From Bordetella parapertussis (GTDB taxonomy: Bacteria > Pseudomonadota > Gammaproteobacteria > Burkholderiales > Burkholderiaceae_B): 39,056 bases of DNA. The notes beneath the pieces were generated by a model that was given only the letters and a program-made list of their open reading frames with translations, did not search any database and was not told the DNA's origin. This document shows, one piece after another, positions 1 through 39,056 of this stretch (its first letter is position 1; every line of letters starts with the position of its first letter). Location: NCBI GenBank assembly GCA_945872285.1, contig CAMBZR010000024.1:1-39056 (forward strand). Direction: 5' to 3'. Both the position numbers and the translations under genes were made by a program.

Positions 1-102
1 ATGGGTGAGTTAACGCCACGCCGTTGGAAAGAGTTATTTGCACAGAACCCTAAGCGGTCGGTGCTGCATCTGATTGATCAGATGAGAAAGAAAGCAGAAT
101 AA
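1..102 (+). CDS. 3' end of an unrecognised gene (or a 33-residue ORF)
   Basis: The first frame is open from base 1 to a TAA stop at 100-102 and encodes 33 basic residues that end in the motif DQMRKKAE. The window happens to start on ATG, so this may be the tail of a longer gene cut by the window edge. I do not recognise the family. The length and charge would suit the C-terminus of a DNA-binding or mobile-element protein, but that is only a guess. Confidence 0.3.
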   Translation: MGELTPRRWKELFAQNPKRSVLHLIDQMRKKAE

Positions 103-125
103 CGTCGCCTATTGAACGGTGCGCA

Positions 126-144
126 GTTACCGCTTACGGGTAAC
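126..144. repeat. Short inverted repeat upstream of the toxin-antitoxin pair
   Basis: GTTACC and GGTAAC flank a 7-base spacer. The structure lies in the 129-base gap between the first reading frame and the toxin gene. No T-run follows, so it is not an obvious terminator. An operator for the antitoxin is possible but unproven. Confidence 0.3.
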
Positions 145-196
145 GGATGGCAACGGACTTGGGACAGTTGGCACCAAATCTGTCGGAGCAACACTC

Positions 197-223
197 TTGA
201 CAATCTATGCCACTTAGTATCAC
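197..223 (+). promoter_or_regulatory. Weak candidate promoter of the toxin-antitoxin pair
   Basis: A perfect TTGACA lies at 197-202. The best -10 candidate, TATCAC at 218-223, is only 15 bases away, which is shorter than the usual 16-18. It ends nine bases before the toxin ATG at 232. The -35 box is good and the rest is weak. Confidence 0.3.
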
Positions 224-231
224 AATAAAGA

Positions 232-616
232 ATGAAACGTATTTTTAAGACTCGCTACTTTGCTCGTTGGATGCGTAAGACTGAACTCAGTGACAAGGCG
301 CTCTATTCTGCCGTTATCGAAATGGCGCAAGGATTGATCGATGCTAATCTGGGTGGCGGGATCCTCAAAAAAAGAGTCGGACTTTCCGGTCGAGGCAAGC
401 GAGCTGGGGGCCAGAACCTTGGTCGCGACAAATAAGGGAAACCGATGGATTTTTGTGTACGGTTTTGAAAAAAATGACCACGCAAATATCTCAGATGGTG
501 AACTGGAAGCGTTGAAAGATATTGCTGCAGAACTATTGGCGAGGACTGTTAAACAACTGGACGAAGCCTTGAATGACGGATCATTAACGGAGATATGCGA
601 TGACCACAAAATCTAA
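232..616 (+). pseudogene. RelE/HigB-like toxin gene broken by a +1 frameshift
   Basis: The N-terminal part (MKRIFKTRYFARWMRK...) and the C-terminal part (TLVATNKGNRWIFVYGFEKND...) are the two halves of a PF06296-type RelE-family toxin of about 127 residues, normally an mRNA interferase. The first half runs from 232 in one frame and stops at 433-435. The second continues in the next frame from about 411 to the stop at 614-616. The break falls in a run of five G at 406-410, and removing one G restores GKRAGARTLVATNKG across the junction. This could be a real inactivating mutation, phase variation or a homopolymer sequencing error. The 3' end overlaps the antitoxin gene by 17 bases, typical of this toxin-first arrangement. 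Confidence 0.82.
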
Positions 617-923
617 GGCCAAGAGCCTCATTTTTGAAGCTGTTCATGAAACTGCAAGCGATCTTCATCGCCTCGGCTTCATTGATAAACGAAAAATGCG
701 CAAATTTGATCTGCTTTGTCTAGATCCCATTCCAGCATACGATAGTGAAAAAATTCGTGCACTAAGGAACCACCTGAAACTAAGCCAAGCTGTTTTGGCT
801 TCGGTATTGAATACTAGCCTGTCAACAGTGCGCAAATGGGAAGCAGGCGATAAGCATCCAGGCGGTCCCTCGCTAAAGTTGCTTAATCTGCTGGATCGCA
901 AAGGTCTGGAGGCGGTAATTTAA
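600..923 (+). CDS. XRE-family HTH antitoxin (HigA/NadS-like)
   Basis: This 107-residue protein has a C-terminal helix-turn-helix at about residues 60-85 (LSQAVLASVLNTSLSTVRKW, then EAGDKHPGGPS) of the Cro/C1 type found in NadS/HigA-like antitoxins. Such antitoxins neutralise a partner RelE-family toxin and repress their own promoter. The gene starts inside the end of the toxin frame with a 17-base overlap, so the two are translationally linked. It is intact although its toxin is frameshifted, as expected if loss of the toxin is harmless while loss of the antitoxin is not. The family call is from motif and context; the exact subfamily is less certain. Confidence 0.8.
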   Translation: MTTKSKAKSLIFEAVHETASDLHRLGFIDKRKMRKFDLLCLDPIPAYDSEKIRALRNHLKLSQAVLASVLNTSLSTVRKWEAGDKHPGGPSLKLLNLLDRKGLEAVI

Positions 924-1093
924 TTGAATTTCCTGGACCATGCAGGGTAAGTCAAATCCAAGTTCAGATGAGGTTTACTTTAAAGATAACGGGCTAAAGG
1001 AAGCAGCCTGACATGACCGATCAATGACTTTCACTTATCTTCCTCAAAATGCTGTCCAACACAGTCAGACCACCGCTAGGGAACAATTTTCTT

Positions 1094-2455
1094 ATGAACG
1101 AAATTCGGATGCTCTCCACAAGCGGGATCCTTGGCTATGGATTCCCTGAGGCCTCGCTCGAAGCCGGCATGGCGCTCAAGCCACACATCATCGGCGTAGA
1201 CGGTGGCTCAGTCGATCCTGGGCCGCATTACCTCGGTTCGGGCAAGCCGTTCAGCTCACCCATGGCGATCAAACGCGATCTGCGTCTCATGTTGAATGCA
1301 GCGGTCAAACACGGTTGCAAGCTTATTATCGGCACCTGCGGCGGCTCGGGGGGCGAACCCCATCTCGAGCTCGTGGTCAACTTCGCCCGAGAGATCGCCG
1401 CCGAAGACAAGCTGCACTTTAAGATGGCCGTGATTCATGCTGAGCTCAAGCCAGAGTTCGTCAAAGAACAACTGCGAAAAAATAAGATACGTCCCTTAGG
1501 ACGACATCCTGCCCTAGAACTCGCTACCGTCGATCGTGCGGTCCGGATTGTGGGCATGATGGGGCCCGAGCCCTTTGCAGAAGCGTTGAATGCCGGCGCA
1601 CAAGTCATTCTTGCCGGACGTTCAAGTGACCCATCTCCCTGGGCAGCTGCTGCAATCAATGAAGGATTTCCGCCGGCGGCAGCCTGGTATGCCGGCAAGA
1701 TGCTCGAGTGCGGCGCAACGCCCGCCATCCCTAAAGGACATGACTGCTTAATGGTCACCCTCAGAATGAATGGGGAAGTTGAGTGCGAGCCTATGAATCC
1801 GATCCGTCGCTGCACGAGCGTTTCGATCGCAAACCATAGTCTTCACGAAAACGCGAGCCCTATTTACCATGTGGAACCGGGCGGAATGCTCGACACCTCC
1901 GCGTGCACTTTTGAAGAAGTCACCGACCGCGCGGTCATCATCCGTGGCATGACGTGGACCACCAATCCATACACGATCAAGCTTGAGGCCGCAGAACTAG
2001 CCGGATATCGGGCCTTTACGATCTGCGGCACACGCGACCCCTTACTCATTAAGACTGTCAAAACATTTCTGGCAAATATTCGGGAGCTCACCGCAACCAA
2101 AGCCTCGGATATCGACGTCAAGCCCACGGACTACACGCTGGTGATACGCACGTACGGGTTGAGCGGTGTCATGGCAGAACGAGAACAAGCACAAGAACCC
2201 ACCTCGCACGAACTAGGATTTCTCGTCGAAGTTGTCGCCAAAGATCAAACGACCGCCAATAGTGTGTTGGCGCTTGCGCGTACACAAATGCTTCATATGG
2301 ATTTCCCTGGGCGCATGTGCCGAGAAGGCAACATGGCCTTTCCGTTCTCACCGTCCGATCAGGAAGGCGGACCGATGTATCAATTCTCCATGCATCACGT
2401 ACTCGAGGTCAGTGATCCGTGCGAGCTCTTCCCAATCGATTACGAAAACGTATAA
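1094..2455 (+). CDS. AtuA-family (DUF1446) protein, putative catabolic enzyme
   Basis: A 453-residue protein of the acyclic terpene utilisation AtuA/DUF1446 family (PF07287). It shows glycine-rich conserved blocks such as GVDGGSVDPGPHYLG near the N-terminus, GTCGGSGGEPHLELV, and AGRSSDPSPWAAAA near the middle. AtuA is needed for citronellol/geraniol catabolism in Pseudomonas, but its reaction is not established and many homologues sit outside terpene clusters. I chose ATG 1094 (MNEIRMLSTSG); an in-frame ATG at 1049 would add 15 unconserved-looking residues. It is the first gene of a six-gene operon with DUF4387 and an ABC importer, so it probably acts in the cytoplasm on whatever that importer brings in. 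None of the other atu genes is nearby, so a terpene substrate should not be assumed. Confidence 0.85.
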   Translation: MNEIRMLSTSGILGYGFPEASLEAGMALKPHIIGVDGGSVDPGPHYLGSGKPFSSPMAIKRDLRLMLNAAVKHGCKLIIGTCGGSGGEPHLELVVNFAREIAAEDKLHFKMAVIHAELKPEFVKEQLRKNKIRPLGRHPALELATVDRAVRIVGMMGPEPFAEALNAGAQVILAGRSSDPSPWAAAAINEGFPPAAAWYAGKMLECGATPAIPKGHDCLMVTLRMNGEVECEPMNPIRRCTSVSIANHSLHENASPIYHVEPGGMLDTSACTFEEVTDRAVIIRGMTWTTNPYTIKLEAAELAGYRAFTICGTRDPLLIKTVKTFLANIRELTATKASDIDVKPTDYTLVIRTYGLSGVMAEREQAQEPTSHELGFLVEVVAKDQTTANSVLALARTQMLHMDFPGRMCREGNMAFPFSPSDQEGGPMYQFSMHHVLEVSDPCELFPIDYENV

Positions 2456-2467
2456 CGGAGACCCAAC

Positions 2468-2776
2468 ATGCCACTCATTAAAGATCTCGCCACGGTTTGC
2501 AAGAGTAAGAATGCGGGTCCATTCGAATTAACGATCGATGTCGTTTTTGACAATGCAGAAGCCTATAACCGGGTCAAACGTTCCGGTGTGCTCTGCCCTC
2601 AGCTTTTCGCCACGCTTTACAAAGTCGACGCAAAAGACGTGCTCTTTACCCCATACGACGCTGCCTTTGCGTTTAAGGCAACGCTCCCTCGCCTTATTCC
2701 CTCAGGCGGCGTCGGAGACACAGATGTGTATGGCGCGCAGCAACACGCCCCCGTGTTGAACGTCAATATTCCCTGA
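2468..2776 (+). CDS. DUF4387 family protein
   Basis: A 102-residue soluble protein with the DUF4387 pattern (PF14330): N-terminal SKNAGPFELTIDVVF, a central VLCPQLFATLY and a C-terminal GGVGDTDVYGAQQHAPVL. Its function is unknown. Members are commonly encoded directly beside AtuA/DUF1446 proteins, as here, where the gap is 12 bases and a GGAG ribosome-binding site precedes the start. The pairing suggests a small subunit or accessory partner of the AtuA-like protein. It has no signal peptide or membrane segment. The family call is confident; the partnership is inference from gene order. Confidence 0.85.
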   Translation: MPLIKDLATVCKSKNAGPFELTIDVVFDNAEAYNRVKRSGVLCPQLFATLYKVDAKDVLFTPYDAAFAFKATLPRLIPSGGVGDTDVYGAQQHAPVLNVNIP

Positions 2777-2787
2777 GCATTCGCGCA

Positions 2788-3549
2788 ATGCCCAAAAAGT
2801 CGATTCCGCTGCTTTGGTTTAGTGCGCTATCAATTGTTATTGGCCTAGCGGTCTGGGAACTTTGCGCGACGCAATTTTCAGACTTTATCTTGCCGTCACC
2901 CTTAAGCGTTTTTGCACAGTTTCTAGACCCAAACTTTGCACTAAGGCTGGCCAAAGCCGTCTCGGGATCGCTCATCCAATTGGCGATTGGCTTCGGGCTT
3001 GCTCTTGCCGTGGCAGTGCCACTTGGCACGCTGCTCGGCCGTTCCGACACCCTCTACCGGATTTTTAACCCGACCATCAACGCAATCTACGCCATACCGC
3101 CGGTAGCGATGATCCCGTTCTTGATCATTTGGTTTGGCTTGTTCCTCGAGTCGCGCGTCGCACTTGTTTTTCTGATGTGTTTTTTCGATATTCTTGTGGT
3201 GATCATCGCCGGTTCAAGAGACGTTCGAACCTCCTGGATTGATGTCGGACGCTCCTTCGGCGGCAGTCGTTACTACTGCTTACGCTACATTGTCTTCCCG
3301 GCGCTAACGCCTTTTCTTTTTGCCGCGTTGCGCGTGGGTTCTGCGCGCGCAATCAACGGCATGATTACCGCAGAACTGTTCTTTGCAGCCGTCAATTTGG
3401 GGCAACTGTTAAAACGCTCGTCTCAGGCGTTCGATGCGTCTGCCGCCTTGGCCGTTGTGATGACCGTCTGTCTGATGGGGCTACTCGCACAAACTATCAT
3501 CGTGCTTCTTGAGCGACGCTTATTGCACTGGCACATAAGACGTTCATGA
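2788..3549 (+). CDS. ABC transporter permease, SsuC/TauC type (first of two)
   Basis: A 253-residue inner-membrane protein with about six hydrophobic segments and the BPD_transp_1 coupling loop (DVGRSFGGSRYYCLRYIVFP, around residues 152-171) that docks on the ATPase. The closest named relatives are permeases for sulfonates, taurine, nitrate and thiamine precursors (SsuC/TauC/ThiX). It begins 11 bases after the DUF4387 stop and ends 10 bases before a second, clearly different permease gene. The importer is therefore probably a heterodimeric channel. The substrate cannot be read from the sequence. Confidence 0.9.
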   Translation: MPKKSIPLLWFSALSIVIGLAVWELCATQFSDFILPSPLSVFAQFLDPNFALRLAKAVSGSLIQLAIGFGLALAVAVPLGTLLGRSDTLYRIFNPTINAIYAIPPVAMIPFLIIWFGLFLESRVALVFLMCFFDILVVIIAGSRDVRTSWIDVGRSFGGSRYYCLRYIVFPALTPFLFAALRVGSARAINGMITAELFFAAVNLGQLLKRSSQAFDASAALAVVMTVCLMGLLAQTIIVLLERRLLHWHIRRS

Positions 3550-3559
3550 GACATCGACC

Positions 3560-4321
3560 ATGAAGAAACTTAGAAACGCTCTTCTTCCGCTCCTTGGCTT
3601 TGCGATCGTGATCGCAATCTGGGAAATCGTCGGCTCACGACTGGGCAACAGCTTGTTTGCGCCGGCGTCCTCTGTGTTGGTTCAGTACATCGATATGCTG
3701 CGCGAAGGCACGATGCTCAACGAGCTTTTCACCTCTTTGCGCCAGATGTTGTTAGGATTTGTGATCGCTTGTTTAGTCGGTATGCCAATGGGCATCGCGA
3801 TGGGCCGCTCAAAGATCACTGACACGATGCTTCGTCCCTGGGTGAGCATCTTTGTGGTGACCTCGACCGCCGCGTTGGTTCCAATTCTTATTATGATTTT
3901 AGGGACTGGCCTGACCTTACGGGCTACCGTAGTTTTTTTAGCCGCCGTCTGGTATATCGTGCTGACCACCTACAACGGCGCCAAAGGCGTTAGCCCAGAG
4001 TTGCTAGCTGTCGGTCACTCATTTTCCGCAAATCGTCATCAAATATTTTGGAAAATCATCCTGCCGGCGCTCTACCCGTATTTAATTACCGGCGCACGGA
4101 TTGGACTCATTCACGCAATCCGCGCCATGGTCATGGCGGAGATGTTTGTAATCGTTGGCTACGGCGCTCTCATTAACCAAGCAGGCATGGAGATCAATAC
4201 AAGCTCCTTACTGGCGTTGTTATTAACATTGGCGTTTATCAGTCTCATCGCAAACGCTATTCTTTCCCAATGGGGGAAAAACCTAGCACCCTGGTACGAG
4301 CAGCAACGCCAGACCCTCTAA
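3560..4321 (+). CDS. ABC transporter permease, SsuC/TauC type (second of two)
   Basis: This protein is also 253 residues, with N-terminal membrane segment LLPLLGFAIVIAIWEIVGSR and the coupling loop LLAVGHSFSANRHQIFWKII followed by LPALYP. It is the same fold as the preceding permease, but the sequences differ widely, so this is not a recent duplication. SsuABC and TauABC importers normally have a single permease gene used as a homodimer. Two adjacent genes imply a heterodimer or alternative pairings. The gap to the upstream gene is 10 bases. Confidence 0.9.
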   Translation: MKKLRNALLPLLGFAIVIAIWEIVGSRLGNSLFAPASSVLVQYIDMLREGTMLNELFTSLRQMLLGFVIACLVGMPMGIAMGRSKITDTMLRPWVSIFVVTSTAALVPILIMILGTGLTLRATVVFLAAVWYIVLTTYNGAKGVSPELLAVGHSFSANRHQIFWKIILPALYPYLITGARIGLIHAIRAMVMAEMFVIVGYGALINQAGMEINTSSLLALLLTLAFISLIANAILSQWGKNLAPWYEQQRQTL

Positions 4322-4361
4322 TTAACAGCCCTACACGTTCTTACAGGTCACAGGAGACACC

Positions 4362-5396
4362 ATGACAATCACTCGCAGAGACTTACTGAAGCATGCCGGA
4401 ATGGGAATGAGCGCTGCAGCCATACTATCGAACATCCCCTTTAGCTTCGCACAAAACAAACGTGCCGTAAAAGCACAGATCCTAGGCTACACCCTCGCGA
4501 TTCACGTACCAGCCATCATGGCACTCAATGAAGGAATGCAAGCACTTGGTTATAGCGCGTCTGATATGAACCGCATCGAATCGATGCAAGTATTGACCCA
4601 ATCAATCGTCGCCGGTGCTGCAGAGGTAGGCGAGTCAGACGTCGTGTCAGCGCTGCGGGCAGGCTCCGTCGGTGCGGACGTCAAAATGGTGGGCATGGTT
4701 TACAACAACACCAGTCAAGTACTCGTGGTCAACGCAGACAAGATCAAAACGTACTCTGATTTTAAAAATAAAGACAACGCGATAGCCTTAAATTCTACCG
4801 GCGACTTTATTTACGTCATGTTGAGCGGTATTTTCGAGCGTAACGGTATAGATATTCAAGATACAACTGTCGTCGAGGTGGGCGGCTCAGGCTCTCGTAT
4901 GCGTGCCTTGTTGGGTGGGCGCGTGGCTGCGGTACCGGTTCATTTTGATCAGGCTGCGGATATTCTCAAGCAGGGTAACTACAAGGTCATGATTGAACCC
5001 TGGAAAATCTACAACCCATGGCTCTCAGAAGCTTGGCTCGTACAAGGCTCGTGGCTCAAAAACGCTGACAATGCACGCGCAATCACAGACCTACTCAAGG
5101 CCACACTCACCTCTTTCCGTAAAGCGAACGAGAGCTTGTCATACTTTGCCGAAGGCTACCGCAAATACGCCACGATCAAGGACGCCAAGAGCGCGACCGA
5201 GGCAGAGCTCAAGCCAGTGTGGGAACAGCTGTCCAAACAGGTCAAGGCCTGGCCTAATGACGGCGGTTTCCGATTAAAGTATTTTGAAGAATTGCTTCCC
5301 GTCTATGTCAAAGCAGGGACAGTCAAACGCGGCGCCAATATCGCGCGAGTCATTGACACCCAATACATCGACAAAGCGCTAAAGGAGCTTGGGTAA
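4362..5396 (+). CDS. ABC transporter substrate-binding protein (NMT1/SsuA-like)
   Basis: A 344-residue exported receptor with a twin-arginine-like signal (TITRRDLLKHAG... ending near SFAQ at about residue 31). The mature part has the NMT1/SsuA-like periplasmic binding fold, including an early AIHVPAIMALNEG segment, and binds the ligand for delivery to the two permeases. A good ribosome-binding site (CAGGAGACACC) precedes ATG 4362. The 40-base gap before it is the longest in the operon. The ligand is unknown; relatives bind sulfonates, nitrate, pyrimidine precursors or aromatic acids. Tat export of a binding protein is less common than Sec and may mean it folds in the cytoplasm. Confidence 0.87.
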   Translation: MTITRRDLLKHAGMGMSAAAILSNIPFSFAQNKRAVKAQILGYTLAIHVPAIMALNEGMQALGYSASDMNRIESMQVLTQSIVAGAAEVGESDVVSALRAGSVGADVKMVGMVYNNTSQVLVVNADKIKTYSDFKNKDNAIALNSTGDFIYVMLSGIFERNGIDIQDTTVVEVGGSGSRMRALLGGRVAAVPVHFDQAADILKQGNYKVMIEPWKIYNPWLSEAWLVQGSWLKNADNARAITDLLKATLTSFRKANESLSYFAEGYRKYATIKDAKSATEAELKPVWEQLSKQVKAWPNDGGFRLKYFEELLPVYVKAGTVKRGANIARVIDTQYIDKALKELG

Positions 5397-6164
5397 TTGA
5401 CATACTTCAAGCTTGAAATCGATCGAATCACAAAGACCTACCGGCAAGGCACTGGCGGCTTACCGGTACTCGATGACTTCTCACTTCCGGTCAAAGACCT
5501 GGAGTTTCTCGTGTTGCTTGGTCCCTCAGGATGCGGCAAATCTACGCTTCTAAGAATCATTAACGGTATCGAGCCCAGTGATAGCGGAAGGATCCTGATC
5601 GATGGACAAGACGTGACGGGCACAACCGGGCACGGTCGTGGAATGGTGTTTCAAAGCTTTGAACTTTTCCCATGGCGCACCGTACTGGATAATGTTGCGT
5701 TCGGCTTAGAAATTGCTGGCCTTGAAAAACAACAGCGCCTAGCGCAAGCCCGGGAATGTATTAGTCTTGTGGGGCTATCCGCCTTCGAGAATTCGTACCC
5801 CCATCAACTCTCGGGTGGTATGCAGCAGCGTGTCGGAATCGCCCGCGCGCTCGCCATCAAGCCAAGCATCCTGCTGATGGACGAGCCCTACGGCGCGTTA
5901 GATGTACAAACGCGTGACTTACTGCAGGACGAGCTGCTCAATATTTGGGAACGCGAACGTAAAACAGTGATTTTTGTAACCCACTCGATCGAAGAAGCCT
6001 TGTATCTGGCCGACCGGATCGTTGTGATGTCGCCGAGGCCCGGCCGGATCGCTCAAATCATCGATGTACCGTTCGTCCGCCCCCGCCGTGACGATATAAA
6101 GACCGAGCCCGCGTTTCTTCAACTCAGACGACAGATTTGGGAGAGTTTGAAAAAGATGGTTTGA
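5397..6164 (+). CDS. ABC transporter ATP-binding protein (SsuB/TauB-like)
   Basis: A 255-residue ATPase with Walker A GPSGCGKST at residues 42-50, the Q-loop at Q86, signature LSGGMQQR at 138-145, Walker B ILLMDEP ending at 164 and an H-loop histidine in VIFVTHS. All catalytic motifs are intact. The start is TTG at 5397, immediately after the TAA of the receptor gene, with AAGGAG at 5381-5386 inside the end of that gene. Translation is therefore likely coupled. It is the last gene of the AtuA-DUF4387-transporter operon and powers both permeases. Confidence 0.92.
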   Translation: MTYFKLEIDRITKTYRQGTGGLPVLDDFSLPVKDLEFLVLLGPSGCGKSTLLRIINGIEPSDSGRILIDGQDVTGTTGHGRGMVFQSFELFPWRTVLDNVAFGLEIAGLEKQQRLAQARECISLVGLSAFENSYPHQLSGGMQQRVGIARALAIKPSILLMDEPYGALDVQTRDLLQDELLNIWERERKTVIFVTHSIEEALYLADRIVVMSPRPGRIAQIIDVPFVRPRRDDIKTEPAFLQLRRQIWESLKKMV

Positions 6165-6317
6165 TGTCTTCGAAGTCAACACTAAAAGAACGTAAGCGAT
6201 CCATAAACCCCAACTTGGGCACACGATAAAAACTGCACGATGCTCTCTACCTCCGAATATGAAATAAGAGCAGCAGGGATTGGATTCCGCACCTTTCCAC
6301 GAGAGTTCGCAGCCGAC

Positions 6318-6587
6318 CTAAACTCTTGAAGTACCAACCTTTTTACTCGGTACTACCGTCATTATTTCTGAAACAGTCACATGTTTTGGATTGTTATTTG
6401 GCAACAACACTTTTATTGCGCAATCCCCCTGCGAAACGATCCCGACTAGAACTTCGTCATCGCCGACTAATATAGCCCTTACTCGATACTCGCGCATCAG
6501 CATCAGGACGTCTTCCACAGGACTAGTTGATCGCACAGAAACTATTGTGTTGGCTTTTTGCTCAATAACTTGTCTTACGGATGTCAT
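6318..6587 (-). pseudogene. Truncated CBS-domain protein
   Basis: The 89 residues start like a normal bacterial two-CBS protein of about 140-150 residues (MTSVRQVIEQKANTIVSV..., MREYRVRAILVGDDEVLVGI, VSQGDCAIKVLLP). The frame is lost just after VTVSEIMT, where the second CBS motif should begin, and ends in an unrelated tail. Only one CBS motif remains, and adenosine-nucleotide-binding CBS modules need the pair. No good ribosome-binding site precedes the start. I could not find the second half downstream in another frame. It is most likely a gene remnant, although a short expressed protein cannot be excluded. Confidence 0.7.
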
Positions 6588-7005
6588 AAAAATCTGCCAG
6601 TAAAATTTAAAAATGGATAGAGTTTTGGATATTTAATCTTGCAGTTCCAAGGTTATTCGGAAAAGTTAAACAAATGCAGCCAGCGGCCGATAGCGATAAA
6701 GCTGTAACCCGACCATACTAATATTACCTCTGCGTGTACTGTTTTGCGGCTAAACAGAGTGACGAAGTTGAAACTTTACGTTCGTAAAGTTATTCACAAA
6801 ACCAGATGGTCAGCGCTTCGGCTAGCCCTGTTTTGAGGCGACCACCGCGTCCGGGGATTTAGTAGATGTTCATTTTCACGCCTAAATAATAGTCGGGCAG
6901 CGGATTGACAATCCCGAGACAGGTCACTCCATCAAAGCGCCTAACTTTATTTAACGTGCAACCGTTATAATCAAGTCGTTAGTTCGCGAACCGGATCACT
7001 TAGCC
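6588..7005. other. 418-base gap without a clear gene
   Basis: No convincing gene is visible. The stretch holds a near-perfect palindrome at 6772-6791 and a 39-codon minus-strand open tail at 6862-6978 that ends in DYYLGVKMNIY, a possible outer-membrane-protein remnant. A TATAAT at 6966-6971 lies 34 bases before the FolB-like start and could be its -10 element; no good -35 accompanies it. It reads as a decayed region plus the folB promoter. Confidence 0.5.
6772..6791. repeat. Palindrome, operator- or hairpin-like
   Basis: AACTTTACG and CGTAAAGTT are exact inverted repeats around a two-base TT centre. The tight spacer suits a dimeric regulator site better than a transcription terminator, and no T-run follows. 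It lies between the truncated CBS gene and the FolB-like gene. No regulator gene is adjacent. Confidence 0.55.
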
Positions 7006-7386
7006 ATGACGCTACAAGCATTCATCGAGCTGCATGCAATCAAAATAGATACAAAGATTGGAACCTATGCACCGGGCGCGGCAGCCCCCAATGGGCACCT
7101 ACTAAGCCTAGCACTCTGCGTAGATCCAAAACTTGTTTTGATCGATGAAGACTCGATGCAAAATGTATTTGATTACGATCCTCTCTTACTTGAAATTCAA
7201 CGACTTGCGGCAGATAAACATTACGAAACGCAGGAGCGACTCATCACACGTATCGTCAAAGCATGTGCCGTATATGCAGAAATCATATCGCTAGAAATCA
7301 TCCTAAGAAAACAACCGGTGCTAAACGACTCTGGGTCGCTTGGGGTGCGGCTATGCATGGACAGAGCCGCACTAAATCGTGTTTAG
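7006..7386 (+). CDS. Dihydroneopterin aldolase (FolB)-like protein
   Basis: A 126-residue cytoplasmic protein with the FolB/DHNA fold pattern: N-terminal IELHAIKIDTKIGTY, the central Y..QERLITRIV segment and C-terminal LEIILRKQPVL. Canonical FolB converts dihydroneopterin to hydroxymethyl-dihydropterin and glycolaldehyde in folate synthesis. The Lys of the LRKQPV stretch matches the catalytic lysine region. The Glu usually found soon after the GVY/GTY block is absent here (TYAPGAAAPNGH). It resembles a divergent Burkholderiales FolB-like group, so the activity may differ. It stands alone among eroded genes, with no other folate gene nearby. Confidence 0.75.
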   Translation: MTLQAFIELHAIKIDTKIGTYAPGAAAPNGHLLSLALCVDPKLVLIDEDSMQNVFDYDPLLLEIQRLAADKHYETQERLITRIVKACAVYAEIISLEIILRKQPVLNDSGSLGVRLCMDRAALNRV

Positions 7387-7425
7387 CATGCTAAATCAAG
7401 ATAACTCTCATCTAGGATAAACGCA

Positions 7426-7845
7426 GTGAACAAACAACTACAAGATCTAGACCAACTCGGAAATGTTTGCGTTGGTATTTTCCACAGAATTGCCCTTTTC
7501 GGCATCGGGGCCGCCACAGTGTGGGCAGCTGGGTGGACGTTTTTTGAACTTTTTCAAAAACATCATGCCTCAATTCAAGATCTTTTGCTGTTATTCATAT
7601 ATTTAGAAATCGGCGCTATGGTTGGCATTTATTTCAAGACAAACCACATGCCAGTTAGATTCTTGTTGTACATCGCCATCACTGCACTCACTCGACACAT
7701 GGTGGATATCATGAGCCACGTTCCCGTCAATATTAACGAGATGCTAGCGGTCGGCGCCACAACCCTAGCGATAGCAGTCGCTATCTTAATCATCCGCTAT
7801 ACAAGCACAAAGTTTTCTAACAATAATCAGAACGATATTAGCTGA
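7426..7845 (+). CDS. PsiE-family membrane protein
   Basis: A 139-residue inner-membrane protein with about four transmembrane segments, matching the phosphate-starvation-inducible PsiE family (PF06146) in LLLLFIYLEIGAMVGIYF and the following TNHMPVRFLLYIAITALTRH block. The role of PsiE is not established. I take the GTG at 7426 as start, 39 bases after the FolB-like gene. No pho box is evident upstream. The gene seems complete, unlike its flanking CBS and GDT1 remnants. Confidence 0.8.
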   Translation: MNKQLQDLDQLGNVCVGIFHRIALFGIGAATVWAAGWTFFELFQKHHASIQDLLLLFIYLEIGAMVGIYFKTNHMPVRFLLYIAITALTRHMVDIMSHVPVNINEMLAVGATTLAIAVAILIIRYTSTKFSNNNQNDIS

Positions 7846-7984
7846 CTATTTTTTGGCCCATATTAGGTGGCGCCGCTTATTGCTTATCCTGATCTTGATT
7901 AATACAAATTGAGAGATTATTTATGCCATACCTTCAAGTAGTGCCCCGGGCCACCATCTGAAACTGAAAAAACCCTGCGTTCGC

Positions 7985-8267
7985 GCTGGAGTTTTCGGTG
8001 CGACTCTGATCACCTTCTTCCTGGCCGAGATTGGCGACAAGACGCAGATCGCCACCGTCGCAATGGCCGCGCACTATGCATCGCCACTGCTGGTCGTGAT
8101 CGGCACGACTCTAGGCATGCTGATCGCTGACGCGCCTGTTGGTGTTTATTGGTGATAAGCTGGCGAACAAGATACCGATGCGAATGGTGCACCCTATCGC
8201 CGTCGCAATCTTTGTAGTGATGGGAGTTGCGACCCTGCTTAGCGCAGGATCGAAACTCGGGTTCTAA
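7985..8267 (+). pseudogene. Remnant of a TMEM165/GDT1-family transporter
   Basis: The sequence encodes AGVFGATLITFFLAEIGDKT, then QIATVAMAAHYASP and TTLGMLIADAPV, which is the second conserved repeat of the GDT1/UPF0016 family with its E-x-G-D-K-T motif. These are Mn/Ca transporters of about 190 residues. The frame then shifts by one base at about 8138-8142 and continues VFIGDKLANKIPMRMVHPIA to GVATLLSAGSKLGF and a TAA at 8265-8267. The first half of the gene, with the first E-x-G-D-K motif, is missing. Two lesions make this a pseudogene. I saw no yybP-ykoY-type Mn riboswitch upstream. Confidence 0.83.
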
Positions 8268-8338
8268 GACTCATTTTCGCGAATGGTTCGTCACAATCGT
8301 GTTTAAATCAGGAAAATAATAAAACCTAGGAGACTGAT

Positions 8339-9313
8339 ATGCCACTAACTAAAATAATCAAGCACATCGCCTTTGTTTCGGCCTTTTTAATCTCACCAGC
8401 CTCGGCACTCGCACAAGCCTACCCAACGCAAACGATAAAATTTATTGTCCCCGCGCCACCGGGGGGCGCAATTGATCTGATCGCACGCGTTCTTTCAGAA
8501 AAACTCACTGCTTCGCTTGGTCAGAGCGTGATTGTCGAAAACAAACCAGGCGCCTCAAGCAATATCGGTACTGATCTGGTGGCAAAAGCAGCGCCAGATG
8601 GCCACACCATCGGGATCGTGGCGGGCAGCCACAACATTAATAAATTTATCTTCAAGGATCTGCCTTTTGATCCCGAAAAAAGCTTCGAACCAATTATCTA
8701 TACGCACGTAGTGCCCTTGGTGTTTGCGATCAGTCCACAGATTCCAGCCAAAACCTTGCCTGAATTCATTAGCTGGATGAGGGCGAATCCAGATAAGGCC
8801 AAAGTCGCGACCTCAGGCCGCGGTAGCGCGCAAGACATGGCAGCCCTTATGTTTCGCACAGCGACCGGCTTAGACATGCTGCTCGTTCCATACAAAGGCT
8901 CCTCGGTCGCCCATCCTGATTTACTAGCTGGGCGCACGGCGCTATTTATCGACACCATCAGCGCCATTCAAACGCAAATCAAAGCGGGCACTGTCGGTGC
9001 TGTCGCCGTGTCAACGCTTAAACGTACGGCTGCTCTACCTGACCTACCTACTGCAGATGAACAGGGTTTAAAGGGCTATGACGCCAATACGAACGGTGGG
9101 TTACTGGCGCCGGCGGGCACCCCTAAGGCAATCATTAACAGACTGAACGCTGAAGTCAATGCAGCATTCAAGTTGCCTGATGTGAAGGCCAAGTTAAACG
9201 CGGCTGGCATCGAAATTCAAGGTGGCACCCCACAAGCGTACGCCGACTTAATCAAAGCCGATCTTGCTAAGTGGCGCAAGGTAGTTGAAGCGGCGGGGAT
9301 TAAGCCGGAGTAA
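8339..9313 (+). CDS. Bug-family (TctC-like) periplasmic receptor
   Basis: A 324-residue protein with a Sec signal ending near ALAQ at residue 28. The Bug fold starts at YPTQTIKFIVPAPPGGAIDLIAR and carries the ENKPGASSNIGTDLVAKAAPDG motif. Bug proteins bind small carboxylates and related compounds for tripartite tricarboxylate transporters. No tctA or tctB gene is in the window, so this is an orphan receptor here. A strong ribosome-binding site (TAGGAG) precedes ATG 8339. The cupin and amidohydrolase genes follow on the same strand, which suggests a shared catabolic role; the ligand could be the amidohydrolase substrate or product. Confidence 0.9.
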   Translation: MPLTKIIKHIAFVSAFLISPASALAQAYPTQTIKFIVPAPPGGAIDLIARVLSEKLTASLGQSVIVENKPGASSNIGTDLVAKAAPDGHTIGIVAGSHNINKFIFKDLPFDPEKSFEPIIYTHVVPLVFAISPQIPAKTLPEFISWMRANPDKAKVATSGRGSAQDMAALMFRTATGLDMLLVPYKGSSVAHPDLLAGRTALFIDTISAIQTQIKAGTVGAVAVSTLKRTAALPDLPTADEQGLKGYDANTNGGLLAPAGTPKAIINRLNAEVNAAFKLPDVKAKLNAAGIEIQGGTPQAYADLIKADLAKWRKVVEAAGIKPE

Positions 9314-9381
9314 GCACCGATGCGCTGTGGGCTCGAGCTACACAGACGGTAAAAACGAAACGAACTGGATAAAGGAAAAAG

Positions 9382-9888
9382 ATGAACCAAGTTCTTGAGA
9401 GCAGCCAAAGCATTGCCAATACCGTGAAGTTCAGTCTGCGAAACTTACCTTTACTCGACGGTGGCGCAACCATGGCAAGCCTTGGAAGTGCGCCCGCGCT
9501 ATGGGCTCACTCAAAAGTGTATTCAACCGGCGGGGAAAACGCACTGCATAGCCATGACATCGAAGACCACTGCTTTTTGATCTTGCAGGGCGAGGCGACC
9601 TTTAACTTCGGGGATGGTAGCTCAATGATTGCCCGTCAATTCGAAGGCGTGCTCTTACCCAGAGGCACCCAGTATCGGTTTACGGCCAACCCCGGCGACA
9701 ATCTGGTCATGTTTAGAGTGGGTGGTGCAAGTATTACTAATTACAAAGACGTTGACTCGTACGCTTTGCCGCGCGAAGCTGCAAAAAGCAGAAAATTTTC
9801 AGATGGTACGCAAGGCGATGCCTCGAAGGGTGGCGCACACTCAAGCCCCACCGTCTTTAAAACAGGGGCATTTTTTGCACCTGACTGA
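9382..9888 (+). CDS. Cupin-domain protein
   Basis: A 168-residue single-domain cupin. The first motif shows the metal-binding pattern in LHSHDIEDHCFLILQGEA, with His-x-His plus a downstream Glu and His. The second motif (LLPRGTQYRFTANPGDN) has PRG but a Tyr where the usual histidine sits, so metal binding may be altered. No signal peptide is visible. It lies between the Bug receptor and the amidohydrolase, with AAAGGAAAAAG before the ATG. It could be a small dioxygenase, an isomerase or a ligand sensor; I cannot choose between these. Confidence 0.82.
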   Translation: MNQVLESSQSIANTVKFSLRNLPLLDGGATMASLGSAPALWAHSKVYSTGGENALHSHDIEDHCFLILQGEATFNFGDGSSMIARQFEGVLLPRGTQYRFTANPGDNLVMFRVGGASITNYKDVDSYALPREAAKSRKFSDGTQGDASKGGAHSSPTVFKTGAFFAPD

Positions 9889-9967
9889 GATGTTGGATGG
9901 CAATACACTTTGGGTCAGCGTTGGGCACACGAGTGAATTCAGATCCTACTAAAGGAGAAAATTATTG

Positions 9968-11671
9968 ATGTATGAACTGATCATCAGAAACGCAAATTTA
10001 GCCGATGGCATGGGAAACCCACTGGTTAAAACCGATGTTGCTATCGGAGATAGACGTATCGTAAAAATCGGAAATATCACTGGATCGTCCAAAAACGAAG
10101 TCGATGCAATGGGACTGGTTCTTGCACCTGGCATTATCGATGTACATACTCATTACGATGCGCAACTCACTTGGGACTCAACTGCCTCGCCTTCGCCGGC
10201 GCTCGGCGTGACCACAGTGATTATTGGTAACTGTGGCTTTGGCATTGCACCGGCAACGCCAGACACTCGAGACCTCATCCTTGCAAATCTGTCGGAGGTC
10301 GAGGCAATGTCACTGGATTCGCTCAAGGCCGGTGTCGATTGGGATTTCGAAAGCTTTCCAGAGTTTCTTGCTATGCTGCGCCGCAAAGGCGCATACCCGA
10401 ATGTAGCGTGTTTCGCCTCGCACTCAGCGATGCGAACAGTCGTCATGAAAGAGGCAGGATCGCAACGAGCAGCAACGCCAGCAGAGCTAGAAAAAATGAC
10501 CACTATGTTTCGAGAAGCCATGCAAGCCGGTGCAATGGGCCTTGGCTCGTCGACCTTTGAAAATCACAACGGCCAGGGTGGTATTCCAGTCCCGTCCAGG
10601 CTCGCCGATGACGATGAATTTCGTGCCTTTGCGAAAGTCATGAGTGAGTTTAATCATGGCCTCACCGTCATTACCTGTGGCGATCGAACTTCGATTGAAT
10701 TTCTAGAAGAGCTTTCAAATATTAGTCGTCGTCCGGCAGTCTTTGCACCTTTGCTTCATTACAGCAATCAGCCAGACCGAGCAAAAAACCTGATGCATCG
10801 TTGCCAAGCGGCCCGAAGCCGCGGCGCTCTGGTCTATGCCCAAGCTTCATGCCAACCACTTAGCATGGACTTCACGCTAGAAAAGGCCTACCCCTTGATG
10901 ACGGTACAGCCTTGGTCAGAACTCAAACACGGTAATCACGATGCCATGATGGCATCGTTTTCTGATCCTGAATTTGCCCGGCGCATGCGCGATGCGCTGT
11001 CGAATCCGGATGGTGGACGTATCTTTAACGGCAACTGGGAACGCGTCGAGGTCACAATGACCGCGCTAGATAAAAATCAGAGCCTTGTCGGAAAAAATAT
11101 AGCGGCTATTGCTAAAGAGCGTAATGCCGATCCTGTAGAGGTCTTCTTGGGATTAGGCGTTGAGGAGAATTTGCAAACCACCTTCACCGCCAAGCTTCTT
11201 AATGTTGAAGAAGAAAGGGTCTGGGAATTACTGCAAGATCCGGGCAACATGGTTAGCTTGTCGGATGGAGGCGCGCACCTGACCTTTTTCTGCGATGCCG
11301 GTTTTGGAATGTACTTTTTGGGCCACTGGGTGCGTGAGCTTGGTAAGCTAGACCTTACCTCTGCCATCAAAAAACTGACTAGTGACGTCGCAGATATCTA
11401 TGGCTTGATCGATCGTGGTCGTCTCGTCGAAGGTGCCTTCGCTGACATGATTCTGTTTGATCCCAAGCAGATTGGGATATCCAACACACAGCGGCTAAAC
11501 GATTTACCCAGCGGCGCGACTCGCCTTGTTAGATCAGCACCAGGGCTACACACGGTTTGGGTCAATGGCGTGAGCGTCTACCATGACGGTGACTACACGA
11601 CGGTTAAACCTCCCGGTCAGATATTAACTGCATTTTCTGCCATACGGCCGCATGTCGCGATGGACCACTAA
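9968..11671 (+). CDS. N-acyl-D-amino-acid deacylase-like amidohydrolase
   Basis: A 567-residue metallohydrolase of the D-aminoacylase group (amidohydrolase superfamily). The metal motif HTHYD is at residues 60-64, the GNCG block with its conserved Cys at 87-90, and a late LSDGGAH aspartate block follows. Known relatives hydrolyse N-acyl-D-amino acids or other amide/cyclic ureide bonds in the cytoplasm. AAAGGAG at 9951-9957 serves either ATG 9968 or the TTG three bases upstream; I chose the ATG. It is the enzyme of the Bug-cupin-amidohydrolase run. The substrate is not predictable from motifs alone, and many annotated D-aminoacylases of this length are untested. Confidence 0.85.
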   Translation: MYELIIRNANLADGMGNPLVKTDVAIGDRRIVKIGNITGSSKNEVDAMGLVLAPGIIDVHTHYDAQLTWDSTASPSPALGVTTVIIGNCGFGIAPATPDTRDLILANLSEVEAMSLDSLKAGVDWDFESFPEFLAMLRRKGAYPNVACFASHSAMRTVVMKEAGSQRAATPAELEKMTTMFREAMQAGAMGLGSSTFENHNGQGGIPVPSRLADDDEFRAFAKVMSEFNHGLTVITCGDRTSIEFLEELSNISRRPAVFAPLLHYSNQPDRAKNLMHRCQAARSRGALVYAQASCQPLSMDFTLEKAYPLMTVQPWSELKHGNHDAMMASFSDPEFARRMRDALSNPDGGRIFNGNWERVEVTMTALDKNQSLVGKNIAAIAKERNADPVEVFLGLGVEENLQTTFTAKLLNVEEERVWELLQDPGNMVSLSDGGAHLTFFCDAGFGMYFLGHWVRELGKLDLTSAIKKLTSDVADIYGLIDRGRLVEGAFADMILFDPKQIGISNTQRLNDLPSGATRLVRSAPGLHTVWVNGVSVYHDGDYTTVKPPGQILTAFSAIRPHVAMDH

Positions 11672-11682
11672 GATGAGTCTTA

Positions 11683-11714
11683 TTCGGACTCCTGTTGATT
11701 CGGATTCCTGTTGA
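11683..11714. repeat. Two tandem 16-base repeats
   Basis: TTCGGACTCCTGTTGA is followed directly by TTCGGATTCCTGTTGA, with one C/T difference. The pair begins 11 bases after the amidohydrolase stop, in the 155-base gap before the dehalogenase gene. It could be slippage duplication or a paired direct-repeat binding site. Confidence 0.7.
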
Positions 11715-11826
11715 ATTGGGCACTTGTCACACAGCACGCATTAGTGGCCGGGTACATATCGTCATCGAGGGTCATGTCAGTATCTAAGACATCATCTGTT
11801 GAGATAAAGCAATCAAGAAAAATTTC

Positions 11827-12519
11827 ATGAAAATAAAAGCTGTAGTTTTTGATGCCTACGGAACACTGTTCGACGTGTATTCAATTCAAGTGTTAGCTGA
11901 CACGCTCTACCCAGGCCAGGGGTCTGATATCGCAGTGAAGTGGCGCGACAAGCAAATTGAATACACGCGGTTGATTACGCAATCAGATCCGCACAACGCC
12001 CTGGGTAGCCAGTACTATCGGCCGTTTTGGGAATTAACGCGTTTGTCATTAGAGTACACGTTAGACCGCCTCAAACTAGACCGCGCATCTCGTCAAGTTG
12101 AAAAACTACTACAACAATATGCCCACCTCACGCCATTTAAAGAAAATCTGGCTGTGCTTAAAAAGATCAAAAGCATGGGTCTCACGACTGCCATACTCTC
12201 AAATGGCAGTATGGATATGCTGACTTCAGCGGTCAAGAGCGCAGGGATGCAAGACGTTTTAGACCACATCATCTCCGTCGATCCTATTCGCCTGTTCAAG
12301 ACGTCTCCCGAAAGTTACGGGCTTGTCCAACAGACCATCGCGGTCAACAAAGATGAAGTGCTGTTTGTATCCAGCAATTCGTGGGATGCGTTAGGTGCCA
12401 CCTGGTTTGGCTTCACCACGCATTGGGTCAATCGCCAAGGCTTGCCGTTTGAAGCCTTATCTCCGCAGCCGCATTTTTCAGGCTCAGATCTCACTTCGGT
12501 GTTGGCTTCGCTTTGTTAG
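11827..12519 (+). CDS. HAD-superfamily 2-haloacid dehalogenase-like protein
   Basis: A 230-residue cytoplasmic HAD protein of the type II haloacid dehalogenase group, which hydrolyses L-2-haloacids to D-2-hydroxyacids. It has the nucleophile D9 in FDAYGTLFDV, R40, the SNG block at 125-127, K158, Y164 and S182-x-N184-x-x-D187. These positions fit the residues known from L-2-haloacid dehalogenases, so activity of that kind is plausible. The start ATG follows AAGAAAAATTTC, a weak ribosome-binding site. It could alternatively act on another small phosphorylated or halogenated acid. It is separated from the amidohydrolase by the tandem repeat and need not share its operon. Confidence 0.85.
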   Translation: MKIKAVVFDAYGTLFDVYSIQVLADTLYPGQGSDIAVKWRDKQIEYTRLITQSDPHNALGSQYYRPFWELTRLSLEYTLDRLKLDRASRQVEKLLQQYAHLTPFKENLAVLKKIKSMGLTTAILSNGSMDMLTSAVKSAGMQDVLDHIISVDPIRLFKTSPESYGLVQQTIAVNKDEVLFVSSNSWDALGATWFGFTTHWVNRQGLPFEALSPQPHFSGSDLTSVLASLC

Positions 12520-12534
12520 GCTGGTGAAGCAGTC

Positions 12535-12569
12535 AATCGAGCGAGAGTTTCGCGGGCTCAGGCTCGATT
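12535..12569 (+). terminator. Weak candidate terminator hairpin
   Basis: AATCGAGC and GCTCGATT are exact inverted repeats of eight bases separated by 19 bases, starting 16 bases after the dehalogenase stop. Only a short T-run follows, so termination strength is doubtful. Confidence 0.3.
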
Positions 12570-12762
12570 TGCTGGCGCCGGATCGACGTCAGCAGCGAAG
12601 GGTTAAAACCAATTGATTTTTGATCAAATATTTACAACACTGGCACTTAGAAGTACTATAAAAAAACGACACCAAACTGAGATCGAATCGGCCGAGCCTG
12701 TGTCGCTTTGCGCTTGTTAGTGATTTTTAATACTTGATTTATCCGAACATAAGGGTGCGCCG

Positions 12763-13302
12763 ATGAAGGCTCTACTTTCTCTTTCGCAGGCAATTGATCG
12801 GGTAACCGATTTTTTTGCGGTCTTTGCTCAATGGGCTGTACTTGCTGCTTGTCTGATTAGTGCAAGTAATGCTGTGGTGCGGTATACCGCTGACTACAGC
12901 TCGAATGCCTTTCTAGAAGTTCAGTGGTATCTCTTTTCTGCCTGTGTCATGTTAGGTGCGGCGCAAGTCCTTCGTGTCAATGAGCATGTGAGGGTAGATG
13001 TTTTTTATGGACGCTACTCAGGCCGCGCTCAAGCGCTCTTTGATTTGTTTGGATTGACGCTCTTTTTGCTGCCTGTGATGATCGTAATGATTTATTACTC
13101 TTGGCCGCTTTTTTGGAAAATGTTTTTAAGTGGAGAAATGTCGAGTAACGCTGGCGGTCTCATCCGATGGCCAGCAATGTTGATGTTGCCGCTGGGCTTC
13201 GTTCTGGTATTGCTTCAGGGATTTTCTGAAATTATCAAACGCGTCGCGTGGCTGAACGATCGCTATGACGGTGAATTTCATTACGAAAGGCCACTGCAAT
13301 GA
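12763..13302 (+). CDS. TRAP transporter small permease (DctQ-type)
   Basis: A 179-residue inner-membrane protein with four hydrophobic segments and the DctQ signature region (LEVQWYLFSACVMLGAAQVL, around residues 48-67). In TRAP systems it partners the large permease for Na+-driven uptake of organic acids. It starts with ATG 12763 after a 243-base gap with an AT-rich segment at about 12610-12670, and overlaps the large permease gene by four bases (ATGA). The order small-then-large permease with a TakP-like receptor nearby fits a 2-oxoacid or related monocarboxylate importer. Confidence 0.9.
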   Translation: MKALLSLSQAIDRVTDFFAVFAQWAVLAACLISASNAVVRYTADYSSNAFLEVQWYLFSACVMLGAAQVLRVNEHVRVDVFYGRYSGRAQALFDLFGLTLFLLPVMIVMIYYSWPLFWKMFLSGEMSSNAGGLIRWPAMLMLPLGFVLVLLQGFSEIIKRVAWLNDRYDGEFHYERPLQ

Positions 13303-14756
13303 CAATGGAAAATTTTGCACCTCTGATGTTCGGAGGCCTAATCTTTACGTTGGTTTTAGGCTTTCCTGTTGCGTTCTCCCTCTCGGCGCTTGGGTTAGCC
13401 TGTGGGTTCTTTGCAGTTTACATGGAGTGGTTTCCGGTCGCTTTTATGTCGGCCTTGCCTTTAAATGTCTTTGGCATTTTGTCGAATGACTTATTGTTGG
13501 CGATTCCCTTCTTTACCTTCATGGGAACAATCTTAGAGAAATGCGGTTTAGCCGAAGACATGCTGGATTCGATGGGGCAATTGTTCGGATCGGTGCGTGG
13601 TGGTATCGGATATTCGGTCATTATTGTTGGGTTTATTCTTGGTGCGATCACCGGAACCGTGGCGGGTCAAGTGATTGCCATGGCAATGATTTCATTGCCG
13701 GTCATGATGCGCTGGGGTTACAACGTGCGCTACGCGACTGGCGTACTGGCAGCCTCAGGAACGATCACACAGCTGGTGCCGCCCTCGCTGGTGTTGATTG
13801 TCTTGGCCGACCAACTGGGGCAGTCAGTAGGTGACATGTATAAGGGCGCTTGGGGTCCCTCTATCTTGCAAGTTCTTCTTTTTGCCCTCTACACCTTCAT
13901 ACTTTCGCGCTTTAGGCCAGATCATGTACCAGGCTTACCCAAAGAGGCGCGTACGCTTCATGGTTGGGCCTTGTGGGGTAAGTGTCTTCGCGGCATCGTT
14001 CCCTCAGCTGTTTTGATTTTTACTGTGTTGGGTAGCATGGGCGGGCTACCTGGCCTGAACACTGCAATTGCTACACCGACCGAAGCTGGTGCAATGGGTG
14101 CGGTCGGTTCGTTAATTTTGGCTGCTTTTCACAAAAGACTGAATTGGTCTTTGATGCGAGAGGCGATGCTTGGAACCATGCGCTTGACGGCAATGGTTGT
14201 TTTCATCCTGATTGGTTCGCGTGTATTTTCTTTGGTGTTTCAGGGTGTCGATGGGGGGAAATGGGTCGAACACCTTCTGTCTAATTTACCCGGTGGCCAG
14301 ATCGGCTTTTTATTCGTTGTTAATATTTTTATATTCTTCTTGGCTTTTTTCTTAGATTTTTTTGAGATCGCTTTTATTATCTTACCCCTGTTAGGCCCGG
14401 TGGCAGCAAAACTGGGGATCAACGGCATCTGGTTTGGTGTCTTACTCTGCGTCAATATGCAAACGAGCTTTATGCATCCGCCTTTTGGCTTTGCACTGTT
14501 CTATCTAAGAGGGATTGCGGATACGCTCTACAAAAATAAGGCGTTGCCGCGCAAGATTGAATCTACTGATATTTATCTTGGTGCGATTCCGTGGGTCATT
14601 ATGCAACTCATCTTGGTGGTGATTGTCATATTTTTTCCACAGACCGTAACTGTATTTCTAGATAAAGAGGTGACGTTGGATCTCGGTCGGGCAGAGCAGC
14701 AGCTTGAACAATTGGGTAGAGAGCGGAGCGAGAAGCCTCCAGCAACAATGAATTGA
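13299..14756 (+). CDS. TRAP transporter large permease (DctM-type)
   Basis: A 485-residue protein with many transmembrane segments and DctM features: LAIPFFTFMGTILEKCGLAE, GAITGTVAGQVIAMAMISLP and QLVPPSLVLIVLADQLGQSV. It is longer than the common DctM of about 430 residues, in the range seen for the 2-oxoacid/TakM type. The extra length is mainly a central segment around residues 205-245 and a charged C-terminal tail. The start is the ATG of the ATGA overlap; ATG 13305 is an alternative. The gene runs into a strong terminator at once. Confidence 0.9.
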   Translation: MTMENFAPLMFGGLIFTLVLGFPVAFSLSALGLACGFFAVYMEWFPVAFMSALPLNVFGILSNDLLLAIPFFTFMGTILEKCGLAEDMLDSMGQLFGSVRGGIGYSVIIVGFILGAITGTVAGQVIAMAMISLPVMMRWGYNVRYATGVLAASGTITQLVPPSLVLIVLADQLGQSVGDMYKGAWGPSILQVLLFALYTFILSRFRPDHVPGLPKEARTLHGWALWGKCLRGIVPSAVLIFTVLGSMGGLPGLNTAIATPTEAGAMGAVGSLILAAFHKRLNWSLMREAMLGTMRLTAMVVFILIGSRVFSLVFQGVDGGKWVEHLLSNLPGGQIGFLFVVNIFIFFLAFFLDFFEIAFIILPLLGPVAAKLGINGIWFGVLLCVNMQTSFMHPPFGFALFYLRGIADTLYKNKALPRKIESTDIYLGAIPWVIMQLILVVIVIFFPQTVTVFLDKEVTLDLGRAEQQLEQLGRERSEKPPATMN

Positions 14757-14757
14757 A

Positions 14758-14794
14758 AAAAATCGTGCAAGAGAAAAACTCTTGCACGATTTTT
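14758..14794. terminator. Strong bidirectional terminator between convergent genes
   Basis: A perfect 16-base-pair stem (14758-14773 with 14779-14794) closes an AAAAA loop. The stem starts with A bases and ends in TTTT, so on each strand the hairpin runs into a T tract. It sits between the end of the large permease and the end of the convergent receptor gene and should stop transcription from both sides. Confidence 0.88.
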
Positions 14795-14851
14795 GTAGTA
14801 CGGTGCAGAGACGCGATCTTTTACAATTAGATCGCCCTAGAGTTTATGCTT

Positions 14852-15934
14852 TTAAAGTTTTGCTGCTTGCATGTAATCATCAAACGCAGCCTCTGCAAAG
14901 CGGAACCACAGGTTTCCATTGCGTCGAAACTCAGAATAGTCAGCATACATTTTCTTCCATGCTGGATTTTTATCTGATAATTCGTTATATAAGGCCATCG
15001 ACTCTTTGAACGCGAGGTCCATAACGTCTTTGGGGAATTTAAATAATTTTGCACCGCCAGCAACTAAGCGCTTCAATGCGGCAGGGTTCAACGCATCATA
15101 CTTGGCCAACATATTTTGCTGAGCCATACTGGCAGCACACGCCACGATGGCTTTGTACTCGGGCGTCAGCGCATCATAGGCTTTTTGATTTACAAATAAA
15201 TCAGTGAGCGGACCGCCCTCCCACCAACCTGGATACGCGTAAAACGGCGCGACTTTATTGAACCCAAGTTTTTCATCGTCGTAAGGGCCGACCCACTCGG
15301 CCGCGTCGATCGTGCCTTTTTCTAGAGCCTGATAAATTTCACCGCCTGGGATATTCTGCGCGACACCGCCCATGCGTTCAACCACTTTTCCAGCAAAGCC
15401 TCCAACACGAAATTTTAAGCCTTTAAAATCAGCTACAGATTTAATTTCTTTGCGAAACCATCCGCCCATCTGAGCCCCCGTGCAACCCATCGGAAAATTA
15501 ACGATGTTATACGCGGCATAAAATTCACGGGTTAGCTTCATTCCGTTGCCTTCGTACATCCAGGCGTTCATCAGACGCGTATTCAATCCAAACGGAATTG
15601 CGGTGCCCATCGCAAAGGTTTCGTCCTTACCAAAAAAGTAATAGGCGGCAGTACTTGCGCATTCAATCGTTTGATTTTGAACGGCATCCACAACACCGAA
15701 GGCAGGCACGAGTTCGCCTGGAGCATGGCATGAAACCACAAATTTTCCACCGGTCATATCGCTGACATGCTTGGCAAACACCTCGGAGGCGCCGTATAGC
15801 GTATCAAGAGACTTTGGAAAACTTGATGACAAGCGCCAACGCACGTTTGCTTGTGCATGGACAATGGCGGGCGTACTGATAGAAGCAATGACGCCAGCCA
15901 AGCCTGCGCCCTTGATAACTGAACGACGATCCAT
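14852..15934 (-). CDS. TRAP transporter substrate-binding protein (TakP-like)
   Basis: A 360-residue exported receptor. I start it at MDRRSVIKGAGLAG, a twin-arginine-type signal ending near VHAQ, with GGAGAAAAAC just upstream; an earlier in-frame start at 15991 has no support. The mature part is DctP-like with the GGEIYQALEKGTIDAAEWVG block followed by PYDDEKLGF, as in receptors that bind 2-oxo-monocarboxylates, lactate or mannitol-type ligands. It is most likely the receptor for the convergent DctQM permeases. Having receptor and permeases on opposite strands means they are transcribed separately, which is unusual for TRAP systems. Confidence 0.88.
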   Translation of the reverse strand: MDRRSVIKGAGLAGVIASISTPAIVHAQANVRWRLSSSFPKSLDTLYGASEVFAKHVSDMTGGKFVVSCHAPGELVPAFGVVDAVQNQTIECASTAAYYFFGKDETFAMGTAIPFGLNTRLMNAWMYEGNGMKLTREFYAAYNIVNFPMGCTGAQMGGWFRKEIKSVADFKGLKFRVGGFAGKVVERMGGVAQNIPGGEIYQALEKGTIDAAEWVGPYDDEKLGFNKVAPFYAYPGWWEGGPLTDLFVNQKAYDALTPEYKAIVACAASMAQQNMLAKYDALNPAALKRLVAGGAKLFKFPKDVMDLAFKESMALYNELSDKNPAWKKMYADYSEFRRNGNLWFRFAEAAFDDYMQAAKL

Positions 15935-16275
15935 GTTTTTCTCCAAACTTAATTGTTTTTGATGACGAGTTATTTGGACTACGGTGAGCAAACTGAGGCG
16001 ATCTAAAAGCCTTAACGCCCAAGCTTTGCCTATTATGGAGGCAAACGGATCAGATGAATACAGACAATTAGTCGGGATTACCCCAAGTCCAAGTATGTTT
16101 TTAAGCTAAATGTCGCAACACAAGAGCTTGTCGAGCCACTAGTCCGACTTGAGTCGGGCGTCTTGGCTTAGGCTCTCAATGTCCTCACCAGAACTAGCAA
16201 AAAATAAACGACTCAGTTTGCTTCTCGAATCAGGCTATAACAGTAGTCGGCATCAAAATCTAAAAGGGGGAGATA
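15935..16275. other. 341-base divergent intergenic region with an operator-like palindrome
   Basis: No gene is visible. The region must hold the promoters for the TRAP receptor (minus) and the next Bug receptor (plus). CCGACT and AGTCGG form an inverted repeat with a TG centre at 16144-16157. A TATAAC lies at 16235-16240, 35 bases before the Bug start, without a good -35. A GGGGGAG stretch at 16265-16271 serves as ribosome-binding site for that gene. Confidence 0.55.
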
Positions 16276-17277
16276 ATGATATTTCTTAAGAATCGTGGCA
16301 GGTGCAGATCGCTAACCTCCATCGTATTGGTGGCCTCTGTCCTAAGCATTAGCCTACCGGCTTTTGCACAAAAAGCGCCAGCGTACCCGGCTCAGACTAT
16401 CTCTCTGGTAGTCGCTTTTAGTGCAGGCGGGGCTGCAGATATTGTGGCGCGTTCGATTACCCCTAAATTATCAGCGTTACTCAATACGAGCGTCGTGGTT
16501 GAGAATAAGCCAGGGGCAAATGGCAATATTGCAGCCAGTTACGTGGCTAAGGCACCTGCGGATGGATATACGCTCTTAATGGGATTCCCTGGACTGGCAA
16601 GCAATCCGAGCCTCTACAAAAAGATGACTTACGATCCCGCCAAAGATCTGGCGCCTATCAAAATGTTGGCAAATGCCCCAGTGCTATTGGTTGTTGCACC
16701 CAATTTGCCGGTTAGTACGGTCGCCGATTTAATCGCCTTGGCAAAAGGGCGCGATAAACAACTTAATTTTGGCTCTGGCGGACAAGGCGCCTCGGGGCAT
16801 ATGGCTGGCGAACTCTTTAAGATGCTGACGGGTATTCAGATGCAGCATGTGCCCTATAAAGGCGGAGCCCCAGCGCTAAATGATTTGATGGGCGGTCAGA
16901 TTGACTTAATCTTTGACAGCGTGCCGAGTTCGGCACCACTCATACTGGGTAAAAAGATCAAAGCCTTGGCAATTGCCGGTGTGCAACGTTCAGACGCCTT
17001 GCCAGAGGTACCCACTTTTGCTCAGAGCGGTTTGGCTGAATATTACTCAGACACCTGGTTTGGCATCCTTGCGCCCAAGGCGATTAGCTCAGACATTCGG
17101 GATCGATTGTTGGCTGCGTTGACTACGCTTGTTGCGGATCCGACGATTGCCCTCTCTTTTAAAAACATGGGCCTGATTCCCAATGGGAGCTCTTCAAAAG
17201 ACTTTGAAGTTTTTTTAGCGAATGAAACTGCGAAGTGGGCACGCGTGGTTGAGGCGGCAAAAATCGCGTTGGATTGA
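16276..17277 (+). CDS. Bug-family (TctC-like) periplasmic receptor
   Basis: A 333-residue exported protein with a signal peptide ending near AFAQ at residue 32. The Bug core starts at YPAQTISLVVAFSAGGAADI and has the family motif VVENKPGANGNIAASYVAKA. It shares the overall pattern of the other two Bug proteins here but is clearly a separate paralogue. It stands alone on the plus strand between the TRAP receptor and the MmgE/PrpD gene. Ligand unknown; the family binds carboxylates, amino acids, nicotinic acid and similar compounds. No TctA/TctB permease is encoded nearby. Confidence 0.9.
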   Translation: MIFLKNRGRCRSLTSIVLVASVLSISLPAFAQKAPAYPAQTISLVVAFSAGGAADIVARSITPKLSALLNTSVVVENKPGANGNIAASYVAKAPADGYTLLMGFPGLASNPSLYKKMTYDPAKDLAPIKMLANAPVLLVVAPNLPVSTVADLIALAKGRDKQLNFGSGGQGASGHMAGELFKMLTGIQMQHVPYKGGAPALNDLMGGQIDLIFDSVPSSAPLILGKKIKALAIAGVQRSDALPEVPTFAQSGLAEYYSDTWFGILAPKAISSDIRDRLLAALTTLVADPTIALSFKNMGLIPNGSSSKDFEVFLANETAKWARVVEAAKIALD

Positions 17278-17314
17278 AACCTGCGCGTTGGTCTGCCGCG
17301 TAGGCTTTAAGGCT

Positions 17315-18670
17315 TCAACTTGCTGTGTGTTGTCGCAATACCTTCATAAGAGTATCAATACTTTTCCATTGCTCGACACAATCAATCGTGCGTTCGAGCT
17401 CAGCGACACCCCGAGCTGTTAAGACGAGACCCGCCAGCTCATGAAACTTTTCTCGAATCTCAGACTCTTGATAAGGCTTTTGAAAATCACCTTTTGCACT
17501 TTCACAGGTCTTAGTGATTGTCAGGCCGTTCTTTAACGTCAGCGTCACACGCGAAGGTTTCAATTTTGGAAACTGAGCATTTAACGCGGGGTCCTCTGTG
17601 ACAAACACACGCTGACGCAGTGCTGCGACCTCTGGGCTTTGCACAAAACTCTCAGTAAACGAACCATATCCTGCGTTACCACGCAGCGCAATGGCGGCGA
17701 CCGCATGCGGCAAGGAATACTTTGATGCAAAGCCATTACGAGGGGTTTGGCTTTGCATGGCGGAGGCAAAGCGATAGGTATAAACTTCGACCCGTTCGAT
17801 TTGCTCAGGAGTGACTTGCGCCTGCGCCCAAGCCTCTTCAAACGCATCCAGAGACGCATAGATCGGATTACAGCAGGCACGAAGCCGGAAGTAGTTGCGA
17901 GTAATCTCAAAGGTGGTGCCTAACTGATCAAGAAGCTTGGACTCTTGATAGCCATCTCCGACGAGATTTGCAAAGGCTTCGCCAATCGCCCCCTCTTGAG
18001 CAATAAATCCGGCCTGCGCCATTTCGGGGGCTAGAGAAGCGGTAAACCCACACATGCCACCCGCTGCATTGAGCGTTGTGGCCCCTGCAACAGCGTTGGT
18101 ATAACTCGGTGTCAACACAAAGGTCGCAGCGATACGCATCGCTTGACCAGTTTGTAGTGCATTGAGATTGCGTAAGCGTGCACCACCCGCAGCCGCACCA
18201 ATCATCGAGCTCTGACCGTTCTGATGCGCTAAGGGCCTAGGCGTTAAGGCGTAACCCATTCTGACGGCAACGTCATAGCCCAAGATTAACGACAACAGAA
18301 GATCGTCACCACGACGACCTAAGACCTCTGTACTGGCTAATAGACCGGGCAACACCTGGACGCCTGCCTGGCAGGCTACAAAACGATGGCCTTCGCATAA
18401 CTCAATGGATCGACCGGCCGTGCCGTTGATCAACGCAGCCGACCGTGGATCATTGACTGGCCATCCTCGTGTCAACACTGTTGCACCGCTTCCTGCAGTC
18501 GCTGAAAAGGTTTTTTGCAAAGCCTGCACTTCAGGCTGTTCAAACCCCGCAAGGATCACCCCAATGGTATCGAGCAGTACCAATTTCGCATGGCTCTGCA
18601 CCTTGTCAGGTATATCCTTTAACTGCGTTTGACTCACAAACTCGGCAAGTGTGTCGACAGGATTAGTCAT
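17315..18670 (-). CDS. MmgE/PrpD-family protein
   Basis: A 451-residue cytoplasmic protein of the MmgE/PrpD family (2-methylcitrate dehydratase, cis-aconitate decarboxylase and related lyases). The family pattern is seen in AKLVLLDTIGVILAGFEQPE near residue 30, and GYDVAVRMGYALTP and AAAGGARLRNL in the middle. The prp genes are not nearby, so it is probably not the propionate-pathway enzyme. It lies 8 bases downstream of a Bug receptor gene on the same strand, which suggests that the receptor imports a substrate, likely a hydroxy-di- or tricarboxylate. No clear ribosome-binding site is visible, which fits coupling to the upstream gene. Confidence 0.88.
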   Translation of the reverse strand: MTNPVDTLAEFVSQTQLKDIPDKVQSHAKLVLLDTIGVILAGFEQPEVQALQKTFSATAGSGATVLTRGWPVNDPRSAALINGTAGRSIELCEGHRFVACQAGVQVLPGLLASTEVLGRRGDDLLLSLILGYDVAVRMGYALTPRPLAHQNGQSSMIGAAAGGARLRNLNALQTGQAMRIAATFVLTPSYTNAVAGATTLNAAGGMCGFTASLAPEMAQAGFIAQEGAIGEAFANLVGDGYQESKLLDQLGTTFEITRNYFRLRACCNPIYASLDAFEEAWAQAQVTPEQIERVEVYTYRFASAMQSQTPRNGFASKYSLPHAVAAIALRGNAGYGSFTESFVQSPEVAALRQRVFVTEDPALNAQFPKLKPSRVTLTLKNGLTITKTCESAKGDFQKPYQESEIREKFHELAGLVLTARGVAELERTIDCVEQWKSIDTLMKVLRQHTAS

Positions 18671-18678
18671 ATTGATTT

Positions 18679-19632
18679 TCAGTCAGCAGATAAATTTAGA
18701 CGCGTAACTTCAGGCAACCAACGTGCACGCTCAGCCTCAATGAAAGCAGCAAATTGATCAACGCTACCCGGCATTGTTTCGATTCCCATTGCTGCCATTT
18801 TGTTTGAGAAGTCTGCTGCGGTCAATATTGAATTGATCGCTTGGTTCATGGCAACGACTGTCGCTTGTGGAGTTTTAGCGGGGGCCACCAGACCAAACCA
18901 CGAGGACGCCTGTACGGCATACCCCTGCTCTGCCAGGGTGGCAATCTCGGGCAAACCACTAAAGCGCTTATCACTCGCAATACCCAAGCCTTTTACTTTA
19001 CCCGCCTTGATATTTTCGATTGAAGTCGAGAGGGTATCGAACATATATATCGTGTCACCCGACAGTAAGCTTAACAAGGCGGGCGCGACACCATTGAACG
19101 GAACATGTAGCGCGCTAATACCCGCCTGCTGATTAAAGTAGGTGCCCGCCAAATGAGGGATCGTGCCGTTCCCCGCCGAACCCATCGGCATCAAATTTTT
19201 TAGTGTTTTAGCGCGTGTGACGAGTTGTTGAACACTCTCAATTGCCGAGTCACCTTTAACAATAAAAATCAGAGGTGAGCGCGTCATACCAGAGACAGGC
19301 ACGAAATCTTTCTCTGGATCGTACGGAAGCGTTTTTTGTAGCCCTTGATTAATGACCAACACCGAGGGTGAACCGACTAAGTAAACAGAACCATCGGACT
19401 TAGCCTTTGCAACATATTGGGCAGCAATCGTTCCACCTGCACCAGGCTTATTTTCGACGATTGCGGGCTTACCAGTAAGCTTAGTCAATTCTAAGGCAAT
19501 CAAGCGCGTGATCTGATCGGTTGGCCCCCCCGGTGCGAAGGGCACAATCAGACGCGTCGTCTCTTGCGCCTTGGCGCTATGCAGGCAGCACACAAATACC
19601 ACGATCGCTAGTTTCATAAAGTTTTTATACAT
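18679..19632 (-). CDS. Bug-family (TctC-like) periplasmic receptor
   Basis: A 317-residue exported protein. I chose the ATG at 19632 (MYKNFMKLAIVVFVCCL), with CGGAG nine bases upstream; starts at 19617 or 19659 are possible. The signal ends near AKAQ. The mature part shows RLIVPFAPGGPTDQITR and the motif IVENKPGAGGTIAAQYVAKA. It is followed after 8 bases by the MmgE/PrpD gene, forming a receptor-lyase pair. A ligand such as a hydroxy-tricarboxylate is plausible from that pairing, but it is inference. Confidence 0.9.
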   Translation of the reverse strand: MYKNFMKLAIVVFVCCLHSAKAQETTRLIVPFAPGGPTDQITRLIALELTKLTGKPAIVENKPGAGGTIAAQYVAKAKSDGSVYLVGSPSVLVINQGLQKTLPYDPEKDFVPVSGMTRSPLIFIVKGDSAIESVQQLVTRAKTLKNLMPMGSAGNGTIPHLAGTYFNQQAGISALHVPFNGVAPALLSLLSGDTIYMFDTLSTSIENIKAGKVKGLGIASDKRFSGLPEIATLAEQGYAVQASSWFGLVAPAKTPQATVVAMNQAINSILTAADFSNKMAAMGIETMPGSVDQFAAFIEAERARWLPEVTRLNLSAD

Positions 19633-19800
19633 AAACCTGAACTCCGCTAATTGAATCACTAGGGTTTGATACCTGTAGAGTAAATCAAAGTATGACTTTC
19701 GTCTTCAAGGTCACAGAGCGTCACGATTAAATCAGTCTATTTTTTTTCGCACCCCCTTAATTTGTGCTTAATCAAATTTTTTTAAAAAGTCACACGGTGC

Positions 19801-20109
19801 TTACTGACCCACCGGCTGTAGCTCGGTGATGAAAAACTTACCACCCTCATCAATAACGCCAAACTTAACCGTTTGTCCCAGCTGAATCTTGTCTAAAAGT
19901 GTTTTATTTTTGACAGTAAACACCATCGTCATCGGCGGCATATCCAAGTGTTGAATTTCTTCGTGCCGAATCGTGATTTTTGAATTTTCGATATCGATCT
20001 TTCTGACGACACCTGAAGTGAGTGCTGCGACCTGAGCCCAAGACGGCAAGACCACACTTATTAGCGTGAACGACAAAATAGCAACCACAGATTTTTTGAA
20101 CGTCATCAT
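19801..20109 (-). CDS. CusF-like periplasmic copper-binding protein
   Basis: A 102-residue protein with a signal peptide ending near WAQ at residue 26 and the small CusF-type barrel (PF11604). H49 and the MPPMTM stretch at 57-62 provide the His/Met copper ligands. The tryptophan that caps Cu(I) in E. coli CusF (WPxMTM) is replaced here by Met57. CusF hands Cu(I) or Ag(I) to the CusCBA pump, yet no such pump is encoded here. It is the last gene of the copper operon, 19 bases after the cupredoxin gene, with AAGGA before ATG 20109. Confidence 0.85.
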   Translation of the reverse strand: MMTFKKSVVAILSFTLISVVLPSWAQVAALTSGVVRKIDIENSKITIRHEEIQHLDMPPMTMVFTVKNKTLLDKIQLGQTVKFGVIDEGGKFFITELQPVGQ

Positions 20110-20128
20110 TGTCGCATCCTTAAAAAAC

Positions 20129-20626
20129 TTATTTCGCAGCACTGACTGCAACTGAACCCTTCATGCCAGCACCGTAATGGCCGGGTAACAAACACGCAAA
20201 ATCAACCTTACCTGCCTGCGTGAAATTCCAAATGACGACACCCGTTTTGCCTGGCGCAACGGTCACCATATTGGGCTCATCGTGCTCCATCTCTGGAAAC
20301 TTCAGCATTTGCTGATAATGCTCTTTTAATTCTTTGTCGGTGCCCAGCACAAATTCATGTTTAAGCTTACCTACATTATTCAGCACAAACTTGATTATTT
20401 CTCCTGCTTTGACCGTTATGTTGGCTGGACTAAACCGCATCGAGTCAGACATCGAAAGCTCAAGCGTACGGGTCACTTGTGAAGCCTGGCCGGGTTGACC
20501 AATCGCTTGGGTGTCTGACCCATGCGAATGCCCTCCTGCATGATTGCCGGCAGACCAAGCAGGCACCGTAAAACCAAGAGCACTGACCAACACCGTTGTA
20601 GAAAAAATCTTTAAATATGAACGCAT
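20129..20626 (-). CDS. Cupredoxin-domain copper protein
   Basis: A 165-residue exported protein: signal peptide to about residue 26, a short His-rich stretch (GNHAGGHSHG) and a plastocyanin/azurin-like fold. The type 1 copper ligands appear as H90 (KLKHEF), C145, H150 and M155 (FACLLPGHYGAGM). It is probably a periplasmic copper carrier or an electron partner of the multicopper oxidase encoded upstream. The gap to that gene is 27 bases and AAGGAAATCAA precedes the start. Such cupredoxins are frequent in betaproteobacterial copper clusters. Confidence 0.88.
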   Translation of the reverse strand: MRSYLKIFSTTVLVSALGFTVPAWSAGNHAGGHSHGSDTQAIGQPGQASQVTRTLELSMSDSMRFSPANITVKAGEIIKFVLNNVGKLKHEFVLGTDKELKEHYQQMLKFPEMEHDEPNMVTVAPGKTGVVIWNFTQAGKVDFACLLPGHYGAGMKGSVAVSAAK

Positions 20627-20653
20627 TTGATTTCCTTAAATAAGATTGTTGAG

Positions 20654-22129
20654 TTAATGCTGTGAATGACCAGACTGATTTGTTGGTTTGCGTACTTGAA
20701 CCTCTGTTTCTTTTGCACCAGACTTGGCACGAGGCATTGACTGGCCTCCCGCCGAGCCACTTCTAGCGGGTGGCTTGAGCACGCCTGCGTATTGCGAGGC
20801 AACGGTACCTGCAGGGTGTTTAAACCAACCCGGATCTTTATAGTCACCCGCAGCTTGCTCGGCGCGCACTTTCAAAATACTAAACATCCCACCCATTTCG
20901 ACTGACCCAAAGGGCCCCTGCCCCGTCATCATGGGGATGGTGTTGTCAGGCAGAGGCATTTCCATTTCGGCCATATCGGCCATGCCACGCTCGCCCATCA
21001 CCATGTAATCTGGCAACAGTTGTGTAATCTTCTTTGCGATACCGCGGTGGTCGACACCAATCATGGTCGGGGGGGTATGTCCCATTGCATTCATGGTGTG
21101 ATGGCTTTTGTGACAATGAAACGCCCAATCCCCTGGCTCATCAGCAATAAACTCAAGCTGGCGCATTTGACCGACGGCAATATCTGTTGTCACCTCGGGC
21201 CAACGTGCAGTTTTAGGCACAGGCCCGCCATCCGTTCCGGTGACTTCAAACTCATGTCCATGAAGATGAATCGGGTGATTCGTCATGGTCAGATTACCCA
21301 CGCGAATCCGCACGCGATCATTCAAGCGGACATTCAAAGAATCAATCCCCGGAAAAATGCGACTGTTCCAGCTCCAGAGATTAAAGTCGAGCATCGTCAT
21401 GATTTTTGGGGTGTAACTGCCGGGATCAATATCGTAGCCGCTCAGTAAAAAAATAAAATCACGATCGACTTTTTCAATCAACGGATGATCTGCTTTAGGA
21501 TGGGTAATCCAACTCCCCATCATCCCCATCGCCATTTGTGTCATTTCGTCGGCATGCGGATGATACATAAACGTACCTGGACGCCTTGCTTCGAACTCGT
21601 AGACAAACGTTTTACCGGACGGTATCGCTTTTTGATTTAACCCAGTCACGCCGTCCATCCCGTTAGGCAGTCGTTGGCCGTGCCAATGAATACTCGTGTG
21701 CTCTGGCAATTTGTTGGTGACAAAAATTCGCACCCGATCGCCCTCAACGACTTCAATGGTGGGGCCCGGCGATTGCCCGTTGTAGCCCCAGAGGTGAGCC
21801 TTAAAACCCGGCGCCATTTCACGTACAACGGGTTCGGCAACAAGATGAAACTCTTTGACCCCCTGATTCATCCGCCAAGGTAGCGTCCACCCGTTAAGCG
21901 TCACAACGGGGTTATAGGGCCGACCCGTTTCAGGCGTAAGCGGTGGCATCGTTTTTGGCGTCGTTTGCATGACGAGTTCTGGAATTGCGGCCAGTGCCAC
22001 GCGATTGACCGCTGCGAAGGCGACCGCGCCACCGGCGAGCCCTGCTGCCTGCATAAAGTGTCTACGTGCATTCATACTTGCATCCCTCTTGGGTTTGATA
22101 CTTTGACTGATCTTTTTAATGTGCGACAT
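20654..22129 (-). CDS. Multicopper oxidase (periplasmic, Tat-exported)
   Basis: A 491-residue multicopper oxidase with HWHG at 148-151, YHPHAD at 189-194, HPIHLHGH at 285-292 and the HCH...H...M cluster at 338-349, so all type 1 and trinuclear copper ligands are present. It probably oxidises Cu(I) to the less toxic Cu(II) in the periplasm. A twin-arginine signal (ARRHFMQAAGLAGG) starts at residue 21. Methionine-rich stretches around residues 379-415 may bind extra Cu(I). GGAGG lies eight bases before ATG 22129, inside the end of the TolC gene, and the genes overlap by 14 bases; ATG 22075 is an alternative start. Confidence 0.92.
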   Translation of the reverse strand: MSHIKKISQSIKPKRDASMNARRHFMQAAGLAGGAVAFAAVNRVALAAIPELVMQTTPKTMPPLTPETGRPYNPVVTLNGWTLPWRMNQGVKEFHLVAEPVVREMAPGFKAHLWGYNGQSPGPTIEVVEGDRVRIFVTNKLPEHTSIHWHGQRLPNGMDGVTGLNQKAIPSGKTFVYEFEARRPGTFMYHPHADEMTQMAMGMMGSWITHPKADHPLIEKVDRDFIFLLSGYDIDPGSYTPKIMTMLDFNLWSWNSRIFPGIDSLNVRLNDRVRIRVGNLTMTNHPIHLHGHEFEVTGTDGGPVPKTARWPEVTTDIAVGQMRQLEFIADEPGDWAFHCHKSHHTMNAMGHTPPTMIGVDHRGIAKKITQLLPDYMVMGERGMADMAEMEMPLPDNTIPMMTGQGPFGSVEMGGMFSILKVRAEQAAGDYKDPGWFKHPAGTVASQYAGVLKPPARSGSAGGQSMPRAKSGAKETEVQVRKPTNQSGHSQH

Positions 22130-23651
22130 GGCCTGAGCCTCCAGAAGCTGGTGGTTTGAGGCGCTCAGTTGAGGCCGTCACGGGACGCCCAAGTAACGCA
22201 GCTTGCAAGGCGGCCTCTGCCAGCCAAAACTGTTGGTCCGCCTGAATCGACGCCATCACGGTATTAACGGTGTCTTTTGCATCTGCCAGCAATTCAAAAA
22301 CGCCAATGATCATCCCGTTGTAGCGAAGCATATTTTCCTCTGAGATCACCTTGCGAAGCGGCACGACCTCTTGGCGATAGTGCTTAGAAACGTCGTAATT
22401 GGTGCGATACGCCGAGTAGGTTTCGCGCAAGTTCGACGCAGTCACTTGATAGGCTGCGTCAAGTCGACTCAGCGCCGCCAACGTTTGCGCACTCATGGCA
22501 TCACGCTTCATATCGCCGAAATCAAAAATCGGCAAAGTGATGTTGACTTCATAGCCACGGCCTTGAATCCTTGAGCCTTCGATGTTGTCGCCCACGGTGA
22601 CTTGACGAAGCCCGACCTCAATGTCTGTGAAGCTCGTCACGTTATCTAAGCCTTGCTTTTTGAGCGCGACCTCAACGCCCGACTGCGCAAGCTTGACGTC
22701 TAGGCGGTTCATACTTGCAGCCTGGCTCACTTCTTGAGGATTCATTGGGGCTTTAGGTAAAGGCACAAGGCGATCGGGTAATTTCAAGCTCTGTGCCTGC
22801 TGCGTATTAAGCCCGAGTGCCCTTGCTAACGCCTCTCTGGTTGCCGTCACGGCATGCTCGGCGAGCGCCAACTGCGTAGCAGAGTCAGCATAAAAAGCCT
22901 GCTGCCTGGCTCTTTGAATTTTGGTGAAGTTGCCGACTGATTGCATACGTCGGGCGAGCTCGGCACTGACCTTCGCAACCTCGTTGACTTGCTTGGCATA
23001 AATCAACGTCTGTTGCGCCGCGACCGCCCTCACCCACGCTTGCCTGACGCGGGTAATTTCATCGACCACGTCTGAGGCTAGCTTGACTTGCACAAGCTCT
23101 AGTTGCGTTTTGGCGATGCCGTAGCGAGCAGGCAAGGTCAAGACATCGAGCAGACCAAAGCTCAGCATCCGGACCACATCAAACTCGTTTGTAAAAGTCA
23201 TGCGCTCAAGCATAAAAACCGGGTTCGATAAGCGCCCGCCTTGAGCCGCCTGCGCAGCTAGACTCCAGTTCTCGGCCAACAACACTTGTAAGGCAGAGCT
23301 GTTGAGTAACGCTAACTGCACGGCTTGCGTCTGTGCCAGCGGACGCTCGAGCAAAGCCTGAGCGCTTTGCTTGCGCGCCTCGCGCTGCTCTTGCGTCTGC
23401 GCCAACTCAAGTCCACCCTGAGTAAAGCCAGGGATATCCTCATTGGCCTGTTTGACTGAACGCGCAAAATCAGCCGTCGTACAGCCAGAGAGCAGAACCA
23501 CCACGGCGGTGATCGCCAGTAGCCATACACGCTTAATTTGAACAAAGACTGTCGCGCTGCGCTCGAGTTGAGGCACGCGATTTTGCGCCAAGGTACGCTG
23601 GGCTGCGCTAGGTGTTGGGTACCACGCGGTGCTCACTTGAAGGCTATTCAT
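22116..23651 (-). CDS. TolC-family outer-membrane efflux lipoprotein (CusC-like)
   Basis: A 511-residue TolC/OEP-family protein, the outer-membrane channel of a tripartite efflux pump. It is a probable lipoprotein with the lipobox LLSG-C at C57, after an unusually long 40-residue N-region. Long helical segments with repeated Ala/Gln/Leu and two TolC repeats follow (one around RYGIAKTQLELVQVKLAS). The start ATG overlaps the stop of the upstream gene as ATGA, so no shorter start is needed. The matching membrane-fusion and inner-membrane pump genes are absent from the operon, so it must share a pump encoded elsewhere. Confidence 0.9.
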   Translation of the reverse strand: MNSLQVSTAWYPTPSAAQRTLAQNRVPQLERSATVFVQIKRVWLLAITAVVVLLSGCTTADFARSVKQANEDIPGFTQGGLELAQTQEQREARKQSAQALLERPLAQTQAVQLALLNSSALQVLLAENWSLAAQAAQGGRLSNPVFMLERMTFTNEFDVVRMLSFGLLDVLTLPARYGIAKTQLELVQVKLASDVVDEITRVRQAWVRAVAAQQTLIYAKQVNEVAKVSAELARRMQSVGNFTKIQRARQQAFYADSATQLALAEHAVTATREALARALGLNTQQAQSLKLPDRLVPLPKAPMNPQEVSQAASMNRLDVKLAQSGVEVALKKQGLDNVTSFTDIEVGLRQVTVGDNIEGSRIQGRGYEVNITLPIFDFGDMKRDAMSAQTLAALSRLDAAYQVTASNLRETYSAYRTNYDVSKHYRQEVVPLRKVISEENMLRYNGMIIGVFELLADAKDTVNTVMASIQADQQFWLAEAALQAALLGRPVTASTERLKPPASGGSGHVAH

Positions 23652-24004
23652 TGTTTGCCCTCTTTAGTTTGCGGATGCGTATGGGATGTTGAAGCTTCGG
23701 GCTTGGCTTGTTCGCGCGTTTGTTGCGCCTCTCTGGCGTACACGCGCCAGCCTCCGATTTCGCCTACCCGATCGTTGGCCTCGCGCCAAGATTCAATGCT
23801 TTGCTCTGAGTACGGCACATACTCAGAAAAAGACGATTTGAACTGAACGCTTTGCTCAGAGGCGCTCTGAGGCAAGCGTGGTTCGGTGACGACTTGCGCG
23901 GTCACGACAGACACTGAAAAAAACGTAAGTGCGGTGGTAGCAATCACAACCGACGCAACAGAGCGAGCAATCGCTGTCGCTTTGGTAAGAACAATCAAAA
24001 ACAT
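23648..24004 (-). CDS. Unknown small exported protein of copper clusters
   Basis: A 118-residue protein with an N-terminal hydrophobic signal (about residues 15-36) and a conserved-looking core, SEYVPYSEQSIESWREANDR, followed by VGEIGGWRVYAREAQ. The tail is polar and contains HTHP. I recall similar small hypothetical proteins before TolC genes in betaproteobacterial copper clusters but know no function. It overlaps the TolC gene by four bases (ATGA), so the two are translationally coupled. It may assist the outer-membrane factor or bind copper through the His tail. Confidence 0.75.
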   Translation of the reverse strand: MFLIVLTKATAIARSVASVVIATTALTFFSVSVVTAQVVTEPRLPQSASEQSVQFKSSFSEYVPYSEQSIESWREANDRVGEIGGWRVYAREAQQTREQAKPEASTSHTHPQTKEGKQ

Positions 24005-24084
24005 AAAACCCCCGAACAGTCAGGCTTAGATATCCAAAAACATAAAGTGGATAAACCGGCTAGTCGAGCGAGGCGCGTCTTCGT

Positions 24085-24106
24085 GCAGCGCACAAACAGG
24101 CGCTGT
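24085..24106 (-). repeat. Small hairpin in the leader between two copper-operon genes
   Basis: GCAGCGC and GCGCTGT form a seven-pair stem with one G-T pair around the loop ACAAACAG. It lies in the 122-base gap between the His/Cys-rich gene and the next gene of the copper operon. No T-run follows on the minus strand, so partial termination or RNA processing is only a possibility. Confidence 0.3.
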
Positions 24107-24126
24107 GAATGACGACGAAGCTGTCG

Positions 24127-24516
24127 CTAGCCTAAGTGACTTCGGGGGGGGCGTTCTAAGCCGGCCAGAGTGGGCGGCAAGTGCGTAGCAGATGAATAGT
24201 TAAATTGTGTAGAACTGCCAATTGGTTGTCTGAACACCATTAAACCGTCTAGGGCGCTCACTACACAAGCCGGGCAGCAAGAATGTTGCGTGGTGTGATC
24301 GCCAGCGGTGTCGCTTGTTTGTGTATGTTGAGTATCGTGTACGTGTTGGGTATCGTGTGCGCGTTGGGTATCGTGTGCGTCAGGCTGACTCTCGTGCCCA
24401 GTAGCAGACGCACTATGGCTGAACTCGCAGGCGACCATGGCAGCGCTAGCCAACCCCTGAAAAGGAATGGCGACCAGCAACAACAGACACAACAAGCGAC
24501 GAATCGAAAGTTTCAT
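24127..24516 (-). CDS. His/Cys-rich small exported protein
   Basis: A 129-residue protein with a clear signal (MKLSIRRLLCLLLLVAIPF, cleavage near GLASA). The mature part carries repeated HDTQ units (HDTQRA-HDTQHV-HDTQHT) and a CCPAC motif, both suited to binding metal. It resembles DUF2946-like small proteins near copper genes, but I am not sure of the family. It is likely the first gene of the copper operon and may be a periplasmic copper sponge or sensor. I chose ATG 24516 because the signal peptide starts there; an in-frame start at 24657 would add 47 residues with no signal-like character. Confidence 0.65.
   Translation of the reverse strand: MKLSIRRLLCLLLLVAIPFQGLASAAMVACEFSHSASATGHESQPDAHDTQRAHDTQHVHDTQHTQTSDTAGDHTTQHSCCPACVVSALDGLMVFRQPIGSSTQFNYSSATHLPPTLAGLERPPRSHLG
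24326..24379. repeat. Three tandem 18-base repeats inside the His-rich gene
   Basis: Units at 24326-24343, 24344-24361 and 24362-24379 each match a GTTGGGTATCGTGTGCG-like consensus with few changes. On the minus strand each unit encodes six residues with the core HDTQ. The array keeps frame, so copy-number change would lengthen or shorten the His-rich stretch without breaking the gene. Confidence 0.85.
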
Positions 24517-24522
24517 ACTCTG

Positions 24523-24551
24523 AGTATACAGAAAGTCGACTAGTTCGCCAA
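24523..24551 (-). promoter_or_regulatory. Candidate sigma70 promoter of the copper operon
   Basis: Read on the minus strand, TTGGCG (24546-24551) and TATACT (24523-24528) are separated by exactly 17 bases. The -10 box ends only six bases before the ATG at 24516, and no good Shine-Dalgarno is present, so a transcript from here would be leaderless or nearly so. I see no clear CueR or CopR box. Confidence 0.45.
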
Positions 24552-24668
24552 CAACAGGCTTGAGAGCGTGACGAATAAACTTTACCGCTTTTCTGGGCGA
24601 TTCTGCCCTATGATTGGTGATTACTAGCTGAACGCCGACAATGTTACCTAACTGCAACGCCTAAAAAA

Positions 24669-24950
24669 ATGAACACTCTAAACTTTGAAACCTTCCAAAA
24701 ACAATCCCTCGAAGCCGGCTTTGACCAAGTCCTTGAACGCACTTGGGCAGCCGATACGGTCGTGCCAACACACACGCACCCGTTTAGTGTGCAGGCGCTC
24801 GTGACCCAAGGTGAAATGTGGTTAACCTGTGGCGGCGTGACCCGACACCTCATGGCGGGTGGCACGTTTGAGATGAAGAGTGAAGAACCCCATTCTGAGC
24901 GTTACGGTGCTGAAGGCGCCACGTTTTGGGTGGCTCGGCGCCACGCTTAA
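24669..24950 (+). CDS. Small cupin-domain protein
   Basis: A 93-residue single-domain cupin with the metal motif THTHPFSVQALVTQGEMWL and a later PHSER stretch at the second motif. No signal peptide is visible. It is divergent from the copper operon with a 152-base gap between starts, and its ribosome-binding site is weak. Small cupins of this kind are usually metal-dependent enzymes or sensors of unknown substrate. A role linked to copper or chromate is possible only by position. Confidence 0.75.
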   Translation: MNTLNFETFQKQSLEAGFDQVLERTWAADTVVPTHTHPFSVQALVTQGEMWLTCGGVTRHLMAGGTFEMKSEEPHSERYGAEGATFWVARRHA

Positions 24951-25090
24951 ACGGCACCAAAATGAAACAACTCCTCTGCCGTTACGCTAAGGAGGCTCGA
25001 CGTACCTTGCAAATATCTTGCTTCTCACGAAGCTAACGTCTTCTTTTTGCGCTTCGCACCGCGCTCACGATTTCTCTCTTTGAGATCCCT

Positions 25091-26434
25091 TTGAACACAG
25101 ACACCCTCGAGCAAGCCCCGCAGGTTAGTTTTTGGCAAGCGGTGGGCTTTTGGCTCAAGCTGGGTTTCATCAGCTTTGGTGGCCCAGCCGGTCAAATCGC
25201 GATCATGCACGAAGAACTTGTCGTCAGACGGCGCTGGATCTCTGAAAAGCGTTTTCTGCATGCGTTGAACTATTGCATGGTGTTGCCAGGCCCCGAGGCG
25301 CAACAACTGGCAACCTACATCGGCTGGTTGATGCACAAGACGCGCGGCGGCATCGTGGCGGGCGTTTTGTTCGTGCTGCCGTCTTTATTTCTGTTGATCG
25401 GGCTGTCATGGCTTTACATCGCTTACGGCGAAGTGCCGCTGATCGCTGGTTTGTTCTACGGCATCAAACCTGCAGTCACCGCCATCGTGGTTCAGGCCGC
25501 GCATCGTATCGGCTCGCGGGCGCTCAAAAATAATTGGCTTTGGGCAATCGCTGCCGCGAGCTTTGTCGCGATTTTTGCACTAAACGTACCGTTTCCTTTT
25601 ATCGTCTTGGGCGCCGCACTCATTGGCTTTTTAGGCGGTCGCTATGCGCCCGCATACTTCAGCTCAAGCGCCGGGCACGGCAAAAAAGAACAATCCTCTG
25701 GTCGCGCCTTAATCGATGACGACACTCCGACCCCAGCGCATGCACTGTTCAATTGGCCGCGGCTGCTTCAAGTGCTTATGATTGGAGCAGCTCTGTGGGC
25801 GGTGCCAATGGGGTGGCTGACTTGGCACTTTGAGTGGGATCACACACTCACTCAGATGAGTTGGTTTTTTACAAAGGCAGCTTTATTAACCTTTGGTGGC
25901 GCGTATGCCGTGTTGCCTTACGTCTACCAAGGCGCAGTCGACACCTTTGGCTGGGCCACACCGGTACAAATGATTGACGGGCTAGCGCTGGGTGAAACAA
26001 CCCCTGGGCCCTTAATCATGGTGGTGGCCTTTGTAGCCTTTATAGGCGGCTACGTTAAGGCATTGTTCGGGCCAGACAGTTTATTTTTAGCCGGTGCGCT
26101 CGCCGCCTGTCTGGTGACCTGGTTTACTTTTTTACCGTCGTTTCTATTTATTCTCGCGGGTGGCCCTTTGATTGAAACCACCCACAATGACTTGAAGTTT
26201 ACCGCCCCCTTAACCGCAATCACCGCTGCCGTGGTGGGTGTCATTCTAAACTTGGCGCTGTTTTTTGGCTATCACGTGTTATGGCCCAACGGCTTTAGCG
26301 GTGTCTTTGATTGGCCCTCTGCCGTGCTGGCGCTGGCGGCAGGCGTTGCGCTGTTTAGATATAAACGAAACGTGATTCACGTCATTGCTGTTTGCGGCTT
26401 ACTTGGTATCTGCTTCAAGTGGTTTTTGACCTGA
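25091..26434 (+). CDS. chrA: Chromate transporter (ChrA family)
   Basis: A 447-residue inner-membrane protein made of two homologous chromate-transporter halves (PF02417 twice). The first has GFISFGGPAGQIAIMH and LPGPEAQQLATYIGW; the second has LTFGGAYAVLPYVYQ and TTPGPLIMVVAFVAFIGG. Bidomain ChrA proteins expel chromate, probably coupled to proton movement; some homologues carry other anions. The start is taken as TTG 25091 with only a weak ribosome-binding site, so the exact N-terminus is uncertain. No chrB regulator is adjacent. Confidence 0.9.
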   Translation: MNTDTLEQAPQVSFWQAVGFWLKLGFISFGGPAGQIAIMHEELVVRRRWISEKRFLHALNYCMVLPGPEAQQLATYIGWLMHKTRGGIVAGVLFVLPSLFLLIGLSWLYIAYGEVPLIAGLFYGIKPAVTAIVVQAAHRIGSRALKNNWLWAIAAASFVAIFALNVPFPFIVLGAALIGFLGGRYAPAYFSSSAGHGKKEQSSGRALIDDDTPTPAHALFNWPRLLQVLMIGAALWAVPMGWLTWHFEWDHTLTQMSWFFTKAALLTFGGAYAVLPYVYQGAVDTFGWATPVQMIDGLALGETTPGPLIMVVAFVAFIGGYVKALFGPDSLFLAGALAACLVTWFTFLPSFLFILAGGPLIETTHNDLKFTAPLTAITAAVVGVILNLALFFGYHVLWPNGFSGVFDWPSAVLALAAGVALFRYKRNVIHVIAVCGLLGICFKWFLT

Positions 26435-26505
26435 CCCCGCACACGCCTCAAGGCCGTTTAAGCAAAAAACCCTTGAGCCGCAATAGCCTTCAGTTCATGA
26501 GGTAT

Positions 26506-26537
26506 ATTCTTGACTAATTTACTGGGTTATTTATCAT
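26506..26537 (+). promoter_or_regulatory. Sigma70 promoter overlapping an IscR-box-like sequence
   Basis: TTGACT (26510-26515) and TATCAT (26532-26537) are spaced by 16 bases, a good promoter 33 bases before the Mrp start. Bases 26506-26530 also fit the E. coli type 1 IscR site at 21 of 25 positions by my count from memory, including the GACT half and the ending TTAT, but the second half has ACTG where AGTC is expected. An Fe-S-sensing repressor here would make sense because the operon encodes Fe-S carriers. The promoter is likely; the IscR reading is inference. Confidence 0.55.
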
Positions 26538-26569
26538 AGCCCTATCAATCGTTAGGGATTTAATTTGTT

Positions 26570-27823
26570 ATGCAAGCGACTCACACTGATTTAAGCCAAC
26601 CTCAGGGCCAGCCACAAGGTCAACCTCAGCCTCAAGGCCCTGAAAAACTGCCTGGCATTAGACACATCATTGCGGTAGGCAGCGGCAAAGGCGGCGTCGG
26701 CAAATCAACGGTCAGCACCAACCTTGCGTTGGCATTACAACAGACTGGCGCCACGGTTGGTTTAGTCGATGCTGATATTTTAGGCCCCAGTATTTGCGGC
26801 ATGCTTGGCATCAACACAAGCGGCCAGCCGGCCATGACCGCCGAGGGCAAGATGGTGCCCGCACAGCGCTTCGGGCTCAAAGTGGTGTCGATGGCGATGT
26901 TCACCGGCGACGACACGCCTGCGGTGTTGCGTGGCCCGATGGTCACAAAATATTTGCGACTGTTTACCGCCGGTGTTGAGTGGGGCAACTTAGATTATTT
27001 GATTCTTGATCTGCCGCCAGGCACAGGCGATACCCAACTCACCATCGCGCAAAGCACACCGTTATCAGGCGTTGTTATTGTGACCACGCCGCAGGCGGTG
27101 AGCTTAAAGATTGCGCGCCGTGGCTTACGCATGTTTCAAAAGGTGCACGTGCCGATTTTGGGCATTGTCGAAAACATGCGCACCTTCACTTGCCCACACT
27201 GCGGCGAAACCACCGACATCTTCAGGCATGGCGGTGGCGAAAAAATGAGTCAAGAACTTGAGGTACCATTTTTAGGTGCCCTTCCGCTCGCCAGCGAGGT
27301 CGTCACCTGTGGCGATGAGGGTCGCCCAATCGTGGCGGGCTTGCCACAGTCGGCAAGTGCTCAGGTATACACCTCAATCGCAGCGCAACTGGTTCAAGCG
27401 ATGCGCAACACCGCTACGGTACTAAAACCGTTCATGTGGGACTTTGAAGCAAACGCGGGTGCCCCCGAATGGTTATCTAACGAAGTGCACAAGAACGGCG
27501 CAATCGACACACCTATCGGCATGCGTAAGCGCGATGCCCGCACGCTCACCGTACTCTGGGAAGACGGCCTTCAATCCGATTTTGACGTACGCGACATGCG
27601 CTTAGCCTGCCAATGCGCGCTATGCGTTGAAGAGATGAGCGGTCGCCCCTTACTCGATCCAAAAACCGTACGTGCCGATGTTGCCCCCAAGAAGATCATG
27701 AGTGTCGGCAACTATGCCATTGGCTTTGACTGGAACGATGGTCACAACAGCGGGATTCATGCGTTTACCAGGCTCAGAAAATTTGCCGATGAAGCGGCGG
27801 CAAATCGGTCTGAAGATGTCTAA
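26570..27823 (+). CDS. Mrp/ApbC-type Fe-S carrier ATPase fused to DUF971
   Basis: A 417-residue P-loop protein of the Mrp/NBP35 group, which binds and transfers Fe-S clusters. The deviant Walker A GSGKGGVGKST is at residues 37-47 and the cluster-binding CxxC (FTCPHCGE) near residue 206. It lacks the usual N-terminal DUF59/MIP18 domain; instead it begins with a Pro/Gln-rich stretch and carries a C-terminal DUF971 domain (about 315-405, with ACQCALC). DUF971 is the GBBH-like N-terminal module that binds zinc in gamma-butyrobetaine hydroxylase. The gene overlaps nfuA by eight bases, so the two products probably cooperate in Fe-S delivery. Confidence 0.88.
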   Translation: MQATHTDLSQPQGQPQGQPQPQGPEKLPGIRHIIAVGSGKGGVGKSTVSTNLALALQQTGATVGLVDADILGPSICGMLGINTSGQPAMTAEGKMVPAQRFGLKVVSMAMFTGDDTPAVLRGPMVTKYLRLFTAGVEWGNLDYLILDLPPGTGDTQLTIAQSTPLSGVVIVTTPQAVSLKIARRGLRMFQKVHVPILGIVENMRTFTCPHCGETTDIFRHGGGEKMSQELEVPFLGALPLASEVVTCGDEGRPIVAGLPQSASAQVYTSIAAQLVQAMRNTATVLKPFMWDFEANAGAPEWLSNEVHKNGAIDTPIGMRKRDARTLTVLWEDGLQSDFDVRDMRLACQCALCVEEMSGRPLLDPKTVRADVAPKKIMSVGNYAIGFDWNDGHNSGIHAFTRLRKFADEAAANRSEDV

Positions 27824-28451
27824 CACCAGCGCCCTGCACGCCACGCAGGTTCATGCTCCGATCACGATCAAGGCTGAAACTGCGATCGCAGATCCTGACA
27901 CGTGCAAATTTACAGTCAGTACGATTGTGCAGGCGGGCGGGCCGTTTTTCTTTGCAAGTGCAGAGCAAGCGGCAAGCGCCCCCTTGGCGGCAACGCTCTT
28001 TGAACTGCCGGGGGTAGCTTCTGTACTAATTGCCGACAACACGGTATCTATTAGCAAGTTGGCCGATACTTCGTGGCAAACCTTGAAGGCTGCGATCGGT
28101 GCCGCCATCCGAACTAAATTGTTATCAGGATCGCCAGCCGTACTTGCCGCCGCGGTTGCCGCCCAAGCGCAGGGCCGCTCTTCTGAAGTCGTGCGTGAGA
28201 TTGTTCAAGACATTCTTGATCGCGAAGTCAACCGCTCAATCGCCAGCCATGGCGGCGAGATCTCGATTGTCGATCTGCGCGAAGGGCAACTCTACGTGCG
28301 TATGAGTGGCGGCTGTCAAGGCTGTGCCTCGTCTGAGGCCACGCTCAAACAAGGCTTTGAAGTCATGGTAAAAAGAGCCGCGCCAGAGATCACCGAGATT
28401 ATTGACGTGACCGACCATCAGTCTGGACAAAAGCCGTATTACTCGCGCTAA
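27816..28451 (+). CDS. NfuA-like Fe-S scaffold/carrier protein
   Basis: A 211-residue protein with an N-terminal Nfu_N-type domain (FTVSTIVQAGGPFFFASAEQ, about residues 29-95) and a C-terminal NifU-like domain with the cluster-binding motif GGCQGCASS. Nfu proteins carry a 4Fe-4S cluster between assembly scaffold and target apoproteins. I placed the start at ATG 27816, which overlaps the Mrp stop by eight bases (ATGTCTAA); this implies translational coupling. The Mrp-Nfu pair under one promoter is a compact Fe-S delivery unit. Confidence 0.88.
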   Translation: MSNTSALHATQVHAPITIKAETAIADPDTCKFTVSTIVQAGGPFFFASAEQAASAPLAATLFELPGVASVLIADNTVSISKLADTSWQTLKAAIGAAIRTKLLSGSPAVLAAAVAAQAQGRSSEVVREIVQDILDREVNRSIASHGGEISIVDLREGQLYVRMSGGCQGCASSEATLKQGFEVMVKRAAPEITEIIDVTDHQSGQKPYYSR

Positions 28452-28459
28452 GCCAAATC

Positions 28460-30076
28460 ATGTTTTTAAGTCTTTCGCGCTGGATCGATCGCAATATTTT
28501 TGAACTTGGCCGTGAAATGCGGCTGTCGTACCTGCCCCCCTTAATGGTGTACGTCGCCGCAGGCGTTTCAAGCCTGACCGGTATCGTCGGCACGTTTTTT
28601 GTTAAAGACTATCTCAATCTTTCTGCTGCCTTTTTAGCGACCTTAAGTTTTTGGGTAGTGATCCCCTGGTCGCTCAAAATGGGGCTTGGGCATATTGTCG
28701 ATTTGTTGTGGCGTTTCAAAAGCGGGTTGCTTTTTGTAGGCGCTTCCCTAATTGCGACAAGCTTGCTCATCATGGTGGGTTTGGTATCCGAACGCGAGGC
28801 GATGGCCGCTCTGCTGTCAGTTGAGGTCTGGTTCGTACTGAGCGCCTTGCTCGCTCCCATCGGCTATGTCCTACAGGATGCTGTCGCTGACGCCATGACG
28901 GTTGAAGCGGTCCCTCATGTCGACGAACACGGCCAACCCATTGCACCCGAACGCCTAAAACTGATGCACACCACCATGCAAACCTTGGGGCGTGTGGCCA
29001 TTATCGGTGGCTCGGTGCTCGTAGCGCTGCTAAACCTATATGCCTTTGCAGGCGTACAGCACCTCTCTGAGGCCGAAAAACTCACGCGCTATGCACAGGT
29101 TTACACTCTGGCACTTGGAATCCCGCTCATCTCGGTAGCGGGCGTGGTCGTCGCGGCCTGGCTACACGCTCGCGATAAACAACGCTTGATCAAGCAAGGT
29201 TTCACCAAAGAGCAGGCGCGAACCGCCCTCGCCTCACATATCGAACTCGTCACACCCAACTGGACCATTCTGTTAGGTAGCCTGGTCTTCGTGGTTTTCA
29301 CACTCACCATGGGCTTGAGTCAAGTCAGGTATGGTCAAGAAATTATTTTTGTCGGCTCAATGACCATCATCATTTTTTTGATGAGTCGACTCACACGTGA
29401 TCTTGAACCGCAGATGCGCTCAACCCTTGTGGGTACCGCGCTCGTGATTTTTTTCTTTAGAGCGATTCCAACACCTGGGCCCGGTGTCACCTGGTGGCTG
29501 ATCGATGAACTTAAGTTTGATCAACATTTTTTTTCAATACTCTCGTTGATTGGTAGTGTGCTGTCTTTACTAGGAATGTTTATTTTTCGTCGCTTTATGG
29601 CCGAAAAATCGATTGTCTATATCGTCGGTACTCTCACCATTTTTGGCACGTTGCTGGCCTTACCGACCTTAGGGATGGTGCATGGCCTGCATCACTGGAC
29701 AGCCGCGATGACCGGCGGCGTTGTTGATGCACACGTCATCGCGCTCATCGATACCGCGCTTGAGTCGCCACTCGGGCAAGTTGCGATGATCCCAATGCTT
29801 GCCTGGATCGCACGCTCAGCACCTGACAACTTGAAGGCCACCTACTTTGCAGTGATGGCTTCGTTTACGAATCTCGCGCTCTCGCTGAGCCAACTCGGCA
29901 CCAAATATCTAAACCAAATTTTTGAAATTACACGTGCGACCAAAACAGCAACGGCCCAAAGTACGGCAAACTACACCGAACTCGGACCGCTGTTAATCAC
30001 CACGATTTGTCTTGGCTTTGCGATGCCTTTTATCGCGATTGCTATTGTCAAACTGACGCGATTTAAAAGTAACTAA
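28460..30076 (+). CDS. MFS carrier, BT1 (folate/biopterin)-like
   Basis: A 538-residue integral membrane protein with about twelve hydrophobic segments, MFS-like. The segment IGYVLQDAVADAMTVEAVP resembles the D-x-x-A-D-A motif of the BT1 folate-biopterin transporters (PF03092), though I am less sure of the subfamily than of MFS. It follows nfuA after 8 bases and therefore belongs to the Mrp-Nfu operon. A link to pterin or to an Fe-S-dependent pathway is possible. The gene ends in a convergent 74-base gap with the flavocytochrome gene. Confidence 0.8.
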   Translation: MFLSLSRWIDRNIFELGREMRLSYLPPLMVYVAAGVSSLTGIVGTFFVKDYLNLSAAFLATLSFWVVIPWSLKMGLGHIVDLLWRFKSGLLFVGASLIATSLLIMVGLVSEREAMAALLSVEVWFVLSALLAPIGYVLQDAVADAMTVEAVPHVDEHGQPIAPERLKLMHTTMQTLGRVAIIGGSVLVALLNLYAFAGVQHLSEAEKLTRYAQVYTLALGIPLISVAGVVVAAWLHARDKQRLIKQGFTKEQARTALASHIELVTPNWTILLGSLVFVVFTLTMGLSQVRYGQEIIFVGSMTIIIFLMSRLTRDLEPQMRSTLVGTALVIFFFRAIPTPGPGVTWWLIDELKFDQHFFSILSLIGSVLSLLGMFIFRRFMAEKSIVYIVGTLTIFGTLLALPTLGMVHGLHHWTAAMTGGVVDAHVIALIDTALESPLGQVAMIPMLAWIARSAPDNLKATYFAVMASFTNLALSLSQLGTKYLNQIFEITRATKTATAQSTANYTELGPLLITTICLGFAMPFIAIAIVKLTRFKSN

Positions 30077-30150
30077 AGCGCCAGACTGGCGGCAAACTTG
30101 TCTGAACTGAACGGCGTTAGGCGCTGACCTATCGCCGGCTCGGCAGACGT

Positions 30151-31425
30151 TTAACCCAGACTATCTGCCCAGATGTTGCGTGCCCAGCCCCACGCGTATA
30201 CGCCTTCAAGCTCGGTTGGCCCAGTAGATACCCCACCAGAACCCGCCACAGTTTTAAACGTCTTTTCAGCCTCAACATACTGATGCACGCTTGCCACGTG
30301 GACGACTTGGTTATCGTTGACAAAGCTGTAGCAGGTGTTTGTCAGAACAGGCGCAGGGTTGATTTCCCAACCGTTGAGCTGTGCGATGATGGCGGCAGCC
30401 GCGACTTTAGCGTGCTGATTCGCCATGTGACCAGATTTTGGCATCAAGGGTGCGACCTGAATCGAATCACCCAACACGTGCACATCTTTCGCGGCTGTGG
30501 ATTCAAAAGTTTTGAAGTCGACTTGCACCCAACGTTTATTGGCGTTGGCAATACCGCCTTGTACGGCTAAATCGCCAGCACGCATCGCAGGCAAAATATT
30601 TAAGACATCGGCCTTGAGGTCATCTTGCACGTCAAACTTAAGCGTCTTGGTCTTGGCATCTACCGCGGTCACATTGAACTGTGGACGATATTCGAGGATA
30701 CCTGCGTATTGCTCGGCCCAAACTTTTTTAAACAAGCCGGGCTTTGAGATCACATCAGGGTTCGCATCCAGAATAATAACTTTTGACTTTGGCTTGTTCT
30801 TTTTGAGATAGTTAGCAACCTGGCAAGCGCGCTCGTAGGGGCCTGGTGGGCAACGGTATGGCGCAAGCGGGATACTGATTGCAAAAACGCCGCCATCTTG
30901 CATCGATGCAAGCTGCTTATGCAAGGCAACCGTTTCGTCGCCCGCTTTCCAGGCTTGCAAAGTGACGCCCGCTTGATTGGCTTGCGCCAGGCCTTCGATG
31001 CTGTCAAGCATTAAGCTAATGCCTGGCGACACCACAAGCTTGTCGTATTTAAGAGTTTGGCCTGAGGCGAGTTGAACAGTTTTCTTTTCAGCGTTAAACG
31101 AGGCGACGCTATCTTTTACAACTTTAACGCCATGCTTTTTTTGTAGTGCGTCGTAAGACACGGTGACATCGGCCAAGGTCTTTGAGCCACCAATCACCAA
31201 GTTCGACATTGGGCACGAAATAAATTGCCCATTGGGCTCGATCAAGGTGACATTCGCGGTGTTATTCGAAAGTAGTCTTAAGTATTTAGCCGCAGTCGCG
31301 CCACCGTACCCGCCACCAACCACGACGATTTGAGCCTTGTTGAGGTTGGCGCGTGCAAGCCCTGGCATACCAAGCGCAGCACCGAACAACGCAGAACTTT
31401 GTCCAAGAAATAAACGACGATTCAT
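30151..31425 (-). CDS. fccB: Flavocytochrome c sulfide dehydrogenase, flavin subunit
   Basis: A 424-residue exported flavoprotein. The Tat signal MNRRLFLGQSSALFGAALG is followed by the FAD-binding IVVVGGGYGGATAAKYLRLL. The redox-active cysteines are probably C71 (ISCPMSN) and C365 (LTNTCYSF), as in FCSD. The enzyme oxidises sulfide to sulfur and passes electrons to its cytochrome subunit. The name soxF is also used for this gene in Sox clusters. I chose ATG 31425 with AAGGGGCGCAAC upstream. The cytochrome gene precedes it by 13 bases. Confidence 0.9.
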   Translation of the reverse strand: MNRRLFLGQSSALFGAALGMPGLARANLNKAQIVVVGGGYGGATAAKYLRLLSNNTANVTLIEPNGQFISCPMSNLVIGGSKTLADVTVSYDALQKKHGVKVVKDSVASFNAEKKTVQLASGQTLKYDKLVVSPGISLMLDSIEGLAQANQAGVTLQAWKAGDETVALHKQLASMQDGGVFAISIPLAPYRCPPGPYERACQVANYLKKNKPKSKVIILDANPDVISKPGLFKKVWAEQYAGILEYRPQFNVTAVDAKTKTLKFDVQDDLKADVLNILPAMRAGDLAVQGGIANANKRWVQVDFKTFESTAAKDVHVLGDSIQVAPLMPKSGHMANQHAKVAAAAIIAQLNGWEINPAPVLTNTCYSFVNDNQVVHVASVHQYVEAEKTFKTVAGSGGVSTGPTELEGVYAWGWARNIWADSLG

Positions 31426-31438
31426 GTTGCGCCCCTTT

Positions 31439-31801
31439 TTATTTTTTACCAAGCACAGACGCGATTGTCTGCAGCTGCTCATCTGTGTAGCCTTTGGCTA
31501 ACTGATGCATGATGGTGCCAGTCACAGCGCCGCTTTTGTAATCAGTCATTTTTTTCAAAAGTTCAGCTGAACTGAGATGATTGATGATGGGCATGCCGGT
31601 GCCCACTACACCTTGACCATCCGTTCCATGACAGTTCGCGCAGGTAGCTGCCAAGCCGCGCTGATAGAGCTTAAGTGCGTCTTGGTTTTGCGCCTGCGCT
31701 GCGCCCGCCGCAGCGAGCACCACCGCAAGTGCTGTCGCACCACGCGCGACCGAGCGCCCAAGTGTGCTGAAATCAAATCGTTGTCTGTTGATTGTTCTCA
31801 T
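31439..31801 (-). CDS. Monohaem cytochrome c, likely FccA partner
   Basis: A 120-residue exported cytochrome with one CANCH haem motif (CANCHGTDGQGVVG, around residue 55) and an axial Met candidate in GTGMP. The signal peptide is long (RTINRQRFDFSTLGRS... to QAQ). Being immediately upstream of fccB, it is probably the cytochrome subunit of the sulfide dehydrogenase, here of the short monohaem type rather than the dihaem type. GGAGAAAAC precedes ATG 31801; the longer in-frame start at 31840 is less likely. Confidence 0.85.
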   Translation of the reverse strand: MRTINRQRFDFSTLGRSVARGATALAVVLAAAGAAQAQNQDALKLYQRGLAATCANCHGTDGQGVVGTGMPIINHLSSAELLKKMTDYKSGAVTGTIMHQLAKGYTDEQLQTIASVLGKK

Positions 31802-31993
31802 GTTTTCTCCAAAAAACTGAACAGTTGTGCTGAGCTTCACATTGTGATTACTGGATTATGACCGAGCCTGCGCAACAATAGGCATTACTCTAACAAGGGT
31901 TTGCCCTTAAGGGTCACTTCTCACATCGAATCGTTTGTTATATCGATATGTGTTTGGGTGGTCATCCTCGGGGTGCGCGCGGCGCGATGCACG

Positions 31994-32893
31994 TTAAACA
32001 CCCTTCTCTTTAAACCAGGCCAAGGCTTTTTGCCAACCGTCCTTTGCTGGCCCCTCTTGGTAAGTCTGTCGATAGTCAGCGTGAAACGCATGGGGTGCCT
32101 CTGGGTAGATCTCAAACTTTGAGGACTTTGCCTCAGCCGTGGCATTCGGGCCAGTCAAAGCGAGTTTCATTTTTTCGACATCTGCGAGGGGAATACCAGT
32201 GTCTTGTCCGCCATAGAGCCCCAAGACGGGCGCACGCGTTTGCGCGGCGAGTTCAAGCGGATGCTCTGGGAAATTATTACTTTTTTCATCAGCCAAGCGG
32301 CCATACCAGGCGACACCGGCCCGCAGCGAGGAAAGCTTCTGACAGGCCAACCAGGTAATGCGTCCGCCCCAGCAAAACCCCGTCATCCCCACACGACTCA
32401 GATCGCCGTTATTGGCACCAGCCCACTTTAACGCCGCTTCAATATCACCTAGCACCTGCTGATCAGGGGTCTTGGCGACGATCTGAGACATGATCTCAGC
32501 GACCGTACCTAATTCAGTGGGCTCACCGGCACGCGTAAAAAACTCGGGGGCAATCGCCAGGTAACCTACTTTGGCTAAGCGACGCGTCACGTCGGCGATG
32601 TACTCGTGCACACCAAAAATTTCACTGGCGACGATCACGATTGGCAATTTCCCCTGCGCCTGCGCTGGCCGAGAAGTGTAGGCCGCGATATTTGTGCCGT
32701 TTGAATCGATCGTCACCTCTTCGCTCTGAATGCCAGCAAAGTCCGTTTTAATTGCCTGAGATAAAACTGGCAGGGCTGCGCTGGCAAAGCCGACGCCTAG
32801 GCTACCAAGTGTGGCGGCTTTCATAAAGCGGCGGCGTGAGGTTGAGCGCGCAGCAAACAATGCGGCGCCGTTTTTCGCGAGATCTGAGGTCAT
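31994..32893 (-). CDS. Exported dienelactone hydrolase-family protein
   Basis: A 299-residue alpha/beta hydrolase of the dienelactone hydrolase family, with nucleophile C174 in GFCWGG, D231 in GGQD, H268 in PHAFHADYR and the conserved E91. The N-terminus has a twin-arginine signal (TSRRRFMKAATLGSLGVGFA), which is unusual because classical DLH acts in the cytoplasm on chlorocatechol lactones. GGAGTACAGC precedes ATG 32893. It is divergent from soxC and beside fccAB, so a periplasmic role in sulfur metabolism is possible, but the substrate is unknown. Confidence 0.87.
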   Translation of the reverse strand: MTSDLAKNGAALFAARSTSRRRFMKAATLGSLGVGFASAALPVLSQAIKTDFAGIQSEEVTIDSNGTNIAAYTSRPAQAQGKLPIVIVASEIFGVHEYIADVTRRLAKVGYLAIAPEFFTRAGEPTELGTVAEIMSQIVAKTPDQQVLGDIEAALKWAGANNGDLSRVGMTGFCWGGRITWLACQKLSSLRAGVAWYGRLADEKSNNFPEHPLELAAQTRAPVLGLYGGQDTGIPLADVEKMKLALTGPNATAEAKSSKFEIYPEAPHAFHADYRQTYQEGPAKDGWQKALAWFKEKGV

Positions 32894-33007
32894 GCTGTAC
32901 TCCTGACTTGATATGAAGTTATCATGCCCTAGATTACCGGTCCCATCGCGCTCACGAGGGTTTTTACCGATAGCGTCAGGCAGTCTTTTTAAATTACTTT
33001 TAGACAT

Positions 33008-33030
33008 TAGCTTATAACTAACTTTAGCTA
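33008..33030. promoter_or_regulatory. Inverted repeat in the sox control region
   Basis: TAGCT and AGCTA flank a 13-base AT-rich core that also contains TATAAC (33013-33018). It lies about 50 bases before the soxC start, in the 188-base divergent region shared with the dienelactone hydrolase gene. Its place suits an operator for the ArsR-type SoxR repressor known from other sox clusters, but no soxR gene is in the window and the repeat is short. Confidence 0.35.
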
Positions 33031-33081
33031 TTTTTTCTTGCACCCCTTTTGACCTCCAGTCCGTGCTCTAGGAAACCACAA

Positions 33082-34443
33082 GTGAGCAAGACCTTTTCAA
33101 ACTTGACCTTCGGCCGCCTGCGCAAAGCACCAGAACATTTTCTGGAGGGCGAGCTGTTAGCCCAGGTCAGCCAGAACGGACTCGACGCGCAGCGCCGCAA
33201 CTTCATCCGCACAAGTTTTTTGGGGGCGCTTGCCACCGCCACGGGTGCGAGTGCCTTAGCACAAAGCACGGCGACGCTTGGTGACCCCGCCATTCTTGAC
33301 AAACAAATTTGGGCCACCACGCTGGGCAAGCCCGTTGCAGCAAACCCCTACGGCGTTCCTTCAAAATATGAGTCTGGTTTAGTACGACGAGAATCACCAG
33401 GCTTAACGAGAGTGTCGGCGGCGTCGGTATCGTTTACCCCTTTGCAAGGTTTGTTTGGGACGATCACGCCAAGCGGCTTGCACTTCGAGCGCCATCACCA
33501 GGGGTGGTACGAGCTTGACCCGGCGCTGCATCGGCTGATGATCAATGGCTTGGTCAAGCGCGAAATGATTTTCACAATGGAAGATCTCATGCGCTTACCC
33601 AGCGTTTCGCGTATTCACTTTATTGAGTGCGGTGCAAACACCGGCCTCGAGTGGGGCAACGTTGCGGTGCCGACTGTGCAATATACCCACGGCATGATTT
33701 CGTGCAGCGAATTTACCGGCGTCCTCCTTGCAACACTGCTCGATCTGTGTGGTGTCGATCTTAAACAAGGTAAATATATTCTGGCCGAAGGCGCCGACGG
33801 CTCGGGCATGACGCGCACCATCTCAATCGAAGCCGCCATGGATGATGTGTTGGTGGTGTGGGCCATGAATGGCGAAATGTTACGGCCTGAAAACGGCTAC
33901 CCCCTTCGGCTACTCGTACCCGGTGCGCAAGGCGTAAGCTCTGTCAAATGGCTGCGTCGGATTGAAGTGGGCGATCAGCCCTATGCCAGCAAAGATGAAG
34001 CCGTGCACTACATTGACTTGATGCCAAGCGGCCTGCATCGCCAATACACCTCGATTCAAGAATGTAAATCTGTGATCACAACACCTTCGGGCGGGCAACA
34101 GCTCTTAACCAAAGGTTTTTACAACGTCAGTGGGATCGCCTGGTCTGGACGGGGCACCATCAAACGTGTGGATGTTTCGATGGATGGTGGCAAGAACTGG
34201 CGAGAAGCACGCCTTGAAGGCCCAATCCTGACAAAGGCCATCACACGCTTCAATATCAATTGGGACTGGGACGGCTCACCTGCAATTTTGCAATCACGTG
34301 CGATTGATTCGACTGGCTACGTGCAGCCACCGATCAATATGTTGCGCGAAGTGCGCGGCACACGCTCGATTTATCACAACAACGCGATTCAATCCTGGAA
34401 ACTCGACACCAACGGTGAGGTCAGCAATGTACAAGTTGGCTAA
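33082..34443 (+). CDS. soxC: Sulfane dehydrogenase molybdenum subunit SoxC
   Basis: A 453-residue Tat-exported molybdoenzyme of the sulfite oxidase family. The signal contains AQRRNFIRTSFLGALATATG from residue 36. The molybdenum-ligand cysteine is C183 in HFIECGANTG. SoxC with cytochrome SoxD removes six electrons from SoxY-bound sulfane sulfur, so organisms with SoxCD need not store sulfur globules. I start it at GTG 33082 with AGGA eight bases upstream. A TTG at 33049 is in frame but has no ribosome-binding site. It overlaps soxD by 17 bases. Confidence 0.93.
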   Translation: MSKTFSNLTFGRLRKAPEHFLEGELLAQVSQNGLDAQRRNFIRTSFLGALATATGASALAQSTATLGDPAILDKQIWATTLGKPVAANPYGVPSKYESGLVRRESPGLTRVSAASVSFTPLQGLFGTITPSGLHFERHHQGWYELDPALHRLMINGLVKREMIFTMEDLMRLPSVSRIHFIECGANTGLEWGNVAVPTVQYTHGMISCSEFTGVLLATLLDLCGVDLKQGKYILAEGADGSGMTRTISIEAAMDDVLVVWAMNGEMLRPENGYPLRLLVPGAQGVSSVKWLRRIEVGDQPYASKDEAVHYIDLMPSGLHRQYTSIQECKSVITTPSGGQQLLTKGFYNVSGIAWSGRGTIKRVDVSMDGGKNWREARLEGPILTKAITRFNINWDWDGSPAILQSRAIDSTGYVQPPINMLREVRGTRSIYHNNAIQSWKLDTNGEVSNVQVG

Positions 34444-35608
34444 AACGTTTTCTATAAGCTGTCCAGCGGCATATCTCACCGCTGGACAGCTTGTCGCACT
34501 CGCATTGTTCAGCGCTACTGCAATCCTTTGTACGGTTAGTAACAGCGCCGCGCAAAGCGCCTCGCCAAACCAGTTCAACGGCATTGGCCGCACAGCCACC
34601 GCAGCAGAGGTCAAAGCGTGGGATATCGACGTGCGCCCAGACCTTAAAGGCTTGCCCGCGGGCTCAGGAAAAGTGCAAGACGGCCAACCAATCTGGGAGA
34701 GCAAGTGTGCCAGCTGTCATGGCACGTTCGGTGAGTCAAACGAGGTCTTTACGCCCTTGGTCGGCGGTACCACCGCAGCAGACGTCAAGCGCGGTCGCGT
34801 TGCCTCACTGACTGACCCCAGGCAACCTCAGCGCAGCACCCTGATGAAGGTTGCAACGATTTCGAGCTTGTATGACTATATTTATCGCGCGATGCCCTGG
34901 AACGCGCCTCGTTCGCTAACAGCCGACGACACCTACGCGGTATTAGCTTATATGCTCAATTTGGCAGAAATTTTGCCTGACGACTTTGAGCTAAGCAACA
35001 AGAACATGGCCGACGTGCAACAGCTCATGCCAAACCGCAATGGCATGACACGCGAGCACGGCTTGTGGCGGATTGGCGATGCACCTGACGTGAAAGCGGT
35101 GGCCTGTATGAGCAATTGCGTTGAGGTCGCAAAAATCACCTCAAGCCTGCCAGACTACGTTCGCAATGCGCACGAAAACCTGGCCGAACAAAACCGCGCC
35201 TACGGGCCCTTCAGAGGCGTAGATACGACCAAACCGCCTTTGGCAAAACTGCCGGGTTCAGCTCCCGGTCAAATCGCTGCCACGACCTCAACATCGACAA
35301 CCTCAGCCAAAAGTGCAGCCCCAAACACCACAAACAGCACGACTGCGTCCGCAGTGATGCTACCTGCCGACTTGTTTAAAAAGCAAAACTGCACCGCCTG
35401 TCACGCGACAAACGGCAAGCTGGTCGGCCCCTCTGTGACAGAAATGGCCGCAAAATACAAAGGCCAAGCCAATCTCGAAGCAAAACTGATCGAAAAAGTC
35501 CTCAAGGGCGGAGCAGGAGTCTGGGGTGCAATACCGATGCCGGCTCAGAGTCAACTTTCACTGATCGATACCTCAACTTTGGTTAAGTGGATTTTGAACG
35601 TGAACTAA
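34427..35608 (+). CDS. soxD: Sulfane dehydrogenase cytochrome subunit SoxD
   Basis: A 393-residue dihaem cytochrome c with a signal peptide ending near SAAQ at residue 43. Haem motifs are CASCH at residue 94 and CTACH at 322. A CMSNC pair in the middle is not a haem site. Between the two haem domains is a Ser/Thr/Ala-rich linker at roughly residues 285-312. It accepts electrons from SoxC. The start ATG lies 17 bases inside soxC, so the two subunits are translationally linked. Confidence 0.92.
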   Translation: MYKLAKTFSISCPAAYLTAGQLVALALFSATAILCTVSNSAAQSASPNQFNGIGRTATAAEVKAWDIDVRPDLKGLPAGSGKVQDGQPIWESKCASCHGTFGESNEVFTPLVGGTTAADVKRGRVASLTDPRQPQRSTLMKVATISSLYDYIYRAMPWNAPRSLTADDTYAVLAYMLNLAEILPDDFELSNKNMADVQQLMPNRNGMTREHGLWRIGDAPDVKAVACMSNCVEVAKITSSLPDYVRNAHENLAEQNRAYGPFRGVDTTKPPLAKLPGSAPGQIAATTSTSTTSAKSAAPNTTNSTTASAVMLPADLFKKQNCTACHATNGKLVGPSVTEMAAKYKGQANLEAKLIEKVLKGGAGVWGAIPMPAQSQLSLIDTSTLVKWILNVN

Positions 35609-35726
35609 GAAAGTGGGTAAATCGCAGCCAAGGAGCACAATCCGGCGTAAAATCTGGCACGACAGCTAGACCTCAAATCACCCAAACACGCAACACACTT
35701 TATTTTAAGAATTGACAGGAGCAGCA

Positions 35727-36179
35727 ATGAACAACCAACGTAGAAACGTCTTACGCCTGACCTCGGTCATTGCCTTGATGGCTAGCACGGGCCTGATCAC
35801 CAGCGCACAGGCCTCCGAATGGAACAAAGCTGCCTTTGAAGGTAAGAACCTCGACGACGTGCTCAAAGCAATCGGTGGCGCAAAACCAGAGACGTCAGCC
35901 GACATCATCATGCGTGCGCCAGATATCGCCGAAAACGGTGCGGTCGTACCCGTCGGTGTTGAAACAAAACTCAAAGCCACTCAAATCGCAATTTTGGTCG
36001 AAAAAAATCCTAGCAATCTTGCCGCGCAGTTTATGCTGCCTGAAGGCGCTGAAGCCTTTGTGACCACGCGCGTCAAAATGGGCCAAAGCTCAAACGTACA
36101 CGCTTTGGTGAAGGCCGATGGCAAGTGGTATGTCGCCACGAAAGAAATTAAAGTCACGCTCGGTGGTTGCGGCGGCTAA
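35727..36179 (+). CDS. soxY: Sulfur carrier protein SoxY
   Basis: A 150-residue exported protein ending in the defining swinging-arm motif GGCGG, with the carrier cysteine C148. The signal is MNNQRRNVLRLTSVIALMAS, a Tat-type sequence. Thiosulfate is attached to C148 by SoxXA and processed while bound. AGGAG precedes ATG 35727; the 118-base gap after soxD may hold a promoter. SoxZ, its partner, is the next gene. Confidence 0.95.
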   Translation: MNNQRRNVLRLTSVIALMASTGLITSAQASEWNKAAFEGKNLDDVLKAIGGAKPETSADIIMRAPDIAENGAVVPVGVETKLKATQIAILVEKNPSNLAAQFMLPEGAEAFVTTRVKMGQSSNVHALVKADGKWYVATKEIKVTLGGCGG

Positions 36180-36203
36180 GGCTTTGCTCGCTTTCGCAAA
36201 GCC
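36180..36203 (+). other. Intercistronic hairpin between soxY and soxZ
   Basis: GGCTTTGC and GCAAAGCC form a perfect eight-pair stem around TCGCTTTC, starting at the base after the soxY stop. No T-run follows, so it looks like an mRNA-stabilising or processing hairpin rather than a terminator. Confidence 0.65.
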
Positions 36204-36258
36204 CATCGCGCAACACATATTTAACACTCGAATTTAAGATATTTAAAAAGGAATCATC

Positions 36259-36570
36259 ATGGCAGATCCAATGCGCATACGCGCTGCTGAAAAAGACGGC
36301 ATCGTCGACGTCAAGGTTTTGATGAAGCACGACATGGAATCCGGTCAACGTAAAGATGCAGCGGGCGCCACCATCCCTGCTTTTTTTATCCAAACCGTGA
36401 TTGCTCAAGTGAAAGGTAAAACTGTGTTTACCGCTGAGTTCGGCCCTGCTATATCCAAAGATCCTTTTTTGAATTTTAAAATCAAGGGTGCTGCAAAGGG
36501 TGACGAAATCGTCGTTGATTGGATCGATAACTCGGGCGACAAACGCAGCGATAAAGCAAAAATCACCTGA
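36259..36570 (+). CDS. soxZ: Sulfur carrier partner SoxZ
   Basis: A 103-residue protein without its own signal peptide, matching SoxZ (MRIRAAEKDGIVDVKVLMKH at the start and VDWIDNSGDKRSDKAKIT at the end). It forms a heterodimer with SoxY and is exported with it. AAGGAATCATC precedes the ATG. The gap after soxY is 79 bases with a hairpin, and 133 bases separate it from soxA. Confidence 0.95.
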   Translation: MADPMRIRAAEKDGIVDVKVLMKHDMESGQRKDAAGATIPAFFIQTVIAQVKGKTVFTAEFGPAISKDPFLNFKIKGAAKGDEIVVDWIDNSGDKRSDKAKIT

Positions 36571-36579
36571 AGCAAGCTA

Positions 36580-36605
36580 GCAGCTGCACGTCTCATTGCA
36601 GCTGC
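36580..36605 (+). other. Intercistronic hairpin between soxZ and soxA
   Basis: GCAGCTGCA and TGCAGCTGC form a nine-pair stem around CGTCTCAT, starting ten bases after the soxZ stop. The sequence after it is AAATTTCG, with no long T-run. It mirrors the hairpin after soxY. Confidence 0.6.
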
Positions 36606-36703
36606 AAATTTCGTAGCGCTCTCAAACTGGTAATTGAAAACCAAACAGTTGCTGCAAGCACTTTTAGTTTGATTTTTACGCGGCCTCGACTCAGGATCCA
36701 ATC

Positions 36704-37507
36704 ATGCAAAAAAAATACGCGCACTTCCTTTTAGCAAGCTTGCTGACTCTGAGCACAGCGCCGGCATTTTCACAAAGTGCAAGCGATGAAATCGCCAAGT
36801 ATCGCGAAATGATTGCCGAGGGCAACCCTGCCGAGCTTTATGAAATGGCAGGCGAAGAACTCTGGAAACAACCTGCCGGTCCAAAAAAGGCCACCTTAGA
36901 AAAATGCGATCTGGGCTTAGGCCCTGGAGTCGTTAAGGGCGCCTCGGCACAACTGCCCCGTTACTTTAAAGATACTGATCGTGTGCAAGATCTTGAATCG
37001 CGTCTGATGACCTGTATGCAGACCCTGCAAGGCATTGAGCAGACTGAAGTTATTAACGGTGCCTTCGCCAAAGGCATACGCAAAAATGTTGAGGCGGTCG
37101 TCGCGTATGTTGTGACCTATTCAAAAGACATGAAAATTAACGTACCTGCCACTCACCCAAAAGAAAAAGAGATGGTGGCCTTAGGTAAAAAGATGTTTTT
37201 CTTTCAGGGGGGGCCGATGGATTTCTCATGCGCCTCGTGTCACTCAGTCAAAGATCAGCGTATTCGCCTGCAAGATCTTCCTGACCTCACCACCCAAGCA
37301 GGTGCCGCCTTGGGCTGGGGCGCTTGGCCAGCTTATCGCGTCTCAAGCGGAGAGTTCTGGACCATGCAACGCCGCCTGAATGATTGCTTCAGACAGCAAC
37401 GTTTGCCGTTTCCGATTTATGGTTCTGATGTCACAATTGCGTTGTCAATTTTTATGGCAAACAAAGGTGATGGCGGTATCGTGCAAACACCCGGCCTCAA
37501 ACGCTAA
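36704..37507 (+). CDS. soxA: Thiosulfate-oxidising cytochrome SoxA
   Basis: A 267-residue exported cytochrome with a signal ending near FSQ at residue 24. It has a single CASCH haem motif at residue 176 and the haem-ligand cysteine C228 in LNDCFRQQR, which becomes a persulfide in the active site. SoxXA joins thiosulfate to the SoxY cysteine. It has one haem, not the two of some SoxA proteins. AGGATCCAATC precedes the ATG. The order soxA then soxX is the reverse of the soxX-A order in some species. Confidence 0.94.
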   Translation: MQKKYAHFLLASLLTLSTAPAFSQSASDEIAKYREMIAEGNPAELYEMAGEELWKQPAGPKKATLEKCDLGLGPGVVKGASAQLPRYFKDTDRVQDLESRLMTCMQTLQGIEQTEVINGAFAKGIRKNVEAVVAYVVTYSKDMKINVPATHPKEKEMVALGKKMFFFQGGPMDFSCASCHSVKDQRIRLQDLPDLTTQAGAALGWGAWPAYRVSSGEFWTMQRRLNDCFRQQRLPFPIYGSDVTIALSIFMANKGDGGIVQTPGLKR

Positions 37508-37539
37508 GTCCGACAACACAGCTCAGGATACTCACACTC

Positions 37540-38163
37540 ATGAACACCTTATACGTTCGTTACTTATCGACCGCCGTGTTGCTCAGCTGCCTCTCACTTA
37601 GTGCACAGGCACAAACTGCCGACCCAAAGTTTGAGGCCATGCTCGATAGTGGCTTTAAAGCGCAAGGGATTGCCGGGCTAGATCGCCTTAAACAAGATCC
37701 TATCCAAGCGCTCTGCTCAGACCCTGACGTCCGCAACACCCCTGCAGCACAAAAAGTATTAATTGAAGAACAAACCAAGGCAATGGCGGCGATTAAACCG
37801 CCGGCAGACGGAAAATATTTAGGCAGCTGGAAAGCAGGTGAAGCGGTTGCACAAAGCGGCCGAGGTGCAACCTGGTCTGACACAACGAAAGCACCGAATG
37901 GTGGTGGCTGTTACAACTGCCATCAAATCAGCAAACAAGAAATTTCGTATGGCAACATCGGGCCCTCGTTAACAGGCTACGGCAAGACACGCGGCACTAG
38001 CGAAGCGATTTTGACCTACACCTGGAACCGCATCAACAATTCAAAAGCGTATAACGCTTGTAGCAATATGCCACGCATGGCGCACTTTAACTTACTGACT
38101 GAACAGCAGATTAAAGATGTCATGGCGCTATTGCTTGACCCTGAATCACCTATTAATAAATAA
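37540..38163 (+). CDS. soxX: Thiosulfate-oxidising cytochrome SoxX
   Basis: A 207-residue monohaem cytochrome with signal peptide (to about QAQ at residue 25) and haem motif CYNCH at 124 in GGCYNCHQISKQEISYGNIG. The tail has the NMPRMAHFNLLTEQQI axial-Met region. It forms the SoxXA complex and is longer than the minimal SoxX because of an N-terminal extension of about 95 residues before the haem domain. The gap after soxA is 32 bases. Confidence 0.94.
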   Translation: MNTLYVRYLSTAVLLSCLSLSAQAQTADPKFEAMLDSGFKAQGIAGLDRLKQDPIQALCSDPDVRNTPAAQKVLIEEQTKAMAAIKPPADGKYLGSWKAGEAVAQSGRGATWSDTTKAPNGGGCYNCHQISKQEISYGNIGPSLTGYGKTRGTSEAILTYTWNRINNSKAYNACSNMPRMAHFNLLTEQQIKDVMALLLDPESPINK

Positions 38164-38190
38164 GTATTCAAGCCAGTACCGAAGCAGGCC

Positions 38191-39056
38191 ATGATGAATC
38201 GTAGAGAGTTTATGCAGCTACTGGCAGTCGCCTCAGCGGGCGGCTTGGCCTTACGTACCAGCGCCGCGGCAGCGCAAGCAGCAGCCAATGCCTTTTACGA
38301 TTTACCAAAATTCGGCAACGTGCATCTGCTGCACTTTACCGATTGTCATGCCCAACTCAACCCTATTTATTTTCGTGAACCCAATGTCAACCTTGGCTTT
38401 GGCGATCAGTTAGGCAAAGCGCCGCATTTGGTGGGCGAGCATCTACTCAAGGCCTTTGGTATCGCACCGGGCAGTCGCGACGCCTACGCGTTTACCTATC
38501 TCGACTTTGAAGCGGCAGCAAAAAATTACGGTAAGGTCGGTGGATTTGCTCACCTCGCAACACTCATTAAACGCTTAAAAGCTTCGCGCCCTGGGGCTTT
38601 GCTTCTCGATGGTGGTGATACCTGGCAAGGCTCGGGCACCTCGCTTTGGACAAATGGCCAAGACATGGTCGATGCGTGCCTGGCGATGGGCGTTGACGTG
38701 ATGACGGCGCACTGGGATATGACCTTGGGAGAAAAGCGTGTCAAAGAAATTGTAGAAAAAGATTTCAAGAACAAGGTTTCATTTTTAGCGCAAAACATTA
38801 AAACGTCAGACTTTGGGGATCCAGTTTTCGATTCCTATATCCTCAGAGAAATGAATGGCGTCTCGGTCGCGATTGTTGGCCAGGCGTTTCCGTACACGCC
38901 CATCGCCAACCCGCGCTACTTTGTCGAAAACTGGACCTTCGGCATCGAAGAAGAAAACATGCAGAGGGTGGTCGACGAAGTGCGTGGCAAAGGCGCAAAA
39001 GTCGTCGTGCTGCTTTCGCATAATGGCATGGATGTTGATCTTAAGATGGCCACTCG
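38191..39056 (+). CDS. soxB: Sulfate thiohydrolase SoxB (5' part, runs off the window)
   Basis: The first 288 residues of SoxB, a dimanganese enzyme that hydrolyses sulfate from SoxY-bound intermediates. A Tat signal (MNRREFMQLLAVASAGGLA) leads. Metal-ligand motifs visible are LLHFTDCHAQLNPIY, LLLDGGDTWQGSGTSLW and the start of the VVVLLSHNGMD block. The fourth region reads MTAHWDMTLG where many SoxB have TGHWEFTLG. ATG 38191 and ATG 38194 are adjacent; either may be used. Full SoxB is about 560 residues, so the rest lies beyond the edge. Confidence 0.95.
   Translation, partial: MMNRREFMQLLAVASAGGLALRTSAAAAQAAANAFYDLPKFGNVHLLHFTDCHAQLNPIYFREPNVNLGFGDQLGKAPHLVGEHLLKAFGIAPGSRDAYAFTYLDFEAAAKNYGKVGGFAHLATLIKRLKASRPGALLLDGGDTWQGSGTSLWTNGQDMVDACLAMGVDVMTAHWDMTLGEKRVKEIVEKDFKNKVSFLAQNIKTSDFGDPVFDSYILREMNGVSVAIVGQAFPYTPIANPRYFVENWTFGIEEENMQRVVDEVRGKGAKVVVLLSHNGMDVDLKMAT

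Follow-up and report, generated by a model that had tools for sequence, protein, structure and literature searches.

Citramalate is a tertiary 3-hydroxy acid, and its cleavage yields acetate and pyruvate. A two-subunit enzyme deposited as citramalate lyase CmlA/CmlB has been solved (PDB 9erq and 9evf), and the latter entry carries the title 'Citramalate lyase - ADP - pyruvate complex'. The PDB chain has relatives at 92-94% identity, among them proteins named as from Aeromonas and Salmonella, the Salmonella one being annotated as '3-methylaspartate ammonia-lyase'. A relative that is 89% identical to the Aeromonas protein is found on an annotated E. coli plasmid. There the gene order is methylaspartate mutase S, glutamate mutase L, methylaspartate mutase E and methylaspartate ammonia-lyase, followed by DUF1446, DUF4387, a symporter and a class I fumarase. 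Writing on this cluster, Kronen and Berg list its DUF1446 gene as having no known function and note that it is unclear what becomes of citramalate (Kronen and Berg, 2015; PMC4682846). CmlAB would fit this citramalate gap; the enzyme name is that of the depositors, while the step is one that we infer here.

The large subunit of such enzymes is related to AtuA of acyclic terpene utilization. An acetate-releasing cleavage common to the AtuA superfamily is plausible by analogy, because AtuA proper is named in one account as an acetate-releasing lyase acting on 3-hydroxy-3-isohexenylglutaryl-CoA (passage in PMC4847356), though the corresponding passage of a review assigns the acetate-release step on that substrate to LiuE and not to AtuA (PMC4097962). 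Relatives of the large subunit are annotated, for example, as terpene utilization protein or 3-methylaspartate ammonia-lyase. Pfam still lists the small subunit, DUF4387, as a domain of unknown function. Among the open-licence literature we found no paper on DUF4387 and none on CmlAB as such.

A six-gene operon and its left border

The window analysed here is a stretch of 39,056 nucleotides from Bordetella parapertussis, and all features described below lie on its plus strand. The operon starts with a cmlA-like gene (1094..2455) that encodes an AtuA-family large subunit of 453 aa (PF07287, 78 bits). It is followed by a cmlB-like gene (2468..2776) for a DUF4387 small subunit of 102 aa (PF14330, 115 bits). 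Two NitT/TauT-like ABC permeases come next (2788..3549 and 3560..4321; both PF00528, BPD_transp_1), then an NMT1/THI5-like periplasmic receptor (4362..5396; PF09084) and an ABC ATPase (5397..6164; PF00005) whose TTG start lies directly 3' of the receptor stop. The intergenic gaps are, in order, 12, 11, 10, 40 and 0 bases. Alignment of relatives favours the cmlA start at 1094, and an alternative upstream ATG at 1049 is possible. The open reading frames and Pfam names agree with an earlier note on this DNA, which had described six consecutive genes with gaps of 0 to 40 bases, and Pfam likewise finds no terpene genes among the six.

The contiguous order cmlA-cmlB-permease-permease-receptor-ATPase also occurs in Agaricicola taiwanensis (L001), where the six proteins are 66-79% identical to those of the window, and in Roseomonas sp. 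E05 (L022), where they are 49-69% identical. These are the two loci with the full order out of 80 that were fetched with the A protein. The search for a conserved order that the earlier note had proposed thus shows that the arrangement is not unique to this genome. Because the same six-gene order is found in both loci, the arrangement stands above chance, and its presence in two other genera supports the view of the enzyme pair and the importer as one transcription-unit-like cluster. The combination of CmlAB with its own importer is rare but recurrent: within the fetched stretches, 18 of which are shorter than 12 kb, this importer occurs in only five of the 80 CmlAB loci.

At 967..1011, 82 bases before cmlA, lies a relic of 14 codons and a stop that resembles the end of a transposase, putatively of the IS3 type on the strength of a motif; it reads DEVYFKDNGLKEAA up to the stop. 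The relic is also present, at greater length, ahead of the cmlA start on contig C7 of the assembly of a near relative (G001), where the genes beyond it are different. The receptor has no match in 250 genomes of the family and none in 398 genomes of the phylum. The IS-like relic, the absence of the receptor from the 250 family genomes and the fact that, among named genomes, Agaricicola and Roseomonas have the nearest complete operons suggest that the operon arrived by horizontal transfer and that its regulator was lost or left behind.

The enzyme pair and its relatives

Both subunits match the solved citramalate lyase in sequence and fold over nearly full length, and the homology of the A subunit to CmlA runs across its full length. 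The B subunit, whose gene adjoins that of A at the 12-base gap, matches chain B of 9erq/9evf with a phmmer E of 1.4e-25. Its predicted model has a mean pLDDT of 91.3 and a TM of 0.86 to 9evf_B. CmlA has 41 invariant positions in 32 alignment rows; one position falls outside the 9erq stretch compared, and the alignment shows all 40 comparable ones to be identical in the solved enzyme, as it does for the 15 invariant CmlB positions. The earlier view that the reaction of AtuA and DUF4387 is unknown is therefore outdated for this pair, whose two-subunit homologue, a citramalate lyase, has been solved. The pair is only 41-43% identical to the solved enzyme and sits on another branch of the tree, so its substrate may differ from citramalate.

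The two subunits are tightly associated across genomes. In all 80 loci found with the A protein, the match that follows CmlA is CmlB. DUF4387 is present in 25 of 398 genomes of an evenly drawn phylum sample, and at each of these 25 loci an AtuA/CmlA-type match adjoins it or shares its open frame, the match in one of them (L174) spanning 97 residues only. When loci of relatives are added (30 of 39 matches had loci, and those were tested), all 54 loci have an AtuA/CmlA-type match next to DUF4387 or fused with it, and a fused A/B protein is confirmed by Pfam in one of them (L134). What had been noted as frequent adjacency was thus found in every locus tested. The G001 assembly has strong PF07287 proteins that score 477 and 432 bits, plus a partial copy with 324 bits, and a single DUF4387 gene, which lies beside a CmlA-type gene. 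Judged by sequence, the proteins with strong PF07287 scores form a branch apart from the CmlA type.

CmlAB relatives keep varied company. We clustered 104 stretches, 97 of them CmlA-bearing, with genes from a codon-trained caller; families were named from one scanned member each, and other families by reading. An NtaA/DmoA-type monooxygenase is present in 59 of the 97, a Bug-type receptor in 43 (named by reading and from the window's own members), PrpD in 22, a PEP-mutase/isocitrate-lyase-like protein in 16 and a CitE-like lyase in 13. So many different partners point to more than one substrate.

The importer

The NMT1-type receptor, the BPD_transp_1 permeases and the ABC ATPase together place the importer in the NitT/TauT superfamily. 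Its two permeases are 28% identical to each other and are two different genes. For the permeases and the receptor, every listed NCBIfam model scores under its curated cut-off, and so do the best 25 of 185 models for the ATPase. Permease 1 falls far under the cut-offs of SaoP, TauC and SsuC. TauB reaches 258 bits for the ATPase (cut-off 357), TauC 89.7 bits for a permease (cut-off 342) and SsuA_fam 39 bits for the receptor (cut-off 163.5). The label SsuABC used in the earlier note is thus too specific. The closest solved relatives of the ATPase are nitrate transport ATP-binding proteins and CmpD. The leader of the receptor (TRRDLLK) resembles a twin-arginine signal.

The receptor family is small: of 5653 candidates, 149 are relatives at E<=1e-30, and these include receptors of 61% identity in Chelatococcus and Ancylobacter. 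In the class of Agaricicola the receptor occurs in three of 385 sampled genomes at 44-66% identity, namely in Agaricicola and the genomes of L005 and L009, and it adjoins CmlAB or lies about 5 kb away. This class sample is weak independent support, because the CmlA search had already turned up each of these genomes and one of them is the centre of the sample. In the order of Agaricicola the receptor occurs in five of 397 genomes, the order search adding four matches at 39-41%. The permease-permease-receptor-ATPase order recurs in L111, L112, L114, L115 and L120-L123.

Proposed pathway and comparison with known systems

Judged by these sequence relationships, the probable role of the operon is the uptake of a small hydroxy acid and its cleavage to acetate and a keto acid, for example pyruvate. 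We lean, by a little, towards a self-contained import-and-cleavage module for citramalate or a close tertiary hydroxy acid. The NitT/TauT-like importer, built of a receptor, two different permeases and one ATPase, would bring in citramalate or a close analogue, so that importer and enzyme would share one substrate. A CmlAB-type lyase would then break the bond beside the hydroxyl carbon and release acetate and an oxo acid, which would be pyruvate in the case of citramalate. ADP or ATP probably takes part in this cleavage, a role suggested by the ADP in the title of 9evf. Acetate and the oxo acid would both enter central metabolism, so no further enzyme would be needed. Should citramalate be the substrate, the six genes would form a complete set, and the lack of any other enzyme gene in the operon would be explained. 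Against citramalate counts that none of the six genes, all of them identified by Pfam, encodes a mesaconase, glutamate mutase or methylaspartate ammonia-lyase. A more specific proposal, that this is a minimal, thioester-free scavenging system in which an importer and a two-subunit, possibly nucleotide-dependent lyase convert an external tertiary hydroxy acid to acetate and pyruvate, is put forward tentatively.

The mechanism could be the same and the acid a different one. CmlAB and the importer might serve 3-hydroxy-3-methylglutarate, an alkylmalate, citrate or a homologue, which we regard as possible though rather doubtful. The residues that flank the invariant motifs differ, with GRSSDPSPWA in the window against GRAYDPACFA in the solved enzyme and WYAGKMLECG against LHCGKILECA, yet every comparable invariant position is common to the citramalate enzyme. 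It is very improbable that importer and enzyme are chance neighbours after transfer and serve different compounds, given that their contiguous order is the same in three genera at 49-79% identity. In favour of chance, many other transporters accompany CmlAB, and an importer branch at 39-41% exists without CmlAB. That branch and the small number of CmlAB loci with this importer also count against the proposed module.

Neighbourhoods in other genomes raise a further alternative, which we consider unlikely: the importer might take a cyclic precursor (a lactone, lactam or hydantoin), a different enzyme might open the ring, CmlAB might act last, and the window might hold a truncated cluster. Two loci (L005 and L009) have a divergent GntR regulator followed by cmlAB, HyuB, HyuA, PrpD and the importer, and a third (L038) is similar with the importer on the opposite strand, so that all these components are united in one region. 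The loci L120-L123, from the order of Agaricicola, contain the importer, PrpD, a serine-dehydratase-like PLP gene, HyuA and HyuB without CmlAB, and these parts are also found on an Agrobacterium fabrum plasmid, where the Hyu genes lie upstream. A CmlA query had no match in any of the four L120-L123 genomes, while it matched 13 of 13 others. The Agaricicola and Roseomonas operons also come with a divergent GntR regulator and an SMP-30/gluconolactonase-family gene; in the window, queries from these loci gave no GntR, SMP-30 or Hyu match, and the IS-like relic marks its left border. Truncation would fit this, but the Agaricicola and Roseomonas loci, the closest in order, have no Hyu match either, and in both of them and in the window the importer is joined directly to cmlAB. 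This kind of importer, called private in the earlier note, is not confined to the enzyme pair: its 39-41% branch occurs in four genomes with hydantoinase-type genes and no CmlA match.

Once the pair is tied to a solved citramalate lyase, many annotated gene clusters become testable as lyase pathways, and an operon made up of only a lyase and an importer is a clean place for a substrate search. If the scavenging proposal is true, it would give a ligand class for a receptor family of about 149 proteins, and it would suggest that the whole AtuA superfamily consists of lyases that free acetate from branched 3-hydroxy acids. The claim of an undescribed system survives in part: the enzyme pair has a solved homologue, but its combination with this importer was not found in the open-licence literature searched.

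Compared with the CmlAB citramalate lyase, the window has both subunits, the fold and all comparable invariant residues in common. The setting differs, since the E. coli relative is part of a glutamate mutase/methylaspartate cluster that includes a symporter and the window has an ABC importer instead. With AtuA of acyclic terpene utilization it shares the family PF07287, whereas its score is weak (78 bits against 477 and 432 in G001); none of the six genes is a geranyl-CoA carboxylase, hydratase or other atu gene, which sets the operon apart from the canonical Atu system. Like the SsuABC, TauABC and nitrate importers, it has an NMT1-type receptor, BPD permeases and an ATPase nearest to the TauB and nitrate types, but it scores under the cut-offs of the listed named systems and has two distinct permease genes. 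The HyuAB-linked importers of L120-L123 and the A. fabrum plasmid have the same permease-permease-receptor-ATPase order and receptors 38-41% identical to that of the window. They are joined to PrpD, a serine-dehydratase-like gene and HyuAB, whereas the importer of the window is joined to CmlAB.

Flanks of the CmlAB operon

The CmlAB operon (1094-6164) encodes an AtuA-family protein (CmlA), a DUF4387 protein (CmlB) and importer components. Immediately to its left is a RelE-like toxin (PF06296) and HTH antitoxin pair (341-923). Because the counterpart of this stretch and the start of cmlA sit on different contigs in the genome of a near relative, a rearrangement point falls near 957-965. On the right, a single contig of the relative carries the segments 6358-6624 and 6945-7869 with their order exchanged, which indicates rearrangement on this side too. 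A short repeat of about 53 bases (7943-7998) has matches at three places in the same genome.

Neighboring gene clusters

A second uptake-rich stretch (8339-19659) contains TctC/Bug-type receptors, a cupin, an amidohydrolase, a HAD hydrolase, TRAP genes and an MmgE/PrpD gene. Pfam confirmed two of the receptors and named the TRAP genes DctQ and DctP, while the third receptor (18679-19659) was assigned by reading. Within 20129-26434, a multicopper-oxidase-like gene scoring below cut-off and cupredoxin-like genes assigned by reading are followed by a chromate efflux transporter that scores over its own cut-off. The sulfur oxidation cluster (30151-38163) includes SoxC, SoxY, SoxA and SoxX at curated cut-offs, and near them is a sulfide-quinone-reductase-like flavoprotein, below cut-off.

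CmlAB relatives in other genomes

In one fetched locus (L134), AtuA/CmlA and DUF4387 are fused in a single 694-residue protein (L134:8076-10157), and open frames in L177 and L178 resemble this fusion. An NtaA/DmoA-family FMN monooxygenase cluster (L002-L080) is present in 59 of the 97 CmlA-bearing stretches, pointing to another, putative CmlAB pathway.
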